A stretch of 64,000 nt of DNA from the IMG/VR virus record IMGVR_UViG_3300032322_001295, positions 23,878-87,877 of that record, one strand, 5' to 3'. The stretch is from a virus. The position numbers were made by a program, and so were the translations under genes. Shown one piece after another: positions 1 to 64,000 of this stretch. Within the stretch, counting starts at the first letter, position 1. Each line of letters opens with the position of its first letter. The notes beneath the pieces were generated by a model. That model did no database searches, was not told the origin of the DNA, and worked only from the letters and a program-made list of their open reading frames with translations.

Positions 1-710
1 AGTTTTTCTACGTCAGCCGGCGCGTTCTCTAAGTTGTGTATATGCATCTTCTCGTTATGAGTTAGCATGATACATTCTGCGAGAACGTGCTTTTTTATTT
101 CATTATCTACAATATCATTGATTTGTTCAAACAGCTCTGTGTATAAAGCTTTTGATTCTGCCAATGCCAGTATAGGACTAAAGTTAATATGTACGTCATA
201 GCCTGCAGCATAAAAATCATTGATAGCCTTTATTCGGTCTACAATCTTTGATGTGTCTGGCTCAAGTATGTCGGATAGTGACTGAGGCATTAGAGAAAAT
301 CTAATCCTTATCTTTCTATTTGGATTATATTCTAGCAGCTTTTGATTGACATACTTTGTAGCAAATGTAGCCATAGAAATAGGATGCTCTACAAAGAAAT
401 CAAATATCTTCTGCCATTCATGATATTTCAAGTGCAAAGCAAAGTCTTCATTGCAAGAAATATCGTAGGTAGTGTACACTGGATGCGTCTGGTTAGGCTT
501 TTTAACTGGTGTAAATAAAGCATGCTTGTTAATGACATCTAGTATTTCATCTACGTTGGTAGCCACAGACAATCCTTCTGGCTTATTACGGCGCATGTAA
601 CAATAATGGCACTTATATAAACACCCATGAATAAAAGAAGGAGTAATGAAATCACTACTCCTTCCTGATGGTTTTATATCTAATGCTTTTCTAACTACTT
701 TTGTAATCAT
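1..710 (-). CDS. Spore photoproduct lyase-type radical SAM protein (3' part missing)
   Basis: The reading frame runs left off the window edge, so only about 236 N-terminal residues are visible. A TPSFIHGC stretch leads into C30-x3-C34-x2-C37, the 4Fe-4S cluster motif of radical SAM enzymes. The local context (GRSSDFITPS before it, YCYMRR after it) resembles the spore photoproduct lyase (SplB-like) family, which repairs UV-induced thymine dimers using S-adenosylmethionine. The start at 710 overlaps the stop of the upstream gene as ATGA, which indicates translational coupling. By family resemblance it may repair phage or host DNA; a different radical SAM role cannot be excluded because the C-terminus is absent. 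Confidence 0.75.
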   Translation of the reverse strand, partial: MITKVVRKALDIKPSGRSSDFITPSFIHGCLYKCHYCYMRRNKPEGLSVATNVDEILDVINKHALFTPVKKPNQTHPVYTTYDISCNEDFALHLKYHEWQKIFDFFVEHPISMATFATKYVNQKLLEYNPNRKIRIRFSLMPQSLSDILEPDTSKIVDRIKAINDFYAAGYDVHINFSPILALAESKALYTELFEQINDIVDNEIKKHVLAECIMLTHNEKMHIHNLENAPADVEK

Positions 711-1123
711 AGCTTTAGATTTTCTTTTACAATTTTGAATACTTCTTCTGTTTCTTCGTCAGCCCAAAATATAATTTCTTCTTCTTTATTGATATCCCAG
801 TTGTGTAGTTCAAATGACCTGTGCATTAGTTCATGAAAAATAAGTCTTACTGTTTCTACTGTATTATTACATCTACTAAGATTAATAAAAACAAAGAAAT
901 CATCACCATGCTCGTACTCAAAATTATCTTTTTCTGCTTCTGTTAAATGTACAGGAACATAGTTTGAAAAGCCTGCAATGTATGCCTGCTGTTTGTTGTT
1001 CTTGTGCATTACACACTCATCATATTTTAAACCGTGCATTTCTCTTTCACCATAGTAAGTAAAGATTTCACAAGGATCAAAGCTAAGAAGTAATGTATAG
1101 GTTTTGCGATTTATTTCTATCAT
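707..1123 (-). CDS. Small zincin-like metallopeptidase
   Basis: This 138-residue protein carries the zinc-binding motif HELMH at residues 97-101, followed by a Glu-rich helix (residues 114-126) that could supply the third ligand. The layout resembles minimal gluzincin or ImmA/IrrE-type peptidases. It has no signal peptide, so it should act in the cytoplasm. Its stop overlaps the start of the radical SAM gene. Substrate and pathway are unknown; a role in cleaving a host regulator is only a guess. The motif is clear and the family assignment is moderate. Confidence 0.65.
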   Translation of the reverse strand: MIEINRKTYTLLLSFDPCEIFTYYGEREMHGLKYDECVMHKNNKQQAYIAGFSNYVPVHLTEAEKDNFEYEHGDDFFVFINLSRCNNTVETVRLIFHELMHRSFELHNWDINKEEEIIFWADEETEEVFKIVKENLKL

Positions 1124-1124
1124 A

Positions 1125-1403
1125 CTAGTTGTGTTTAAAAGCTTTACACCAGTTTTTGTAGTTCATGTGTGTTTCGGGATGATCGATTGTATTGTAAAGC
1201 CAGTCGAGTATTCTTCCTGCTGGCTGCTTAGTATCTACATCATAACGTATGTCATCAAATCCAAAGTACATAACATCGCCAAAGCATGCTATTGTACCGA
1301 TTTCATTTGCTACCCACGATTCTAGAATCATGTCTTGCTTTTCGCAGAACGCATCCATATATGCTTCTACAATGGCTTTGTATTTAGTCTTTAAGTTGCT
1401 CAT
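1125..1403 (-). CDS. Unknown small protein, 92 residues
   Basis: No family is recognised. The protein is soluble, rich in aromatic residues and acidic (for example FGDVMYFGFDDIRYDVD), and has no membrane segment. It ends one base before the zincin start and its own start lies inside the last codons of the next upstream gene (20-base overlap), so it is part of a tightly packed leftward operon. Coding status is supported by the packing and by the absence of a better frame. Confidence 0.6.
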   Translation of the reverse strand: MSNLKTKYKAIVEAYMDAFCEKQDMILESWVANEIGTIACFGDVMYFGFDDIRYDVDTKQPAGRILDWLYNTIDHPETHMNYKNWCKAFKHN

Positions 1404-1569
1404 TGAGTTGTTTTATTACGTCTTTAAATCCAAATGGAAAACAAGTATGTTCCCAAAGATAGAAATCACATTGTTCGTCAGACCAGTCGGGCCTAAAATG
1501 TTTCACCCAATCTTTATATGAAGTTTTGTTTGCAATATCCATTGCCATTTCAATTGTTAGTTCTGTCAT
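1384..1569 (-). CDS. Unknown small protein, 61 residues
   Basis: A short soluble protein with several Trp and Phe residues (YKDWVKHFRPDWSDEQ). No family is recognised. It is the first gene after the tRNA and structured RNA stretch, and overlaps the next downstream gene by 20 bases. It may share a transcript with the tRNA located about 25 bases upstream. Confidence 0.55.
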   Translation of the reverse strand: MTELTIEMAMDIANKTSYKDWVKHFRPDWSDEQCDFYLWEHTCFPFGFKDVIKQLNEQLKD

Positions 1570-1594
1570 TGTGTTGTGTTTTATAGTTAAAAAG

Positions 1595-1688
1595 TAGTCC
1601 TGACAGGATTCGAACCTGTAACGTACATCTCATATCTTTGATGCAAGCACTTGATAATAGTTGCGTCTACCAATTCCGCCACAGGACT
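1595..1688 (-). tRNA. tRNA-Leu (anticodon uncertain)
   Basis: Read on the minus strand, AGTCCTG at the 5' end pairs with CAGGACT at the 3' end to give a 7-bp acceptor stem. The D arm GCGGAATTGGTAGACGC is typical of tRNA-Leu, and the T arm ACAGG-TTCGAAT-CCTGT is perfect. The 43-nt middle part includes a long variable arm (TGCATC paired with GATGTA), so it is a class II tRNA. The anticodon arm does not fold cleanly by eye: an ATCAAGT loop would give CAA (Leu) but its stem pairs poorly. No CCA is encoded. At 94 nt it is longer than usual. Confidence 0.8.
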
Positions 1689-1695
1689 ATTAAAA

Positions 1696-1789
1696 AAGAA
1701 CACACTTCTGGAGCTTCACCAGCCTTCTAGTATACATTGTACCTCTCAGTTAAGAGTCAGCACTGAGCTTTCTTACTTTGTGTGTTCTT
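1696..1789 (-). ncRNA. tRNA-like structured RNA, possibly a degenerate tRNA
   Basis: A perfect 10-bp inverted repeat (AAGAACACAC at 1696-1705, GTGTGTTCTT at 1780-1789) encloses further hairpins: CTCAGT/ACTGAG, and a CTGG-7nt-CCAG hairpin where a T arm would lie. The minus-strand stretch CTGACTCTTAACTGAGAGG resembles the anticodon arm of a tRNA-Lys with anticodon CTT, but the D loop is shortened and the T loop lacks TTCGA. It sits 7 bases upstream of the tRNA-Leu in the same orientation. It may be a decayed tRNA or a different small RNA. Confidence 0.45.
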
Positions 1790-1827
1790 AAAAATTGCTG
1801 TCTTTCCAGCTGTCAGGTTAGTTTTTT

Positions 1828-1950
1828 GTTCAGCGGCCTGCCTGTCTGGAACTCTACCAAAACCAAGTATCAATAAGTAAAAATGCGTTTTTAAATTATC
1901 CCCTGAACGCTAACAGTGGCAACATACGATTTGCAATACTTAGTAGTATT
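1828..1950 (-). ncRNA. Structured non-coding stretch
   Basis: The region from 1800 to 1971 has no gene. It holds a 9-nt stem with one mismatch (1828-1836 with 1900-1908) spanning about 80 nt, and a competing hairpin TTCCAG/CTGGAA (from 1804). A small perfect hairpin AATACT-TAGT-AGTATT lies at 1935-1950, and a near-palindrome GCTCAGCGCTAAGC at 1964-1977 overlaps the stop of the next gene. The spacing echoes the two neighbouring RNA elements, so a third tRNA-sized RNA is possible. Strand is assumed from the neighbours. Confidence 0.3.
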
Positions 1951-1971
1951 ATCTTCGTTCCATGCTCAGCG

Positions 1972-2175
1972 CTAAGCAGAGGGCTTGTAGGTTTCATTGT
2001 AGTAGGTTTCAGGTTCATTCTCCACATAAGGATGAAAAAACTTATATTGAAAAGCATCTATTATCTGCTGCTTTTCAAGTTCTAATGCTTGTTCAATTAA
2101 TGGTAAAATCCATCCATTATTTTCTAAAAGATTAGCTTCTTGTACTAACCATTCTACTGCTGTCTGTTTAGGCAT
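1972..2175 (-). CDS. Unknown small protein, 67 residues
   Basis: Soluble, Glu- and Gln-rich helical protein beginning MPKQTAVEWLVQEANLL. The pattern is common among phage-encoded small proteins of unknown role, and no domain is recognised. It ends at the structured RNA stretch and begins two bases after the stop of the next gene upstream. Confidence 0.55.
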   Translation of the reverse strand: MPKQTAVEWLVQEANLLENNGWILPLIEQALELEKQQIIDAFQYKFFHPYVENEPETYYNETYKPSA

Positions 2176-2177
2176 AA

Positions 2178-2462
2178 CTAATAGTTTGATTGTTCATCTA
2201 ATAATGCTTCCTGTAGCCATTCATCCATAGCCTCCCAGTCCATTCCAAATATTTCTTCTGTTTCTTGATCTGTCTTGTACTCTCCATCTACATAGAAGTC
2301 AAGAATCTCAAAGTATGCTTCTTCATCCGGTTCTTCTGGTACGCCTAAGCTATCGCGATAACCTTTACAAAATGGATGATATTGATAATCAAAACTAATT
2401 TTTCTTTCTACTCCGTTTACATCTTCTTTGTAGAATATTGCTTCCGATTTATAACTTTTCAT
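2178..2462 (-). CDS. Unknown acidic protein, 94 residues
   Basis: A very acidic soluble protein with many Tyr and Glu (for example VPEEPDEEAYFEILDFYVDG). No family is recognised. Its start overlaps the end of the upstream gene by 14 bases. Small acidic early phage proteins often inhibit host enzymes or mimic DNA, but nothing here shows that directly. Confidence 0.55.
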   Translation of the reverse strand: MKSYKSEAIFYKEDVNGVERKISFDYQYHPFCKGYRDSLGVPEEPDEEAYFEILDFYVDGEYKTDQETEEIFGMDWEAMDEWLQEALLDEQSNY

Positions 2463-2859
2463 TTTTCTGCATGTTTTGTCTGTTATAAGCTACATATGAT
2501 AGCTTTACACATTCTTCTGTGAACCAATCTATTTGTTCTTGTGGCATCTTGGATATCAAACCAAATACCGTTGTTGCAGCGGCTACGTTATTAAACGATA
2601 TGTCCTGCAAAATATCGATGTCTTGTTGTTTTGTTGCTTTTGCAAAGATGTTATCTAATAAATAAGTAGCACTTGTCTGCATGTTTTTGAACATCATTTT
2701 ATGCTCATGTTTTAATGTATCTACACCAATCTGTGCAATACAATATTTAACAGTGTTTAATGATGTAAGTAGCATATAGTAATGCTCTTTTCTTATTTGA
2801 TATTCTTCTTTTGTTAGCTCAACTTTTATTTTAACTCTTTTTGCAACTAACTTACTCAT
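2449..2859 (-). CDS. Unknown helical protein, 136 residues
   Basis: Mostly helical, Lys-rich N-terminus (MSKLVAKRVKIKVELTKEEY) and no membrane segment. No family is recognised. It overlaps both neighbours by 8-14 bases, as do most genes in this leftward cluster. Confidence 0.55.
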   Translation of the reverse strand: MSKLVAKRVKIKVELTKEEYQIRKEHYYMLLTSLNTVKYCIAQIGVDTLKHEHKMMFKNMQTSATYLLDNIFAKATKQQDIDILQDISFNNVAAATTVFGLISKMPQEQIDWFTEECVKLSYVAYNRQNMQKNEKL

Positions 2860-3121
2860 ACTTTAGATGTTTCTTTGCAATCCTACTCATCCAAGCTGTT
2901 AATCTATATTGCCCAACAAACTCTTCGCTATCTGTTATTTCAAATCTCACCACAAAATCTCCAGTAGATTCGTCAAGATAAATATCTTCAATAGTCACTC
3001 CAATGTTAGCGGATGACTCTTCCATATCACGCCGAAACGCCGATATATTGTTGATTAGAGACCTCTCGTCAAAATAAGCAGGTTTTAAAAGGCTTATTTC
3101 TACAGCTTTAATTTTTAGCAT
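2852..3121 (-). CDS. Unknown small protein, 89 residues
   Basis: Begins MLKIKAVEISLLKPAYFDER and shows a mixed alpha/beta pattern with several beta-type stretches near the C-terminus (TGDFVVRFEI, QYRLTAWM). No family is recognised. It shares one base with the upstream gene's stop and overlaps the downstream gene by 8 bases. Confidence 0.55.
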   Translation of the reverse strand: MLKIKAVEISLLKPAYFDERSLINNISAFRRDMEESSANIGVTIEDIYLDESTGDFVVRFEITDSEEFVGQYRLTAWMSRIAKKHLKYE

Positions 3122-3333
3122 TACTTTTCTTTTATTACTCTAACAATAGTTTTCTCTGCATAAATATTATTATCCCAATCGCATTCATTATCCGGCAATG
3201 ATGTTGTTAGTCCCGCAGAAGACATAGCGACATGTTTTTCTGCCCATTCTTTTGCTTCGTATAATGATTTAGGACCTACAAATGTGTATTCTACATTGAA
3301 AGTGTACCTAACTTTTACTTTGTATCTGTCCAT
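3121..3333 (-). CDS. Unknown small protein, 70 residues
   Basis: Small protein with alternating beta-type N-terminus (RYKVKVRYTFNVEYTF) followed by a helix (SLYEAKEWAEKHV) and a C-terminal strand. The plan is that of a compact alpha/beta fold with no known name. It overlaps the upstream gene by 19 bases. Confidence 0.55.
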   Translation of the reverse strand: MDRYKVKVRYTFNVEYTFVGPKSLYEAKEWAEKHVAMSSAGLTTSLPDNECDWDNNIYAEKTIVRVIKEK

Positions 3334-3854
3334 AGCTTTTTAAGATTGCTGATTGATTTGTTAAGACGCATTGGGTTTCTCCAGATTGATTCACATAAGA
3401 TAATGTAATCACTATTGTTTAAAGGGTTTACTAGGTAAACATCAGTTTGCTCTTCCAATATTTCATACTTGTATCGTTTAACTTCATACAATAATATTTC
3501 TCTTATTTCAGTGACATAATAAACCATAGAACCTATTTCAAAGTATTGCTCGTTGTTTTCCGACAAAACCTTGTTAAGATTATCAAGTAACTTACTTATG
3601 CCTTTTTTGGTGCCACACTCGTATAAAATATCATCTTTAGAAAACAGATGTTCTTGGCCGGAAGAAATCATTATTTTATTGGTATCAAAAGTATCTGTAT
3701 AAGTGTAAGATATAAGAAAGCTTTCAAAGAGAGTAGTTGTTTCGCTTTTATTGCTTTTACTCACTTTCTTATTCTTACCATTGGCAATGACAAGCTTTTG
3801 TTTAGAGCTTGTTGAATCTTTTACGCAATAGACACTACCCTTTTTGACGTTCAT
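3315..3854 (-). CDS. Unknown protein, 179 residues
   Basis: A Lys- and Ser-rich soluble protein with a low-complexity NGKNKKVSKSNKSE stretch near residues 25-38, then a mixed alpha/beta region. No family is recognised and no catalytic motif is visible. It overlaps the gene on each side, which supports its being translated from the same leftward message. Confidence 0.55.
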   Translation of the reverse strand: MNVKKGSVYCVKDSTSSKQKLVIANGKNKKVSKSNKSETTTLFESFLISYTYTDTFDTNKIMISSGQEHLFSKDDILYECGTKKGISKLLDNLNKVLSENNEQYFEIGSMVYYVTEIREILLYEVKRYKYEILEEQTDVYLVNPLNNSDYIILCESIWRNPMRLNKSISNLKKLWTDTK

Positions 3855-4068
3855 TTTCTAAGAATTCTTTTGTGTATTGCTCTACTTTATCGTAAGCAAA
3901 ATCAATATCCATTCTTACTTTTTCTTTATGAAGTTCTATAACTTTATCCGCATCATCGCTTATCAAACCTATTAAAGTTTGCAATCCGCGCATTTTACCT
4001 TCAAGATAAGTTATTGTTTCTTTCCAAGTTTGTAGCGTCTTGTGGTTTTCCATCTGGCTTTTGCTCAT
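3835..4068 (-). CDS. Unknown coiled-coil protein, 77 residues
   Basis: Helical, charged protein with heptad-like spacing (WKETITYLEGKMRGLQTLIG). No family is recognised. It overlaps the gene upstream by 68 bases with the start at 4068; the second Met at 4053 would reduce that to 53 bases. Long overlaps like this are rare elsewhere in this block. Confidence 0.5.
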   Translation of the reverse strand: MSKSQMENHKTLQTWKETITYLEGKMRGLQTLIGLISDDADKVIELHKEKVRMDIDFAYDKVEQYTKEFLENERQKG

Positions 4069-4450
4069 AATATTCTTCTATAAAATGTAAAAAGTTTTTA
4101 ACAAACCATTCTTTGTGTTCTTCGGGAAACTCAACGAAATCAGCAGATCCATAAACTGTGTTGTTTGCTCGTAACATATACCAACAAGCCATATAATCAC
4201 GGCCGTCTTTTGGTTTGTATGTCATGACTTCAAAGTAACCTTTGTCAAATGTAAAAGACTGTGACCACATCTCTACTTCATTGATTACACAATTTGGAGT
4301 ATCATGGCGCATAATATTAAATGAGCTTATCTCCCAGGCTTCATCTGTTACAGCTTCGTAACCAACAAGCTTAACATAGTACATAAAGTCGATAAAGTCA
4401 TCGACAGTTTTCTCCGATTCAATGTATTTTTTTAAGTTAATATATTGCAT
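4001..4450 (-). CDS. Unknown protein, 149 residues
   Basis: The ATG at 4450 (MQYINLKKYIESE) is preferred because it lies 11 bases beyond the upstream gene's stop; an in-frame start at 4510 would bury 20 residues in that gene. The protein is aromatic and acidic (VDDFIDFMYYVKLVGYEAV, EEHKEWFVKNFLHFIEEYYE). No family is recognised. Confidence 0.5.
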   Translation of the reverse strand: MQYINLKKYIESEKTVDDFIDFMYYVKLVGYEAVTDEAWEISSFNIMRHDTPNCVINEVEMWSQSFTFDKGYFEVMTYKPKDGRDYMACWYMLRANNTVYGSADFVEFPEEHKEWFVKNFLHFIEEYYEQKPDGKPQDATNLERNNNLS

Positions 4451-4461
4451 TAAACATTGTA

Positions 4462-4737
4462 TTAAACATCTGAAAACAAGTCTTTTTCTTTTGGCTTGAA
4501 TACAGGCCAAGGATACTCCTTACCATTTTTTACCCAACAGATAACATCTTTGAGATCATACACTTCATAGCCTTTATCAAAAAACATGTCAAGCAGACAT
4601 TCGTTGTCATTTATTTCGTAAGCTCTTAGTAATCTGCCACATTTGGGTTTACCTGTGCCATGACATTTGACTTTCAGATAAACCCCTGTGGCTTTAGCTA
4701 TTTTATAACATTTATCTCTATATTGACGTAAGTTCAT
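4462..4737 (-). CDS. Unknown protein, 91 residues
   Basis: Starts at 4737 (MNLRQYRDKCYKIAK) rather than five codons earlier. The first half is basic with Cys residues (KVKCHGTGKPKCGRLL), which might bind metal or nucleic acid; the second half is acidic. It is the first gene behind the candidate promoter at 4787-4794 and so probably heads the leftward unit down to the tRNA. Confidence 0.5.
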   Translation of the reverse strand: MNLRQYRDKCYKIAKATGVYLKVKCHGTGKPKCGRLLRAYEINDNECLLDMFFDKGYEVYDLKDVICWVKNGKEYPWPVFKPKEKDLFSDV

Positions 4738-4786
4738 CCTACAAAAATACAATACAAAAAGATCAATACATAGAACACTAATACGG

Positions 4787-4794
4787 CAAATATA
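4787..4794 (-). promoter_or_regulatory. Candidate Bacteroidota -7 promoter element
   Basis: On the minus strand this reads TATATTTG, an exact match to the TAnnTTTG -7 consensus of Bacteroidota. It lies in the 95-base gap between the RadC gene stop and the gene starting at 4737, about 50 bases upstream of that start. A clear -33 TTG at the right distance is not seen, so this may be a weak or activator-dependent promoter. Confidence 0.4.
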
Positions 4795-4832
4795 ATTAAT
4801 CTTTTATACATTTTTTGTACATTTTAAGATGT

Positions 4833-5453
4833 TTATATGATACTATTGTCAACAAAAGAATAATACCCATCAATAGTAATAATCAAATGTTCTAGTAGTT
4901 TTAAATCAAGTAATAAAGCTGCGTCTTTTATCTTTCTTGTAAGCGTAATATCGTCTTGTGATGGATTCATACTACCACTAGGATGATTGTGCGCAATGAT
5001 AAAACTAGACACACGATTGTGTTCTAGTATTTTCTTGAACAATATCTTTGTGTCAACAACTGTTGCAGATACACCACCTTTAGAAATTTGTATTGGCTTG
5101 CAAATAGCGACATTATTTCTAGTCAATGGTAAGAAATAAAACTCTTCATGATTTAATAGGCCCATAAACTTAAAATACTGATAGCAATCTTGACTTCTAG
5201 TTATCTGAGCGTTATTTATGTCGGCCGGTACAATATTCTTTGCTATGTGAAGCTTTCTGGCGCCAGTTTTACTCATGCCAATCTTTATATAATCTTCTTC
5301 AGATGCAATCAAAGCGACATACTCATTGGAAAAATGGCCATATAGTTTTTCAGTATCCTTGACGCCGATAAGCTCTTGGATAAGTTCTTTATTTGGCTTT
5401 TTGTAGTCTGCTTCGCTTTCTCTGAATATCATAACTCCTGTGAAATCTTCCAA
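4833..5453 (-). CDS. radC: RadC-family JAB/MPN domain protein
   Basis: The C-terminal half has the JAMM metal-binding signature of RadC proteins: H155-N-H157-P-S-G, then P-S-Q-D-D at 164-168, with a candidate upstream Glu at 103-104. The N-terminal 90 residues do not look like the helix-hairpin-helix region of cellular RadC, so this is a phage or plasmid-type variant. RadC was named for DNA repair, but its biochemical role is unsettled; JAB folds in other families are isopeptidases. It lies directly downstream of an unknown protein and a ParB-family protein, overlapping the former by 25 bases. Confidence 0.85.
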   Translation of the reverse strand: MEDFTGVMIFRESEADYKKPNKELIQELIGVKDTEKLYGHFSNEYVALIASEEDYIKIGMSKTGARKLHIAKNIVPADINNAQITRSQDCYQYFKFMGLLNHEEFYFLPLTRNNVAICKPIQISKGGVSATVVDTKILFKKILEHNRVSSFIIAHNHPSGSMNPSQDDITLTRKIKDAALLLDLKLLEHLIITIDGYYSFVDNSII

Positions 5454-6055
5454 AATGATAATGCTTTTTCCTCTGTTGACTCTTTTAATCTTTCAACAGC
5501 GTTAATGTAAAGATAATGAGGAGAATTGACAAATTCACCAGTTTTCATGTTCAAATAACAGATATGCTCATCAAGTGTATCAAAAGTAGCCTCATCATGA
5601 ACCAACTCTACGTATGGTTTGGTCCTGATATGATTGTCGCTGATAATCTCACCGGAAAAGCATTTGTTAAGTACATACCGATTAAAATTTCTGCTATCTT
5701 TTTTGCTGTACGCAAACACGTTTACTCCATCAGTAACACTGGCAAACTTAGATGCCATGTCCTGCACGTTAGTAATTGGTGCGCTCATTACAATACTGCC
5801 ACCTCTAACAACTGCTATGTAAACAGGAGTTGCTATTGATGTGTGATGTACATAATGAAGATACCAATCCCTGGGATCTGTATGCTGCGTAATGTAGTTC
5901 TCGAAATCCCTGATATTCTTTTCGAATAGTTGATTGAGAAACAAGTTTTGCTGAAATACTGACAAGCCGTCAAAAGAAACAGCTGGGCCGCCGTATACAA
6001 CGACAGCCACAGCAATATTTCTGTTTTGAAACTTGTTAAAAGGAAATGTTTCCAT
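5429..6055 (-). CDS. Unknown protein between ParB and RadC
   Basis: A 208-residue soluble protein with several beta-type stretches (RNIAVAVVVYGG, YIAVVRGGSIVMS) and a helical C-terminus. No family is recognised with confidence. Its stop codon region shares a base with the ParB-family gene's end and it overlaps RadC by 25 bases, so the three are cotranslated. A ParB, middle protein and JAB order is reminiscent of PRTRC cassettes on plasmids, where the middle protein is E2-like; I cannot see an E2 catalytic Cys motif here. Confidence 0.6.
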   Translation of the reverse strand: METFPFNKFQNRNIAVAVVVYGGPAVSFDGLSVFQQNLFLNQLFEKNIRDFENYITQHTDPRDWYLHYVHHTSIATPVYIAVVRGGSIVMSAPITNVQDMASKFASVTDGVNVFAYSKKDSRNFNRYVLNKCFSGEIISDNHIRTKPYVELVHDEATFDTLDEHICYLNMKTGEFVNSPHYLYINAVERLKESTEEKALSFWKISQEL

Positions 6056-8094
6056 TAGCTAATAACTTGGTATTTATTCTTATCGTTTTTGTAAGCAAAT
6101 GCTGTTTTGAAGTTAAAGCATTCTTTCACTTTCGTAAAGAACGAAACAAACATTGCTTTTCTTCTCTGCTCTGTATCACTAGACTTTATGATGCCTTTAA
6201 TATCAAATGTCTGTAGCGTAGCATTTGCATTAACAAAGTTATACTCATGCATTAAACTAGCAAGTTCTCTCATTTTGGCATTTAAATCAGTTCCATTTAA
6301 AGTTTCCTCTTTAGTTGCAGCATTAAACATTTCAGTGCCTTTTTCCTGACAAAGTTCTATCATTTTAAGACCAGCAATCATACTATCTGTATCAGCATCA
6401 TCATCAATAGTGCTTAGTATTTGATTTACTAGATTCTTAACACGCATTCTCATGATGAACTCACTGCCTTTATATGGAATACCAATGTTCTTGCAAATGT
6501 AAGTAAGCAATGCTTCGTCGGCTTCATCAATAGAATTATAGATACTTTTGCCTGTTTCGTATACATTGATATAGCACATATCTACAACAAACTTGCGTCT
6601 TGCTTTAGCATCATCGTCAATCTCTTCAGATCTTTCTGTTGCTTTCTCAGTCATATCTGCACGCTTAAGTTCAATAGAACTGTATTCATTCTCGTATTCT
6701 TTCTCCAAATCAATGTTATTGTCTTTAAAGAACATAGTAAGAACATTAGGAGTATAGGATGCCATTGTCATCAGATTAGCTTGTAGAAACACAGTCATCG
6801 CATAAGATGCACCAGCTTTTTCAACAAGGTCTGCGCCATTGCTAATGCTGTCACCAAGTAAATGCTCAATGCAATTACTTAAAGCATTGTTGATGTGCAT
6901 ACCTTTAAAGAAAGCAAGTACAGCATAGTCTAAAGTTGCTCCATCTTGATTAAGTTGCTTCATCAATCTAAACACAACATCTTTCCTTGCTTGCTCTTTC
7001 AAGCTTGTAATCTTACGATTAACACGCTCAATAGCAGCATCTTGCTTTTTCTCAACATAACTTTCTTCTGCTTTGACACTTTCAATCAAAGATGGCTTGA
7101 CAAAGAACTTAATATTGCCATCATAATCCCAGCAAGCAACTTCTTCAGGATGTGTACCCATAGCGCATGATATATATCCCGTTATGTCATATCTGTCAAC
7201 AACTTTGAGTTTGTTTTCATCGATAAACTTTTCCCAATATGCCCTTGATCTAGCTTTTGTTGCATAAATATCAGATGTTCTAGGTCTATCAAACATATTA
7301 CCTACGTTGATGTACCATTTCTCTTCTTTGATATTTGGATGCACATTGCCATCTAAATCAACAAAGCTTTCTTCTGGAACACTTTCAGATATTTCCGGCA
7401 TGCAATAGTTAGACAATCTTACTATTTCTCTATCATCAAGAGCTTCACCTTCTGTATGCAAATCACGATCATAAATCTCGTCAACAATCAATTTTTGTAC
7501 AGCATCAGGCATATCGCACAATGCAGTAGCGCCAGACTCGTCGATAACACCTTCAAAGCAAAGCTTTATAGCTTCTTTGTTTAATGCCGCTATCTTGCGA
7601 AGTGATGTTGCTCTATTTACAGAAATACCAAGCTGACTAGCAATCTTTGGCAATGTCACACCTTTAACAGCAACAGCCTGTCTGATTGCATGGGCCAATG
7701 TAATAAAATGCTGCTCACTGCGAAGTACATTTTCAGTCAATGAATCGACAATGTTAATGCCATCCATAATATAAACTGGGATTTCTGCAGTAGCATCAAT
7801 CTCTTTACACAAATCTTCATAACGAGTAACAAAAGCCATTGCTCGGGTGTAGCCGGCACGAACAACATACTTGCCTTTTACTTGCTCGCAGATGATTGGC
7901 TGCAGCAATAAAGAACCAGTCTTTTTGTAGGTCTCAACCATTGAAACATACATTTTATCAATAGCATCACCATACGGAGTAGCATCATTTACATCATAAT
8001 CTATGCCAGCAAATCTAGGATTAGGTATAGAAAAGTCAAGCAAATCTGGAGTTACTTTCAACATTTCGTTTTTAATTTTAATATTAGAAGCCAT
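6055..8094 (-). CDS. ParB-family protein with long C-terminal region
   Basis: The N-terminal 110 residues form a ParB/Srx nuclease-like domain: LLQPIICE (63-70), then AGYTRAMAF (80-88) in place of the canonical GERRxR phosphate-binding box. ENVLRSEQHF (121-130) matches the ENLQR-type motif. A KorB-like helix-turn-helix follows at about 148-170 (LPKIASQLGISVNRATSLRK). The remaining 500 residues are helical and of unknown role. At 679 residues it is about twice the length of chromosomal ParB. It may partition or organise phage DNA, or regulate transcription. No ParA gene is visible. A terminator hairpin lies just upstream of its start. Confidence 0.8.
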   Translation of the reverse strand: MASNIKIKNEMLKVTPDLLDFSIPNPRFAGIDYDVNDATPYGDAIDKMYVSMVETYKKTGSLLLQPIICEQVKGKYVVRAGYTRAMAFVTRYEDLCKEIDATAEIPVYIMDGINIVDSLTENVLRSEQHFITLAHAIRQAVAVKGVTLPKIASQLGISVNRATSLRKIAALNKEAIKLCFEGVIDESGATALCDMPDAVQKLIVDEIYDRDLHTEGEALDDREIVRLSNYCMPEISESVPEESFVDLDGNVHPNIKEEKWYINVGNMFDRPRTSDIYATKARSRAYWEKFIDENKLKVVDRYDITGYISCAMGTHPEEVACWDYDGNIKFFVKPSLIESVKAEESYVEKKQDAAIERVNRKITSLKEQARKDVVFRLMKQLNQDGATLDYAVLAFFKGMHINNALSNCIEHLLGDSISNGADLVEKAGASYAMTVFLQANLMTMASYTPNVLTMFFKDNNIDLEKEYENEYSSIELKRADMTEKATERSEEIDDDAKARRKFVVDMCYINVYETGKSIYNSIDEADEALLTYICKNIGIPYKGSEFIMRMRVKNLVNQILSTIDDDADTDSMIAGLKMIELCQEKGTEMFNAATKEETLNGTDLNAKMRELASLMHEYNFVNANATLQTFDIKGIIKSSDTEQRRKAMFVSFFTKVKECFNFKTAFAYKNDKNKYQVIS

Positions 8095-8105
8095 ACAAAT
8101 GGTTT

Positions 8106-8140
8106 AAAAAGTAGCCTGCACACAGTTTCCTTGTGCAGGC
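8106..8140 (-). terminator. Rho-independent terminator after ssb
   Basis: A perfect 9-bp stem (GCCTGCACA at 8114-8122 with TGTGCAGGC at 8132-8140) with a 9-nt loop is followed on the minus strand by TACTTTTTAAA. It ends the unit carrying ssb and separates it from the ParB gene. Confidence 0.75.
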
Positions 8141-8155
8141 ATTGTGAAATAATAT

Positions 8156-8557
8156 TTAGAACGGTAGATCTACAACCGGTTCTTCTTGTGAACAAATCCA
8201 AGAGCCTGATTCATAGTACCAGCCTTCAACCCATGTTGCTTTGTAGCGAACAGTAGACTTTTCAAGCTTAGTGTTGTTGTCAGTCCACTTTTCAAGCTTA
8301 GGCAGTACTCGAACAACAGCCATCTGCTTTTGCATTACAATGTCTTTTATTTGTCTCACAAGCTTTTCGCCATAGGCAATGCAGTTAGCATAATATGGAT
8401 CACTTTCTTGCTTGTTGCCATCTTTGTCTTTCCATACATCTTTGATGAGGATAACAAACTTTACACCAGGTCCTCTTTCAGTTGAAAAGTCTTCTACTTT
8501 AGTGTCAAGGATTTTACCCGACAATTGTGTGCCAGGAAGATACTTCTGTGTTTTCAT
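8156..8557 (-). CDS. ssb: Single-stranded DNA-binding protein
   Basis: A 133-residue OB-fold-type protein with beta-rich body and an acidic tail ending EEPVVDLPF. A terminal D-x-P-F is the tip by which bacterial SSBs recruit replication and repair partners. It coats single-stranded DNA during phage replication and recombination. It lies two bases downstream of an unknown protein and in the same unit as the Erf annealing protein, a usual pairing in phage recombination modules. Confidence 0.8.
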   Translation of the reverse strand: MKTQKYLPGTQLSGKILDTKVEDFSTERGPGVKFVILIKDVWKDKDGNKQESDPYYANCIAYGEKLVRQIKDIVMQKQMAVVRVLPKLEKWTDNNTKLEKSTVRYKATWVEGWYYESGSWICSQEEPVVDLPF

Positions 8558-8559
8558 GA

Positions 8560-9468
8560 TTAAAATATTAAATTTGGAATAACTTGTTTAGATAATACTC
8601 CAGCATCGTGTAATAAAAGAAGCACCGTAAACAGTCCTCTTCTCGTAAATGATGGATAAGTTGTGTTTTTGTCTGCATCATGTATGTTGACTCCAAAACC
8701 ATATGCTACAAACTCTTTAGCAAGAAAGTAGTTGTTTTTGTAGTTTGCATCATTCATATCTTGTATAATGATGCCATGCTCTACCAAAACTTTCATTGTG
8801 TCTCGCAGTAATACTTTGTACTTATTGAACAAGAACTTATGAAAATCTAGCACATGGGTGTCTTTCTCAAAGTTCTCAACAATAGTTTTATTGTCTTCGC
8901 ACATAGCACGGTAGGTCTTTATAGTTAGTCCGTACTCTCTGTAAAATGAATCTTCTTCGACCTCAGTATGTATTCTTTCAAGCAGCTTAGATCTTCTGTT
9001 CTTTAACTCTTTATCTTCTTCGACATCTTTCTGCTTCTCAACATAAGTCTTAGGTACTATTACTGTTGTTTCTACAATATCTTTACGATATGCATTCTTT
9101 AGCATCGTAGTAAATATCTTTTCGAGATACAACTTCATGTCGTAGTTACACCAAGTGTACATCTGTGCAAGCCAAAGATGTGATACAACATAGTAGCACA
9201 TATCAGCTTTAGAGAATACACAGGCCATAGTAATGGTTCTGCCAATCTTATTGAGTTCTATATTTGTTTCCGCTATAAACTCATCTTTTGGCACCCAGTT
9301 ACAAGCAAGTATGTAAGAGCTACAAACAAGAGGACATTCGATGTACAAATGCCCTCCAATAAATTTGTGTCTGTATTGCTTTGTAAAGCTCCTAAGCATA
9401 GAATCTTTGACTATCTTAGGCTTTGGCTCTTTAATTACCTTTGGCTTTTCAGCAGGCTTTCTACCCAT
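8560..9468 (-). CDS. Unknown protein of the replication/recombination module
   Basis: The ATG at 9468 (MGRKPAEKPKV) is preferred to one five codons earlier since it overlaps the Erf gene's stop by only 8 bases. The N-terminus is a Lys/Pro-rich basic tail; the rest is helical with Cys and aromatic residues (VSHLWLAQMYTWCNYD) and a charged middle (residues 145-180). No known domain is recognised. Its position between erf and ssb suggests a role in replication initiation or recombination, which is inference only. Confidence 0.6.
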   Translation of the reverse strand: MGRKPAEKPKVIKEPKPKIVKDSMLRSFTKQYRHKFIGGHLYIECPLVCSSYILACNWVPKDEFIAETNIELNKIGRTITMACVFSKADMCYYVVSHLWLAQMYTWCNYDMKLYLEKIFTTMLKNAYRKDIVETTVIVPKTYVEKQKDVEEDKELKNRRSKLLERIHTEVEEDSFYREYGLTIKTYRAMCEDNKTIVENFEKDTHVLDFHKFLFNKYKVLLRDTMKVLVEHGIIIQDMNDANYKNNYFLAKEFVAYGFGVNIHDADKNTTYPSFTRRGLFTVLLLLHDAGVLSKQVIPNLIF

Positions 9469-10270
9469 GTTTGTGCTTAGCATGTTTTACAATATGCTCT
9501 CTTCTGATGTCATCTACAACAAAGTAATTAAATTTACCCAAAGTGTGAGTGTAAATATACTTGTTGTATAGTAGCGTAGCGCCATTCTTTTTCCAGTTGG
9601 CAAGTATACCATCCAAATGAGTAGCTATAATTGCACCATCGCCTCCATAGAGCATGGTTTGTATAGCTTCTTCAGTTGGATATTGAGCGTTAATGCGCTC
9701 TGGAACATCAACTGTAGGCTTAGGAAGTGTAACTACCTCAGTCTTTGGTGATATCTTTGGCGTTTCAATATCCATGCTGTGAATCTTGTCGGTATCTTCG
9801 CCAGTAGGCACCATAAAGATATTTAACAAGAAATACTTCATAGCGTAAGTCATAGCCTTACCCGGAGATTTATCTTGTGAGTCAATACCATGGCCCGATG
9901 ATTGGCCCTCAATGTGTGCACCTGATGTGTGATAAAGCCTAAAAGTAAACACAATATCAGAGAATATTTGTTGCTTTTGCTTTACAGCACCAGTTTTAGA
10001 ATACGGATCTAGCTCTTGCCAACGCTCATGCTTGGTTTCTTTCTGTATTTCAATAGGAACACAGATAAGACCATGAGTAATCATGCTTTTTCTTATTTCA
10101 TTTCTTACTTTTTCGTCTGAAATGCCCTTATAAGAACCAGAGCCAGTACCAACAGTGTCATCTTTCTGAAGATAGTTTACCTCAGACATTACATTGAGGA
10201 CTGCCTCAATCAGTTGTATTTCTGGTGTCTTTTCTTCTGATGATTGTTTCGAGATTTCTGTCTTCGCCAT
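9461..10270 (-). CDS. erf: Erf-type single-strand annealing recombinase
   Basis: The 269-residue protein has the hallmark of the ERF family: G126-H-G-I-D-S-Q-D-K-S-P-G-K-A around residues 126-139, then a YAMKYFLLN helix and a V-P-T-G-E-D-T-D end of domain. The family anneals complementary single strands and, with SSB, supports recombination-dependent replication. A Pro-rich linker (170-200) leads to a separate C-terminal region. Its start lies 65 bases inside the end of the upstream gene. Confidence 0.9.
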   Translation of the reverse strand: MAKTEISKQSSEEKTPEIQLIEAVLNVMSEVNYLQKDDTVGTGSGSYKGISDEKVRNEIRKSMITHGLICVPIEIQKETKHERWQELDPYSKTGAVKQKQQIFSDIVFTFRLYHTSGAHIEGQSSGHGIDSQDKSPGKAMTYAMKYFLLNIFMVPTGEDTDKIHSMDIETPKISPKTEVVTLPKPTVDVPERINAQYPTEEAIQTMLYGGDGAIIATHLDGILANWKKNGATLLYNKYIYTHTLGKFNYFVVDDIRREHIVKHAKHKHG

Positions 10271-10559
10271 ATCTTCTTGCGTAACTGATTGTAAAATATT
10301 TGATTTTAGAATTCTTCATTGCAGTAAATGACACTTCAACATTGTTCCTGATGCAATGAGATACAGACTTAAAGATATCATGCAGCATTACGCTACATAT
10401 ATTTTCCATGTCTTTGTCAGGTACAAGCATATCGTAGTTTAGGAAAAGTCTTTCAAACTTATCTTTGTGCTTAGCATACAAATACTTTCCGTATTCCCGT
10501 GCCGGCATTTCAGCATGATTAGACCTTGCCAGCCTACGGCGTATCATATCAAGTCCCAT
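10206..10559 (-). CDS. Unknown basic protein, 117 residues
   Basis: Arg- and Lys-rich protein (MGLDMIRRRLARSNHAEM at the start, KYFTISYARRYGED near the end) without a recognised domain. The charge suggests nucleic acid binding. It overlaps the Erf gene by 65 bases and the upstream gene by 16 bases. Confidence 0.55.
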   Translation of the reverse strand: MGLDMIRRRLARSNHAEMPAREYGKYLYAKHKDKFERLFLNYDMLVPDKDMENICSVMLHDIFKSVSHCIRNNVEVSFTAMKNSKIKYFTISYARRYGEDRNLETIIRRKDTRNTTD

Positions 10560-11419
10560 AGTGCTTTATAGAAACTTATTGGTTCGTTAACAAACATTTT
10601 CTTTATTTCGGCATGCTCAGGAGTGTATATCTTATTTGTAATTATGATATTTTCTTTGTCATTGATCCAAGATTCTAAATTCTTTTGAATGAAACCTTTT
10701 AACGACAAAATATATTCCTCAGGAGTATTACCATCTTTACATTCCCAAAGATACAAAAACCATTTTTTAATGATAAATAAAAATCCATTGTACTGTGCAT
10801 CATCACGTTCTTTGCCAGAACTATTTGTAGCTCCGTTTATACGTAATGCTGCATTGATCATAGTATCTTTAGTTGCCCATTTGTCGCCTTTCTCAAACCT
10901 GGACCACGCAAGCGCAAACAAACGAACTATTTCGCCTGGCTTTCTGTAATCTTTAGTAGGTTTAATGTTAAATAGCGTTTCAATGTCATCAACAAAGGTT
11001 TCTATTTTGTCCTGATCCCAATCAGAAAACTCAATAGTATTCTCATTGATTACAAGATAGGCATACTCATCATATTTGTAATGGTATTCACAATCTTTGG
11101 CTACCGGTATGTATTTTAGTCCGATGTATTGATAATAAATATCAACAATGCCCTCTATTTCTGATGTCCAGTATAGGTCTTTTGGACAGGTAACAAGTTT
11201 GTTTTTGATAAAATAATTGTACAGATTATTTTCTACAGTACCATAATTATTATCAAACTTTACATCAAACTTTTGGCAGATAGACATAACAACATCTTCT
11301 GTTTTATGTTCTGCTTTTTCATCTACAATAATTGACAAAAAGTAAAGGGCATTATATCTTTTTAGTGATAAATGCCCTTTTGTACAATTACTTGCGCTAT
11401 AAACAATACTATTCATCAA
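10544..11419 (-). CDS. Unknown protein, 291 residues
   Basis: A soluble protein rich in Tyr, Trp and acidic residues. No family is recognised. Residues 150-215 (PGEIVRLFALAWSRFEKG and onward) look helical, and the C-terminus is a run of helices ending in YKALWDLI. It starts inside the last codons of the endolysin gene (11-base overlap), so its expression is tied to it. Confidence 0.55.
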   Translation of the reverse strand: MMNSIVYSASNCTKGHLSLKRYNALYFLSIIVDEKAEHKTEDVVMSICQKFDVKFDNNYGTVENNLYNYFIKNKLVTCPKDLYWTSEIEGIVDIYYQYIGLKYIPVAKDCEYHYKYDEYAYLVINENTIEFSDWDQDKIETFVDDIETLFNIKPTKDYRKPGEIVRLFALAWSRFEKGDKWATKDTMINAALRINGATNSSGKERDDAQYNGFLFIIKKWFLYLWECKDGNTPEEYILSLKGFIQKNLESWINDKENIIITNKIYTPEHAEIKKMFVNEPISFYKALWDLI

Positions 11420-12269
11420 GATTTGCTAGATTATAAGAGTTAATAATATGCCTCAACTCAGCTACATATCTGCTAGTAACGCCATCACTTGCTGGCCATG
11501 CACAAGCACTTGCATAAAGATAACCACCTTTATCAGCGAGTTTTTTGGAGTCCGACGCAAGCATACGATTATCACTACATCCACAGATAGCAGCAAGCCA
11601 GGCTTCTCTTTTGTTTGGAATATTTATCAGTCTTGGTGCATAAGTTTTATTTAGCAGCTGCACATGATTCCACATAGACCACCAACGAGATTCATACTTA
11701 CGAAAATGATAACTTATAGTCTTGCCATTTATATCTTTATCATAGGCTTTTACACTACCAGATATACCACGCGATGTTTCCGTTTTACCACCCATATGAC
11801 CAAATAAGTTATTGGCAACATTTGCTAGTCTACTGGTGCCGTAACCTGATTCAAGAATAGCTTGTGCTGCAATAATACTAGCAGGAATATTAAACTTAGC
11901 AGACAAATCTTTAGCATTCTTAGATATGTCATCTACAAATGCTTGTCTTTCTTTGCCTATTCTAGTTTTTAGTCTTGCAAGCTTTTCTTGATCGCCTTTT
12001 AAATGACTGCCTTGAAACTCACTACTTGACATATACCCACGCTTAGACCATCCATCTTCATCATATCCAACATCAGGATATAACTCATCGGCACCGGCAT
12101 GTATGTGCTTATGTTCAACAGGTTCTCTGCTAATCATTTTTCCATTGGAATGACTTCTTTCAGCTACGCTAGTCTTGTAATCTATTGCTTTTTCTGTTGG
12201 TTCTTCTACTATGCAGTAAGCTACAATAGTAACCACTAGCATAAATAAAGACACATTGAATGTTTTCAT
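11409..12269 (-). CDS. Signal-anchored glucosaminidase endolysin
   Basis: An N-terminal hydrophobic segment (residues 6-21) could be a signal-anchor, then a charged linker to about residue 105. A FlgJ/GH73-type N-acetylglucosaminidase domain follows: IIAAQAILESGYGTSRLA with E140 as the expected catalytic acid, then NNLFGHMG and SRYVAELRHII. It would cut peptidoglycan during lysis. A signal-arrest-release mode is plausible, since such enzymes reach the periplasm without a holin pore for the enzyme itself. The gene lies in the replication block on the minus strand, not beside the holin-like genes at 26.3 kb. Confidence 0.85.
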   Translation of the reverse strand: MKTFNVSLFMLVVTIVAYCIVEEPTEKAIDYKTSVAERSHSNGKMISREPVEHKHIHAGADELYPDVGYDEDGWSKRGYMSSSEFQGSHLKGDQEKLARLKTRIGKERQAFVDDISKNAKDLSAKFNIPASIIAAQAILESGYGTSRLANVANNLFGHMGGKTETSRGISGSVKAYDKDINGKTISYHFRKYESRWWSMWNHVQLLNKTYAPRLINIPNKREAWLAAICGCSDNRMLASDSKKLADKGGYLYASACAWPASDGVTSRYVAELRHIINSYNLANLDE

Positions 12270-12994
12270 AACTTTGCCATTAAAGCTGTTAAGGAATTGG
12301 AACTCTTCTCGCGTTCTTCAGCAAACACTGGTGAAGTTTCCTTTCTTACGGTATTCAAGCTATCTATACCGGCAACAAACATAGTATAGCGCTGTGTGCC
12401 GACAAGCTTTTTCATCTTACGTTTGCCTTCAGCACAGATAGCTAACCGCCATTTATCTGCTAGTTTTAGATCAGTAGCAACATATAGCAATCCTTTAGGA
12501 CTATCGTAACCTCTAATGCCATATATCACATCAAGTACATATTGAATATGGAATGACAGTTCTGGATAGTACAGTTCATTGTCTTCATCTTTAACAGATG
12601 GATAAAACATACAGCTAAGTATGTCAGATTCTTGCTGTGGCGTAATGAAAGCCATGTCCTGTATTTCTTTATTGTCAACGCTAAACAATGGTGCCTTGCC
12701 TGCTTCTATGATACTGTCAATACATAACCACATAGGAACAACAGTTTCTATTGGTTCGAAATAGATATCACATAGTGCTACTTTGAATACTGGGTCTGCA
12801 TACCTTACCTTAATAGTCCAAGGAGCGATAAGATACACCTTTTCTAAGAATAACATAGCTATAAGATTATCAAGCTCTTGAAATGTTCTTATACAATCAA
12901 AACCAAAAGAACGCAGCAAAGAGTTCCGCTCTACTGCGTCCAATGGTATGACGTTCTTGTCAGAAAGGAGTTTTAGTAACTCCCGTAACGACAT
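12266..12994 (-). CDS. Unknown protein, 242 residues
   Basis: No domain is recognised. The first 60 residues are helical (MSLRELLKLLSDKNVIPLD), the centre is rich in acidic and aromatic residues, and the last 40 are charged. The stop overlaps the endolysin start by ATGA and the start is 35 bases inside the upstream gene, so it belongs to the same leftward transcript. Confidence 0.55.
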   Translation of the reverse strand: MSLRELLKLLSDKNVIPLDAVERNSLLRSFGFDCIRTFQELDNLIAMLFLEKVYLIAPWTIKVRYADPVFKVALCDIYFEPIETVVPMWLCIDSIIEAGKAPLFSVDNKEIQDMAFITPQQESDILSCMFYPSVKDEDNELYYPELSFHIQYVLDVIYGIRGYDSPKGLLYVATDLKLADKWRLAICAEGKRKMKKLVGTQRYTMFVAGIDSLNTVRKETSPVFAEEREKSSNSLTALMAKL

Positions 12995-13793
12995 TGTGTG
13001 CTGACTTGATATGTTCTATGATGCTGCTATAAGTTGACAAAGCCTGCTGCGCTTCCTTGTGATGCTTAACATCTTGGTAAAGCTTATGCGGTATGTCTTT
13101 CAGCGTATCTTTGTATATTTCGAAATACCAGTTAAGTGGATCGAAATAACGTATCTGCTTATGCTCACGCATCTTGAAGAAGTTATCTATATTTGGCACC
13201 AAGTGTGCTTTCTTAGACTTCAATAGTTCAAGCTTCTTTCCTTCGAAGTTCAGTTGCATATCCATAGTATACATCAACCTGTTACGGATAAGCTGAATGT
13301 TATTCTGTGTCTGATCTGACATCTTATACAACAAGTTTACTGCTAGCTTAAGCACACCAAGTGTTACCGGCTTAGTTGCTACTTTCTCATAGTAGTTCTC
13401 TAGTTGCATAGCCATACGAAAGCATTTGCCTGATGTGTTGCCCATACGAGCGATAAGCTCAAACGTAGGTAGAAAGTTCATTTCTTTCAGTTGCTGCTCC
13501 TGGCCCGAAATACTAAGTACATTTTCAGCATCATCTGTATCTAATAGATGACTTGCAGTATGTGCTGTATGCTCTGACTGTGAATAGTATATTGGATCTA
13601 CACCAACAAGAGAGTTTTCCCAAGTAAGCATCTCTTCTGGTTGTAGGCTGATATACGTTTCTAATAGTCTTGCAGCGTTGTCAGTCTGAAATCCAATAAG
13701 ATTCTGACTGATAGAGAAGTGATCACCGCGCTCGGTATCACCCATAAACGATGCAAGGACTTCAGCTATTCTTTTTTGTTCCTGCTTTTTCAT
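12960..13793 (-). CDS. Unknown helical protein, 277 residues
   Basis: Almost wholly helical and soluble, beginning MKKQEQKRIAEVLASFMGD. A basic stretch at about residues 180-195 (LNFEGKKLELLKSKKAH) may bind nucleic acid. No family is recognised. It overlaps the upstream Gp157-type gene by ATGA. Confidence 0.55.
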   Translation of the reverse strand: MKKQEQKRIAEVLASFMGDTERGDHFSISQNLIGFQTDNAARLLETYISLQPEEMLTWENSLVGVDPIYYSQSEHTAHTASHLLDTDDAENVLSISGQEQQLKEMNFLPTFELIARMGNTSGKCFRMAMQLENYYEKVATKPVTLGVLKLAVNLLYKMSDQTQNNIQLIRNRLMYTMDMQLNFEGKKLELLKSKKAHLVPNIDNFFKMREHKQIRYFDPLNWYFEIYKDTLKDIPHKLYQDVKHHKEAQQALSTYSSIIEHIKSAHNVVTGVTKTPF

Positions 13794-14269
13794 GATATTC
13801 TTAAACTTATGTTTTCAACAATTGATGCACCAGGTATATCTTGACCATCAAGAATGGCATTCCTAATATCAGTTTTACTTGGCTCACGTTTAAACCGGCA
13901 ATAAATGTCAGGTATGAGTGAATCATCACTGATTTCTACTGCTTTACTTTTAGTAGTTGCAATCTTTACAAGAGCTGTTTTAACAGGACCAAACGCAATA
14001 ACATTCTGCAACATACGATCTTTAAGCACTTCAACTGATTTATCATATTGCTGTGCCTTTTTAAGTAATCTATGAGCTTCTTCGCGCAATAGTTCTGACT
14101 GTGCTTTGAGACTTTTTACAACGAACGAATAGTCTTGTAATTTTTTGTCTCTTTCTTGTTCAGCTATTTCAAGCTGTTCTAGTAAAAAATCTGGAATTTC
14201 TCCACCGTTGTCCTCTATGGATGTTTGGATAAGAAATAACTCCTGACTGATTTCAAATAGATTTGCCAT
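13790..14269 (-). CDS. Siphovirus Gp157-like protein
   Basis: Starts at 14269 (MANLFEISQELFLIQ) in a TAATG overlap with the upstream stop; an upstream in-frame ATG would bury 29 residues in that gene. The 159-residue protein has the Gp157 (PF05565) layout: a helical N-terminus, a long central coiled coil (residues 30-95), then a strand-rich end (KTALVKIATTKSKAVEIS, IPDIYCRFKREPSKTDIRNA). Gp157 proteins occur in recombination and replication modules of many phages; their precise function is not known. Confidence 0.75.
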   Translation of the reverse strand: MANLFEISQELFLIQTSIEDNGGEIPDFLLEQLEIAEQERDKKLQDYSFVVKSLKAQSELLREEAHRLLKKAQQYDKSVEVLKDRMLQNVIAFGPVKTALVKIATTKSKAVEISDDSLIPDIYCRFKREPSKTDIRNAILDGQDIPGASIVENISLRIS

Positions 14270-14610
14270 TAAAATACGTTGTTTTCGATAATTACTGAAT
14301 TGATTAGTTCTGGGTTCAATGTAAACATATGACCATCTGATGTTAATACATACCAATCATCTTTAAAGCCTTGAACTATTTTACCTTGATTGCCATTGTA
14401 AGTAACTATGTCACCATCACGATATCTGTATGGCACACCATAAACAATAGCATCTTGCTTTAGCCAAACATTTTTGTCATTTTCGCTTGAATATAACCAG
14501 AGATCACCATCGGTATCCATTTTAAGGCTTTTGATATCAAAAGCTAAGAATACTTGATCACCTTCTCTGTAGTTTCTTTCGGACAACTCCGATGCTTTAA
14601 ACTTTTCCAT
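14269..14610 (-). CDS. Unknown protein with SH3-like C-terminus
   Basis: The 113-residue protein ends in a run of short strands (YRDGDIVTYNGNQGKIVQGF, DDWYVLTSDGHMFTLNPELI) that looks like a KOW or SH3-like barrel. No catalytic motif is seen. It is the first gene of the unit that runs leftward from just behind the terminator at 14625-14662 to the one at 8106-8140. Confidence 0.5.
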   Translation of the reverse strand: MEKFKASELSERNYREGDQVFLAFDIKSLKMDTDGDLWLYSSENDKNVWLKQDAIVYGVPYRYRDGDIVTYNGNQGKIVQGFKDDWYVLTSDGHMFTLNPELINSVIIENNVF

Positions 14611-14624
14611 AATTGAATGTTGTT

Positions 14625-14662
14625 AATAAAAATGCCTGCAAACTCGTTAGATCTACAGGCAT
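14625..14662 (-). terminator. Rho-independent terminator
   Basis: A 7-bp stem (ATGCCTG at 14632-14638 with CAGGCAT at 14656-14662) is followed on the minus strand by TTTTTATT. It ends the unit carrying the secreted protein at 14678-15166. Confidence 0.7.
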
Positions 14663-14677
14663 AGGTTATAAAATAAT

Positions 14678-15166
14678 TTAATTCTTGCTAATACAATCAA
14701 AAGTATTCATTAACTTTGTAGCAATCTCATCGCTTAGATCTTCTTGAACATAACCACTGCTTGTATAAACACGCATGGTCTTTATCTTTTTAGTTCTAAA
14801 CTGAATAAGATTGTATTCATTGCCAAAGTTACCACCAAAGTAAATAACAAAGCTACCTTTGCAGTTAAAGTCATTGACGTTAGTCATAGTAAGTCTTGTG
14901 TCATCATCAAACAATACCTGTAGTTTAGCATTTTTCTCAATGCATTTGCTTGGACCACCTACAACATCAATACTCCAGATAAGAATACTTGGCTTAAGAA
15001 AGTCTATAACAAATCCTTTATCACCGGATGCCGATATAGCAATACGTTTTTTGATAGTCTTTGTAGATTTGTCTTCCATCTTATCGTAATGTACATCAAG
15101 CATATCACAATCTTGAGCGAATAATGATGCCGACAAAAGCATAAGAATGCTAATCAATACTTTCAT
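14678..15166 (-). CDS. Secreted protein of unknown function
   Basis: Starts at 15166 (MKVLISILMLLSASLFAQ), which is a clean type I signal peptide with likely cleavage after the SLFAQ stretch; an upstream ATG would add 29 residues lying in the preceding gene. The mature part (about 140 residues) is beta-rich with Cys residues at the start, in the middle and near the end (DCDM, KCIEK, NDFNCKG, FDCIS) that could form disulfides. It would act in the periplasm or at the envelope, for example in superinfection exclusion or lysis timing; this is inference. Confidence 0.6.
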   Translation of the reverse strand: MKVLISILMLLSASLFAQDCDMLDVHYDKMEDKSTKTIKKRIAISASGDKGFVIDFLKPSILIWSIDVVGGPSKCIEKNAKLQVLFDDDTRLTMTNVNDFNCKGSFVIYFGGNFGNEYNLIQFRTKKIKTMRVYTSSGYVQEDLSDEIATKLMNTFDCISKN

Positions 15167-15359
15167 TGTTACGGTTTTTAATATGTTCTTCAATAAGTTC
15201 CTTGATAGATCCATAAGCAAGCTCCCACTCATGCGTGGGAGATGCGCCTTCATCTATCTCATCTATTGCAAGCGTTACGAAATCTAGTATATCATGTTTT
15301 AGTGCAGGATATTCAGATATCATTTGCATTGCATAGTCGTTTACAATTTTTCTGTTCAT
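15150..15359 (-). CDS. Unknown small acidic protein, 69 residues
   Basis: The ATG at 15359 overlaps the upstream gene's stop as ATGA and is preferred to an earlier Met. The protein is helical and acidic (KHDILDFVTLAIDEIDEGA). No family is recognised. Its last 17 bases overlap the signal peptide of the next gene. Confidence 0.5.
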   Translation of the reverse strand: MNRKIVNDYAMQMISEYPALKHDILDFVTLAIDEIDEGASPTHEWELAYGSIKELIEEHIKNRNNESID

Positions 15360-15955
15360 TTGTACCCAATCATTGCGCATAGAGGTCCCAAAATATCTGC
15401 TACAAGCATAACTGCTTTAGCTTTGGGTCTAGCGTTGTCATTTAATCCATTTAACCCTTTGTTTAATGAAGGATACGATGGCATAATGGTATTCCATTTT
15501 CCTAATATGCAACTACTACTAATAGCATTGCATTCTTCCTGAATGTTATCAGTTTTCAATGTACCTGTTCTGTCTACAACATTATATGCTTTGGTCATAG
15601 CAGCACTAAGCTCTTTACCATTACGCTTATAACTATGCGCTATAGTCATAACAGCGCTCATATTCTTTTTACTTATAGGTTCATATCTCTTACGCGCTAG
15701 CTCTACAAACAATGCAGAGATGTAATGAGATAAATAGCTGAATCCAAACTGCTTTCCCTGGTACTCATAGTCCCATTTGTAATGAAAGAAGTTTCTATGC
15801 TTTGCTTGCAAGCCGGCAAACTTACGGACAATAGCAGAGCATGCATCAACAATAACTTGCTTTTCTTCTTTAGTAGCCAGCTCACCTTCAAAGATTTCTT
15901 TAGCCTCAATAAGTTGAGCTGAAAACTTATCGATTGTTTCTTGAATATCGTTCAC
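15356..15955 (-). CDS. Unknown protein, 199 residues
   Basis: The first 40 residues are an acidic helix (MNDIQETIDKFSAQLIEAKE); the middle has an aromatic basic section (KHRNFFHYKWDYEYQGKQF); the C-terminus is hydrophobic (KAVMLVADILGPLCAMIGYK) and might touch a membrane. No family is recognised. It heads the unit that begins just behind the terminator at 15977-16005. Confidence 0.55.
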   Translation of the reverse strand: MNDIQETIDKFSAQLIEAKEIFEGELATKEEKQVIVDACSAIVRKFAGLQAKHRNFFHYKWDYEYQGKQFGFSYLSHYISALFVELARKRYEPISKKNMSAVMTIAHSYKRNGKELSAAMTKAYNVVDRTGTLKTDNIQEECNAISSSCILGKWNTIMPSYPSLNKGLNGLNDNARPKAKAVMLVADILGPLCAMIGYK

Positions 15956-15976
15956 GATTTATAATTTTAATAATAA

Positions 15977-16005
15977 AATAAAAAGGGCAGCTATTACAGC
16001 TGCCC
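15977..16005 (-). terminator. Rho-independent terminator
   Basis: A perfect 8-bp GC-rich stem (GGGCAGCT at 15985-15992 with AGCTGCCC at 15998-16005) and a 5-nt loop are followed on the minus strand by TTTTTATTTTATTATT. This is the strongest terminator in the window and closes the unit starting near 19.2 kb. Confidence 0.85.
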
Positions 16006-16036
16006 CAACACACTATAAACACAAATAAACACTAGT

Positions 16037-16519
16037 CTAATCTTCAATCTCGTAATGGTGTACACGCTGGTACTCATCATCACGCATAACTTTTACATTA
16101 TTATTGCCTTGTAACTGTGCAACAGCGCATTCGTATGGTATAATATACCCATACTTATTAAAGTACACAGGCTTATTAACTAAGTCTTCACCAGATGTAT
16201 ATTTGTATCCGGTAAACTCTATTGTTTCTACATAAGCTTGTATAAAAGATGATAAATCTCTTAAAACTATTTCAGGCTTTATGTCGCTAAACACTGCAAG
16301 ACATTCAACTAAGTCTTTACTCTTAGCTAATGCTTCAAGATTATGGTATGCAATGATAGTGTCATACTGTCCTAGATCTTCTTCAGGAACAGCAATAGAT
16401 ACATGTACTTCCATAAGATTGTTATCACGCTGTCCAAATAAAGTACAAGCGTTCATTAGTAATACGATAACCGCAACAATCACAGCGTTTACCATATAGT
16501 TGTCATAATTATTTTTCAT
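16037..16519 (-). CDS. Membrane-anchored protein of unknown function
   Basis: A hydrophobic stretch at residues 9-24 (MVNAVIVAVIVLLMNACTLF) acts as signal or anchor. The LMNAC ending could be a lipobox, making C25 a lipidated residue; the fit is imperfect. The remaining 130 residues are acidic and soluble. It is the last gene before the terminator at 15977-16005. Envelope location is supported; function is not. Confidence 0.55.
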   Translation of the reverse strand: MKNNYDNYMVNAVIVAVIVLLMNACTLFGQRDNNLMEVHVSIAVPEEDLGQYDTIIAYHNLEALAKSKDLVECLAVFSDIKPEIVLRDLSSFIQAYVETIEFTGYKYTSGEDLVNKPVYFNKYGYIIPYECAVAQLQGNNNVKVMRDDEYQRVHHYEIED

Positions 16520-16520
16520 G

Positions 16521-16862
16521 TTAGATAAATGTTTTAAATGAAATAAGATTTTTTATCTCTTCAATACTACTCACTGCATCAGCATCGCCGCCATCATCGT
16601 CTTTGTTACTGCCGATGATAAGAGCATTGCCAATCAGCTGTTGTGCGCCCCAACTATTTCCTGGTACGTTTATAATAAAACCATTTCTATTTGTTGTAAA
16701 AATAGCTTCATCATCTACATACATGTAGTCGCCATTGTCAAAAGAATAACCTCCAGTTATGATATCACAACCTATAAGACTGCGAATCTCCCTAAAGTCA
16801 TTGCCTGTAATCCTGGCTTCAAATATTTCTTTTTTATCGCTATCAATAAATATGGCTCTCAT
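16521..16862 (-). CDS. DUF3846-like protein, 113 residues
   Basis: The start at 16862 (MRAIFIDSDKKEIFEA) lies two bases beyond the upstream gene's stop; an earlier in-frame start would be inside that gene. The sequence shows a YMYVDDEAIF stretch and an IGNALIIGSNKDD end that resemble the DUF3846 family, a small phage and plasmid protein family of unknown role. An acidic DDDGGDAD patch precedes a short C-terminal helix. Confidence 0.55.
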   Translation of the reverse strand: MRAIFIDSDKKEIFEARITGNDFREIRSLIGCDIITGGYSFDNGDYMYVDDEAIFTTNRNGFIINVPGNSWGAQQLIGNALIIGSNKDDDGGDADAVSSIEEIKNLISFKTFI

Positions 16863-16864
16863 AA

Positions 16865-17062
16865 TTAGTCTTCTTTGTATACATGAGACACACAAAAACA
16901 CAGTGTCATCATGATAAGTAAACTAATAAATACCAACACTTTGGTTATAAAAGTTTGGTATACAGCTGTCTCTTGTAAATGGTAGGCAAACAAAAATGCC
17001 ATATTACCAAAGAACAGACCCATTGCAGTCATAAATATTTTTACTATTAGCGCTGTTTTCAT
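16865..17062 (-). CDS. Small two-span membrane protein
   Basis: Two hydrophobic segments at about residues 4-26 and 38-58 with a short polar loop, 65 residues in all. The size and plan fit a holin or a small membrane effector, but the position among early genes argues against late lysis. It ends two bases before the DUF3846-like gene and starts one base before the gene at 17063 ends. Confidence 0.5.
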   Translation of the reverse strand: MKTALIVKIFMTAMGLFFGNMAFLFAYHLQETAVYQTFITKVLVFISLLIMMTLCFCVSHVYKED

Positions 17063-17680
17063 TTATCTATTTATTAAATAATGTTTGAATAATTTTTCCA
17101 TCACATCATGCTTGTTTTTAAAGGTCATCATATATGTACCTCTGGAGTAGCTTAAATCATCTATACTGTATGTCAACTCATCGTTGTGAACATCACTCCA
17201 ATGATTTGGAATAGAAGCCTCACAACAAATAAAATTAGACAATGTGTGTTTCTTAACAACTAAGTTAAAGCTAAACGTATGTTCATATATGTTATCAACA
17301 GTAAAATGTGATACATTAACAAACTTGCTTACTTTAAACCTAATGTCAATCTTTTCAGTGCTACCATCAAAAGATTTAGTGTGACCTCTTTCTATTGGTT
17401 TAGCTGTACATAGAAAACCTGGACAATTAAATACACTTTCTCTGTTATCTCTATATAACTCTTCAAGTGAATAAAAAGATACAAGTATTTCTTTTCTGTA
17501 TAAGTCAAACATATGCTCCATAATTTTGATAGCAAATGATTTAGTTAAGTCATAATTAAAATCACCTTTGTCGGTGCCTTCTTCATAACCAAACTGCTCT
17601 TTTGCTAGCATCTCAGCATATCCTTTCTTGTTGTTATCATGAGAAAACATGAGTTCAACAATCATACTAATGTCTAACAT
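17063..17680 (-). CDS. Unknown protein, 205 residues
   Basis: Soluble, with alternating strand-type segments in the C-terminal half (KIDIRFKVSKFVNVSHFTVD, TFSFNLVVKKHTL) that suggest a beta sandwich. No family is recognised. It overlaps the upstream gene by 7 bases. The similar fold-like pattern of the next gene suggests the two may be related, but identity is too low to judge by eye. Confidence 0.5.
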   Translation of the reverse strand: MLDISMIVELMFSHDNNKKGYAEMLAKEQFGYEEGTDKGDFNYDLTKSFAIKIMEHMFDLYRKEILVSFYSLEELYRDNRESVFNCPGFLCTAKPIERGHTKSFDGSTEKIDIRFKVSKFVNVSHFTVDNIYEHTFSFNLVVKKHTLSNFICCEASIPNHWSDVHNDELTYSIDDLSYSRGTYMMTFKNKHDVMEKLFKHYLINR

Positions 17681-18231
17681 ATAGTTTGTTTTAAAAATAA
17701 AATAATATTATTTACAAAAGTATCGCCAGTAACTGATGTCGTTATATCTCCATCCTGGATTTCATAACGACATTCTGATAAGTTTAAATCAGACCTGTAT
17801 ACGTCATAGCTCCTTACTATATCTAGTGAAAGTAATAACCTGTAAGATGAGTTAAACCAGATGGTAAGTACAACTGACATACGCTCATGTATTATCATTC
17901 TACTTCCACTGTCAAAATCTGTACAGTAATTATATTCATCAACAATATCGTAATGAATATTGCCACAAACAAAATGCTTTCTATCACCTTCAAAGTATCC
18001 AAGGCTATACTGATCATCACAGGATATATCTGAACACTTGATTGCATGTAATACTAAAGCTTCTGCTATGCAACTAATGTATAGTTCAATAGCACTATCT
18101 CTTGTATCAGCATCTGCATCATCTATGATAGATTTCAGTAACAACAAAGATAGCTCCACATCATCAGCCAAGAATAATGTAGAGCATCTCTTTATCATAT
18201 CATTTAGTTCTTGCATGCCGGACCAATGCAT
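17674..18231 (-). CDS. Unknown acidic protein, about 185 residues
   Basis: The frame stays open back to a TTG at 18327, but the stretch before 18231 contains two hairpins. The first ATGs (18231 and 18216) lie within a 12-bp hairpin, so an ATG start with a structured leader is preferred. Residues after the start are helical (MQELNDMIKRC, ELSLLLLKSIIDDADADTR), then strand-rich (MIIHERMSVVLTIWF). No family is recognised. If the TTG start is real, it adds a hydrophobic N-terminus. Confidence 0.45.
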   Translation of the reverse strand: MHWSGMQELNDMIKRCSTLFLADDVELSLLLLKSIIDDADADTRDSAIELYISCIAEALVLHAIKCSDISCDDQYSLGYFEGDRKHFVCGNIHYDIVDEYNYCTDFDSGSRMIIHERMSVVLTIWFNSSYRLLLSLDIVRSYDVYRSDLNLSECRYEIQDGDITTSVTGDTFVNNIILFLKQTIC

Positions 18232-18240
18232 GCGAAGAAC
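18207..18240. repeat. Strong 12-bp inverted repeat at a start codon
   Basis: GTTCTTGCATGC (18207-18218) pairs with GCATGCGAAGAAC (18228-18240) over 12 bp with one bulged base and a 9-nt loop. Candidate start codons for the gene ending at 17674 lie in its arms. A smaller hairpin, CCTAC-TAAT-GTAGG (18253-18266), followed by TTTT on the minus strand, sits just upstream and resembles a weak terminator. Confidence 0.6.
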
Positions 18241-18330
18241 CCAAGAACAAAACCTACTAATGTAGGCAAGTGGGCCCAGTAATAATAAAGGAATACTGAC
18301 AACCCAATGGTCATCAGTATCCCCCAATTG

Positions 18331-18630
18331 TTAGAGATAAACTGTTTCACGTTGTACATTTTTAACAAACGCTTGAAAAACTCTTATTGACTCATCAATA
18401 CCAGGAAGAGTGTTAAACATATAAATATCTTCTACGTTGTTGTTTTTATCTACGTAGATTTTTACTCCGACTTGACCAAATCCGTAGATTCGGTAACTTA
18501 TTATGTAATGCCCCTCATCTTCTTTATACTTCCCATCTTCCCATAGATTAAGTTGGTACTGTGTACCATCGTTAGGAAATAACTCTTCCATTTTATTTAA
18601 TACCTCAGTTCTTAATTCTTGATAGTTCAT
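18331..18630 (-). CDS. Unknown protein, 99 residues, with repeated leader
   Basis: Soluble protein with strand-type patterns (HYIISYRIYGFGQVGVKIYV) and a helical N-terminus (LRTEVLNKMEELF). No family is recognised. Its start follows directly behind one copy of the 50-nt leader element (18637-18686), which fixes the start at 18630. Confidence 0.55.
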   Translation of the reverse strand: MNYQELRTEVLNKMEELFPNDGTQYQLNLWEDGKYKEDEGHYIISYRIYGFGQVGVKIYVDKNNNVEDIYMFNTLPGIDESIRVFQAFVKNVQRETVYL

Positions 18631-18636
18631 AACTAT

Positions 18637-18686
18637 TATACTCTTGTCATCCTCACATAGGCTCGAGTTCTACCTATACGCTTGTT
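18637..18686 (-). promoter_or_regulatory. 50-nt leader element, copy A
   Basis: Lies six bases upstream of a start codon and is the same length as copy B (18916-18965). The plus-strand left part TATACTCTTGTCATCCT and the right end CTTGTT are identical in both. Between them a 5-bp stem ATAGG/CCTAT encloses the loop CTCGAGTTCTA. Compared with copy B, three stem pairs differ in both arms and still pair. It may be a leader RNA controlling translation or a hairpin promoter for a phage RNA polymerase. Confidence 0.7.
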
Positions 18687-18697
18687 AGTTATTTGTT

Positions 18698-18910
18698 TTA
18701 TATTGTTATTTCTGCTGGGTTCATGCAAAGCATGACATCCCACTCTTGACCGTAGTCAGAAAAAACTAAACTGTATGGTTCGCGTTCGTAATACTGAACA
18801 CCATTCCAAGAAAAAAGCATACAGCCTTCTTCGTCCCTGATTTGCAATCCATTATCATCAACACATGGAAGCAAACATTTAAGAGGGACATATTGTCCTG
18901 TCTGTGTCAT
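18698..18910 (-). CDS. Unknown small protein, 70 residues
   Basis: Short protein with an aromatic, strand-rich body (GCMLFSWNGVQYYEREPYSL) and several Cys. The layout suggests a small beta barrel; no family is recognised. The start at 18910 is fixed by leader copy B, which begins 5 bases upstream. It ends 11 bases before leader copy A. Confidence 0.5.
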   Translation of the reverse strand: MTQTGQYVPLKCLLPCVDDNGLQIRDEEGCMLFSWNGVQYYEREPYSLVFSDYGQEWDVMLCMNPAEITI

Positions 18911-18915
18911 ACTTA

Positions 18916-18965
18916 TATACTCTTGTCATCCTTACACGTGCTCGAGCTCTACACGCATACTTGTT
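18916..18965 (-). promoter_or_regulatory. 50-nt leader element, copy B
   Basis: Same length and end sequences as copy A. The stem is CGTG/CACG around the loop CTCGAGCTCTA. The stem sequence differs from copy A but is still complementary, which is covariation evidence that the structure is selected. It sits directly upstream of the start at 18910. Confidence 0.7.
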
Positions 18966-18994
18966 TTTTTAAATGATTTGTTGTTTCTTACTGG

Positions 18995-19034
18995 ATAGTA
19001 CATACTACCCTCGCACCTGTAAACTCAGGTTGTT
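18995..19034 (-). other. Two hairpins in an intergenic gap
   Basis: The gap between the gene ending at 19039 and leader copy B holds GGATAGTACATACTACCC and ACCTGTAAACTCAGGT, both able to form short stems. There is no following T-run on the minus strand, so a terminator is doubtful; an RNA processing or folding role is possible. Confidence 0.3.
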
Positions 19035-19038
19035 ATTC

Positions 19039-19233
19039 TTAATCTTCTAGTTTACGCACGTTCACATACGTTACTACAGTATCACCACTATTATCTGTAT
19101 CTAGAAGTTGATTCCAGATATAATCTGCAACTTTTTCCGCGTTCTCTTCAAGTACATATACACTGTGAAGATTGTCATTTAAATAAATACCATAAGAAAA
19201 TGGTGTTAAATAATCAAAAGATAACTTTTCCAT
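19039..19233 (-). CDS. Unknown small protein, 64 residues
   Basis: The start at 19233 (MEKLSFDYLTPFSYG) is chosen over an ATG at 19248 because the diverged leader copy C begins just upstream of it, in the same spacing as copies A and B. The protein is acidic and soluble, with a YVLEENAEKVADYIW helix. No family is recognised. It is the first gene of the leftward unit that ends at the terminator near 16.0 kb. Confidence 0.5.
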   Translation of the reverse strand: MEKLSFDYLTPFSYGIYLNDNLHSVYVLEENAEKVADYIWNQLLDTDNSGDTVVTYVNVRKLED

Positions 19234-19234
19234 A

Positions 19235-19281
19235 ATACTAGTGACCATTCTTTATAGGGCATTTGAGTCATTTCCCTTGTT
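19235..19281 (-). promoter_or_regulatory. Diverged leader element, copy C
   Basis: Shares the plan of copies A and B: ATACT near the start codon, a stem AGGG/CCCT (19256-19259 with 19274-19277), a loop containing TTGAGTC, and the same CTTGTT end. Similarity is weaker and the loop is 14 nt instead of 11, so this is a candidate relative only. Confidence 0.4.
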
Positions 19282-19437
19282 GTGAAAAATATATAAAGTG
19301 TAGATATAATCACCTATAATAAAACCCACGCAATCACTTACAATATTAGTATGTATAACACTAATAGAGTTGTGCGATATGATGTAGAGTAGAGTAATGC
19401 GCAGCAGATGGTAGCCACTCACACCTTTTCTCTATCA

Positions 19438-19453
19438 TGTTCCACGTGGAACA
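19438..19453. promoter_or_regulatory. parS: parS-like palindrome
   Basis: TGTTCCACGTGGAACA is a perfect 16-bp palindrome and fits the bacterial chromosomal parS consensus (TGTTnCACGTGnAACA), the site where Spo0J/ParB loads as a CTP-dependent clamp. Either the phage's own ParB-family protein or the host ParB could bind it. Only one copy is seen in the window. Confidence 0.75.
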
Positions 19454-19539
19454 ATAGCACTAACAGTCTGACAGTCAACGCTATATGTAAATCATTATCT
19501 AATATTTTGTTATCTTACTAACAGTAGTATGAACCTTTT

Positions 19540-19574
19540 AAAAAAACCCCACGCCCGAAGGCGCAGGGATTTTT
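19540..19574 (-). terminator. Rho-independent terminator, probably bidirectional
   Basis: The stem CGCC-CGAA-GGCG with an outer CCC/GGG (19547-19568) has seven A's on its left, giving a T7 tail on the minus strand, and ATTTTTC on its right. It lies immediately after the stop of the leftward gene at 19576. Confidence 0.8.
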
Positions 19575-19575
19575 C

Positions 19576-19938
19576 TTACTTCTTCTTCTTAGTAGTAGTT
19601 TTGACCACTACTTCTTTCTTTTCTTCTTCTTCTTCAGGAAGTCTAGTCTCGACGACAGCTTTGTTGTTGATGGTGACGAATAACTCCTCACCAGTTTCAA
19701 ATACAAACTCTTGTTCGTCTAGGAAATCTTCTAGGATTCCATCTTTACGTAATTGGTCTATCAACTGATAGGCACCAATGGTACCCTTATCAGTCAAGAT
19801 ACACTGCGAAGCTTTCTGCCCCCAAGTGCCTTTTCCCAATAACTTTACAAGATGTTCCCCTTCTTTCATGAATAGAGGAGAGTTCTTTTCTCCTTTTTCA
19901 ATGATTTCTGTAACCTTTCCTAATGATACCTTGCTCAT
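19576..19938 (-). CDS. Unknown protein with charged tail, 120 residues
   Basis: The first 75 residues look like a small folded domain (GEHLVKLLGKGTWGQKASQC, IGAYQLIDQLRKDGILEDFL) that may be a winged-helix type. The end is an EEEEEKKE run followed by KTTTKKKK, coded by a low-complexity GAA/AAG stretch. Such tails are seen on nucleic-acid-binding proteins. It is transcribed toward the control region and stopped by the terminator at 19540-19574. A regulator of the divide is plausible but not shown. Confidence 0.6.
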   Translation of the reverse strand: MSKVSLGKVTEIIEKGEKNSPLFMKEGEHLVKLLGKGTWGQKASQCILTDKGTIGAYQLIDQLRKDGILEDFLDEQEFVFETGEELFVTINNKAVVETRLPEEEEEKKEVVVKTTTKKKK

Positions 19939-20033
19939 AATACATGAAATTAAAAAGTTAGATAATGATTTAACGCGGGGGTACGATACATTAAGTGCCC
20001 TCCCGTCTTTTTTCTTTTTCCTCTACCAAAAAC

Positions 20034-20065
20034 TTGCATAAAACGTGCTATCTGTGTATATTGTG
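20034..20065 (+). promoter_or_regulatory. Candidate promoter for the rightward block
   Basis: TTG at 20034-20036 and TATATTGTG at 20057-20065 are 20 bases apart, close to the Bacteroidota -33/-7 layout. The first rightward gene starts 33 bases later. A GC-rich dyad (CGGGGG/CCCTCCCG, about 19976-20005) followed by a T-rich stretch lies upstream and may insulate it. Confidence 0.45.
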
Positions 20066-20098
20066 CCATTATTCATTCACTATTAAATCTATATTATT

Positions 20099-20602
20099 AT
20101 GCAGACTAGGATAAATTATTATGTAAGGACTACTACTGGTGGTCATATAAAGTTGGGTACTTTGGTTACGACTAAAGATTGCAAGGTACTGGGGGTAGTT
20201 GAGGAGGTTGGAAGATTACTGGGGATAGATGGGTGGAACTGTTACGAGGTTAATGGCAAGATGGTTGTTGATGGTCCTGGTATTCCTACTGATATTGTAT
20301 ATGATTTTGTTGTTAATCATACTGGTCAGTCTATGAGTTTGAGGTATGATAATAGTATTGATATTAGTGGGTTTGTTGTACCGAAGATAGGGGGGTATAA
20401 ATATGTTGCACCGGTTGTTGGTGATGAGGTTGTTGAGGTAGAGGCTGGTCCTGCTCCGAGTGAGAGTGTTGGGATGTTGAAAGAGCCTGATTATAGTAAG
20501 ATGAAGAAGGCTGAGTTGTTGGAGATATTGGGTGATGACGGCGATGGTAAGTTGAGTAAGGCAGAGTTGATAGAAATTATTGTTAACAAGTTAAAGAAGT
20601 AG
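20099..20602 (+). CDS. Unknown protein with SAP/HeH-like C-terminus
   Basis: A 167-residue protein. The first 115 residues are strand-rich (MQTRINYYVRTTTGGHIKLG, NCYEVNGKMVVDGPG). A Pro/Ala/Glu linker follows, then YSKMKKAELLEIL and KLSKAELIEIIVNKL, two short helices of the kind found in SAP, HeH or LEM domains that bind DNA or end of phage proteins. The gene is markedly G+T-rich on its coding strand compared with later genes. It heads the rightward block. Confidence 0.55.
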   Translation: MQTRINYYVRTTTGGHIKLGTLVTTKDCKVLGVVEEVGRLLGIDGWNCYEVNGKMVVDGPGIPTDIVYDFVVNHTGQSMSLRYDNSIDISGFVVPKIGGYKYVAPVVGDEVVEVEAGPAPSESVGMLKEPDYSKMKKAELLEILGDDGDGKLSKAELIEIIVNKLKK

Positions 20603-20606
20603 GATT

Positions 20607-20909
20607 ATGATGTCTATATTAGAATATTTGGAATGGCGTGGTGTTAATATTGATGACCATGAGGAGCGTATGTGGTGGATTGGCTGGGAGGACGCTCATT
20701 GTATGGGCAGGAGTTATGATGGCTGGAGGGATTTGAGTAGTAGTGCAGATGGCCGTTATGAGAAGTTTGCTGCATTGGTTGTTGATTACTTGCTTTATTG
20801 TAAGGTTGCTGTTGAGAATGTTAGTAATCATTATGTTTTTAATGAGCCGGGGGTGTCTTATGAGGAAGTGATTGTTGGTAGTCAGAGAGGAGGGTCTTGT
20901 CATGAATAG
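20607..20909 (+). CDS. Unknown small protein, 100 residues
   Basis: Acidic with many Trp and Tyr (EERMWWIGWEDAHCMGRSYD). No family is recognised. An AGGA-type stretch lies just upstream of the ATGATG start pair. The same G+T-rich composition as the preceding gene suggests common origin. The last 8 bases overlap the next gene. Confidence 0.5.
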   Translation: MMSILEYLEWRGVNIDDHEERMWWIGWEDAHCMGRSYDGWRDLSSSADGRYEKFAALVVDYLLYCKVAVENVSNHYVFNEPGVSYEEVIVGSQRGGSCHE

Positions 20910-21234
20910 GTCCTTACTTGTTTTTGGTAGTATTACTGCTTTGAGTTTATTGTTTACGGCGATGCAGATAGCCTTCATCAGGTATAGTGTTGTTAAGGCT
21001 GACAAGTTAAATGATCAGGTTACTAAGGTTATGAATGACTTACGTGTTTTAGAAGCTGAGGTTAGGGTAAGGGATAGTATGTTGGTCAAGAGTATTGAAA
21101 GTAGTTATCAGAAGATAGAGGAACTGACAGAGATTCGGAAGATGAACCAGAAGCAGATTGATAGTTTGAAGTTGGAGATTGAAAGTGACCTTGATGTTAT
21201 TGATGAGTATAAAAAAGATATGTTAACTTGGTAA
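20902..21234 (+). CDS. Single-span coiled-coil protein, i-spanin-like
   Basis: Start at 20902 has a good AGGAGG ribosome site at about 20887-20892, which is unusual in this window. Residues 5-25 form a transmembrane helix, and residues 30-105 form a long coiled coil (VVKADKLNDQVTKVMNDLRV and onward). That is the plan of an inner-membrane spanin, which fuses the envelope membranes at lysis. Other membrane coiled-coil roles are possible. Confidence 0.5.
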   Translation: MNRSLLVFGSITALSLLFTAMQIAFIRYSVVKADKLNDQVTKVMNDLRVLEAEVRVRDSMLVKSIESSYQKIEELTEIRKMNQKQIDSLKLEIESDLDVIDEYKKDMLTW

Positions 21235-21244
21235 ATTTTTTGGA

Positions 21245-21706
21245 ATGAAAACGCTAATATTTGTTTTGATGTCTTGTTCTTTGTTTGCTCAGCTAGAAAC
21301 TATTAAGGTTTATGATGGGTTAGACATTTCTTACTTGACAAGAAAAGATACTGTGCTTATGTCGTTACGTAAATGGAATGATGTTGTAGGTATTCTTAGG
21401 GTACAGAATACTGCTATTGTAGATTACAAGTCTTTGTCTGGTAAGTATGAGAAAGATATTAGGGATGCAGAGTTACTGATCACTGAGTACAAGGGTATAG
21501 TTAAGAATCTTGATGAAAGGGTAAACATATACCAGGGGGCGTACAACATGAGTACTGATAAGATAGTTGAGTTAAATAATCTTTGGCAGCAGGGCATGAA
21601 ATATGCAAATAATGAGCGAAAAAGAGGTATCTTTATAGGGACAACCTGGGGCATTATTGGAGGTTTTGCTGCAGGGATTATTACATCAGTTATTTTATTT
21701 AAGTGA
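21245..21706 (+). CDS. Candidate unimolecular spanin
   Basis: A short hydrophobic N-terminus (MKTLIFVLMSC) ends in a possible lipobox with C11, followed by a periplasmic-type coiled coil (about 45-115). A C-terminal membrane span lies at about 128-152, within GIFIGTTWGIIGGFAAGIIT and onward. Lipid anchor plus coiled coil plus C-terminal membrane helix is the u-spanin plan known from phage T1. The signal is short, and an ordinary signal peptidase site after SLFAQ is an alternative. Confidence 0.5.
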   Translation: MKTLIFVLMSCSLFAQLETIKVYDGLDISYLTRKDTVLMSLRKWNDVVGILRVQNTAIVDYKSLSGKYEKDIRDAELLITEYKGIVKNLDERVNIYQGAYNMSTDKIVELNNLWQQGMKYANNERKRGIFIGTTWGIIGGFAAGIITSVILFK

Positions 21707-21707
21707 G

Positions 21708-22124
21708 ATGATAGACGGATATAGAATTTACTTGGACATTGAACCTATGGGTGCTGTACGTACTACGCAAAAGCAGATGTTTAGCGATAAGCGTTACAAG
21801 AAGTATCAGACTTGGAAGGATAACATTTTATTGCTTTGGATTGCAGAACTTATAAAGCTAGGGTTTAAGCCAGAAGAGTTTAAGTTTGACGAAATTAAAA
21901 GTATTGATTTTGTTGTTACTGTTCCTAATGGAAAGAACCTTAGTAAAAAGGTAAAGCAGGAAAGAGAAGATCGTATTGGTAGGCCTCATAAAATAAAGCC
22001 TGACATAGACAATATGTTAAAAGCTTTTATGGATGCTTTGATGAGAGAAGACAGTCACGTTCACACTATTGGTAGAACTCGTAAAGTCTGGGGCGAACAT
22101 GGGCATATAGTTGTGGTTATATAA
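21708..22124 (+). CDS. rusA: RusA-type Holliday junction resolvase
   Basis: Starts at 21708, two bases after the previous stop. The 138-residue protein has the RusA core: a Gly/Arg start (MGAVRTTQKQMF), then GRPHKIKPDIDNMLKAFMDA (91-110) with the acidic pair D99 and D101 and K105. A further Asp follows at 115 and a basic GRTRKVWGE. RusA enzymes cut four-way DNA junctions as dimers and clean up recombination intermediates before packaging. It is the last gene before a strong terminator. Confidence 0.85.
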   Translation: MIDGYRIYLDIEPMGAVRTTQKQMFSDKRYKKYQTWKDNILLLWIAELIKLGFKPEEFKFDEIKSIDFVVTVPNGKNLSKKVKQEREDRIGRPHKIKPDIDNMLKAFMDALMREDSHVHTIGRTRKVWGEHGHIVVVI

Positions 22125-22148
22125 ATGGTTTTTAGATTATTAGTGATG

Positions 22149-22178
22149 GCCTGAGCGTAAAATCTCGGGCTTTTTTTT
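22149..22178 (+). terminator. Rho-independent terminator
   Basis: GCCTGAG (22149-22155) pairs with CTCGGGC (22164-22170), followed by eight T's. It separates the resolvase unit from the morphogenesis operon. Confidence 0.85.
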
Positions 22179-22206
22179 GTTATTATAAATAAATGTGTTA
22201 TGTTCG
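22177..22206 (+). promoter_or_regulatory. Candidate promoter of the morphogenesis operon
   Basis: TTG (22177-22179), a 19-base gap and TATGTTCG (22199-22206), one mismatch from TAnnTTTG, lie right behind the terminator. The resulting transcript would begin near 22212, which favours the gene start at 22225. Confidence 0.45.
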
Positions 22207-22224
22207 CACTATAAAAGCGATTCT

Positions 22225-22776
22225 ATGTTTTATCTTAATATGGGAGAAGTATGTGTTACTCCTGCAGGACAAACGGTACCGGAATACGTAGCTGTTAAAG
22301 GTGAGTTTCCAAAAGAGGTAAAGTTTGCACAGGTGATTACTTACATTTACTTTGTCTATACCAAGAAAGATAACCCTTACTGGCAACTGCCACCGGTAGA
22401 AAGAAGAGAGCAGGTCACTGCAAACTACGGACTGTTTAAAGACTGGTCCAACTGGAAAAACATAGAGAAAACGGAACAGGTTATTAACCTGATTGATTTC
22501 TACAAAAGAATACAGTTGTCCGAAAACGATCTGAATGTCGATATGTTTAAGGCTAAAGCAGAGCACTGGAGAAAGATGTTAATGAGTCTTGACAATACTC
22601 CTGAGGAAGAACTGCAGATATCTAAAGCATTAGAAGTATCTACTAGGTTGTGCGAAGAGTTTAAACTAAAATCTGAAATGGAAACTGGTAACGAGGAACA
22701 GGAAGGATTGTCATTGTATTTATTTGAGATTCCTGAGAATAAAAAACCGTATCACGCAAGAATGAAAATAAGTTAA
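22225..22776 (+). CDS. Unknown protein opening the structural operon
   Basis: Start at 22225 (MFYLNMGEVCVTPAGQTVPE); a longer in-frame start at 22195 would lie inside the promoter. The 183-residue protein is mostly helical after residue 60 with a KAEHWRKMLMSL segment and an acidic region near the end. No domain is recognised. By position a small terminase subunit or scaffold helper is possible, but no helix-turn-helix is evident. Confidence 0.55.
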   Translation: MFYLNMGEVCVTPAGQTVPEYVAVKGEFPKEVKFAQVITYIYFVYTKKDNPYWQLPPVERREQVTANYGLFKDWSNWKNIEKTEQVINLIDFYKRIQLSENDLNVDMFKAKAEHWRKMLMSLDNTPEEELQISKALEVSTRLCEEFKLKSEMETGNEEQEGLSLYLFEIPENKKPYHARMKIS

Positions 22777-22777
22777 T

Positions 22778-23356
22778 ATGGGATTATTCAACCATCATAG
22801 TGATTCTGTTATGTTTAACAATCCTTGTCCTCCGGGTTGTGAAACTTGCTGTCCGTTAGATATACAATTGACATTTGACCCTATTACAAACATACTTACA
22901 TTAACGTACATTTACGATGATGCTACTGTAGTTAGAACTGTAGATCTATCTCATGATTTTGACTTAGAACTTATTTTAAATGGTACAATACTTGAACTTA
23001 CTGGAGAGCATGACGAAACGCAAGTGTTAACATCTGTAGATTTAGCACCAATTATTCCTGTACGTGGTCCATTATGTTATTGCGAAGACAACTTAGTTTA
23101 TTATGATGCTTCTGGTACATTGCTACTAACTGAATACATAATAGTTGTTATCACAGATGGATTAACTTTAACACTACCAGCTACACCGGTATTAGGACAG
23201 ATGTATAAAGTTTATTGTACTGTGCCGGGAACAACAGTAAATGGTAACGTAGGACAAACAATATCTGGTAGTGGAACTTCTGTTAGTATGATACTTGGAG
23301 ATGGAATGATATTTCAATACATTAAAACAAATCAGTGGGGCGTTATAAATCTATAA
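22778..23356 (+). CDS. Fibre-type virion protein with Cys-rich N-terminus
   Basis: The first 30 residues contain a Cys cluster (NPCPPGCETCCPLD). The rest is beta-rich, ending in a compact domain (ITDGLTLTLPATPVLGQMYK through FQYIKTNQWGVINL) of the kind found at the tips of phage fibres. The Cys cluster recurs in the proteins at 26833 and 27279. It is likely a head or tail fibre component. Confidence 0.6.
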   Translation: MGLFNHHSDSVMFNNPCPPGCETCCPLDIQLTFDPITNILTLTYIYDDATVVRTVDLSHDFDLELILNGTILELTGEHDETQVLTSVDLAPIIPVRGPLCYCEDNLVYYDASGTLLLTEYIIVVITDGLTLTLPATPVLGQMYKVYCTVPGTTVNGNVGQTISGSGTSVSMILGDGMIFQYIKTNQWGVINL

Positions 23357-23360
23357 TCAT

Positions 23361-23849
23361 ATGAGTTTATTTTCAACAATACAGGTGTACGAGCAGGATG
23401 GCGCTATAGTATTTAAAATTCCTGCAGACCCGGCACCATATGCTGCATTCCCAAAAGGATCTGTTAAGGTTCGAAACTATGGAGTTTCAGGCTTTTTATT
23501 TGAGCGTGAAGCAGATAATGCAGACATTGCTTTTGTAGAAGAAGCAAATAATATATTAGATATTACTTCTACACCATATGGCGCAACAAGAGATGATGTG
23601 TATGAATTGCTATATCCTGTTTTGTCAACTACGTCAATGCTAGATGAACTTTCTACCTTGGCTAACTTTGACATGATTCCGGGTAACAATATTGATATTA
23701 CTTATTACACTGGTGTTAATGCTGGAAATCCTAGTGGTAATACTAACAATATTTATACTATTGTTTATTCAACAGGTGCGACTGTAGTAGCGACAAAAAC
23801 CTTATCGTATAATGCTGCTGATAATGTTATTAGCGTAATCACAACTTAA
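23361..23849 (+). CDS. Fibre-associated protein, 162 residues
   Basis: Beta-rich with Ala/Asn/Thr-rich sequence and a C-terminal VVATKTLSYNAADNVISVIT stretch typical of phage fibre segments. No family is recognised. It lies between two fibre-type proteins with gaps of only 1-4 bases, so it likely belongs to the same fibre. Confidence 0.5.
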   Translation: MSLFSTIQVYEQDGAIVFKIPADPAPYAAFPKGSVKVRNYGVSGFLFEREADNADIAFVEEANNILDITSTPYGATRDDVYELLYPVLSTTSMLDELSTLANFDMIPGNNIDITYYTGVNAGNPSGNTNNIYTIVYSTGATVVATKTLSYNAADNVISVITT

Positions 23850-23850
23850 T

Positions 23851-25170
23851 ATGGCGTATAAATTTAATCCCGTAACTGGCAAACTTGATTATTACGGTGC
23901 AGGAAATCTTTCAACTGTATTAGGAAATGGTAATACATCGGGTCCTAACGATATAGATTTTGATTCTGGTAGAGGTGTGTTTTTTGATAATGCTTCTAGA
24001 ATAAAAGAAGGAACTACTGATGCTGGAAATGGTGGAGGTAAAGGAATAGCTTTATTTTGCTCTATTGATTACGAGTTAAAATGGGAAGCAGGTAGATTGT
24101 ATGTAATTCAACAAGGTGGTTTTATTATTAGACACTCTTTGTATAATTTTAATATTATACCGACTGCTGCCGATGATTCTACAAAAGGCTATCAGATTGG
24201 ATCCTTGTGGACTTTAGACGATGGTTCTGTTTATTATTGCGCAGACAATACAATGGGGGCAGCGATTTGGGCATTGCAGCAAAATGCAGTTTCGACTTTG
24301 GACCAAGTTTTAGGATCTGGCAATACAGCTAATAATAAATCAATAATTGATATCGATTTTTTGGATTTTGCAACATCATTGGGACATACAGTTGCAGAAA
24401 GTGAGCTTACTTGGAATGATACTGACGGAACCTTGGATTTAGGTCTCAAAGGTGGTTTAATCAATAAGGTTGGTCAGCAATTAGTAGTTCGTGCAAGAAA
24501 TACAAGCGGTTCTTTAATTAGTAAGGGCAGCGTTGTAAAGGTGGTTGGAGTAGCAGGAGGATTTATAGGTATAAACTTGGCACAAGCAGACAATGACACA
24601 AATAGCGCAACAGCATTTGGTATTGTTTCCGAAGACATCGCAAATAATTCTAATGGGTTTGTCACAATCAACGGGATTGTTCACGGAGTTAATACTAATG
24701 CTTATACAGAAGGAGATATTTTGTATCTTAGTCCAACTACACCAGGAGAAATAACAAATGTTAAACCAGTCTCTCCGTCTCACATTGTTATTGTCGGATA
24801 TGTAGCAAAGAAAAGCGCAACAGATGGACATATTTTGCTACATGTTCAGAATGGCTATGAGCTTGATGAGTTGCATAATGTGTTAATAACAACGCCTGAG
24901 AATGGCAATTTTTTAGAGTATAACGGCACACTTTGGGTTAATCGTGGCATTATATATACGGTTGAGTTGATGGATGCATTAACGGTAGATTTTTACGCTC
25001 CATACGATTTAAAAATAAACACAACTACAAATATCAAAAATGCTCCGACAATTACAATTCAAGACGATGGCGCTGCTTATACTTTGACAAATACTATTGC
25101 AGTAGGTAGTAAAATTACGGTAACGGCATCGGTTGCAGGGGTTACAAATCTAAACATAACAAAAGCATAA
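23851..25170 (+). CDS. Phage fibre protein, 439 residues
   Basis: Begins MAYKFNPVTGKLDYYGAG, a start common in fibre proteins of Bacteroidota phages. Long stretches of beta repeats follow (VLGNGNTSGPNDIDFDSG and its relative VLGSGNTANNKSIIDIDF, residues 22-40 and 155-172), then a domain at about 200-330. Composition is Gly/Thr/Asn-rich. It would form part of a head or tail fibre involved in host attachment. Confidence 0.65.
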   Translation: MAYKFNPVTGKLDYYGAGNLSTVLGNGNTSGPNDIDFDSGRGVFFDNASRIKEGTTDAGNGGGKGIALFCSIDYELKWEAGRLYVIQQGGFIIRHSLYNFNIIPTAADDSTKGYQIGSLWTLDDGSVYYCADNTMGAAIWALQQNAVSTLDQVLGSGNTANNKSIIDIDFLDFATSLGHTVAESELTWNDTDGTLDLGLKGGLINKVGQQLVVRARNTSGSLISKGSVVKVVGVAGGFIGINLAQADNDTNSATAFGIVSEDIANNSNGFVTINGIVHGVNTNAYTEGDILYLSPTTPGEITNVKPVSPSHIVIVGYVAKKSATDGHILLHVQNGYELDELHNVLITTPENGNFLEYNGTLWVNRGIIYTVELMDALTVDFYAPYDLKINTTTNIKNAPTITIQDDGAAYTLTNTIAVGSKITVTASVAGVTNLNITKA

Positions 25171-25172
25171 CT

Positions 25173-25793
25173 ATGGACACATATATAAAAGCAGTTCCTC
25201 CAAGCAGCAGTAGAAGCACCGCACAGCTAATGAAAACAGGGCAAACTGTAAGTCAACAAACAGGTGACGATGGTGACTTGGAAGCAGGTAGAAATGTAGA
25301 TTTTACTACATTAGCTGAAAATAATCCTTTTGGAAATACAAACAGATTTACAAGTACAACTGGAAATCAAACATATACAAATACTATAATTATAGATTGG
25401 TCAACTTATAATGGAAACACAGTTTTAGGTTGGAGTAATACATTGAGAGGAGGCACAAGTGCAACTTGGTCGCAAAATATTTCAGCATCATTGCTGTTAA
25501 ACATAGGTGGTTTTTCTTCAGGTTGGAGAATACCAAATATTACTGAATTATTATCAATTATTAGTTTTGGCTTTAATCCTGCTACTTATGTTTTTAATTT
25601 TTTAAATTATAGCCCTTTTAATATTTTAGCAAATTTAAGTACCTCAAGTAGAGCAAGCACAAATACTGTTTATAAAATAAATGTTTCATCAGGTTCAAGT
25701 CCAGCAGCATTTTCGATTGTTGATAGATTTTCTCAAACTAACAGTTATATAGCTTGTAGAACTTTTACAGTAACAGGAACAACACTTTCATAA
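25173..25793 (+). CDS. Lcl/DUF1566-type adhesin
   Basis: The 206-residue protein has GWRIPNITELLSI (about 117-129) and a YIACRTF end (192-198). These match the WRLPT-x-x-EL and C-R-x-F/V landmarks of the DUF1566/Lcl domain, a lectin-like fold related to formylglycine-generating-enzyme folds. Such domains sit at phage fibre tips and bind host surface glycans or proteins. It directly follows the large fibre gene. Confidence 0.65.
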   Translation: MDTYIKAVPPSSSRSTAQLMKTGQTVSQQTGDDGDLEAGRNVDFTTLAENNPFGNTNRFTSTTGNQTYTNTIIIDWSTYNGNTVLGWSNTLRGGTSATWSQNISASLLLNIGGFSSGWRIPNITELLSIISFGFNPATYVFNFLNYSPFNILANLSTSSRASTNTVYKINVSSGSSPAAFSIVDRFSQTNSYIACRTFTVTGTTLS

Positions 25794-25810
25794 CATAAAA
25801 AAATAATACA

Positions 25811-26044
25811 ATGACATACAAGTTTCCACAATTTAATATTGAAATTATAGACCCTTCAGTATTAGTTAGTTTAAATACAATACAAGATAGAGCTCTTGAT
25901 AAACTTTTATCTGTTTTTGTTATCCTAACAACAGATACGGCAGAATTTGGAGTTATTGCTGAAAATATGCCATATGTAAATACTTGGGAAGATAGCGACA
26001 TTCCCGATATGGTTAATATTTGGTTAGCTCAATACGAAGTATAA
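25811..26044 (+). CDS. Unknown small protein, 77 residues
   Basis: Soluble, acidic, with a central helix (SLNTIQDRALDKLLSVFVIL). A fibre chaperone or tail-tip helper is possible given its place after the adhesin; no family is recognised. Confidence 0.5.
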   Translation: MTYKFPQFNIEIIDPSVLVSLNTIQDRALDKLLSVFVILTTDTAEFGVIAENMPYVNTWEDSDIPDMVNIWLAQYEV

Positions 26045-26054
26045 AAAATCTGTT

Positions 26055-26264
26055 ATGTTAGGCGGTATCTTAGATGAAGAAGAAAAATTATATTTGTCTG
26101 ATAAATTTTATGATGAATATAAGCCATTTACTCCTATGTTAGATGCAGAAGATAATTGGATATTACCATTGTATCAAATATTTGAAAACAAAAATATAGA
26201 CTGTTGGTGGGTAAAGCATTTGTCAATAGTTGAGTTTAAGTCACATAATAAATATCAAAATTAA
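26055..26264 (+). CDS. Unknown small acidic protein, 69 residues
   Basis: Highly acidic with many aromatic residues (ILDEEEKLYLSDKFYDEYKP). No family is recognised. It stops one base before the holin-like gene starts. Like the previous gene it may assist fibre assembly. Confidence 0.45.
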   Translation: MLGGILDEEEKLYLSDKFYDEYKPFTPMLDAEDNWILPLYQIFENKNIDCWWVKHLSIVEFKSHNKYQN

Positions 26265-26265
26265 A

Positions 26266-26565
26266 ATGAAATCCTTATTGTTACAAGTACCCCAAGAGAT
26301 AAGCTATCTTACTAACTATGGCATTTTAGGTGTTTTCGCTATTCTCATGATTGGCGTCATATATTTTATGGGAAAACAGTTTTTGGCTTTGCATAAAAAA
26401 AACGAAGCAAGAATACAGGAGTTAGAAAAACGACATGACCAATATATGACAGAAGATCGTGTAAGACTCATTGATACAGTAAATAGTAACAATAATGTTA
26501 TCGAAAACAACACAGCAATGATGAAAAAACTTCTTCACCTTGTCGAAAGACTAGAAAAAAACTAA
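26266..26565 (+). CDS. Holin-like membrane protein with coiled coil
   Basis: Start at 26266 follows the previous stop directly. One membrane span lies at about residues 18-38 (YGILGVFAILMIGVIYFMG), followed by a charged coiled coil (LHKKNEARIQELEKRHDQ). This plan matches BhlA/UviB-type holins of small phage proteins. It would permeabilise the inner membrane at lysis. A spanin-like or structural role cannot be ruled out. Confidence 0.55.
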   Translation: MKSLLLQVPQEISYLTNYGILGVFAILMIGVIYFMGKQFLALHKKNEARIQELEKRHDQYMTEDRVRLIDTVNSNNNVIENNTAMMKKLLHLVERLEKN

Positions 26566-26570
26566 CTAAT

Positions 26571-26849
26571 ATGTTTAACTTCCTTAAAGAAAGCACCGAC
26601 GTATCTAGCATGCGAGTAACATTGTTTATAGGAACACTATGTATATGTCTTTTGACTATTGGTGTTTTTATTTATTTAATGATTCACGCTGTTAAGTGCA
26701 CAGACATTGACTGGTCAGGTATGTCAATCTTTTTGACTAGTTTGGCTGCATTTACCGGAACGCTATTGTACGGAAAAGTACAGCAAAAAAAAGTAGAAAA
26801 ATCTCATCTTGACAATCAAAATATAGAACAAAATGGCCAGAATGTTTAA
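26571..26849 (+). CDS. Second holin-like membrane protein
   Basis: Two membrane spans (about residues 17-38 and 50-68) and a charged C-terminus. The topology fits a class II holin or antiholin. It follows the other holin-like gene by five bases and its end overlaps the next gene by 17 bases. The two may act as a holin/antiholin pair; this is inference from adjacency. Confidence 0.5.
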   Translation: MFNFLKESTDVSSMRVTLFIGTLCICLLTIGVFIYLMIHAVKCTDIDWSGMSIFLTSLAAFTGTLLYGKVQQKKVEKSHLDNQNIEQNGQNV

Positions 26850-27276
26850 CTCAAACAAAGTACGTTCTTTCTTTCAAAAGAAAAAACAAATATTTGTAGA
26901 TGGTTGCTGCGAAGTTACAGAACCTTGTTGCCCTAATGTAGTTTTAGGAAGATATAAAGTTTATTTTGATGATGGCACTATTCCAGTAGAAATTACTGAT
27001 GGACTTTCGTTTTATAAAACACTTGCAAATGGAACAAAATGGGTATTTTATTTAGAAACTATAGGACCGGTTGATGTTGATATTATTAATATACTTGTTA
27101 CACCATCTGTACTTAATACAGTTGTAAATACTCCTGGCACTGCTGTATATCCACCAGGTTTAGGTTTTTATCCTATAATTCAATCTGGTGTTGGTTTTGC
27201 TGGAGGCAACTTTACAGTTACAATTGTAACAGATAGCGGAAACTTTACTTTTACTGCAAACATAACAATGATATAA
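26833..27276 (+). CDS. Virion-type protein with CC motifs, 147 residues
   Basis: N-terminus is basic, then DGCCEVTEPCCPN (about residues 24-36). The remaining 110 residues are strand-rich (TVVNTPGTAVYPPGLGFYPI, GNFTVTIVTDSGNFTFTANI), like an immunoglobulin-type or fibre domain. The same N-terminal arrangement occurs in the next gene, so the two are paralogues. They may be decoration or head-fibre proteins. Confidence 0.55.
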   Translation: MARMFNSNKVRSFFQKKKQIFVDGCCEVTEPCCPNVVLGRYKVYFDDGTIPVEITDGLSFYKTLANGTKWVFYLETIGPVDVDIINILVTPSVLNTVVNTPGTAVYPPGLGFYPIIQSGVGFAGGNFTVTIVTDSGNFTFTANITMI

Positions 27277-27278
27277 TT

Positions 27279-27776
27279 ATGGCAATATTTTCTAAAAACG
27301 CTAACCGCGCTGCTTTATTTGGCAAGCAAAAACTATATGACAAATGCTGCACTCCAGAGGTAGAAGAGTGTTGCTATTCAACAGATCCTTTACCAAGACC
27401 TCCAGCTCCTCCATGTCAAGAATGTGGAATGAATATAGATAAGTTTATGATAATAGATGGAGTAGAATATGAAATTGGAACTCCTGGTTTATCTTTTGAC
27501 ATATCATTGTTACCATTTACTATTGAAGTGTATTTTGAAAATAAAAATCCTTTATGTAATGCAAATTTTCAAGGAAGAATAACAGGAGACACAAGTGAAC
27601 CAAATGTAACTATTAATACACTAGGATTATCAGTAATAGCGCCAAATTCTATTGAACTAGTAGCAACAGTAAATGTAACTAATGGAGTCATTGCAGGAAC
27701 ATATTCTTTTTCTATTTATTATAAGCTTTGTGATGATAATTATGTTGCAACACAATCATTTGAAATAACTGATTAA
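27279..27776 (+). CDS. Virion-type protein with CC motifs, 165 residues
   Basis: Paralogue of the preceding gene: basic start, then KCCTPEVEECCYS, a Pro-rich linker with CQECG, and a strand-rich body (VTINTLGLSVIAPNSIELVA) resembling an immunoglobulin-like domain. The paired Cys could bind zinc or form disulfides once the virion is outside the cell. It lies two bases before the terminase gene. Confidence 0.55.
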   Translation: MAIFSKNANRAALFGKQKLYDKCCTPEVEECCYSTDPLPRPPAPPCQECGMNIDKFMIIDGVEYEIGTPGLSFDISLLPFTIEVYFENKNPLCNANFQGRITGDTSEPNVTINTLGLSVIAPNSIELVATVNVTNGVIAGTYSFSIYYKLCDDNYVATQSFEITD

Positions 27777-27778
27777 TA

Positions 27779-29920
27779 ATGGCAAATAACGTCATAGACA
27801 TTGCCGGATATAAAATAAATGCTCAATCAAATATTATTCTTGATGGCACTAAACCAGTCAACAAAAGATATTATAGATCTTCTTTGTTGCCTGAGAACAT
27901 ATCCTGCTATGACGACCACATGTGTAAGTTTCAAAACGTAGAGTTGTTTCAGCCAGTTATTTATGACCTTGACAACCCTATGCCAAAATACAATCGCGCG
28001 TGGGAAGTATATGACAATCCAAATATTAAAAAGAAAAAATTGATACGTATTAACTTTCCAAGGCATTACATGGAATGGTGGTACGAGCAGCGCAGAAGAT
28101 GTATCGATGGTTACACTACTGGCGGTGTATATCTTACTGGGGCAAACTATTGGTATTTAAACTTTTGGCGCATTAAGACTAAAGAGAAAGGTGCCGGTCT
28201 TATACCGCCAAGGTTTATTGACATGGACAAAGAGTTTTTTGATTTACTAGAACAAGCAAAAACAAATGACAAAAACTTATTATGCCTTAAGCGACGTCAG
28301 ATTGGTTTTACAGAAAAAATGGCAGCGTTATGCGCGCTCGAAGCATTACTATATCCATCATCGCAGACGCTAATAGTTGCTGGTCTTGATGATTACGCTA
28401 TTAACTGTTTCAATAAAGTTGTTATGGGTATTGATGCTTTGTCGCCATACTCACAAGAGCAATCAGGCAGAGAGTTCTTTAAGCGTAAGCTAAAAGATAT
28501 TCCCCAATATGTTAAGTTTGGCTTTGAAGCAACAAGTGTACAGAAAGGATATTTGTCAGAGATATTTGCCATCACTACTAAAGACAACGCACAAGCCGCA
28601 TCTGGTAAATCTCCTACCTTAGTGTTTATGGAAGAAGCTGGTATCAATCCGCTTTTAAAGCGTGTGTACAATATGATACAGCCATCTATTGAAGAAAATG
28701 GTAAACAAAATGGGCGTATTAATGTCATAGTTGGTACCGGTGGTGAAATGAAAAAAGGTGTAGCAGATCTTATGGATATGTTTTACAAACCAGACAAGTA
28801 TAATCTTTTGGCAGTGCAAAACATTTATGAGCCTGGCGCAGAAAATACAAGATGTTGTCCGTTTTTTCCTGCGTGGTATTTTTATGTTATGGATAACGAT
28901 GGCAATAGCTATAAAGAACCATCATTAGAACTTATTAAGCAGAAGCGTAAAAAGATTGGTAACAACAAAAAGGATTTGCACGAAAACAAAACACAGATGC
29001 CATTAACTCCAACTGAGGCGTTTAGTTCATCTGGATTGTCACCATTCAATACAGAAAAGTTAGAAAGGCAATTGCAAAAGTTATTGTCTGAAGAGTGGGA
29101 AGATAAGTTACAGCAAGGTAAGTTTGAAGAAATAGTAGAGAATAGTAAAATAGTTGGTGTGCGTTGGATTGCAGCGCCAATGGGCATGGAAGATGCAATA
29201 GATCATGAGGGTGACTTTATGTATCCATTTATTATTGTTGAACATCCTGATAGGCCCGAACACGTAAGTTCTGTTGGATATGAATATTACACTGGTTCTG
29301 GAAATATTCAAGGTTTGTATGGTGCCGGCACTGACTCTTACGATAAAGACGAAGCAAACGCATCAGATTCTGAAGGTTCATTTGTTGTGATGAAAGGATA
29401 TCACTCATCAAACAAAACATCAATGATGCCTGTTGCTAGATTGACATGGCGCCCGGTAAAGAAAGAAAAGTTTTACAAACAGACAGCATTGGCTTGTATG
29501 TATTATGGCGATTGCGAGAACTTGATAGAGTGGTCAAACATTGCTATTTTTGACTGGTACAAAAATAATGACTTTGACCATTTGTTGAAAGAAAGGCCCG
29601 AAATAGCTTATGCTACAATAAAGGATAGTAAAGTAAATAATAGATTTGGTGTTGACCCTAATACTAAACCGGTATGGATTGAACACTTTTCATCTTATGT
29701 GGAAGATTATGCAGACAATATATATGACCTTGTAATAGTTCAAAAGCTAAGAGATTTTCGCTCTAAAGATCATAACTGTGACATTACCATATCAGTTATG
29801 TTAGCATATGAAGGTATATTGGATGACATAAAAAAAGGTTATGATAAGGTGGTAGAGTCAACAAATAGTATTATGTTTACAGGATTTATGAAAAGAAACG
29901 GCAGATTACAAAGAGTATGA
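27779..29920 (+). CDS. terL: Terminase large subunit
   Basis: The 713-residue protein powers DNA packaging into the head. The ATPase part has an adenine/Walker A-like KRRQIGFTEK (171-180) and Walker B LVFMEEAG (281-288). The RNase H-like nuclease part has AGTDSYD with D519, an acidic CENLIEW (579-585) and D668 in HNCDITISVM. Length and order fit crAss-like TerL. It overlaps the portal gene by 4 bases (ATGA), so motor and portal are cotranslated. Confidence 0.92.
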   Translation: MANNVIDIAGYKINAQSNIILDGTKPVNKRYYRSSLLPENISCYDDHMCKFQNVELFQPVIYDLDNPMPKYNRAWEVYDNPNIKKKKLIRINFPRHYMEWWYEQRRRCIDGYTTGGVYLTGANYWYLNFWRIKTKEKGAGLIPPRFIDMDKEFFDLLEQAKTNDKNLLCLKRRQIGFTEKMAALCALEALLYPSSQTLIVAGLDDYAINCFNKVVMGIDALSPYSQEQSGREFFKRKLKDIPQYVKFGFEATSVQKGYLSEIFAITTKDNAQAASGKSPTLVFMEEAGINPLLKRVYNMIQPSIEENGKQNGRINVIVGTGGEMKKGVADLMDMFYKPDKYNLLAVQNIYEPGAENTRCCPFFPAWYFYVMDNDGNSYKEPSLELIKQKRKKIGNNKKDLHENKTQMPLTPTEAFSSSGLSPFNTEKLERQLQKLLSEEWEDKLQQGKFEEIVENSKIVGVRWIAAPMGMEDAIDHEGDFMYPFIIVEHPDRPEHVSSVGYEYYTGSGNIQGLYGAGTDSYDKDEANASDSEGSFVVMKGYHSSNKTSMMPVARLTWRPVKKEKFYKQTALACMYYGDCENLIEWSNIAIFDWYKNNDFDHLLKERPEIAYATIKDSKVNNRFGVDPNTKPVWIEHFSSYVEDYADNIYDLVIVQKLRDFRSKDHNCDITISVMLAYEGILDDIKKGYDKVVESTNSIMFTGFMKRNGRLQRV

Positions 29921-32535
29921 TATACGGAGAGTTTTATCCAGTGCCATTAGAGAGCTTACCAAAAGACGAGCAGGAAAAATATGCTAAGTCTTTAATGGAT
30001 AGCTATATAGAACAGAATCACAGGGATGGTGGGCTTCAAATGAATGTGCCACTTGAAAGCACTTCTGTTCGTTCTCGCATGGACAAAATAACCTATTGCC
30101 GCGCTCTTTGGAATAACGAACTTGATGATGCAAGGTTTGGTTATCTGTACAATAAGATAGACAAGCAGGTTCATGACAGTCAATCTGGAATAGATGATAT
30201 TATTACTCTTGAGATGCCTGCACGTGTACGTAACATTCCAATAGTAAGACCAAAGCTACAAGCACTTATATCTGAAGAAATGTCAAGACCTGTTGTTACC
30301 AAAGTAATTGGAATGACAGATGAAATAGTTGGCAAGAAATTAGAAAACATTAAGAATGACATTTTAGATAAGCAACTGCAAAAGATAAAGCAGAATCAAC
30401 TTATAAATGCTACCAATCGAGCTTTGCTACAAATGCAACAGCAAATGATGCAGCAGTTAGCGCAGGATCCTCAGGCGCAACAGATGATTATTCAGATGCA
30501 AGTTGAATTAGAGCATTTGCAAAACTTACTACAAAATGACATTGTAATAACAGGTGAAGAAGTAAGAAGAATCAGAGAATATTATCAGTATTCACATAAA
30601 GAGTTTGAGGAAAAGCTTTGTTCGCAAGCATTAGAAGAGTTTGTAGACAGCAAAAGGTTACGACACTTAATGAATAACTTCTTTGAGGAAATGATGATTA
30701 CCGGTGAACCTATTTGGTATTGCGACTGGGAGCCTGGATTATCTGAACCCGAAGTTAGACTAATAAGACCTGAATATCTTTGGTATCAAGCAAACGAAGC
30801 GGCAAAGTATTTACACGAACTAGACTGGATAGTAGAATATAGTCCAATGTCAATAGGACAAGTTATTCAATATTACGGAGCAGACATAACAGAAGAAAAC
30901 TTAGAAACATTAAGAAGCGAGTTTCCAATGTTTTCGCAAGATGCGTGGTACAGAACAAATCTTACTAACTTTCCAGATGGCAGTCCATCGGGTTGGTATA
31001 GTGGTAATGATTATTTGTACTCACACCAAGTAGACACTTATAAAGTAAATTGGAAAGAACAAGTTGAAGTTTATGCATTGTATTCAGAAAACAAAAACTA
31101 TACTCCCTACTTCTCGGAGAAGCCGCCTTTCGTTAAATTCCTCACGCCGGAAGAGTATAAAGATCTTACTGCCACAGAATCAAAAAGAAAACGTCTTGAA
31201 AAAAAAGGACAGAAAATACTTAAAGCATATCGTGTTGACAGATGGTCAGGTGTCCGAATAGGAACAATGACTTACATTAAAATAAAAAAACATGATTTTC
31301 AATATCGCACTCATGACAGGCTTTCAGACATTGCGTTACCATACATAGGATTTGCTAACAACAGATTCTATAAAGCATATTCTCCGTTATGGGAAACTAA
31401 AGACATTCAGGAACTGTACAACATACTGCATTATCAAGAAGAACTCTTGATTGCATTATCTGGTGTTAAAGGTATTATTTATGACCTATCGCAAATGCCA
31501 AGCGGTATGACACCACAAGAGGTAATGTACTACATGAAACAAGGTCTTGGTTTGATCGAAACGGTTAAACCAAATGGTAAAGCAGTACGTACTTCTTTTA
31601 ATCAGTTTGCTACATACGATATGACTGTATCTCCTGCAATACAATCAATAATGATTATTAAGGAATCACTCAATACATTAGCTGGTGAGATTACTGGGGT
31701 AACAAGACAAAAGACAGGACAGGTACTTGCATCAGATCAAGTAGGTACATCGCAAATGGCATTGGCGCAATCTAATGTTGTTACTGAGTATTACTTTATG
31801 AAAACCGATGAACTAAATGAACTTTTATTTACTAGACTTTGTAACATATTTCCATACGCATACGCGGAAGGTAAGCGTGGTATGTACGTAGTAGGCAAAG
31901 AAAGACAAGAAATACTAAACATACAAAAAGATCAATTGAAAGGAGAGTTTAGAACTATAGTAAACTCAGGTAGCAAAGAACGTGAGATAATGCGTACGGC
32001 AAAACAGATGGCTCAGATGAAGTTCCAACAAGGACAGATAGGTGCTTCTGATTTTCTTGATTTACTAGATACTGATACTATGTTTGAAATGCGCAAACTA
32101 TTAAAAGATGCAGAACAACGCGTATTAGAAACTACTCAAAAAATGCAAAGCGATTCTGCAGAACAACAGAAACAAGCACAGATAGAAGTTGAGCAAATGA
32201 AGATGCAGATGCAACAACAAATAGCACAAATGTCTAGTCAAGTTGAAGGGCAACTATTACAACTTAAAGGACAAATAGACTTGCAAAAAGAGCAAATGAA
32301 AATACAAAACGCACAGACTCAAATGCAAGTACAACAACAAGCAGAACAACAAAAATTAGAAATAGAACAAGAAAAAGTAGAAAACGAGAAACAAGTTGAG
32401 TTAGCTTATCTTAACTTTGCATATACAGAACTCGAGGTTAATGCGACGAACCAACGAGCACAGATGCTGATAAATAGAGCGAAAACAGCACTAGAAATGA
32501 AATCGTCCGCTAAAAAAGAACGTGTAAAAGACTAA
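29917..32535 (+). CDS. Portal protein
   Basis: An 872-residue protein downstream of terL. It has a helical N-terminal half with Gln-rich coiled coils (about 165-195), a central body, and a long C-terminal Gln/Met/Glu-rich coiled coil (about 735-830), as in crAss-like portals where the C-terminal barrel extends into the capsid. It forms the dodecameric ring through which DNA enters and leaves. Assignment rests on size, order and the long helical plan. Confidence 0.85.
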   Translation: MIYGEFYPVPLESLPKDEQEKYAKSLMDSYIEQNHRDGGLQMNVPLESTSVRSRMDKITYCRALWNNELDDARFGYLYNKIDKQVHDSQSGIDDIITLEMPARVRNIPIVRPKLQALISEEMSRPVVTKVIGMTDEIVGKKLENIKNDILDKQLQKIKQNQLINATNRALLQMQQQMMQQLAQDPQAQQMIIQMQVELEHLQNLLQNDIVITGEEVRRIREYYQYSHKEFEEKLCSQALEEFVDSKRLRHLMNNFFEEMMITGEPIWYCDWEPGLSEPEVRLIRPEYLWYQANEAAKYLHELDWIVEYSPMSIGQVIQYYGADITEENLETLRSEFPMFSQDAWYRTNLTNFPDGSPSGWYSGNDYLYSHQVDTYKVNWKEQVEVYALYSENKNYTPYFSEKPPFVKFLTPEEYKDLTATESKRKRLEKKGQKILKAYRVDRWSGVRIGTMTYIKIKKHDFQYRTHDRLSDIALPYIGFANNRFYKAYSPLWETKDIQELYNILHYQEELLIALSGVKGIIYDLSQMPSGMTPQEVMYYMKQGLGLIETVKPNGKAVRTSFNQFATYDMTVSPAIQSIMIIKESLNTLAGEITGVTRQKTGQVLASDQVGTSQMALAQSNVVTEYYFMKTDELNELLFTRLCNIFPYAYAEGKRGMYVVGKERQEILNIQKDQLKGEFRTIVNSGSKEREIMRTAKQMAQMKFQQGQIGASDFLDLLDTDTMFEMRKLLKDAEQRVLETTQKMQSDSAEQQKQAQIEVEQMKMQMQQQIAQMSSQVEGQLLQLKGQIDLQKEQMKIQNAQTQMQVQQQAEQQKLEIEQEKVENEKQVELAYLNFAYTELEVNATNQRAQMLINRAKTALEMKSSAKKERVKD

Positions 32536-32539
32536 GAAC

Positions 32540-33673
32540 ATGGAAAACGAAAACAACTTTGTAGACACATCGGGTGCAGATTTTGCCACTCAGTTTAAAG
32601 CTCCTGATATGGATTTTCAGGATGACTTCTTTGGTGACGAAGGATTACAAGAACAAGATGATGTTCAAGAAAACTTTGATGAGTTTGATAATCCAATCGA
32701 TAATGACGATAATGATTATCAAAACAATAATAATGATAACAATTCTGAAAATACTACTGGAAACCCGGTATTAGATTCTTATTTGCAATGGGCCATAGAA
32801 AGAAATATCGATGTAAGAAATCAAGGCATTGATGTAGATAACTTTGATGCCGATGCAATGGATAAATTAGTAGGTGAATACTATATCCAAAAGAAACTTG
32901 GTGGCGTAGACCCTCGCATAGCAGAACTATCTGAGCAAGGTATAAGTCTTGACGAGTACATGCAGCATAAAAACTATTTGCAAGGTATTGCCAATCAAGA
33001 TCCAGTACAGTTGTACAAGGCATCAATGTATGACCATTTGCTTAAATCAGAATCGCAACTAGGTTCTATTAACGTAGATCAATATGGTAATCCTGATGAT
33101 GCAAGTATGAGATATCTTGTAAATGAAGTAGAGCGTAGAGTACAAAATATGAATCCAGATGCTATTAAACAGAGAGGACAGCAGATTCAACAGTCTTACA
33201 TGCAGGAAATAAATAGACTTCCTGATAACTTAATTCAGCAACAACAACAGAAATATACATCCGAACTTCAGAGGTATAACACCGAAGTCGAAGAGCTTAC
33301 AAGTTTATTTAAAGATAGGCTTTCAAAAAGTGATAATCTTGTCATTGACTTCTCAGGCCAGTCCGAGAAAGATGATTTTATCAATTATATGAAACAGAAT
33401 CTTGAAATACACAATTATCAAGGTCAGCAGGTGGTGCCCCTGTTACACCGATTGCAAAACGACGCTGAATATTTGGCCACTACTATGAGGTTGTTGCACA
33501 TGCACGATAAAGGTTATTTCACAGACTTGAAAAATATGGAGCGCAACGCTGCATTCAAAAAGTTAAGTGTAACACCAGTATTGAGCAAAAACTCTAAACA
33601 ACAATCAACGGGCGGACCTGGAAAGTATGTAGATACATCTGACCCGAATTATTTAAAAAGATTTAAACGCTAA
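32540..33673 (+). CDS. Acidic scaffold-like protein
   Basis: A 377-residue protein between portal and capsid genes. The first 75 residues are strongly acidic with an Asp/Asn run (coded near 32690-32760); the centre is helical and Gln-rich (residues 210-260); the C-terminus is basic and ends in YLKRFKR. This is the expected place and composition of a capsid scaffold, with a basic C-terminus that could bind the capsid protein. No protease domain is seen. Confidence 0.6.
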   Translation: MENENNFVDTSGADFATQFKAPDMDFQDDFFGDEGLQEQDDVQENFDEFDNPIDNDDNDYQNNNNDNNSENTTGNPVLDSYLQWAIERNIDVRNQGIDVDNFDADAMDKLVGEYYIQKKLGGVDPRIAELSEQGISLDEYMQHKNYLQGIANQDPVQLYKASMYDHLLKSESQLGSINVDQYGNPDDASMRYLVNEVERRVQNMNPDAIKQRGQQIQQSYMQEINRLPDNLIQQQQQKYTSELQRYNTEVEELTSLFKDRLSKSDNLVIDFSGQSEKDDFINYMKQNLEIHNYQGQQVVPLLHRLQNDAEYLATTMRLLHMHDKGYFTDLKNMERNAAFKKLSVTPVLSKNSKQQSTGGPGKYVDTSDPNYLKRFKR

Positions 33674-33678
33674 AAAAA

Positions 33679-35241
33679 ATGGGACTCGAAAAGTTTGGCG
33701 TAGCCGGACGAGTTGTTGTAGGTAATCCACGTGATTTGACTAACTTCAAAATGACAGACTACAATAACCTCCGCAATATCGCAGCAGTTCGCCCTGACGT
33801 TATTCAGGGACTATTCAAACATTTTTCTGAAAGAACAGGTATGATTACCGAGCTTCTTTATTACATGAAAAGTAACTACGATCCAACTGTAGAAAGATTT
33901 AAGCAACAGAACTTTGGTCAGCAAAAATCAGCATGGGCAAAGAACTTCAAGATGCTTAACAATCTTGAATACGCTTGGTGTTCTCCTGCACCTTCAGGAT
34001 GGGTGTATCGTATTACTACTGCTCCTGACGATGACAATGGTTTTGTTGGTCGTTACCATCGTGAGTTTTACTTTAATGTAAACAAACAACTTGGTGACAA
34101 AGATGATGTATTATTGCTTGCCGATGGTACTACACAAATCATCATTACCAAACAACCAGAAGCACAAGCTGACGGAACACTTCGCATTCGTGCAAGACTT
34201 CTTACTAAAGAAGGAGAATGGGGTCAAGCTATTCCAATATACTTACTTGAAGTAGGTCAAGAAGTATCACCTCCTATCTACAACATGAAGCCTGAAGCAT
34301 CAGAGCATGGTAGCAAAAGCCGTGTATCTTTTGGCGAATGGCATCGTGGTTGGATGACAACTATGCGTTGGGAATGGAACATCACAGGTCATGCTGCTCA
34401 CGTTAAAACCGACAAATCTCCAATGGGTATCGTTTACACAAACGACAAAGGAGAAATCGAGAATTACTGGACAGAAACTTGGAGATACCAAATGTGGAAA
34501 AATGCTTACGAGCATATGGACAATCAGTTGTTCTGGGGTATGTCATACACCGACAATGAAGGTCGCTTCCAAAAAGATGAGCGTGGCTACCGCTATTACT
34601 CTGGTATGGGTATCTATCATCAGGCAAATCGCCGTTTAAAGCGCGAGTATGTCAAGATGAATGATTTTTCTATCCTTGATGACCTTATCAAAGGCATGTA
34701 CAATGATTCAATCGAAACTGGTGTTAAGCCTGAGATTTTCTTATGTGCTGGCCTTGAATTAAGAACTGACATTGACCGTTTGATTCGTAATGAGTTCAAA
34801 GGTTCTCCTGAGGTTCTTTACTTTGATGGCAAAGGAAACTACCAAGCTGGTGGCACTGGCAATGAAACTATGGGTATTCGTTCTAATTTCCGTTACTACG
34901 AAACTCCTGCAGGTAAAATAATCGTATCAGATTGTCCATATTTTGACAGAAAAGGTATGCCAAGCACTCGTACAAGCGAAGGTAATCGTGAGCAATCTCA
35001 TCGTGGTATTTTGGTTAACCTTGCTAAAATGCGTGGTGGTCAAGATGCAATGACTATGGTTACTCTACAAGGCCGTCAAAATGTTGTTGGTAAAGTACAC
35101 GGTATGTCAGATCCTGGACCCGGTGGTGCATTAACAACTACAGCTGACGTACAAGGTGAGCACATGCTTACAATGCAGGGTATTGCTTTGCATAACCCTA
35201 ACTGTATGGCAGAGCTTAAACTTGCTCGCGGTCGTCGATAG
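33679..35241 (+). CDS. Major capsid protein
   Basis: A 520-residue protein five bases after the scaffold-like gene and the best conserved-looking structural protein in the window. It has mixed alpha/beta segments with a long helix near residues 30-60 and Gly-rich loops in the C-terminal half (HGMSDPGPGGALTT). Codon use is smoother than in neighbours, consistent with high expression. The HK97-type fold is assumed from gene order and length typical for crAss-like phages. Confidence 0.85.
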   Translation: MGLEKFGVAGRVVVGNPRDLTNFKMTDYNNLRNIAAVRPDVIQGLFKHFSERTGMITELLYYMKSNYDPTVERFKQQNFGQQKSAWAKNFKMLNNLEYAWCSPAPSGWVYRITTAPDDDNGFVGRYHREFYFNVNKQLGDKDDVLLLADGTTQIIITKQPEAQADGTLRIRARLLTKEGEWGQAIPIYLLEVGQEVSPPIYNMKPEASEHGSKSRVSFGEWHRGWMTTMRWEWNITGHAAHVKTDKSPMGIVYTNDKGEIENYWTETWRYQMWKNAYEHMDNQLFWGMSYTDNEGRFQKDERGYRYYSGMGIYHQANRRLKREYVKMNDFSILDDLIKGMYNDSIETGVKPEIFLCAGLELRTDIDRLIRNEFKGSPEVLYFDGKGNYQAGGTGNETMGIRSNFRYYETPAGKIIVSDCPYFDRKGMPSTRTSEGNREQSHRGILVNLAKMRGGQDAMTMVTLQGRQNVVGKVHGMSDPGPGGALTTTADVQGEHMLTMQGIALHNPNCMAELKLARGRR

Positions 35242-35270
35242 TATTTATTAACTTAAAAGTGAAACAGATT

Positions 35271-36458
35271 ATGAACAATGCAATTTTTTATCCAAAACAA
35301 CACGAAGAACTTTTAAGAAAGGCAGGACTACTTGGAACTGGTTTTCTTGAAGTCAGAGCGGTACAAAGGTACAAAATACAAAATGTTAGCGAAGATGGTA
35401 TTACTTTTCGTGAAGAGAAAAGACCTGAAATAGATGACATAGCAACAGGCAATACATCACCAGTTTTTGACAGTTCTGGTTTGATTGCTGGCTATTGGGC
35501 AAATGGTCTCACATCGGAAGAAAAGAGAATCATTAACGAGGAGTGTGGTGTTCCATTCTTTTATTTGAATGAGCCAAACAATCCACTAACAGGAAAGCCT
35601 TACCACCCTGACACAGTTCTTTCTTTAAACGAAGGGCAACTTTTTAATCTTTCTAATCCGCGCGATGTAGCTTATGTGCGTGTTCTTTTTGAGGTTGTAT
35701 CTACAATCGGCAAAGACAAGCAAGAAGCTATGGACCATGGAGCATTCTTTTATTTCTTTTCTAAAGAAGAAGAAAAGCAGGAGAAAGAGAAAGAAATAAA
35801 AAAGAGAAAAGGTGCTGCTGCACTCATTGACAAACTTAGCAAAAAACAGAAACGTGACTGTGTAAGAATACTTATTCTTGATGGTGACTATCCTGCCGAT
35901 CCTTATATTAATGAAGACATTGCTGAGGAAATCTTTGATGAGGTTGCATTTTCTATGCCTTACGAAGTGTTGCGTGCTTATGATACTGAAAAGAAAGAAA
36001 ACTATATTTGTGCTAAAGCATTGATACATTCAGGTCATATTGAAGCAAATAGTATTGATGGTCCATACTTTAAAAACCCAACGGTTTATGGACAGAAAAC
36101 ACATCTTGCTGATAGCTTAAGCGAACTGATGGTTAAAATCGATACGCATTTTGACTTGATGAAAGCTTACAGGGAACTTGAAGGTATTGTTGTTGGCGAA
36201 AACAGAATCGAAAAAGAAAGATTCATTCGTGACGCTGCATCTGTATCGTTTCTTTCCAAACATGGACTTTATGAAAAAGGAGAACAACCTAATGTTGCAG
36301 TTGTAGCAAAAAAGCAAGTTCCGGCAAATTTAAAGTTTATGAATGTAAAGCAGTTGATTGACTACATGGATAATGAAAATATTGTTCATGATTTCACAGA
36401 AAACTCAAACCTTAAGGAAGCAAAGGAATATCTGACTAACTACATCGATAATCAATAA
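35271..36458 (+). CDS. Virion protein downstream of capsid
   Basis: The ATG at 35271 is preferred to a GTG 12 bases earlier. The 395-residue protein has a charged Lys/Glu run at about residues 165-185 (EEEKQEKEKEIKKRKGA), then DKLSKKQKRDCVRILILDG. No catalytic site is evident. Crassvirales genomes have a protein of this size in this place, thought to belong to the head. It overlaps the next start by one base. Confidence 0.55.
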   Translation: MNNAIFYPKQHEELLRKAGLLGTGFLEVRAVQRYKIQNVSEDGITFREEKRPEIDDIATGNTSPVFDSSGLIAGYWANGLTSEEKRIINEECGVPFFYLNEPNNPLTGKPYHPDTVLSLNEGQLFNLSNPRDVAYVRVLFEVVSTIGKDKQEAMDHGAFFYFFSKEEEKQEKEKEIKKRKGAAALIDKLSKKQKRDCVRILILDGDYPADPYINEDIAEEIFDEVAFSMPYEVLRAYDTEKKENYICAKALIHSGHIEANSIDGPYFKNPTVYGQKTHLADSLSELMVKIDTHFDLMKAYRELEGIVVGENRIEKERFIRDAASVSFLSKHGLYEKGEQPNVAVVAKKQVPANLKFMNVKQLIDYMDNENIVHDFTENSNLKEAKEYLTNYIDNQ

Positions 36459-37180
36459 TGGTCCCAGTAGTTGAAGTATATAAGGCGGTACTTGCTGAAC
36501 TAAAGCATTACAATACCACTAGCATGACACCTGATGAGTTTAACTATCACATCTGGATAGCTACGCTAGAGTATGTCAAGAATAGGTATTGGGCCCACGA
36601 ACAGCATCAAAAACAGATAGACGATCTGTCTGTCATAAAGGTTGTAACAGATGGCATTGCAGGATTTCCTGCTCCATTGGTAAACCTTGGTCCTGCTGTT
36701 GCCGGCCAAGAATACGTACAACTTCCCGCCAACTATCTTCATCTATTGGCTGTATCTGTCAAGGTAAAGTATAAAAACCAACCTTGCGAAGTTGATAACA
36801 CTATATCTGGGTATATTTCTGCTACTCACTTGAAAGATGATTTTAGATTTACCATTGAAGATGACTATTACAAGAAGCCGTCTGCCGAATGGCCAAATCT
36901 TTACTACGATCAAAGAGGAAACAGACTTACATTCAGATGTGGAGACAGTATAGTTCAAGATGTAAAGATTGCATATTTACGATTGCCACAGCGTATAAAC
37001 TTTGATGTAACAAATCAAAACAATGTAAACTCAGAGTTTGCATGGCCTCAGACGCTTGAGATTGTAAAGCATTGTGTAATCTCTTATCTTGAAACCATTA
37101 AAGACCCAAGAGTACAGTCAATGCTTCCGATAACTGAAAGAAATTTTTTACAAACACCCCCGCCTAACGTACCAACGTAG
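36458..37180 (+). CDS. Connector (ring-type) protein
   Basis: A 240-residue protein with helical N-terminus (VVEVYKAVLAELKHY; MTPDEFNYHIWIATLEYVKN) and a strand-rich middle, like tail-tubular or head-to-tail connector proteins of podoviruses. By position it probably forms a ring under the portal. It ends 19 bases before the next gene. Confidence 0.55.
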   Translation: MVPVVEVYKAVLAELKHYNTTSMTPDEFNYHIWIATLEYVKNRYWAHEQHQKQIDDLSVIKVVTDGIAGFPAPLVNLGPAVAGQEYVQLPANYLHLLAVSVKVKYKNQPCEVDNTISGYISATHLKDDFRFTIEDDYYKKPSAEWPNLYYDQRGNRLTFRCGDSIVQDVKIAYLRLPQRINFDVTNQNNVNSEFAWPQTLEIVKHCVISYLETIKDPRVQSMLPITERNFLQTPPPNVPT

Positions 37181-37199
37181 CGGTAAATAATTTAATAAC

Positions 37200-38375
37200 A
37201 TGCAAAGTAATGCTCAAAAACTTTGGATCCCGAATCCAAACGCAGGTACACTAGTGGATGTTGAAGCACTACAAGGGCCTGATTTTGCAAATGAAGTGCG
37301 TATTGTAGACCAAATCTCAATACTATCTACATCTGTAACACGTTGCCAAAAGGTTTGCGCATCACCATGTGAAGAAAACATCTGGACTATTGAGTTCGGT
37401 GATGTTGACTTTGGTGATTGCAATGCTTGCGGCAAATCAGTAGGATTTACTCTGTTGCTTAACAGAAATCCTGATTTTGATAATCAAACGTATTTTGAAT
37501 ACAATCAACGTAGGCAGTATGTTTACCAAGGTAATCTTTCTGGCGTAGTAACAGGTGTTGACCTTGCTACATGGTTTGAAAGTTACATCAATGACTTGAT
37601 TAATCAAAACGATCAACACGATCAGTTTTTGGTAAGCGTAACAAGAAGCACTGATACTCTTACACTTACGTTTCCATGTTCTGGTCTTATTGCATACAGT
37701 TTGATTGGTATATATCAGTTACCAAACAACAATCTTGCAACTGCAGAAATACCAGTATTTACTGAAACGCAAGAAGCAGTAGAAGCTGTATTGAGCCGCG
37801 AAAAACTACTTCAGCAGTTTCCACAAGAAATCGGTCACGTATTTGGAGAAGCTCCACGCGACCAATGGATGTGGTGCCAGACTGTTTGCGTTATTACACT
37901 GAGAGGTTGTATTGATGCTTGCAGTAACTTCTTTGATAATCAGAATAGCGGTCATCTACATACCGGCGCAACTCCATTTGATTTGTTGCTTTACGTAGAT
38001 AGTTCTGCCCCTGGTTTTGCTGATTTCATTGCAGCATTAAATAACTTGTTCCCTAATGCTTGTGACCTTGATACTCTTCCAGGTTTTCAATCTGGTGTAC
38101 AAGGACCATTAACTGGCATTGATATTACATCTATTGTTGATAACATTGATGCTGTAAATGGTACACTTATCAATGTTACTATTGGTTCATTGTCATTCAG
38201 TGTAACAGCTACAAGTGGAGCTGACATAGCTTCTGAAATTGATGCATTGTTTGGTGTAGGAACAGCAGCAACATATTCTGCTCCCGACATTTCATTTGGT
38301 GTGCCTCTTGATAACTTTGGTTCAACTGCTGTTATCAGCATTGTATCTGATCCAGTTAACTACGTAGGCGAGTAA
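37200..38375 (+). CDS. Virion protein with Cys-rich N-terminus, 391 residues
   Basis: Has several Cys pairs in the first 85 residues (RCQKVCASPCEEN, FGDCNACG) and again near 230-245 (QTVCVITLRGCIDAC), then a beta-rich C-terminus with an immunoglobulin-like feel (LINVTIGSLSFSVTATSG). It lies in the connector cluster. It may be a head auxiliary or collar protein, with metal or disulfide stabilisation. Confidence 0.55.
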   Translation: MQSNAQKLWIPNPNAGTLVDVEALQGPDFANEVRIVDQISILSTSVTRCQKVCASPCEENIWTIEFGDVDFGDCNACGKSVGFTLLLNRNPDFDNQTYFEYNQRRQYVYQGNLSGVVTGVDLATWFESYINDLINQNDQHDQFLVSVTRSTDTLTLTFPCSGLIAYSLIGIYQLPNNNLATAEIPVFTETQEAVEAVLSREKLLQQFPQEIGHVFGEAPRDQWMWCQTVCVITLRGCIDACSNFFDNQNSGHLHTGATPFDLLLYVDSSAPGFADFIAALNNLFPNACDLDTLPGFQSGVQGPLTGIDITSIVDNIDAVNGTLINVTIGSLSFSVTATSGADIASEIDALFGVGTAATYSAPDISFGVPLDNFGSTAVISIVSDPVNYVGE

Positions 38376-38794
38376 TGATGATACTGAGCGAGACCTTGTT
38401 CTTTTCTGTCTTAGTTTCGCTTTTTACACAGGGTTTGAGTGCCGCTGCCAACAACGGCGGCATTCTATACCCGATTAAAGCGTGGATGGAAAATATATCT
38501 AGGTCAAAAAAACTAGACAACAAAAAGATAGAAATATCTGGTTACAAGGAAGTAAGAAGACGACAATACCAATCTTCAGAGTGGATTAACCCGGCATTGC
38601 AAAAGCTTGAACTATTACATCTTTACCGCAATCTTTGGCACAAGCCATTGCTGACATGTATGGTATGTATGTCTTCTTTTTATGGAACATTGATTTACTG
38701 GATTATGTATAACCAGTACCCATTATATATTTGGATTCTAGGTATTCCGATATCATCAGCAATAACTGTATTAACCCATAAACTACGAACATGA
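38375..38794 (+). CDS. Membrane protein with CxxC, 139 residues
   Basis: An N-terminal hydrophobic helix (about 4-24), a basic middle, then KPLLTCMVCMSSFYG at about 90-104 and a C-terminal hydrophobic pair of helices (about 100-130). Similar CxxCM-S-[FW]-G membrane proteins are common in Bacteroidota phages; their role is not established. It overlaps both neighbours (1 base and 4 bases). It may help release DNA or act at lysis. Confidence 0.5.
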   Translation: MMILSETLFFSVLVSLFTQGLSAAANNGGILYPIKAWMENISRSKKLDNKKIEISGYKEVRRRQYQSSEWINPALQKLELLHLYRNLWHKPLLTCMVCMSSFYGTLIYWIMYNQYPLYIWILGIPISSAITVLTHKLRT

Positions 38795-39420
38795 GTTTTC
38801 AAAGCCTTGAAGCAGTAACATCAAGATTGATGAATGACTTGATAGCTGTTTATGACGATACAAGATTAAACAGAAAGATAGTACGCGATAAAGTGCTTGT
38901 TGCAAGGGCAAATATTTTATCTAAGTATCTTCGTCAAAATCTTGGTTCTATTGCGGGTCAATACTACAATCAGTGTTGCTTCGAGGTAAATTGTGAACCT
39001 GTGTGCCCGGGTGCGCCAGTAACTGTCATCAGAGGAAAGATACCAGAGCTTCTTGCTCAATTAGGTAGAAGAGCATTAAAGTATCTTGGTACCGTAGATG
39101 GCAAGCATCCTTTTGAATGGCGCGATGAATCAAGTACAGAGTTTGTAAGTTATGCCCAGTTTGGTTGTGATAGAAAGAATCCGTACTTTGTTCTTACTGG
39201 ACAAAAAGTTGATGTATATGACTTGCCAACAGTAGACACAAAGATACTTATGGTAAAAGGAATATTTGCAGACCCATTTGCATGTGGTTGTCCTGAAGAT
39301 GATGTGTTTGTGCCGGCCGATCACATAGATGAAATAGAACAACAAATCAAAGTAGATTTATCGACATTCTTAATACAAAGAAGAATCGATAAAATGAACA
39401 ATACAAATAGCGACAACTAA
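38791..39420 (+). CDS. Connector (ring-type) protein with Cys motifs
   Basis: A 209-residue protein with a helical start (QSLEAVTSRLMNDLIAVYDD), a Cys stretch (QCCFEVNCEPVC, residues 61-72) and ACGCPED near residue 165. Crassvirales genomes have a similar Cys-bearing connector gene here. It likely forms part of the neck. It shares one base with the next start. Confidence 0.55.
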   Translation: MSFQSLEAVTSRLMNDLIAVYDDTRLNRKIVRDKVLVARANILSKYLRQNLGSIAGQYYNQCCFEVNCEPVCPGAPVTVIRGKIPELLAQLGRRALKYLGTVDGKHPFEWRDESSTEFVSYAQFGCDRKNPYFVLTGQKVDVYDLPTVDTKILMVKGIFADPFACGCPEDDVFVPADHIDEIEQQIKVDLSTFLIQRRIDKMNNTNSDN

Positions 39421-39869
39421 TGCCAGGAATACAAAAAAACTTAAAGTACAATGACTTGTACGTTGAAGCACAAAAAAACTATGTTACTACAGATCCTTTT
39501 GGTAAAAGGTATATTATTTATCAAGGTATGCAATTTAAGTTTGATTCATACGAAGACATAGAGGTTGGATGCGGATGTGGTGGAGTAGCAAAAGAAGTTT
39601 TAAGACATTACAATATAAATGCATTTGCTACTTGCAAAGAAGGAGAATACTTATGGCCGACTCCAAAAGGTTCTAATCTGATGCTTGTAGTAACATCAAA
39701 ATACTTTGTCGAAACCGATTCTTTAAAATATCCACCTGTAAAAAGCGCTTACGAAGACGAAACATCAGGAAAGGATGTAGATTTATTTACACCACCATGG
39801 AAAAGATCAATACCGAGAGAGGGGGGACTGTGGTATACAGACCCTTGGGAATCACAAAAAGGAAGTTAA
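39420..39869 (+). CDS. Neck-region virion protein, 149 residues
   Basis: Tyr-rich start (LKYNDLYVEAQKNYVTTDPF), then VGCGCGGVAKEVLRHYN and a Pro-rich end. No family is recognised. Its last 72 bases are also read by the next gene in another frame. Confidence 0.5.
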   Translation: MPGIQKNLKYNDLYVEAQKNYVTTDPFGKRYIIYQGMQFKFDSYEDIEVGCGCGGVAKEVLRHYNINAFATCKEGEYLWPTPKGSNLMLVVTSKYFVETDSLKYPPVKSAYEDETSGKDVDLFTPPWKRSIPREGGLWYTDPWESQKGS

Positions 39870-40507
39870 CAACAAGGAAAAGAGCCTATAGAAATCACGG
39901 AACAAACTATAATATAAGAAGAAAAAGGTATAAGCTAAATAGAAAGATTGATAATTTTGATAACATAAACTATAGGATATTTTTTGACGAAAACAACTGG
40001 GATTACGACCAAAAAAGAAACCTACATCGAGCAGTACGCATTGGAAAGTTAGGTAGGTTTATGAAGCGGAAATGGTTGCCAGATACAGATACACAGCCAA
40101 AGGGAATGTTCGAAAGAAAGAAGAAAAAGTTTGTAATGTACTTGGCTGATTTGTTGATAAAGTTGCTGATTGATGATATGGTAGAAACAGGCAACAAGAT
40201 TACATTTGCAGCAACTAAAACAAATAATCGTACACTTGAAGGATATTTTAAAATAGGAGTGTTTAAAGATAAAGGTATTTTTACTAACTTTGAGAATCTT
40301 ATTCTTTCAATAGTTCCAGGAACGATAGAGCGCATTTCAGATTATTATCCATTAGTGATACTAGAAAACGAACTAAAAAGAAAGCTAAAGAACGCGTACA
40401 TTCTTAAAAAAAGAGAATATGAAAGTATTGACATACAGGAACGTATTGCAGCGCATAACAGACTTAGCGGACTTTATAGACGTGTCGTCAAATCTCCCAA
40501 GAATTAA
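39797..40507 (+). CDS. Very basic protein with long overlaps at both ends
   Basis: A 236-residue protein, strongly Lys/Arg-rich in the first 60 residues and again near 90-110 (KGMFERKKKKFVMYL). It overlaps the gene before by 73 bases and the gene after by 89 bases. The basic N-terminus could bind DNA or another virion protein. A start further downstream cannot be excluded, but no later Met gives a better fit. Confidence 0.5.
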   Translation: MEKINTERGGTVVYRPLGITKRKLTTRKRAYRNHGTNYNIRRKRYKLNRKIDNFDNINYRIFFDENNWDYDQKRNLHRAVRIGKLGRFMKRKWLPDTDTQPKGMFERKKKKFVMYLADLLIKLLIDDMVETGNKITFAATKTNNRTLEGYFKIGVFKDKGIFTNFENLILSIVPGTIERISDYYPLVILENELKRKLKNAYILKKREYESIDIQERIAAHNRLSGLYRRVVKSPKN

Positions 40508-41060
40508 GAGATTGATTTATAAGTGTGCAATAGATTCTAGAGCTGCAATATCAATGATTACAAAAGCTGCTGTGCCTGTTCAAGTAACAAATGGCATTGG
40601 CGAACTCCCATGCGACTTACTTAGATTGTTACGAGCGTACGGAGATAATAGTCATGGCGCCAGAACTGGTGATGCAATGGAGTCAACAAGATTAAAATCT
40701 TTCGGCCGTTACGATAAAACAAACACACATATTAAACCATCTTGGTTAAGAGAGGGAACTATTTATATTGATTACTATGCCGTACCTACAGTAGAAGTAA
40801 TGGATGAAAATGGACAGAGTTGCCAAGAGATACAGATATCTCCAAGTCAGTTAGATTATTGTGCTTATGAAGTAATAAGAATACTTGCGCGCGATGAACT
40901 TGTTAGAGGTAAAATGCGACCAGATGTATATGGATTGTTTGAAGAAGAAGCTGCTAATCATTTTCAAGTAGCAATAGGTGACACAAGACAACTCAGTATT
41001 GATGATATGGAAAGCACAGCATGGATGCTGCGTAATGCTCAGTTTTTTAACTTAAGATAA
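40419..41060 (+). CDS. Connector (ring-type) protein, 213 residues
   Basis: Helical start (MKVLTYRNVLQRITDLADFI), then a strand-rich middle and a helical end. The layout resembles that of the 240-residue connector and of podovirus tail-tubular proteins. It directly precedes the muzzle gene, with no spacer. It probably forms the ring that joins neck to muzzle. Confidence 0.6.
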   Translation: MKVLTYRNVLQRITDLADFIDVSSNLPRIKRLIYKCAIDSRAAISMITKAAVPVQVTNGIGELPCDLLRLLRAYGDNSHGARTGDAMESTRLKSFGRYDKTNTHIKPSWLREGTIYIDYYAVPTVEVMDENGQSCQEIQISPSQLDYCAYEVIRILARDELVRGKMRPDVYGLFEEEAANHFQVAIGDTRQLSIDDMESTAWMLRNAQFFNLR

Positions 41061-44000
41061 ATGGCACAGCCCACTGTAAACAGATTCTATAAGGGCTTAA
41101 ACTCAGATATGAGCCTTACCGATAGATCACAAGATATTTATCTTGACGGTCATAACATAAGGCTTGCTCGTAGGGAAGAAGGAACTCTTTGGGCCGCAAA
41201 CATTAGAGGTAACGAAGAAACATTTCAACTTAAAGAAAATTACGTTCCAATAGGGTCTGTCGAGTTTGATGGATTTCTTTTTATCTTTTCATACAATCCA
41301 TCTACAAGTTTTTGTGAGATTGGTTCTTATCCTTCACCTGACCCAACAACAAACTATATAACTAGAGATTACAGGCCATTAAGAAACTATACTGCTCAAA
41401 TATATATACCAGACATTGACGAGTCATGCCTTGTATCAACGGTTACCAATCTTGGCGAGTTTACTACTCCATTACTTGAATTTAAATGCGACAAACCATT
41501 GCGCGTTGAAGCAAGGTTAGATTTTGATGGTTCTGTTAATCTTTACTGGACTGACGATAATCTGCCCTGGCGAAGCGTTAATAATGGATTTGTACTAAGA
41601 ACTGGTGCGCCAAATAATCGATACGTAACTGCCGGCATGATACAGTCTGGCTACATAAATGGCATTAATGAAAACTCTAATCACCCAATAGTAGATTTTC
41701 AAAACTATGGTTCTGGAAGTTTAAAAGTAGGTAACTATTTTTTCTTTGTCAGATACACAGACTTAAACTATTTAACAACATCTTTTCTTAGTCAATCTGG
41801 GCCAGTTCCATTATTTGTAAGTAATAATGCAGGAGTTGCAGTTGTAACATTTAGCGGAGAATCAGATAGTATTTCTAATAAGTCTGTTAATCTTTTAGTG
41901 TCTGGCCTTGATGTCAATATACCATTTATAGAGATTGGTTACATACGTTATTTTGGTCAAGATACTTTTGAATGTTTTCTTATTGATAAGAGATTTAGCA
42001 TAAACGGTAATCCGCAAGTAGGAGTAAACATTACCGGTAACGAACCACTTATAGCACTTACTATTGATGAACTAGTCTTATATAAACCAAGCGATGCGCT
42101 TTATTGCAAAGACATAGCACAAGCATTTAATACATTTTTTATTGCAAATACTAGAGGCCCTGTATTAGATCATCCTGATTTGCGTAAGTTTATGTGTGCA
42201 CTTACTTTATCAGAAAACTATGAAAACAATGGCCCGGCCGATGAAATAAGAACTGATGTAAATAATAATCCGTACTCTATTGATGGAAACGATACAGAAG
42301 AAAAAGTAGGTTATTTCTCTGGTGAAACATATTGCTTTGCCATTGTACCCGTATTTAAAGGTGGATTTACTGGACTGCCATATCCAATGACAGGTTATGA
42401 CAACTACCTTGGTTTAATGTCAAATAGTAATAACCAGGGTACATTTAGATTTAGAAGATACTTTAATGCACCAGCATACGATGGCACAAATACTTTTATA
42501 AAAGGAATTAATGTAAATACATCTGGCGCTGCAACTATTTATAACACATCGTTATGGTTGCAAGAAAATCTTGAAGGTGTATATGTAACAAGAGCAGAGC
42601 GCAAACCAAATCTTTTGTTTCAAGGACTTAGTCTTCGTTGTTACAATGGTAAGATGAATCCAAATCCACAAAAAGAAAACTTAGATTTTTGGGATTATTT
42701 ACAAGATGGTACTACTGGAGTAATACCATTAAATGGTCAATTTTCTCTTGCAACTGAAGAAAATTGGTATACTGATAGATTAATGCCTTTGTTTGAACCA
42801 GCAACTTATATGTTTCAAAGTCAAACAAGAAGATGGGATAATATATTACAACCATTTACTCCATTAGGTGATATTTTTAAATGGTTTCATTATGCTAGGC
42901 CTTATAATATGAAACAAAGAAATGACTTTGTTGATGCTAATAGTTTAGCAATATTTTCATCTGATTATTATATAGGTAGAGAAAATGTTCCAGATAATTC
43001 TTATATTGAATTGTTAGCTACAACACAATATGCAAATCATTGGAACAGAGAATCATCTTCATTAAATCCTATTGCAATAAACAATAGATCGGCTATAGGA
43101 AACTGGAAACAAAGTGCAACAGACCCTGGACCAACAATACCATTATGGGAAGATTATGATCCTGTTTATAATTTTGCATCTGCACCTAATAAAGGTGTTG
43201 TACAAACATTTTTAGGGTATAATCAAAATGGATTAAATTTAGTTGCACCAGAAGGATTTAACGCTAATTGTTTAAATATAGTTGGTTGGACTGCAGTGCC
43301 AAATACAAGATTTGTTTCTCGTTATGACGAAGGTAAAATAGCAAGTCAAGATGGTTTTTACTATTATGAAATAGGACTTATTGGGGCGCCTAATCAAAAA
43401 AATATTGAGATAAGTTTGCCAGTAGCAACTCCTGATTATGTTGCTATAACAAATGCTCTTGCATATAATGCACCATTCGGAACAGAATATAATCATTTTA
43501 TAGATTCTTGGAATAGATCAATAGTTAACACTTACATAGCAAATCCAAACACATTAAACTATACTGATTTTTACGATTTTAAAAATACAGAGTTTTATCC
43601 AATAGGTAAGTTTCAAAACATAACAGATTTTTTAGCATCAGCGCAACATACTTATTACCGTGGAGATTGTATTGTTTCAAGAACATATCTGAAACTACAA
43701 AATGGCAGTAATGAAAATATAAGTCAATATTTTTATGATGTTCTTGCAAATGTAGAAGGAATTGGTAACTCTACAGTAGTTGATAGAACAAATGCAGAAG
43801 AAGCAACAGAGGCATTACAAAAAGGTTATGGTCATTGGGTAAGTGTTGTAACTGAAAACAAATACAATCCTAATTATAGATATGAGTTAGGCCGTAACTA
43901 TTTCTATCCAAAGACTAACCCATTAAATCCTGGTATTGACTTTGCTTGGATATATGATAGTCCAGAAAGTTTCTTTTACAACAAAGGAATGTCGGAATAC

Positions 44001-45161
44001 TTGGGCCCGCGTGCAGGAGTGGGTATTGATTTGTTACAACCATTGAGTGACAACAGATTTCCTACAAGAATAAGACCTAGCCTCAAACATATCTTTGGTG
44101 CCGTTCGTGATGGGTATAGACAGTTTGTGCCGGCCGATGCAAAAGACTTTGATTACGAAGCTGGAGAAATACAAGCATTAGCCGTAATGTTTGATTATTT
44201 GTATTCTTTTCAGAATAGAGCAATAAACCTTCATCCTATTAACGAACGTGTCACACAGCAAAGTACAGCAGGCAGCACAGCCATATTAGGACAATCTACT
44301 GGACTTACCGAATACAGACAAGTTATCAAAAGAGGATATGGCACTCAGCATAGGTTTGGTGTTATAAAAGCTAATCAGGCATTGTATTGCATTGACTGGA
44401 ATAAACGTGCAGTGCTTAGAGTTGCCGGTGGCGAAGTTCAAATGCTTGATGTAGAAAAAGGTGTACAGTCATGGTTTAGAAGAATAGTTGCACTTGGTTC
44501 TACTGGATATAGCGATGCGCTTGAAATATTACCAAACGCTCACACGTGCGGGCTAGGCATACATGGTGTATACAATAGAAAGTATAAGGAAGTTATTTGG
44601 ACATTAAAACTTGGCGAAGAAACAAAGACTATTGCTTTCTCAGAAGAAATGGACACATTTTTAGGAACACATGGGTACAAGCCAAATATGTATGCACAGG
44701 TAGAAGAAGACCTTTATAGTTTTGTTGACAATAAAGCCTGGTTTCATGACGTCAAAGATAAGTACGACAACTTTTATAACATCCAAGATATTTGGAAAAT
44801 AAAAGTATCTGTTGCCGAGGGAGCAGAGATTACTAAGCATTATGACAACATCGTTATTACAAGTAACAATAGAGTGTTTAGTGCTATTAAGTTTGAAACG
44901 CAACATCAGGTAGCAGAACAAAGGCCATTCCAAACAACAAACGAGTTTTGGTACGCGCCGACATACAGAGAAAACGAATGGCGATTACCGATACGTAGGG
45001 CAGACAACATCAAGGAACCGGAACTAAACATTTACGATGACTTTGGATTTGACAAAACACCCATGCGCGGGCGATATCTTATTATAGAACTAGAATACGA
45101 TGGCGAAAAAGAACTTTGGGTAAGAGAACTAATGACTTATTTTAACCTTTCATTTGCATAG
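41061..45161 (+). CDS. Muzzle/tail stabilisation protein
   Basis: At 1366 residues this is the size of the crAss-like muzzle. The N-terminus MAQPTVNRFYKGLNSDMSLT, with DGHNIRLARREEGTLWAANI soon after, resembles P22 gp10-like tail stabilisation proteins, which close the tail and gate DNA exit. The body is beta-rich with many Tyr/Asn. It would form the distal tail tube opening. Confidence 0.75.
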   Translation: MAQPTVNRFYKGLNSDMSLTDRSQDIYLDGHNIRLARREEGTLWAANIRGNEETFQLKENYVPIGSVEFDGFLFIFSYNPSTSFCEIGSYPSPDPTTNYITRDYRPLRNYTAQIYIPDIDESCLVSTVTNLGEFTTPLLEFKCDKPLRVEARLDFDGSVNLYWTDDNLPWRSVNNGFVLRTGAPNNRYVTAGMIQSGYINGINENSNHPIVDFQNYGSGSLKVGNYFFFVRYTDLNYLTTSFLSQSGPVPLFVSNNAGVAVVTFSGESDSISNKSVNLLVSGLDVNIPFIEIGYIRYFGQDTFECFLIDKRFSINGNPQVGVNITGNEPLIALTIDELVLYKPSDALYCKDIAQAFNTFFIANTRGPVLDHPDLRKFMCALTLSENYENNGPADEIRTDVNNNPYSIDGNDTEEKVGYFSGETYCFAIVPVFKGGFTGLPYPMTGYDNYLGLMSNSNNQGTFRFRRYFNAPAYDGTNTFIKGINVNTSGAATIYNTSLWLQENLEGVYVTRAERKPNLLFQGLSLRCYNGKMNPNPQKENLDFWDYLQDGTTGVIPLNGQFSLATEENWYTDRLMPLFEPATYMFQSQTRRWDNILQPFTPLGDIFKWFHYARPYNMKQRNDFVDANSLAIFSSDYYIGRENVPDNSYIELLATTQYANHWNRESSSLNPIAINNRSAIGNWKQSATDPGPTIPLWEDYDPVYNFASAPNKGVVQTFLGYNQNGLNLVAPEGFNANCLNIVGWTAVPNTRFVSRYDEGKIASQDGFYYYEIGLIGAPNQKNIEISLPVATPDYVAITNALAYNAPFGTEYNHFIDSWNRSIVNTYIANPNTLNYTDFYDFKNTEFYPIGKFQNITDFLASAQHTYYRGDCIVSRTYLKLQNGSNENISQYFYDVLANVEGIGNSTVVDRTNAEEATEALQKGYGHWVSVVTENKYNPNYRYELGRNYFYPKTNPLNPGIDFAWIYDSPESFFYNKGMSEYLGPRAGVGIDLLQPLSDNRFPTRIRPSLKHIFGAVRDGYRQFVPADAKDFDYEAGEIQALAVMFDYLYSFQNRAINLHPINERVTQQSTAGSTAILGQSTGLTEYRQVIKRGYGTQHRFGVIKANQALYCIDWNKRAVLRVAGGEVQMLDVEKGVQSWFRRIVALGSTGYSDALEILPNAHTCGLGIHGVYNRKYKEVIWTLKLGEETKTIAFSEEMDTFLGTHGYKPNMYAQVEEDLYSFVDNKAWFHDVKDKYDNFYNIQDIWKIKVSVAEGAEITKHYDNIVITSNNRVFSAIKFETQHQVAEQRPFQTTNEFWYAPTYRENEWRLPIRRADNIKEPELNIYDDFGFDKTPMRGRYLIIELEYDGEKELWVRELMTYFNLSFA

Positions 45162-45163
45162 CT

Positions 45164-48100
45164 ATGCCTCCATTTATTACGCACAACGGACAAACTGGAT
45201 ATTTTCAGAATGGTGTATTTGTTCCAGCAACACAAGAGCAGTACAATAATCAAATGTCGATGTACAATCAGTTTGGTAATAATCCATTTGTATCTGCACA
45301 ACAAACATTTACACAACAGCAGCAATCTATTCAACAAGGTGTAATAAAACCACCTACTGCAGGTCCATTGAGTAATGAACAAAAAGTATCTATAGCGCAA
45401 GGAGATGCAACATCAACAAACCAGTATAACCCACAAGACAAGTTAAACTATGAGTTTACAGATAAAGGTTTAGGATTTAAAGCTGGCAATCAGTTTTATC
45501 CTAGCACCGCTATGACTGCAGGTGGAATGCCTTTAATAGGAAGTCCATATATGGGCAAAACATTAAATGCTTATGATTTAGCAAAAGAAGATAGCTCTAA
45601 ATACGGCAATCCATATTTGGCTTTACAAAATCAACTTATAAATAATCCTATGCCCGGGATGTCAAATACAACTATTCCAACACAAGCACAAGTAACAGTA
45701 CCTCAAACAACAGGAGTAACAGAAGTAATTCCAACATCAACAACAGAACAAGCAGGAGGTGGAAACTGGTTGACAAATATGTTCAATAGACCATCCGTAG
45801 AAGGAGTGCCAGCTGCAGAAAATATTGCTGACAATGGACTAAAAAGTGATGTGTTAGGTGATTGGGGAAAAATGGGATTTAATGGTAAAGAGTTTTTTAA
45901 AAGCGATAAAGGTCAAGCAACATCAGCAATAGCTGGAGCAGGAGTAGGTTTAATATCTGGACTTGCTAAAGCAGGGATGCAAGATAAGTACGACCCTAGA
46001 GTAGGTATGTCAAAACCTAACTTAGGTGGAAATCTTTTTGGCGATGCAACATTTACACAAGTAGGTCTTAATCCTGCTCTTATGGCGGCTACAGGTGGGA
46101 TCTCAGCACTTGTTGGTGGTGGTGTTGACTTAATCAAAAATGCTGTTAAGTACACCAAACAAAAAGATCGATACGAAAACAAAAAGCTTGCAACAGATAC
46201 TATGCAGAGCATTGACGACGCAAGAGAAAATATGAAGCCAGATTATACTGGTTATGCTAGAAGTGGAACTCAAGTAAATCCATATTTAAAAGCACAGTAT
46301 GGAACAAAAGCAATAGTCGAAGGGAAAGAAATGGATATTGATAGTGATGAATACAGAAGACTATACAATTCTGGAAATCTTATGAGAGTTGATGAAGGAG
46401 GAATGCCTACAATGACTACTGAAGAAGTGGTTGTTACGGATCAAATGACTGATCACACTAGAAAGCAAAGAGAGATTCAAAAAGAAAGAGATGCGCAAGG
46501 GTTAAATTACAACTGGAGTTCTGGTTCTAACAATCCTTATATGAGTCAACTGCAAAGTACTGTACCTACTGGAATAAACTCAACAGTTCCTAGCGTTCCA
46601 CCATTTCAACCAATATTTAATCCTGAAGACGATTATTTAAAAAATTATGTTGGAAAATCATTAGGTGAACAACCTTTTATATTTAGCTCTAAATCAGAAG
46701 TAGGAATGGGCTATAATAACTTTGGTAATAATACATGGATGTCAAGTAATCTTGGAACTGTAGACGATAGTCCAACTATTATGGGTCATTTATCTACTCG
46801 TTATAAAAATAATGATGCTTATAAAGTTAGTTTAGAAAATAATGACATTCCATCTTTATATTTCTTTTATAAAGATTTAAGTAAAGAAAAAAATTGGCAA
46901 GAAGACGTTGGCGTTTCAGCAATGAAATATTATGATTCTAGAAATGAATTAATGGATATGGGTGATTCTTATGAAAGAGAGGGTAGGTTTATAGATGATA
47001 TTGTTAAAAAACAAGGTTATGGGCATAATCTTGTAATGGATGAAAATGGAGATAAACTTATTAGAAGTTTTACTGCTGATAAAGATAAATTTATGGGTTC
47101 TGTCACATTGACTCCAGAAATGTATAAAGCAATACTTGAAGCTCCAAATCAAACAGAAGCAAAGCGTAGATTAATGCAAATGGCCAAAATACCACAAGAT
47201 GTAGATATGGATAAACTTTTTATTCATATGAACCTAAGTAGACCAAGATATTTATCTTCTTATTTAAAAGCAAAAACAGTAAATCCTAATTCTGTAAAAA
47301 ATTGGCATGATGTACCTCCTGGCAATATTTATATTAATAGAGTATTTCAAAATAGAACACAGCCAACAAGTTATCATAATGAAACTAGACTTAAACAAAA
47401 TAGACTAGGTGGTATGGTGCAAAATCCGTATTTAAAAGCTCAATATGGCACTGAAGTTATAGTTGATGGTAAAAAAATAAATACAGATAGTAAGGAATAT
47501 AGAGATATGTATGCTTCTGGCAATCTAATAAATGTAGACAAAGATGGCATTCCTATAAGATGGTCTGGCGAAGAAGCAGTTGTTACAGCACAAATGACAG
47601 ACACTCCATCATATAATTGGGGTACAGGATACGCACCAAAACAAACTGTTTTAAAAACTGATAATAATGCTTACTCTGTAGGAACTACAATGCCATCTAA
47701 ATCATGGGCACAAGTAAGGCCAGAAAATATAAATTTTAATTTAGAAACAGATGAAGGTAAAAAAAACGAAGCAGTTTTTAGAGCAAAAGAAACAATGAAA
47801 GCTATTAAAGATAGTGAAGGATATAAACAAACATTAGAAAATGTTATCAATGAATCTGAATATATATTAGATGATGATCAAAAAAATATATCTTCAGATT
47901 ATATGTTTGTTCCTGGTAGCAAAAAATATCCACATATAGGTATTGTTGATAATGATTATTTAAAAGAAAAAGAACAATCATTATATGATTATCAGTTTAA
48001 CAATCCTTATGGTCTTTTTTATGATTTAGAAAAACAAAGAAATCAAAATGTTGATTATAAAAAAGTTGGTGTATTAAGTCAAAAAGAAGCAGATGAACAA

Positions 48101-48805
48101 GGTGTTTTAGGATACATGATGTCACATCAAATAAATAATACATATGATAAAAAACGCAATCCAGAATATCATTTTATAAAAGATATTATGATGGTAAACG
48201 ATCATAATATGGATGAAAACATAGCAACAGCTGTTGAAGAAATAGAACATTATCAACAATTTAGACCATATAAGGATGAAATGAAACCATATCGTAGTCC
48301 ATACATTAATAATCCTGGTAAAATGCATAATATGACACCTTTTGAAAGTAAAACAATAAGAGAATACAATACATCACATTGGGATTATTTGCAATTGCCT
48401 TATGAAACTGCTGCTAAAAAAAGAGCATCTGAAGTGTATTTTATAAATGAAGGCATGCTTCAACCTGGTGAAAAAATGAATCAAAAACATTATGATTATT
48501 TAGAAAAAGAATATAATAAATGGCTTAATGGTGAAAAAACTTTTGTTCCAAATAATGTTTTACAATATTATGATTTATCAGAACCTAGTTTTAATCAAGG
48601 TTGGGATATTTTTGATGAATATCGTAAAGAAGCTAAAGATGAAGGAGTTGATATAGAGTCATATAATAAAGCATTATTAGATGAAAAAAATCAAAGCAAA
48701 GCAATACAAAATGCAAGAAAAAAAAGAGCAAATAACTTTATTATGTTATCTAAACTTTTAGCACAAAACAATAAAAATTTTTATGATGATAAATCAATAT
48801 CTTAA
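45164..48805 (+). CDS. Giant cargo-type virion protein with duplicated module
   Basis: A 1213-residue protein. Residues 1-75 are Gln/Asn-rich; a Gly/Ala-rich hydrophobic stretch follows at about 250-325. A module of about 65 residues occurs twice, at about 365-429 and 750-812, each with VNPYLKAQYGT or QNPYLKAQYGT, then SxEYRxxYxSGNL and EExVVTxQMTD. Each copy precedes a different domain. The last domain has AVEEIEHYQQ at about 1022-1031 and LPYETAA at about 1078, matching in plan the metallopeptidase-like domain of the next protein. It would be packaged and delivered into the host. Confidence 0.65.
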   Translation: MPPFITHNGQTGYFQNGVFVPATQEQYNNQMSMYNQFGNNPFVSAQQTFTQQQQSIQQGVIKPPTAGPLSNEQKVSIAQGDATSTNQYNPQDKLNYEFTDKGLGFKAGNQFYPSTAMTAGGMPLIGSPYMGKTLNAYDLAKEDSSKYGNPYLALQNQLINNPMPGMSNTTIPTQAQVTVPQTTGVTEVIPTSTTEQAGGGNWLTNMFNRPSVEGVPAAENIADNGLKSDVLGDWGKMGFNGKEFFKSDKGQATSAIAGAGVGLISGLAKAGMQDKYDPRVGMSKPNLGGNLFGDATFTQVGLNPALMAATGGISALVGGGVDLIKNAVKYTKQKDRYENKKLATDTMQSIDDARENMKPDYTGYARSGTQVNPYLKAQYGTKAIVEGKEMDIDSDEYRRLYNSGNLMRVDEGGMPTMTTEEVVVTDQMTDHTRKQREIQKERDAQGLNYNWSSGSNNPYMSQLQSTVPTGINSTVPSVPPFQPIFNPEDDYLKNYVGKSLGEQPFIFSSKSEVGMGYNNFGNNTWMSSNLGTVDDSPTIMGHLSTRYKNNDAYKVSLENNDIPSLYFFYKDLSKEKNWQEDVGVSAMKYYDSRNELMDMGDSYEREGRFIDDIVKKQGYGHNLVMDENGDKLIRSFTADKDKFMGSVTLTPEMYKAILEAPNQTEAKRRLMQMAKIPQDVDMDKLFIHMNLSRPRYLSSYLKAKTVNPNSVKNWHDVPPGNIYINRVFQNRTQPTSYHNETRLKQNRLGGMVQNPYLKAQYGTEVIVDGKKINTDSKEYRDMYASGNLINVDKDGIPIRWSGEEAVVTAQMTDTPSYNWGTGYAPKQTVLKTDNNAYSVGTTMPSKSWAQVRPENINFNLETDEGKKNEAVFRAKETMKAIKDSEGYKQTLENVINESEYILDDDQKNISSDYMFVPGSKKYPHIGIVDNDYLKEKEQSLYDYQFNNPYGLFYDLEKQRNQNVDYKKVGVLSQKEADEQGVLGYMMSHQINNTYDKKRNPEYHFIKDIMMVNDHNMDENIATAVEEIEHYQQFRPYKDEMKPYRSPYINNPGKMHNMTPFESKTIREYNTSHWDYLQLPYETAAKKRASEVYFINEGMLQPGEKMNQKHYDYLEKEYNKWLNGEKTFVPNNVLQYYDLSEPSFNQGWDIFDEYRKEAKDEGVDIESYNKALLDEKNQSKAIQNARKKRANNFIMLSKLLAQNNKNFYDDKSIS

Positions 48806-48808
48806 ATA

Positions 48809-51800
48809 ATGAATCCATATCTAAACAGAAAAGCTATTGTTAGCAAAAGAGGACAATGGGATTATCCAAGACAAGATACTATTGTTCCTACTCCTAATGG
48901 AAGCATAACAATGCAAGGAGTTAACTATCCTGTGTACGGACAAGATGAAACCGGATATGGACAAATGATGTATCCAAATAAAGAATATCAGTTTCCTGGC
49001 AAAATGGTTTATGAGACACCAATGATGTCAGTTGGTGGCATTGCTAGTATAAATCCTGTAGATCCAGTTGATCCTATTGAAGCGGAAAAAAGAACACAAA
49101 TGCTTCAAATGTATAATGAAGAACTTCAAAAAGCAAAAAATAAAGTTAGCAGCGATGCTTTTAAAAATAAGTTTGCATACGAAGGCAAAATGTCAGGATG
49201 GAATGAAAGTGAAATAGAACAAGAAAGAAATAACAGAATAGCAAACTACGATAACATAGATTATCAATACGACAATTTTAATGATTTATTTACTGAAAAA
49301 CCAAGTGTAAGAGGTTTAATAAAACCTGATTTTAAGTATTCAACAATGGGTAAAATAATTGACCCAAACGATCCATCAAAAGGTTACGCATTATCAGTAG
49401 AAAAACAAAATAAAACTAAAGTTGGTATTAACCCTAGTTTATTGCAGTTTCCAAATATTGCAAGGTCTGCTATGCAGCATGAAATAGGTGGACATATTGG
49501 TGATGTTGCTTCTCCAAATGATAAAAGCCCTTTAGAATATTATGGAGATAATAAAGGTACACCTTTTTATGCTCCAGTATGGAATCATACACCTTTTGCT
49601 TTACAAACAATAAAAGAAAATACAGTACCTCATCCTTATTACTCTATGCCTACTGAAGTAAAAGCAGGCAAAAGACAGGTAGAAAACTTATTAGAAAATG
49701 CTCCTATTGATAAAGTAAACTTTAATAAAGCATGGAAATATGGAGACGATGTTAGTTTGGATCATTTTAAATACATTATAAATCCTCAACAATACAGCGA
49801 TAATCCAAATGATTTTAAAAATGAAGAATCTGACATGATGCTTAAATCTATTTATGGAGAAGATAGAGTCAAAAAAGGAAGAGATTTTACAGAAGATGAA
49901 ATAAACGAAGGATATAAGAAGTTTAAAAATTTAATGATTCTTGCACAAAATCAAAAATCTATGTTAAACAACAACAAAAATCCATACGCAATTACTGCAA
50001 AAAATGGTGCTATGATTAAACGCGCCGATGGTTCATATTCTGAACGCGGACTATGGGATAATATTAGAGCAAACAAAGGTTCTGGAAAAAAACCAACAGA
50101 ACAAATGCTTGAACAAGAAAAAAAGATTAAAAAACAAGAAATGGGAAATGGTGGAAAAACAAACCAACATTTTAATAAGTTTAGACCCGGTGGAAAGCCA
50201 GAAGGAGATCCTGAAGATCAAGATTTTTTATTTCCTTTTTTATCTGGATTAGCTTCTAATGTACAAAAAGGTTTAAACTATGGATTATCGCAAGGAGCAA
50301 ATGCATTAAACGCTCTTGGTACTGCAGGAGAAACTTTAAAGAAATATCAACAAGTACCAACTCAACAACCAAATACAGGTGGCTATTCATGGGGGCCATC
50401 TATGCCTACACAAGTTGTAGAAACATATGGTTCTGAACACAGTCAAACACAACCTTCTAAAGTTGGTTTTAAAGGAGATTATAATAATATTATGCCTGGT
50501 AATCAATTATTGCAAACAGCAAACAAAGCAGTTGGAGATGTTGGTTCATTTATATTAAGTGCTACTGGAGAACTATTTAATACTCCATTTGCACTTGCTA
50601 ACGAATCTTTTAGAGATTTAAGTGGAAAATCTGCAAACTATCAAAGCGCATTACCAGATCCTACACGAATAGCATTAAACGCATCTGGAAACAGTAATTT
50701 AGTAAAAGAACAACAAAAAACATTAACTGATGTAATTGGAATAGACAGAGCAACAAATCCTTATGGTGCATTACTTGGTGATATTCTTACTCCTACATTA
50801 CCTATAGCTGCATTAGGAAAAGCAATGAATACTACTAACGCTATTAAAAACACACCAAAAGCAACAGGATTAACAAATGCAATAGATAATCCAATGCTTT
50901 TTTTCAATAATGCTAGTAAATCATTAACAAAAAATCAACTTCCTGAACAATATCAAAATGCATCAACTAATAGTATTTTAGATATATTAAACTTTAGGCC
51001 AAGAATACCTACAGAACCAGTATTACCAATAAATTCACAAGTTACTCCTTCTGTTACTCCTCCTGTTACTATTCCTTTTAATAGAAGAACATTACAAGAA
51101 ATAAATGAATCTAGAAATTATCATGCTGATCTATTTAATAGAGGTATTATTGATCACTCTATTTATGATCAACTTGAAGCAAATGCAATATTGAATGTAG
51201 TGCCACAAGGAGTTAATGCAGAAGAATACGGAAGATTTGTACAAAGCGGAAAATTATATGCACCATTAAATAATCCAAATGCAGGTAATATAGCTAATGA
51301 AAAATATCTTGATAATGTTAGTATGTTATTACAAGAAATGGAAAATCGTTTGCCATTGTTAAGACCAGGTTCTAGTTATACTCAATCTGAAATAGCAGAT
51401 CAACTTAGTAATGTTCAAAGTTATTTTCAAAATAGACCATCACTATTATCAGTAAATGATTTTGATAATTTAACTGTAGGAGCTAATCCAAGTAATCAAT
51501 ATGCAGGTCAATTTCAAAATTATATTCAAAGATTACAAAATGCATCTAATAACTTATCAAATCAACTAGCACCACCTCCAACAACAATAAATATACCTAG
51601 TTCTTTAACAGGACAAAATTTTAATAGTCAAATAATAAACTCTATAAATCCACAAACATTACGAGGATTAACTACTACTACTTTACAAGGAAGAATAAAC
51701 AATGCATTGTCATCAATAGGTAATGTAGTTACTAATATTAATCAATCATTAGGTAAGAAATTTTTCCCTAAAAAGGCAGACTGGACATTTACTGATTCTG

Positions 51801-53386
51801 AAAAAAGAATAAATGAAATGCTTAAAGAAGGATTAGGTATTAAAAAAACAAATGATGAAATATATGTTAAAGCTAAAGGAAGGCAAGGATATGATGGTGG
51901 ATATTATGATATATTTATTAAAGAAGCAGATGGATCATATTCAAAAATGGGTGATATAAGTTTTAGTGTTGTATCACCAGGAAAACAAACAAAACAAAAA
52001 ACATTTACAGAAGGAATTGCCGATATTCTTAAAGGAAAAAAAGAAGAAAAACAAGTTGGTCCTATACTTTATAAAGGTACAGATTTTCCATATTCTAACA
52101 AACCTTTACTTGAAAAAGCAGATACTGCTCTTGGAGCAGAAGTAGTTCAAGCGGTTAAAAAAACATTAAAAGAACAAGGAGGAAAAATGCAAAGTTCTAA
52201 TAATCATTTTTCTCCAGGAAGAATAAGATATATTCATGACTTTAAAAAAGGTAGAGTTGATTTAATTGAAGCAACTCCAGAAAAAAGAGCATTAATTGAT
52301 AAAACTCTTAATGCTGTTGAAGGTAAAACTAAACAAGATTGGATAGATTATTTTTTTGAAAATGAACATGATTTTGAATGGGGCAAACCTAGAGCTGGTA
52401 AAGAAGATGAATGGAGAGCTCTTCAAGGAGTGAGATGGGAATATAAAAAGTTTGGAGGTGTAATTAACCCATATTTGCAAGCACGTTCTGGTACCTATGT
52501 TAAATCATCAAATAAAAAAGTAAACTGTGACTGCGGTTGGTCATGGGATATTTCTGATGGAGGCAGTGATCCTTACAAATGTCACAAATGCGGTAACGAT
52601 AATAGTTATAAAAAAGCACAATTTGGTTTTCAATTAGAAAATAATAAAGAAGATGCTATGAATGAAATCGATAGAAATGTCGGTTACATTATGAAGGGTA
52701 AAGAAATACCTACTGGAATTAGTATGACAAAATTAAATCCAAATGAAGAATATACATATCAACAATGGGTAAAAGGATTAACTCCAAATTTAAGACATTC
52801 AGCAGGAGATAAAAACTATGATATGCGTGGTGCTTGGCAAGTAGGTGAACAACCAGAGTTATTTTATAATGATGAACAAGGTAATTTTCAATCAGCTCAT
52901 CCTATAGATGTAACACAAGAAAGAAGTATATATGAACCACATTTGTTTTCTAGAAATCCATTTACTGGTAAGTCTTTAAAAGGGCCTAATCATCCATCAT
53001 TTATGCATGCTCTTGAAGGAGACATTAAATCTGGAGGCAAAGTAAAAATGGATTTAAAAAGTGGCGATATGTTTACTTATAGCAAAGGCGGTGAGTCCGA
53101 TTTAGTACCTGTAGAAGTAGAACGTAGCGAGCGCATTTATGACCCAAAAGGTAACTTACTTAAAGAGATTCCAGCGGATGCTCCTACTCACGAAGAAGGC
53201 GGTGTTAAGCTACATCTTAGACCCGGCACACTAGTATTTCCAAAGAAATATTATAAGGCCTTAGATGCTGCAAGTGGACTTCCAGAGTTTAATAAAATCA
53301 AAGAGAAGATGTTAGATAACGCAGAAAAAGCTTATCTTCGTGGTGAGCCTTATTCATCAGGCGGTAGAAGAGATTATACAGCATAA
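48809..53386 (+). CDS. Giant cargo-type protein with metallopeptidase-like and zinc domains
   Basis: A 1525-residue protein beginning MNPYLNRKAI. A metallopeptidase-like domain has AMQHEIGGHIGD (H224, E225, H229) and a candidate third ligand E283 in MPTEVKAGK; the spacing is HExxxH, not HExxH. Residues 395-445 hold RADGSYSERGLWDNIRANKG. A hydrophobic region lies at about 490-560 and 640-680. Near 1239-1260 is a zinc ribbon (CDCGW, CHKCG), preceded by INPYLQARSGT. The end has SADAPTHEEGGV-like and LRPGTLVFPKKYYK segments seen in cargo proteins of crAss-like phages. Confidence 0.65.
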   Translation: MNPYLNRKAIVSKRGQWDYPRQDTIVPTPNGSITMQGVNYPVYGQDETGYGQMMYPNKEYQFPGKMVYETPMMSVGGIASINPVDPVDPIEAEKRTQMLQMYNEELQKAKNKVSSDAFKNKFAYEGKMSGWNESEIEQERNNRIANYDNIDYQYDNFNDLFTEKPSVRGLIKPDFKYSTMGKIIDPNDPSKGYALSVEKQNKTKVGINPSLLQFPNIARSAMQHEIGGHIGDVASPNDKSPLEYYGDNKGTPFYAPVWNHTPFALQTIKENTVPHPYYSMPTEVKAGKRQVENLLENAPIDKVNFNKAWKYGDDVSLDHFKYIINPQQYSDNPNDFKNEESDMMLKSIYGEDRVKKGRDFTEDEINEGYKKFKNLMILAQNQKSMLNNNKNPYAITAKNGAMIKRADGSYSERGLWDNIRANKGSGKKPTEQMLEQEKKIKKQEMGNGGKTNQHFNKFRPGGKPEGDPEDQDFLFPFLSGLASNVQKGLNYGLSQGANALNALGTAGETLKKYQQVPTQQPNTGGYSWGPSMPTQVVETYGSEHSQTQPSKVGFKGDYNNIMPGNQLLQTANKAVGDVGSFILSATGELFNTPFALANESFRDLSGKSANYQSALPDPTRIALNASGNSNLVKEQQKTLTDVIGIDRATNPYGALLGDILTPTLPIAALGKAMNTTNAIKNTPKATGLTNAIDNPMLFFNNASKSLTKNQLPEQYQNASTNSILDILNFRPRIPTEPVLPINSQVTPSVTPPVTIPFNRRTLQEINESRNYHADLFNRGIIDHSIYDQLEANAILNVVPQGVNAEEYGRFVQSGKLYAPLNNPNAGNIANEKYLDNVSMLLQEMENRLPLLRPGSSYTQSEIADQLSNVQSYFQNRPSLLSVNDFDNLTVGANPSNQYAGQFQNYIQRLQNASNNLSNQLAPPPTTINIPSSLTGQNFNSQIINSINPQTLRGLTTTTLQGRINNALSSIGNVVTNINQSLGKKFFPKKADWTFTDSEKRINEMLKEGLGIKKTNDEIYVKAKGRQGYDGGYYDIFIKEADGSYSKMGDISFSVVSPGKQTKQKTFTEGIADILKGKKEEKQVGPILYKGTDFPYSNKPLLEKADTALGAEVVQAVKKTLKEQGGKMQSSNNHFSPGRIRYIHDFKKGRVDLIEATPEKRALIDKTLNAVEGKTKQDWIDYFFENEHDFEWGKPRAGKEDEWRALQGVRWEYKKFGGVINPYLQARSGTYVKSSNKKVNCDCGWSWDISDGGSDPYKCHKCGNDNSYKKAQFGFQLENNKEDAMNEIDRNVGYIMKGKEIPTGISMTKLNPNEEYTYQQWVKGLTPNLRHSAGDKNYDMRGAWQVGEQPELFYNDEQGNFQSAHPIDVTQERSIYEPHLFSRNPFTGKSLKGPNHPSFMHALEGDIKSGGKVKMDLKSGDMFTYSKGGESDLVPVEVERSERIYDPKGNLLKEIPADAPTHEEGGVKLHLRPGTLVFPKKYYKALDAASGLPEFNKIKEKMLDNAEKAYLRGEPYSSGGRRDYTA

Positions 53387-53413
53387 AATCTATAACATTA
53401 AAAATATAAAGTC

Positions 53414-56260
53414 ATGACAAAATGTAAAGGCGGTTGCCAAATGAAAGCTGGTGGTAAAACCTGTGCAAAATGTGGATGTGATATGTCGCCAAAAAAAATG
53501 GCAAATGGTGGAGAAACGTATAAGTCAGGTGGAATGGCATGTATGAAATGCGGTGGCAAGATGCACAAGTCTGGTGGTACTATAAGTTCTTGTATGAAGT
53601 GCGGTGGCGGTAAATATACTTTTGGTGGTAAAACCGGATGGTCCAAAAAAAAAAATGATGTAAGCAAATATAAATCAGGTGGCATGACAAAACCAGTCTG
53701 TCCTCCTGGTTATATATTAAATGCAAAAGGAGAGTGTGTCATTGACACACAATATGCAATAGACCGTATGTATGAAAATGATAATAAACCTGATAAAGAA
53801 TATGACGTAAATGCTATTAAAAACAAAGTTCCGTTTAATCATAGTTTAGAATGGAATATAGCTGAAGCAATAGATCCAACAGGTATAACTTCTTGGCCTG
53901 ATGTTTATGAAACATGGACAGATAGAAAGTTAGATTATAATGATTTTACTGAACCATTAGGAGCATTGCCGTTAATAGGTAGATTAGGCAAAATTACTAA
54001 AGCTTTTAAAGGAGCTCCACCCAAAACAGTATACAATAAATGGTATGATGGCTTAGGTTTATTTGGCAATACAATTGATTCATCTCAAGATATTTATAAT
54101 GACAATATAAAACCTACTAAAAAATATCAATTTGGTGGAGTTGCAGATAATACTTTGATGACTAATGATGCAGAAATACAGTTAGGTAGAAATGCTATTA
54201 ATGCACCAGAACCAACTTATGATGCAAGTGTTATTTCTAATAAAAGCCCTATGCAAGTAACCGATAATGTTTCACAAGGAACAGAGCAACTTGGATATAA
54301 AGATATAGTAAAATCATTCCAGAAAAAAACTGTTGACAAGTCATTGCCAAATTGGGGTTATGCAAAACAAGAGCAAATAAAGTTAAATGAGTTGATTAGA
54401 AAAGATATATCTACTGGCAATGCAAAAATGGATTTACTTGTTGAAGATGATATAATAGGAGATAATACACTTAAAGCTATGCGTGCTTACGAATCAAGTG
54501 GAAATTACACAAGACCAGAGGGTTTTAAAGATAAGTGGCTTGCTGAGTACAAAAAGCAATGGGATAAAAATCAAAAAAGTAAATCATCGATAGAAAATCA
54601 GGAAACAGAAACACAAAGTCTTAACCCTAATGAATCTTCTGATATTTTTAGTTCTGACTGGGCAAAAAAACATTTTGGTGCAAACTTAAATACAAAAACA
54701 AGTACAACTCCTAAGGAAAAAGAATCATTTAATTTTCCATCAATGTCAGATGTTGTTTCTGGTATGCAAAGCGGAATCAATTATGGCGTAAATGCATTTG
54801 GTAATTTTATACAAGGTGCTGGAGAGTTTATTGAAAAATACCAAAACAAAAACGAACAAAAAGCAGAAAGCAAGTCGCAACTTGATGAAATGTATAATTT
54901 TTTTAATCAATTTAGTATAAAACCTACAAACAAACCAGTTGGATATGGAACAGTGTTAAGACCGGAAGAATCTAATACTAAAGTAAAAAGTATGGCCGGA
55001 AAATACTATGCAGAAAAATACTCTCAAAAAACAAGTGGTTGGCCAAAGTCTGCATTGATAAAAGAAGGTGGTATAGAAATAAGCGCTAAAGAATTAAAAA
55101 GAAAAGATTTAGATACATACTTTCCAATTTTTGGGATATCAAAAAGTAAAAAAGGCGTAAGAGCAACAGGTAGAGACAATTCATTATCTTTTTTTGATGC
55201 CGTAGAAAAAGAACAAACAAAAACAAAAGATGGCTCTATAAATACATCATTACAGTTTATAGATAAGTTGTTATCATCATCATCCAAAGCTATTGTAATA
55301 CCAAAACCTGGACAGACTTATGGTAGAGATTTAATGGATATTTATCTACAAGATCCTTATAATCCAGATAGATTTCATGCATTAGATAGTCTTGGAGTTG
55401 TAGAAGGAGAAGCTATATTTGGCAAAACTATAACACCTACTGAGGGAACATTATCAGAAAGACAAAAATTAATAAATAAACAAGCAGAAGAAAAAGGAGG
55501 TTTTAAATATTTAGATTCTCCATTTATATTTAGATATTTAAATAAAAATAAAAAAGAAAAACCTTTATCTTCTAACTTTGAAACACCTGAAACAGAAAAT
55601 GAAATAATCAGTCGACAAACATCAGACAATCAAAAGTATGGCAAGTTTATGAGTAGAGGAAAAGACATAGCAAATAGAACTGATGTAAAAAGAAACGCAG
55701 ACTCTGAATCTTTTTTTGCAGATTATGCAGAACCAAATTCTGTAATAATTGATATTGGATCCGCACTAGGAAATACAAATCCATCATTAGCTGGTATTTC
55801 AGTAAAAGAACTTGCAAGCAATCAATCTATTAAGAAAAAAGGTATAAAAGTAATAGCCACAGATATTCCTTCTGAAGTCAAAACATTTAAAATGCATCAA
55901 AGAAATAAACAAGCTTATGATATAGATTATTCAGAAGTTCCGGTTACATACAACACTCCAATAGATCAAATATTAAAATCAAAAGATTTAAATGACAAAG
56001 AAAATGTATATTTAAGATCAGCGAATAGTATCGATTTATTGATGAATCCAGAAGAAACTAAAGAACATTTTAAACATTTAGCAAGTACATTAAAAGACAA
56101 AAAAGTCACTTATGTATTTAATAATGTAATACTTGTGAAACCAAAAGGTTCTTCTGTTTTTAGCAAAATAGGAAACGTAAACAATGCAGCGTATGATCAC
56201 AATACAACTTCTTGGAAATTAAACGCAAATAGAAAACCATACACATTAACAAACATATAA
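53414..56260 (+). CDS. Cargo-type protein: zinc knuckles plus methyltransferase-like domain
   Basis: A 948-residue protein. The first 75 residues hold five Cys clusters (CKGGC, CAKCGC, CMKCGGK, SCMKCGGG, and CPPGY soon after) among Gly/Lys-rich linkers. A short DDIIGDNTLKAM (about 344-356) resembles a peptidoglycan-binding repeat. The C-terminal part has VIIDIGSALGNTNPSL (about 777-791) and VIATDIPSE (about 812-820), which look like motifs I and II of SAM-dependent methyltransferases. The middle is Lys-rich and unassigned. By position it is likely packaged. Confidence 0.55.
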   Translation: MTKCKGGCQMKAGGKTCAKCGCDMSPKKMANGGETYKSGGMACMKCGGKMHKSGGTISSCMKCGGGKYTFGGKTGWSKKKNDVSKYKSGGMTKPVCPPGYILNAKGECVIDTQYAIDRMYENDNKPDKEYDVNAIKNKVPFNHSLEWNIAEAIDPTGITSWPDVYETWTDRKLDYNDFTEPLGALPLIGRLGKITKAFKGAPPKTVYNKWYDGLGLFGNTIDSSQDIYNDNIKPTKKYQFGGVADNTLMTNDAEIQLGRNAINAPEPTYDASVISNKSPMQVTDNVSQGTEQLGYKDIVKSFQKKTVDKSLPNWGYAKQEQIKLNELIRKDISTGNAKMDLLVEDDIIGDNTLKAMRAYESSGNYTRPEGFKDKWLAEYKKQWDKNQKSKSSIENQETETQSLNPNESSDIFSSDWAKKHFGANLNTKTSTTPKEKESFNFPSMSDVVSGMQSGINYGVNAFGNFIQGAGEFIEKYQNKNEQKAESKSQLDEMYNFFNQFSIKPTNKPVGYGTVLRPEESNTKVKSMAGKYYAEKYSQKTSGWPKSALIKEGGIEISAKELKRKDLDTYFPIFGISKSKKGVRATGRDNSLSFFDAVEKEQTKTKDGSINTSLQFIDKLLSSSSKAIVIPKPGQTYGRDLMDIYLQDPYNPDRFHALDSLGVVEGEAIFGKTITPTEGTLSERQKLINKQAEEKGGFKYLDSPFIFRYLNKNKKEKPLSSNFETPETENEIISRQTSDNQKYGKFMSRGKDIANRTDVKRNADSESFFADYAEPNSVIIDIGSALGNTNPSLAGISVKELASNQSIKKKGIKVIATDIPSEVKTFKMHQRNKQAYDIDYSEVPVTYNTPIDQILKSKDLNDKENVYLRSANSIDLLMNPEETKEHFKHLASTLKDKKVTYVFNNVILVKPKGSSVFSKIGNVNNAAYDHNTTSWKLNANRKPYTLTNI

Positions 56261-56273
56261 AATAATTACAACT

Positions 56274-58166
56274 ATGTTTCGCCCATTTCCAACTATGTAC
56301 AATCCGTTTTTAGTATCGGAACCAACTTATACAGCATCACAACAAACTGTTTATCCTCAAATGACAGGAGAAATAGAGGCTCAACTTTCAGATGCAAACA
56401 GATTGTACCCTAAAAATAATCCTGGTATTGATATAACTAAACAACCAGATCCACTTTATTCTATGGCAAACATAGGTATGCCGATTAGACCAAGAGAATA
56501 TAATCAACCAACTAAATTACAAGAACGACTTTCTAATTATTCTAATATTGTTAAAAACATTGAAGATGTAAAAAGTCCTTTTGCTTCTTATGGCGACATG
56601 AATAAAGAAGGTGTATTGTTACAAAAAGATATATCTACACCAGAGTATGATCAAATGACCGGTAATGTTGAAATTCCATATGTAATGGACTATACTCCAT
56701 TTGCATCTGAAGAAGAAATGAATAAGTTTTATAATCCTTCTATTCAAGAAGCTGAAATAGTTGGAAAATACTCAGAACCAATAGGACCAAAAAATTATAC
56801 ATATCAAACATTAGGACCAGAACCATACGAATATAGTAAAGAACCTATTGGTCCAATGCCATATGAATACAGTAAAGAACCAATAGGCCCTAAACCTTTT
56901 GAATACAGATATGATAAGCCAATTGGTCCAGAGCCATTTGATTATAGGTACGATAAACCAATAGGACCAGAACCTTTTGAGTATGAAAAAACAAGTCCTA
57001 ATACAGAAACAAACTTATTAACACAAACTCCTAAAAACAAGTTTGGCACTCCAGAGGCATATTATCTAGGTAAATCTATGCTTGATGCTACTGCACTTAT
57101 CAATAATATGGTACAGCCACAGCCACCATCTATGCAGATGAAAATACCTCATTACGAAAGACAAAGACTTAATCCGGAACCATACGATGCTATGCGCTCT
57201 CAGATGCGCGATCAAGGAACACAGGCATACAGACTACAAAGAGAAAACATATCGCAAGCAAGCGACCTTATGAAAGGATTAGCAGCTGTTACTTCAGGCA
57301 TTCAGCAAGGACTAATGCAAGTAGGTATGCAGCAGGCTGGCGCCGAGCAACAAATACAAGGTATCAATCAGCAGATATCTATGCAGGAGCAGCAGCAACA
57401 AACACAAATGCTAAATCAAGAATCTGCTACTAACTATCAGATACAACAACAAGCACAGCAATACAAAGACCAAATGGTATCTGCTCAGTTAGCAAGATTA
57501 GGAGATACTGCTGGCGCATATGCAAAGTATGTAAATATGAAAGATATTGTTAGCAAACAAGATGCTGTAAATAAAGCTGCTATTCAATCTACTAATGACA
57601 TTCAAAATGCAATGCTACAATATCAAATGCATAAAGATGCAATGGATTCAGATGAATATAAATCTGCATGGGCACAACATTGGACTAAAACACTAGATCA
57701 AATGTCTACAGATAAAATCAAAGACGAAAGGTTTGGTGCACTAAAAGAATATTATGGTGAAATGTCGCCAAAGTATAGTGACTATCAGAGAATAGCAATG
57801 GATCCTACATTTACTAAATCATACTATCAAAAGAAAAATGATTATGAAAACTTCCAAAGATTATACCCCGGTGGCGTAGCACCTGATAAAACAAAATATG
57901 CTAATGAAACTGATTATAATAATGCAGTTGCAGACTTCCAAAAAGCAGAAGCAAATAGTAAGGCATTTACTGAAGATAAATCATACAAACAGTTCGAACA
58001 GATGCAAGATTTTTGGACTGAAATAGGCAATGAACGCGATGAATCTGGTGAGCGAAAAAGATTTGCAGACCAGTACATGGGACAAAGAGGTTACTACACT
58101 ACAGAGCAACTATTAAAAACAGTGCAAGAGGCATTGGACCGAAGTAAGCAATCATTAGAAATATAG
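56274..58166 (+). CDS. Cargo or internal virion protein with tandem PIGPxPYEY repeats
   Basis: A 630-residue protein. Residues about 168-238 hold six imperfect tandem copies of a 12-13 residue unit (PIGPMPYEYSKE, PIGPEPFDYRYDK and relatives). Residues about 320-410 are a Gln-rich coiled coil (QQGLMQVGMQQAGAEQQIQG). The C-terminal third is helical and charged. Repeats of this Pro/aromatic kind often make extended spacers. It may be an internal head protein or spacer. Confidence 0.6.
   Translation: MFRPFPTMYNPFLVSEPTYTASQQTVYPQMTGEIEAQLSDANRLYPKNNPGIDITKQPDPLYSMANIGMPIRPREYNQPTKLQERLSNYSNIVKNIEDVKSPFASYGDMNKEGVLLQKDISTPEYDQMTGNVEIPYVMDYTPFASEEEMNKFYNPSIQEAEIVGKYSEPIGPKNYTYQTLGPEPYEYSKEPIGPMPYEYSKEPIGPKPFEYRYDKPIGPEPFDYRYDKPIGPEPFEYEKTSPNTETNLLTQTPKNKFGTPEAYYLGKSMLDATALINNMVQPQPPSMQMKIPHYERQRLNPEPYDAMRSQMRDQGTQAYRLQRENISQASDLMKGLAAVTSGIQQGLMQVGMQQAGAEQQIQGINQQISMQEQQQQTQMLNQESATNYQIQQQAQQYKDQMVSAQLARLGDTAGAYAKYVNMKDIVSKQDAVNKAAIQSTNDIQNAMLQYQMHKDAMDSDEYKSAWAQHWTKTLDQMSTDKIKDERFGALKEYYGEMSPKYSDYQRIAMDPTFTKSYYQKKNDYENFQRLYPGGVAPDKTKYANETDYNNAVADFQKAEANSKAFTEDKSYKQFEQMQDFWTEIGNERDESGERKRFADQYMGQRGYYTTEQLLKTVQEALDRSKQSLEI
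56776..56990 (+). repeat. Tandem coding repeats, 36-39 bases
   Basis: About six diverged copies of a unit coding for PIGPxPxEYxxx. Third codon positions vary, so the repeat is held at protein level, not by recent slippage. Confidence 0.75.
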
Positions 58167-58188
58167 TAAAATATTTTTTTATTAACGC

Positions 58189-58218
58189 AGGCTTGTTTAT
58201 CTTTGAATGATCAAGCCT
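58189..58218. promoter_or_regulatory. Inverted repeat around a TATCTTTG box
   Basis: AGGCTTG (58189-58195) and CAAGCCT (58212-58218) form a 7-bp stem with a 16-nt loop, followed by TTATTTATA, which fits a terminator after the 630-residue gene. The loop also contains TATCTTTG (58198-58205), an exact TAnnTTTG match, 28 bases before the next start. It may be both a terminator and a promoter with an operator-like dyad. Confidence 0.5.
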
Positions 58219-58232
58219 TTATTTATATAGAT

Positions 58233-61200
58233 ATGACATTCCCATCTTTCGTTACAACAGGCGGCACAGTCGACATTCCAACAGTACCTTTAGAAAGAAA
58301 GGCGCTTGATTTAACCCCTCTTATACAGCAGTTAATGATGAATAAAAAAGCATCATCAACTGGAACAACTGCTAAAGGAGATGAAAAAGATCCAGAAATA
58401 AAAGGTACAACTGGACAAACCGAACAATGGTACGACAACTATGCAAGAAATCAACAAGAAATAAAAAATCTTGTAAACTGGTATGGTACTGACGTAGTTA
58501 CTTCACGTCCTGAATACCGGAGATTGATTAATGAACAAAATGAAATTACTAATCCAGCTGTTAAACAAAGGCTTGAAAATAATAAACAAAGACTTGATGC
58601 ATACGATGCACTTGTAAAAGAAAAAGGAGCATCAGGTTTAATAAACATGGACATGCTTGGTAGAACTGGTGTAGGATTAGCGCATTCTGACTGGTCATAT
58701 TTTATGCAACGAGCTCAAACGCCTGAAGGATTAAAAGTAACTAGACCTGGTGAGTTTTCTTGGATGGAAGATTTTTCTTTTACTTCAGATATAGCAACAT
58801 TTGACGATGCATTAAAAGCGTTATATGAAAGATATGCTGGATTAGGAACAAGTGAATTTACAGATGGAGGTGGTTCCGATAATATATATCAAGATGTAAA
58901 AGATGATTGGGTGTTTTTAGTTACAGACCATAATACTTATGTTAAAACTAAAAAAAGTAATGATAATATTTATGGAGAAAATCCTAGACAAATAGGACAA
59001 TTAGAAGCAGTAAAACAACAAGCTTTGCAAAGAGCCTTTAGTGGTAGTTTTGGTAAAGGAATGGAAGGAGATGATATGGCAAGTGGTTTAGCTGGCAAGT
59101 TTTTATTATTAACATCAGAAACTGTACCTGCAAGTAAAGTTGGTCTTCCTGGAAATAAAAGTGTAAAAGCTATATTTCAAACTAAAGCTTTTAATGATGT
59201 ATTTACAGATGGTCAACCTAATCAAGGTGATTACTTAAACGAAAAAGGTGAAGTAAAAGAAGCAGAATACAAAAAAGCTGTGGAAGATTGGAATGCCAAA
59301 AATCAAGAAGCTGGTAAAAATTACTATAAAACACATGATGGATATTATTTTAAAGCAGGAACAAAAGATGAAAATGGAAATGATATTGGCGGAACATTAG
59401 ACCAAGATGCTTTGCTAGGAGATTATCAAAGATTTATATATGATATAGTAGACGCTGAAACTAATAAAAGATTAGTGACTGTTGATAGTTATAAATCAGA
59501 TCAAAACAAAACTGTTACAGCTCTTGATACTTGGCAACAAGATGCTAATGATAAAAAAGCAGCAGAATTAGATGTAGCCGCAGCAAATGAACAAAACTTT
59601 TCAGTTGGAGTTGCTACTAATCTTGGTATTTTAGAAAATGATTTTCAAAAATTATTTAATGGAGATGAAGAAGAGTACGGTGTATTTGAAATGTTAACTG
59701 ATATTTGGGATGGAGTAAAAAGTGGAGAGTTTCCTGATATAGCAAAAAAAGCTGCTGAAAAAAATGGTAAAGTTTTAACGCAAGATGATTTGAATCAAAT
59801 GACATTTGCAAGTATTTCTCCATTTGTAATCAACAAAGATCAAAATGGTAAAAAAACATATTTGCCTAATCCTGATTTTAGTGGAGAAAAAATAGATATA
59901 TATAAAGCTGCAATGAAAGAATACGCTATTAAAGAACAAGGGCTATCAGAATCTGCAGCAGAATCATACGCACAAAAGAAAACAGAAAAAGCCATTAACG
60001 CACATAAAACATTAAATGACAATTATATAGCTAAAGGCGTGCAAGGTATGACATCTTATGATGGCACCAAATCAACAATAGTTTATCAAGATGAAGAATT
60101 GATAGACTATATTAATAAAACATGGTTTGATGATGTTAATGGTAATAAAATAGGTAAAACTGCAGACGCTCTATTTAACAATCAACTAGTACAAGTAGGA
60201 ACAACAGTAGTTAATGGATCTCAATTATTTGGAAATGCATTTAGATATGAAGGAATATCAGAAGAGCATTCATTTGTTAATTTTGGATTAGCTGCTAATG
60301 CCGGAGCTAAAGCTAAATACGAAATGACGATTAATGGTGAAAAATATAAACCAGGCGCATTTATACATTTATCTGTTATTGATCAAATGACTCCAGAACA
60401 AGTTAAAGATTTTAATACTAAAGTTGATTATGGTTCAAATGGATATTGGAATGTTCAAGGAGGAATGGCTACGCAAAACTCAAAACCAAATAAAACAGGT
60501 AAAGTATATGGTATGGGCAAAAATTCTGAAATGCAGTTACACGCACTTTCAAGTAAACCCGGTGCTAATGCTATCGCAGAAAGTGGAACATCGATTACAT
60601 CTAATGTAACACTTATAGGCAAAGAAGCAGACGTATTAAAATATTGGAAAGAGAATGGAACAACACTTACAAGACAAATGCCAGCATACGCAAAGGATGA
60701 AAAGAAAAAAGAGATATGGGAAGAATCTGAAAAAGCGTTTAGTAAAGCAGAAGGAATAAGAGCCGCTAGAAGAGGAACCAATTCTGTTCAGGAACAAGTT
60801 GATGCTATTGCCACAAATGCCGGTATTACAAAAGGTTCTGCATCTTACAATAAACTGTTTCAAAAAATGAGCTCTCCTAAAACAAATGATGAAATAAAAG
60901 TTGCAATAGTAGACGCAATAGCAGAAAGCAGAGGCATGACAAGTTCTGCAAATTGGGACAAAAAACCAATACTTGTAGCAGAAACAATAGTAGATAGCAA
61001 AGGAAGAATAAAAGATTTTGCTAAATCTCAATTGTATTTACAAGAAGAAAAAAATAGTAAGGGAGAAAAACTATTAAGAGTAACATCTGCCGTAGAAGTA
61101 CAAGCACAAATGGCAGCCGCAAATAAAGTTAAGTCAAATCAAAAAATGTTAACTTATAATAATCAAAGAATAAATAAGCTTAATCAACAACAACAACCAC

Positions 61201-61238
61201 AAAGACAAATCATTGTAGATCCAATAACAGAAAAATAA
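58233..61238 (+). CDS. Large cargo-type virion protein, about 1000 residues
   Basis: The ATG at 58233 (MTFPSFVTTGGTVDIPTVPL) is preferred to a TTG inside the hairpin. The protein is soluble and charged, with Lys/Asn-rich sequence and no clear domain. The C-terminal 30 residues are Gln/Asn-rich (NQRINKLNQQQQPQRQIIVD). By its position beyond the muzzle it is probably packaged, but the sequence itself shows no enzyme motif. Confidence 0.55.
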   Translation: MTFPSFVTTGGTVDIPTVPLERKALDLTPLIQQLMMNKKASSTGTTAKGDEKDPEIKGTTGQTEQWYDNYARNQQEIKNLVNWYGTDVVTSRPEYRRLINEQNEITNPAVKQRLENNKQRLDAYDALVKEKGASGLINMDMLGRTGVGLAHSDWSYFMQRAQTPEGLKVTRPGEFSWMEDFSFTSDIATFDDALKALYERYAGLGTSEFTDGGGSDNIYQDVKDDWVFLVTDHNTYVKTKKSNDNIYGENPRQIGQLEAVKQQALQRAFSGSFGKGMEGDDMASGLAGKFLLLTSETVPASKVGLPGNKSVKAIFQTKAFNDVFTDGQPNQGDYLNEKGEVKEAEYKKAVEDWNAKNQEAGKNYYKTHDGYYFKAGTKDENGNDIGGTLDQDALLGDYQRFIYDIVDAETNKRLVTVDSYKSDQNKTVTALDTWQQDANDKKAAELDVAAANEQNFSVGVATNLGILENDFQKLFNGDEEEYGVFEMLTDIWDGVKSGEFPDIAKKAAEKNGKVLTQDDLNQMTFASISPFVINKDQNGKKTYLPNPDFSGEKIDIYKAAMKEYAIKEQGLSESAAESYAQKKTEKAINAHKTLNDNYIAKGVQGMTSYDGTKSTIVYQDEELIDYINKTWFDDVNGNKIGKTADALFNNQLVQVGTTVVNGSQLFGNAFRYEGISEEHSFVNFGLAANAGAKAKYEMTINGEKYKPGAFIHLSVIDQMTPEQVKDFNTKVDYGSNGYWNVQGGMATQNSKPNKTGKVYGMGKNSEMQLHALSSKPGANAIAESGTSITSNVTLIGKEADVLKYWKENGTTLTRQMPAYAKDEKKKEIWEESEKAFSKAEGIRAARRGTNSVQEQVDAIATNAGITKGSASYNKLFQKMSSPKTNDEIKVAIVDAIAESRGMTSSANWDKKPILVAETIVDSKGRIKDFAKSQLYLQEEKNSKGEKLLRVTSAVEVQAQMAAANKVKSNQKMLTYNNQRINKLNQQQQPQRQIIVDPITEK

Positions 61239-61240
61239 TT

Positions 61241-64000
61241 ATGGCAGGCGGAGACGAACAACAAAAACAACAATTCATAGATCCAATATCTTTAAGGCTT
61301 AACAATATTAATGAAAACGAAGCCAAAGAAATGGGATTTACAGTTGTTCCTATGACACTTGAAGAGAGCTTTCAAGTAAATAGACGAGCAATTGGAAACA
61401 TGAGTCCAATGCAATATCAAAAGCTATATCGAGAATCTATGGAAGAAGATATGTATGATGCTGCATGGAATAGAAGACTAGATCAAAATAGAGATGCAAC
61501 TTATGATTTTATGCAATCTACAGTAAGACCTGGTGAACAAAAACCAGGTTTGCCTATACAAGCACACCCTAAAGCATGGGGCATAAGTGCAGAAAATGCG
61601 TGGAAATATCAAAGTGAAGATTCTAATAAAAGATTATCACAAATAGGATATGAATATGGCTTAAATGGAACTAGAAGGCAAACGCTTAATAATGAACAAA
61701 TAGCTGAATCCAGGAAACAATATTGGGACCCAAAAGCTAATTTAGGCATGGGTGCATTTAAAAGCATTGAAACATACCAAAGATCTAATCATTTTGGTTC
61801 TCCTTATAGATTTGATGATGATGGTACTAAAAAAATGTTAGTAATGGATAATGCTAACAAAATGTGGGTTGAAGTTGACGAGGATGATGTTATTGCTGGT
61901 AATCAGTTAAGATCAACATGGGGTACAAAAGAAAAAGATTCTGGATTTTTTCAACATGTTTCCGATAGCTTTTATAATGGTGTTGTAGATTTAAGTTCTA
62001 ACATGTGGGGTAGTATGGTAGAATCAATGGGCACCATGGGTAAGTTTATGTCAGGAAGTGATGATGTAAACTCATGGCAAAAATGGGGTAGATCCGTTCA
62101 GAACTATGGCAATGCAAATAAATCTAAAATATCTGAAGCTGCAGAAAACGAAGGTATGTTTGGCTCTTGGAGAGCAGGATTTGGTACAGTAACTAATATG
62201 CTTCCACAACTTGCTGTACAAGCCGGTATTGGATATTTAACTGGTGGCGCATCTGCATACGTACAAGCTTTAGGTAAAGGTGGTCAGTTTGCCGCTAGAA
62301 TGATGAGTGGTGCTCCATATATGTTTGGTGCTATTTATGCTGCAAATGGAATGAATGAAGAAGGTAAAGCAGCAGGACTATCTGATAATGACAGGATGTT
62401 TATGAATCTGCTTGCTGGAGGTGCTGTGTTTGCTGCTGAAAAGTTTACATCAAAGTTTCTTGGTGCAACAGGTATAGCTGATGGATTTGCAAATAAAGCA
62501 AGTAGAGAGATTGTAGAGAAAAATATGGCTAAAGGTTATAGCGAAGTGACAAAAAAGTTTACTCCTACTATAATATCCAAAACAGCATCTAATGCAGAAA
62601 AAGAAGCTGCTAAAGAAGCAGCGTCATCTACACTTGGAAGATATTATCTTAATGGATTAAAAGCAGTCGTAACAACAGGAAATCTAGGTAAAAATTTAGG
62701 TCAAAATTTATTAAATGGAACACAAAGGTTATTAAGTGCACCAATACGTTTTGGCTATACAACTACACCAAAAACATTAATGGGTAGAACTAGAGGATTT
62801 GTTGCGTCTGCATGGGAAGAAGGATGGGAAGAAGAAATAGAAAAGCACATGAACTATTGGTTTAAAGAGGCATATAATGCAGGAATGATTGGCATTGATG
62901 GTCCTGATAAGTATGCTGCTCCTGGTAAAGGTATGTTTGACAACACAGTACATTCTAAACCTTATGATGAGTTTTTTGCTGGCGCTATTGGTGGTGGTAT
63001 TATGGGTGCTATATTTGGAGGTAGAATGAAAAGAAACTTTTCTGATAAAGTAGCCATAGAATATGCACTGCAATTTGGCGGTGATGCTGATAAAGCTGAT
63101 GCTGGATTATTAAATATGAAAGAAAGAATTGGACTTGATTCTAAAATCACAGATCCAAATGATAACTTTTTATCAATGTTTTCTGAAACAGAAAGAAAAG
63201 ATGTAAAAAGTAGAAACGATATAGCATTTGAAGCTTTAAGAGAAGATGTAAGAGCAGCATGTCAAATCATTAAAACATTTAAACTTACTGATGCTGATAA
63301 AATAGCTCGTATTGCCGGTGGTGATATGAGATTGGTAAATGACACAGTAGAAAATCTTGTTAACGCAAGAAAACTATCTACAGAAATAGAAGGATTAAAA
63401 AAACAACTTCAAGACACAAAACCTGAAGATGTAAACTACAAAGAACTAGAAAGGCAAATACAAGAAAAAGAAGTAGATTTAAAACAAGTAAGTAAACTTG
63501 CTGATGATGTATTGTCTGGAAAAGCTATTGAAAACTATAGAGCGCAAACATTTGTCCGTGGCTTGTTAGTAAATAATGAATACAATAATCTATACAATAG
63601 TATAGAAAGTGAAACGGATCCTGAAGTAAAAAGACAAAAAGCACAAAAAGCTTTTGATGATTCTATAGATAATGCGGAAAAAAGAGACTTGTGGAAAGAC
63701 CAAGAAAAAGCATTAAATCTTATTTACAATAGTAGAGAAATACTTGAACAGTTTAAGCAGTCAAAAGCTACAATAGAAGAAAGAACTAAGCAAAGTAATG
63801 ATTTTGTATCTGAGTTTGACTCTATTGATTTTAACAATCCTGATAGTATTAATGAAGTATTGCAAAAAGTAAATGGCAATCATCTTGAAGAAATTGTAGG
63901 TAAAAAGATTGACGACATTAGTAAAAAAATCAATGACGAAAGAGAAAAAATACAAAATGAACTTGATACTGATTTTAATTCGGTAAGAGATAAGTTTGGG
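61241..64000 (+). CDS. Giant virion protein, C-terminus beyond the window
   Basis: The frame is open for 920 codons to the right edge without a stop. Gly/Ala-rich hydrophobic segments at about 322-350, 388-404 and 577-593 (QLAVQAGIGYLTGG; FFAGAIGGGIMGAIFGG) look like membrane-inserting helices with small-residue zippers. Residues 650 on are helical with coiled coils (EIEGLKKQLQ, about 710-745). In crAss-like phages the genes here include the virion-packaged RNA polymerase and other ejected proteins; no polymerase DxDGD motif is seen in the visible part. Confidence 0.6.
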   Translation, partial: MAGGDEQQKQQFIDPISLRLNNINENEAKEMGFTVVPMTLEESFQVNRRAIGNMSPMQYQKLYRESMEEDMYDAAWNRRLDQNRDATYDFMQSTVRPGEQKPGLPIQAHPKAWGISAENAWKYQSEDSNKRLSQIGYEYGLNGTRRQTLNNEQIAESRKQYWDPKANLGMGAFKSIETYQRSNHFGSPYRFDDDGTKKMLVMDNANKMWVEVDEDDVIAGNQLRSTWGTKEKDSGFFQHVSDSFYNGVVDLSSNMWGSMVESMGTMGKFMSGSDDVNSWQKWGRSVQNYGNANKSKISEAAENEGMFGSWRAGFGTVTNMLPQLAVQAGIGYLTGGASAYVQALGKGGQFAARMMSGAPYMFGAIYAANGMNEEGKAAGLSDNDRMFMNLLAGGAVFAAEKFTSKFLGATGIADGFANKASREIVEKNMAKGYSEVTKKFTPTIISKTASNAEKEAAKEAASSTLGRYYLNGLKAVVTTGNLGKNLGQNLLNGTQRLLSAPIRFGYTTTPKTLMGRTRGFVASAWEEGWEEEIEKHMNYWFKEAYNAGMIGIDGPDKYAAPGKGMFDNTVHSKPYDEFFAGAIGGGIMGAIFGGRMKRNFSDKVAIEYALQFGGDADKADAGLLNMKERIGLDSKITDPNDNFLSMFSETERKDVKSRNDIAFEALREDVRAACQIIKTFKLTDADKIARIAGGDMRLVNDTVENLVNARKLSTEIEGLKKQLQDTKPEDVNYKELERQIQEKEVDLKQVSKLADDVLSGKAIENYRAQTFVRGLLVNNEYNNLYNSIESETDPEVKRQKAQKAFDDSIDNAEKRDLWKDQEKALNLIYNSREILEQFKQSKATIEERTKQSNDFVSEFDSIDFNNPDSINEVLQKVNGNHLEEIVGKKIDDISKKINDEREKIQNELDTDFNSVRDKFG

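Follow-up and report, generated by a model that had tools for sequence, protein, structure and literature searches.

Comparison with described systems

Translational operators of phages that bind a protein include the MS2 coat-protein hairpin and the leader of T4 gene 32. The 50-nt element described here resembles these operators in that a short hairpin lies just before a gene, the loop or flanks are fixed while the stem is freer, and the action would be on the mRNA strand. It differs in that any cognate protein is putative and in preceding several unrelated genes. An autoregulated leader RNA had been named as a parallel in the original prediction, which was made from the sequence alone; a leader of that class or a similar one is still the best explanation, but autoregulation of a single gene does not fit an element that is found before several.

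A second parallel is provided by the PeSL cassettes of T4-type phages, in which a short conserved intergenic stem-loop lies beside swapped small genes, as mentioned in PMC4503421. The genes adjoining the present element are likewise shuffled among relatives. The differences from a PeSL are that the stem covaries and its sequence is not preserved, that the phage belongs to the crAss-like group, and that neither an early promoter nor a stem-loop terminator was found. On the sense strand of the 50-nt elements there was no sigma-70-type and no TTTG/TAnnTTTG-type promoter, the host consensus being uncertain. The hairpin is not followed by a U-tract and was absent from the terminator hits, and a terminator was rejected.

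The promoters of the N4 virion RNA polymerase are also repeated inverted repeats upstream of genes with both fixed and variable stem bases, but their hairpins lie on the DNA template strand (PMC4496689), whereas the present one forms all of its pairs only on the mRNA strand, around a 9-nt loop. Finally, covarying leader hairpins without known function are found among the candidate RNA motifs from comparative genomics (PMC2864571 and PMC8040213). In contrast to those motifs, the element is not in Rfam 15, where no match reached the gathering score of any family, and it has so far been seen in one phage genus only. Searches of open-licence literature on crAss-like leaders, promoters and structured RNAs turned up no description of it.

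The phage record and its relatives

The window is the whole stretch of 64,000 nucleotides that was analyzed and corresponds to positions 23,878 to 87,877 of an 87,877-base virus record (IMGVR_UViG_3300032322_001295; G000). From its protein matches, the phage is assigned to the crAss-like group. The Crassvirus muzzle protein (PF25731) was matched in a family search, the terminase and portal corresponded to phrog_6681 and phrog_6547, respectively, and the terminase was approximately 25 to 29% identical to those of named crAss-like phages among the records shown in the comparison. A tblastn search of the major head protein against 50,697 phage records gave no match, and the lineage is therefore considered distant from sequenced isolates. 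The region containing the element is covered by five records, namely, G000, the related phage G001 (IMGVR_UViG_3300043773_000921; 88,548 bases; its locus is given in L006 coordinates), G003, G012 and the record of L041.

Structure of the leader element

Two elements of 50 nt each were confirmed on the minus strand, at 18637–18686 (copy 1) and 18916–18965 (copy 2), as had been predicted. They scored 78.4 and 82.2 bits, respectively, with the covariance model and are identical in 39 of 50 columns, a similarity far above chance: with copy 1 as the blastn query, copy 2 was retrieved from the window at an E value of 1e-7, and the next best match was at 0.3. The predicted position directly upstream of two small unrelated genes was also borne out, with genes and hairpin on the minus strand. 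The spacing to the ATG of the downstream gene is 6 nt for copy 1 (gene C; 99 aa; 18331–18630) and 5 nt for copy 2 (gene B; 70 aa; 18698–18910). Neither protein belongs to a known family, and searches for close relatives of the two found none.

Each element comprises AACAAG, a 9-bp hairpin and a conserved 17-nt tail. The hairpins, assigned from the RNA fold and a comparison of pairing, were located at 18654–18680 in copy 1 (loop AGAACUCGA) and at 18933–18959 in copy 2 (loop AGAGCUCGA), and the single-stranded tails, assigned from the alignment and the fold, at 18637–18653 (AGGAUGACAAGAGUAUA) and 18916–18932. In mRNA orientation, the minimum-energy fold of both copies was the same, with nine pairs, the 9-nt loop AGARCUCGA and an unpaired 17-nt tail, and it was absent on the opposite strand. 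When copy 2 was folded together with the start codon, the minimum-energy fold was a different one. The stem sequence varies while its pairing is kept, and the loop and flanks are nearly fixed; both ends are conserved as claimed originally, but the loop, to which the same claim extended, carries one change (A/G). A free but paired stem with fixed loop and flanks is what would be seen if a trans-acting factor recognized the loop and the single-stranded parts.

Only three stem pairs had been reported to differ. Six of the nine pairs were found to differ between the two copies, and it holds that all of them still pair. Four pairs were changed on both sides (C-G/U-A, U-A/C-G, A-U/G-C and G-C/U-A) and two on one side (G-U/A-U and A-U/G-U). 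The 18 stem columns hold 10 of the 11 differences (hypergeometric P of 4e-5). When an equal number of changes was placed randomly in the stem, all nine pairs survived in approximately 0.03% of simulations; under a null that kept the columns actually changed and strongly favored transitions, this rose to 3.4%. In an alignment shuffle control the observed value was reached in 23 of 500 shuffles, a weaker result because the alignment has only two distinct rows. The folding energy was not unusual relative to shuffles (z of −0.15 and −0.47 for the two copies), so the case for structure rests on the covariation together with the shared minimum-energy fold. The argument of the original prediction that covariation indicates a selected hairpin is upheld by these pair-preserving changes, and we regard a real and selected hairpin as well supported by comparison of what are only two independent sequences, the third copy described below being identical to copy 2.

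The stem could instead pair by accident or through template-switch mutation in a relic of a duplicated intergenic segment. The presence of just two distinct sequences, the shuffle control, the less stringent null and the ordinary folding energy are compatible with such a relic. It was nevertheless considered improbable, as it does not account for the confinement of nearly all changes to the stem or for a perfect third copy in another phage amid unrelated flanks, and template switching would give Watson-Crick pairs, yet G-U pairs persist.

Two further candidates from the copies were discarded. A leader peptide was rejected as the conserved function since no small reading frame is common to all copies: MRVELEHV occurs only in copies 2 and 3, and MTRV stops in copy 1 only. 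A pseudoknot between loop and tail (RCUC/GAGU) fits both copies but was not taken as evidence, as a run of that length occurred in 25% of shuffles.

Strand of the hairpin and promoter alternatives

In both copies, three of the pairs are G-U or U-G and become mismatches on the opposite strand. The plus strand, which is the template for the downstream genes, retains six of nine pairs in each copy; with RNA parameters its hairpin does not form, and when folded as DNA it gives an inner hairpin of 4 to 5 bp only. The conserved U-G and G-U pairs, which are meaningful in the mRNA strand alone, count in favor of an mRNA leader. Since promoters of the N4 type require a template-strand hairpin (PMC4496689), the geometry observed here fits RNA and not a promoter of that type.

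The N4-type promoter, read by a virion polymerase from single-stranded template DNA, had been proposed by analogy in the original prediction, together with a promoter class of the early block. Neither proposal was supported by the analysis. The two sites in the record both lie in one accessory gene slot rather than before several early genes, and the covariance model detected only these two in 87,877 bases and one in G001; with no further copies, a general class of early promoters is disfavored. The leftward block moreover encodes an ERF recombinase, a RadC domain and a glucosaminidase, and with recombination and lysis genes present its early status is unproven. As for the polymerase, the D-x-D-G-D motif of crAss RNA polymerases was not found in the large proteins of G000, although a divergent polymerase may be present. 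Two large open reading frames (L045:133-12000, at least 3956 aa, and L046:22-7836, at least 2604 aa) gave no polymerase family match and only a subthreshold match to ResIII (helicase-like). The appeal to giant polymerases stands insofar as giant virion RNA polymerases transcribing early genes are reported in crAss-like phages (PMC8375218), and this remains, with the analogy itself, what favors an N4-type promoter, which in our assessment is highly improbable.

Hairpins of at least 8 bp were observed upstream of 10 of 37 leftward genes, an ORF list of our own choosing, compared with 10% of shuffles. The idea that copies 1 and 2 belong to a hairpin class common to the leftward block was rejected, as the hairpins before the genes at 6055–8094, 14269–14610 and 15356–15955 have T-rich tails and look like intrinsic terminators.

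The main rival to an mRNA leader holds that the element serves each inserted gene as a promoter in double-stranded DNA, used by a host or phage polymerase. The tail GGATGACAAGAGTATA(at/ta) would then be the core promoter and the mRNA would be nearly leaderless. This would explain why the strictly conserved tail closes with a TATAAT-like or TATATA-like box immediately ahead of the ATG and why the inserted non-first genes have the element while first genes lack it. However, no sigma-70-type site, and none of the Bacteroidota consensus type, overlaps the element on the sense strand, and within the mismatch limits used the tail precedes no other gene in either genome. The compensatory stem changes with G-U pairs would also go unexplained if the hairpin were not transcribed. 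We consider this promoter possible but unlikely.

Distribution and genomic context

A search of the genome and of related genomes with a covariance model, as advised in the original prediction, returned one site in a relative and only the two known sites in G000, where an unfiltered search of the whole record found nothing else above 12.0 bits. Against 15 related records, the model gave three sites, two in G000 and one in G001, and none in the other 13 at an E value of ≤10. Among those 13 records only G003 and G012 are similar to the region in DNA, the rest being mostly fragments that do not cover it. The element is present in two of the five covering records and absent from three.

The third copy, in G001, was found by a pattern scan of viral contigs and is identical to copy 2 at 50 of 50 positions, compared with 79 to 93% identity in neighboring alignments of the two phages. 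It precedes a third gene (79 aa) at the same spacing, unrelated to genes B and C by blastp. Copy 2 and the G001 copy also have in common an A-rich upstream extension (AACAAAT...AAAA; 18966–18982, minus strand), and the element lies within a 75-nt island (L006 5021-5095 versus 18982-18908) of 90.7% identity with nonhomologous DNA on each side. A looser viral-contig pattern gave 11 stretches, which were the G001 copy and 10 others without the flanks and stem; the best of these 10 reached 12.9 bits (E of 5) in cmsearch and was rejected as a copy. When 84,980 bacterial and archaeal genomes were scanned for the pattern, there was a single match, on a GC-rich proteobacterial contig, which was read as chance. 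No copy was found by blastn in phage records. At this search stringency, both genomes, the viral contigs and the bacterial genomes thus yielded nothing beyond the three copies.

The elements sit in a hypervariable gene slot immediately after a conserved divergent region of approximately 300 nt (19285–19584, minus strand), which is present in all five related records and is likely the main promoter or leader of the leftward operon. In G000 the slot holds one gene without the element (gene A; 69 aa; 19039–19248, minus strand), which is the first gene, and two with it. In G001 it holds open reading frames of 108 and 82 aa without the element and the 79-aa gene with it. In G003 and L041 there is a single 74-aa gene and no element, and in G012 the slot is empty. 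The element was seen only before non-first genes; no slot had it ahead of its leading gene.

Between gene A and copy 2 lies a 49-nt block (18993–19041, minus strand) that is 94% identical to L006:4748-4796 of G001 and follows the first gene or genes of the slot in both phages. The block, with z of −2.3 and −2.8, forms two hairpins (ACCUG-CAGGU and GGRUAGUA-UACUAUCC) and may be a companion element of the leader. A sigma-70-like pair (TTTACA and TACTAT) is found within it in both phages, such matches being at chance level there.

This context raises the question of whether the element is mainly a PeSL-like recombination joint for single-gene swaps that has no control function of its own. In two phages the island is isolated amid nonhomologous DNA, three unrelated genes follow the element, three other phages have an empty slot or a different one, and PeSLs are mentioned as a precedent in PMC4503421. 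A pure tag needs sequence identity, however, and here the stem diverges in a pair-preserving way whereas the flanks do not diverge; the promoter and terminator of the PeSLs are also missing. On this analysis, a joint without any control function was judged distinctly unlikely, but the element could serve as leader and recombination joint at once.

Proposed role as an mRNA leader

From the sequence comparisons, the element is proposed to be a cis-acting mRNA leader that stands before swapped accessory genes and is read by a trans-acting factor, a reading to which we give a probability of roughly 55%. A covarying structure on the mRNA strand was found before the start codon, with two distinct sequences. 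On transcription of the leftward operon, the RNA before genes B and C would fold into the 9-bp hairpin with its conserved loop, which would have the conserved AACAAG on one side and the unpaired tail leading to the start codon on the other. The hairpin ends 22 to 23 nt before the AUG and would therefore lie just upstream of the seat of the ribosome on the mRNA. Its reader could be an RNA-binding protein of the phage or the host, or the ribosome itself. The bound factor would set the translation or the stability of the next gene, probably its translation. The element is either carried along with, or used anew by, unrelated accessory genes in a slot where relatives swap them. Counting against the leader are that a hairpin 22 nt upstream would not by itself block ribosome binding, that its stability is no better than that of shuffles, and that three of the five covering phages lack it.

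It is suggested tentatively that the element represents a new crAss-like regulatory RNA family, a plug-in leader by which any gene behind it comes under one trans-acting factor. If so, a phage can exchange accessory genes and keep their control. Bacteroidota make little use of Shine-Dalgarno pairing, and if the host is such a bacterium, the conserved tail may itself recruit ribosomes as a signal of a new type. Such a leader, compact and accompanying genes as they are swapped, would give access to the regulation of small genes that crAss-like phages have newly acquired. It would also flag accessory genes, possibly ones directed against the host, in other genomes, and would serve as a small RNA bait for a phage or host RNA-binding protein.

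Other features of the region

Within the conserved divergent region lies a perfect 16-bp palindrome, TGTTCCACGTGGAACA (19438–19453), which occurs once each in five of six related records, the distant G014 being the exception. It resembles a bacterial chromosomal parS (ParB) site, and a host-ParB hijack or a repressor operator is possible.

In G001, a 224-nt noncoding insert (L006:4797-5020) just before the element has structure above average (z of −2.0). It gave no convincing Rfam match and is possibly a small RNA.

Three hairpins with T-rich tails that resemble intrinsic terminators lie inside the leftward operon at 8095–8155, 14611–14677 and 15956–16036. They end 19 to 28 nt before the start codons of the genes at 6055–8094, 14269–14610 and 15356–15955, respectively. 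Two of the three are nearly unchanged in G001, and they may be attenuators.

A tRNA at 1594–1688, also matched by the Rfam tRNA family, has a long variable arm and a 4-nt anticodon (atca) predicted by ARAGORN. At 3–710 the crAss-like phage encodes a spore photoproduct lyase-like radical SAM protein (PF20903; E of 5e-25).

Follow-up and report, generated by a model that had tools for sequence, protein, structure and literature searches.

The closest described counterparts of the site reported here are the parS sites of bacterial chromosomal ParABS systems (consensus TGTTNCACGTGNAACA). The two share the same 16-bp palindrome, here in a variant that is found exactly on Bacteroidota chromosomes, but the present copy lies in the genome of a phage without ParA or a canonical ParB, occurs once and sits on a promoter-like sequence. 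Extrachromosomal mycobacteriophages of the RedRock type (PMC7157519) also carry a partition-type site on a phage that, like this one, possibly persists off the chromosome. RedRock and others encode both parA and parB, however, a canonical pair missing from the phage studied here, and the partition sites of RedRock consist of 8-bp direct repeats in arrays, with no chromosomal-type palindrome (PMC7157519). A role in transcription is known for parS3 and parS4 of P. aeruginosa, which lie between genes near promoters and where bound ParB lowers transcription by repressing the adjacent promoters (PMC5521831); that case involves chromosomal genes and the chromosomal ParB, whereas the promoter considered below belongs to a phage and is predicted. 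Among proteins, the ParB/Noc family and phage ParB-fold proteins (PMC7383237, PMC12704722) show the same order of ParB N-domain and helix-turn-helix (HTH) as the product of the phage gene at 6055-8094, which departs from the ParB/Noc family in a C-terminal part of ~450 aa without match, an altered GERR motif and lost parS contacts. According to a review (PMC11652158), the prototypic crAssphage reportedly lives as a phage-plasmid. Our literature search, whose reach excluded bioRxiv and most subscription papers, found no report of a host-type parS on a phage. From the comparisons below we infer that the phage site is a lineage-specific, host-type parS with a predicted role as operator or partition site.

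Results

The record IMGVR_UViG_3300032322_001295 (87,877 bp, 87.8 kb) carries a 123-bp direct terminal repeat at its ends and is therefore taken to be a complete circular genome. All coordinates refer to the window, the 64,000-nt stretch covering positions 23878-87877 of this record, unless stated otherwise. The phage is of the crAss-like type: its terminase and portal match phrog_6681 and phrog_6547, which places it in the Crassvirales, and the closest named terminases, at 25-29% identity, belong to crAss-like and other Bacteroidota phages. A host search by terminase scan of bacterial genome contigs gave no match. The genome also encodes, according to ARAGORN, a tRNA-like gene at 1594-1688 on the minus strand whose anticodon (atca) is undetermined and, in the part of the record outside the window (G000, record positions 1-23877), an ORF of 6,567 aa at 133-19836; its giant counterpart in G001 has ~6,790 aa and is 19-26% identical.

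At 19438-19453 lies TGTTCCACGTGGAACA, a perfect 16-bp palindrome that fits the chromosomal parS consensus exactly, both its position and its sequence being as given in the preliminary description. Neither the window nor the full 87,877-bp record has a second match to TGTTNCACGTGNAACA; sites resembling parS with two mismatches occur elsewhere in the window at 18343 and 54268. At this base composition, the exact 16-mer is expected 7e-6 times per 64 kb and the consensus about 2-3e-4 times, while the figure of 1.5 in 100,000 proposed earlier is right for uniform base use. The palindrome region had no blastn match in INPHARED.

The same form occurs on bacterial chromosomes. Among 198 Bacteroidota genomes, drawn evenly, 21 (~11%) contain the exact 16-mer and 102 the TTT/AAA form TGTTTCACGTGAAACA, against 0 and 1, respectively, for the reversed controls. 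The chromosomal matches are often clustered: a Chitinophaga has five of them inside 4 kb, and in several Bacteroidota genomes two lie ~1.9 kb from each other. The proposal that the palindrome is a parS of chromosomal type has thus held up: it is the exact form of Bacteroidota chromosomes, strongly conserved (see below) and located in a crAss-like phage.

In IMG/VR, TGTTCCACGTGGAACA is present in at least 120 stretches and is at least 60 times commoner than TGTTCACCGGTGAACA, a composition-matched shuffled palindrome (2 stretches) that is an imperfect control in having a stop in one reading frame, while many parS matches fall in ORFs; given this excess, host-type parS in phages without ParABS may be a widespread strategy. 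Among the matches listed, 44 of 127 sites are intergenic by a crude gene model, against ~11 expected, and a motif search found no canonical ParB in the stretches fetched around them. One stretch, L105 (IMGVR_UViG_3300003650_000024), carries five exact copies of TGTTCCACGTGGAACA within ~6 kb (4324, 6308, 8135, 9161 and 10442), mostly intergenic, and the part of it examined is likewise devoid of a canonical ParB.

The site had been assigned to the gene-free divide between the two transcription blocks, which proved wrong. The true divergent divide is at 19939-20098, itself highly conserved, between the first leftward gene (19576-19938, minus strand) and the first rightward ORF (20099-20602, plus strand). 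The palindrome sits inside the leftward block, where it is flanked by the next leftward ORF (19039-19248, minus strand) and by the intrinsic terminator of that first gene (19547-19568, minus strand), in which one base pair shows a compensatory change among relatives. The first leftward gene encodes 120 aa without family match, and its DNA is poorly kept (0.26-0.64 at fourfold-degenerate sites). A 48-bp intergenic element with a CTCGAG core is present twice (18638-18685 and 18917-18964), with 37 of 48 positions identical; each copy adjoins a small leftward ORF and is a candidate phage promoter or leader.

The palindrome coincides with a promoter-like sequence at 19451-19478 that reads leftward on the minus strand, TTGACT-16-TATTGT with a TG before the -10. 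TTGACT occupies 19478-19473 and TATTGT 19456-19451, separated by a 16-bp spacer, so that the -10 and the palindrome have 3 bp in common and transcription is predicted to start at the palindrome center, at ~19444. Shuffling the region yields 4.7 promoter-like sites on average, and because chance matches are this common, the promoter call rests on conservation and position; the consensus used is of E. coli type and is matched weakly, in a phage of Bacteroidota. Placement on the -10 and +1 of a predicted promoter would add an operator function, which was absent from the earlier account. Immediately downstream, a candidate 25-codon ORF, MIEKRCEWLPSAAHYSTLHHIAQLY (19361-19438, minus strand), has its ATG abutting the palindrome and is open in five of five records. 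Its differences among these records are 2 synonymous and 4 amino-acid-changing, for which reason we treat it as a candidate only; it is a possible leader peptide.

Absence of the palindrome from close relatives had been set beforehand as a result that would refute the parS reading, which withstood this test. Apart from the present one, four IMG/VR records extend across the region (G002, G003, G004 and L145, the same as G039), and the palindrome is identical in all four, hence in five of five with the present one, or in about four independent lineages, since L123 and L145 are nearly identical in this region. In the five-record alignment it lies within an invariant run of 54 bp (19432-19485) that also holds the promoter-like hexamers, itself part of a conserved non-coding block at 19308-19548; ~93% of 19350-19499 is invariant across four genomes. 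To the left of the block, 18350-19300 cannot be aligned among the relatives, and to the right ~60% of positions are invariant (19650-19900). The left flank is a gene-replacement hot spot between phages that are otherwise ~90% identical. Fourfold-degenerate sites of well-kept genes are only ~0.7-0.9 identical pairwise, and 54 invariant bases therefore indicate selection. Since that selection extends beyond the palindrome over the promoter segment, the invariance cannot by itself be assigned to parS.

In the more distant phages examined, the site is missing. No parS with up to one mismatch to the consensus is present in complete or long distant crAss-like records, among them crAss001, crAss002, ProJPt-Bp1 and ten other named genomes, or in Flavobacterium phage FpV4. 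Another 28 more distant IMG/VR contigs contain only three consensus matches, all non-palindromic and with one mismatch (G015, 67858-67873; G016, 25361-25376; G028, 16314-16329), which may be degenerate sites or chance. The block model gave no match in contig G011, whose terminase is 53% identical and which may not reach the region. As none of the distant crAss-like phages examined has it, the site is lineage-specific and not shared by crAss-like phages in general. A profile search of the distant contigs for the ParB-like gene, without a positive control of its own, likewise came back empty; in a separate search, the same protein as query retrieved its three relatives. Palindrome and ParB-like gene are traits of one clade, and their co-occurrence, as a single event, says little about a link between them.

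A ParB-family gene about 11 kb from the site had been put forward as a source of the partner protein. The distance is right and the gene (6055-8094, minus strand) does encode a real ParB-fold homologue, of 679 aa: residues 57-213 comprise the ParB N-domain followed by the HTH, in ParB order, and align with chromosomal ParBs by hhalign at E=3e-5, gap-free across the HTH. The relationship is only a distant one, as PF02195 has no match in the phage in a search that was positive for the control genomes. PF17762 matches at E=0.013, below the family cut-off, and phmmer matches to Noc are weak (E 0.33-0.9). A PDB search with a 4-row profile of the protein came back empty, and an AlphaFold model built from four near-identical input sequences has a mean pLDDT of 37.

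The GERR motif of this protein reads GYTR. Caulobacter ParB contacts parS through Q162, G170, K171, S172, R173, N178, G201 and R204 (PMC7383237), and the corresponding residues of the phage protein are L, G, I, S, V, S, S and T, so that six of the eight are replaced (Q162L, K171I, R173V, N178S, G201S, R204T). In the chromosomal ParBs of Bacteroidota genomes that carry the exact site, all four HTHs read keep K171, R173, N178, G201 and R204. The protein is nevertheless well conserved among relatives in its ParB-like stretch, and is therefore probably functional with another specificity. The phage has neither of the usual partners of a partition site: ParA (PF13614) is absent from the whole record, with 14 of 14 controls positive; no ORF of the genome has a ParA-binding motif near its start; and a canonical ParB with parS contacts and CTPase motifs was not found in the genome. 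There is accordingly no linkage of parS to parAB, parA being missing and the ParB-fold gene lying 11 kb from the site.

Discussion

With six of eight contacts lost and neither ParA nor a canonical ParB in the genome, the phage's own ParB-like protein is a poor partner for the palindrome, and the idea that it serves as such is disfavored; the ParB of the host is the better candidate. The phage probably borrows the chromosome-segregation protein of its host. As the leading explanation, to which we give an even chance, a captured host-type parS would load host ParB clamps on the control region and act as operator, partition tag or both. Host ParB would recognize the captured site during infection or extrachromosomal persistence, close as a CTP clamp and slide onto the adjoining phage DNA. 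With the -10 and +1 of the leftward promoter lying under the site, the first effect expected of bound ParB is at least repression or timing of that promoter. Partition is a second possible benefit, as this complex could also link a persisting phage genome to the ParABS machinery of the host. Host ParB binding, repression and partition are what we infer from the sequence. Chromosomes often carry several parS sites, and the single copy in the phage counts against a captured parS, as does the ~11% share of sampled Bacteroidota with the exact form. The conserved function might also be the promoter, the whole 54-bp segment being kept.

Other explanations start from the same observations. The -10 and +1 of a conserved promoter-like sequence are the classic position of an operator, and the whole promoter segment is conserved, as would suit a dimeric phage regulator other than ParB that binds the palindrome on the leftward promoter and makes parS a resemblance only. 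We regard this as rather unlikely, since the chance of a random palindrome half-site with this composition fitting TGTTNCAC is 6e-5 and the parS form of the likely host phylum is matched at all 16 positions. Less likely still is binding by the phage's own ParB-like protein, in a self-sufficient partition or silencing complex. The hhalign result marks that protein as a real ParB-fold homologue, and protein and site share one clade and are both missing from distant relatives, but the shared distribution reflects that single clade, R173 and N178 are among the six replaced contact residues, the gene is 11 kb off, and both ParA and an N-terminal ParA-binding motif are missing.

A role in RNA would require the palindrome to form a hairpin (6-bp stem, ACGU loop) of a leader or small RNA, or to be part of a leader-peptide region. 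Such a stem could form, and the 25-codon ORF begins at the palindrome edge in all five records; we still consider this improbable, because the stem never varies and so gives no covariation, the RNA consensus fold does not support pairing within the palindrome, many shuffles of the leftward leader fold at least as well as the leader itself (z -1.28), and Rfam matches in the region are sub-threshold only. Nor does RNA pairing account for the exact parS sequence. A chance sequence without function is a general possibility and nothing beyond that, and it is barely credible for a site with ~7e-6 expected occurrences per window that is invariant in five phage records amid replaced neighbors.

Returning to host ParB on a captured parS, a more elaborate version, which we put forward as doubtful, would have host ParB silence a persisting episome and tether it to the segregation machinery, with the phage ParB-like protein modulating the clamp. 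A host-type parS in a phage without partition proteins would offer a directly testable mechanism for the persistence of crAss-like phages without integration, and raises the question of whether host ParB holds, silences or segregates the phage genome. Beyond this phage, it suggests that chromosomal-type parS sites form a wider pattern across viral contigs.
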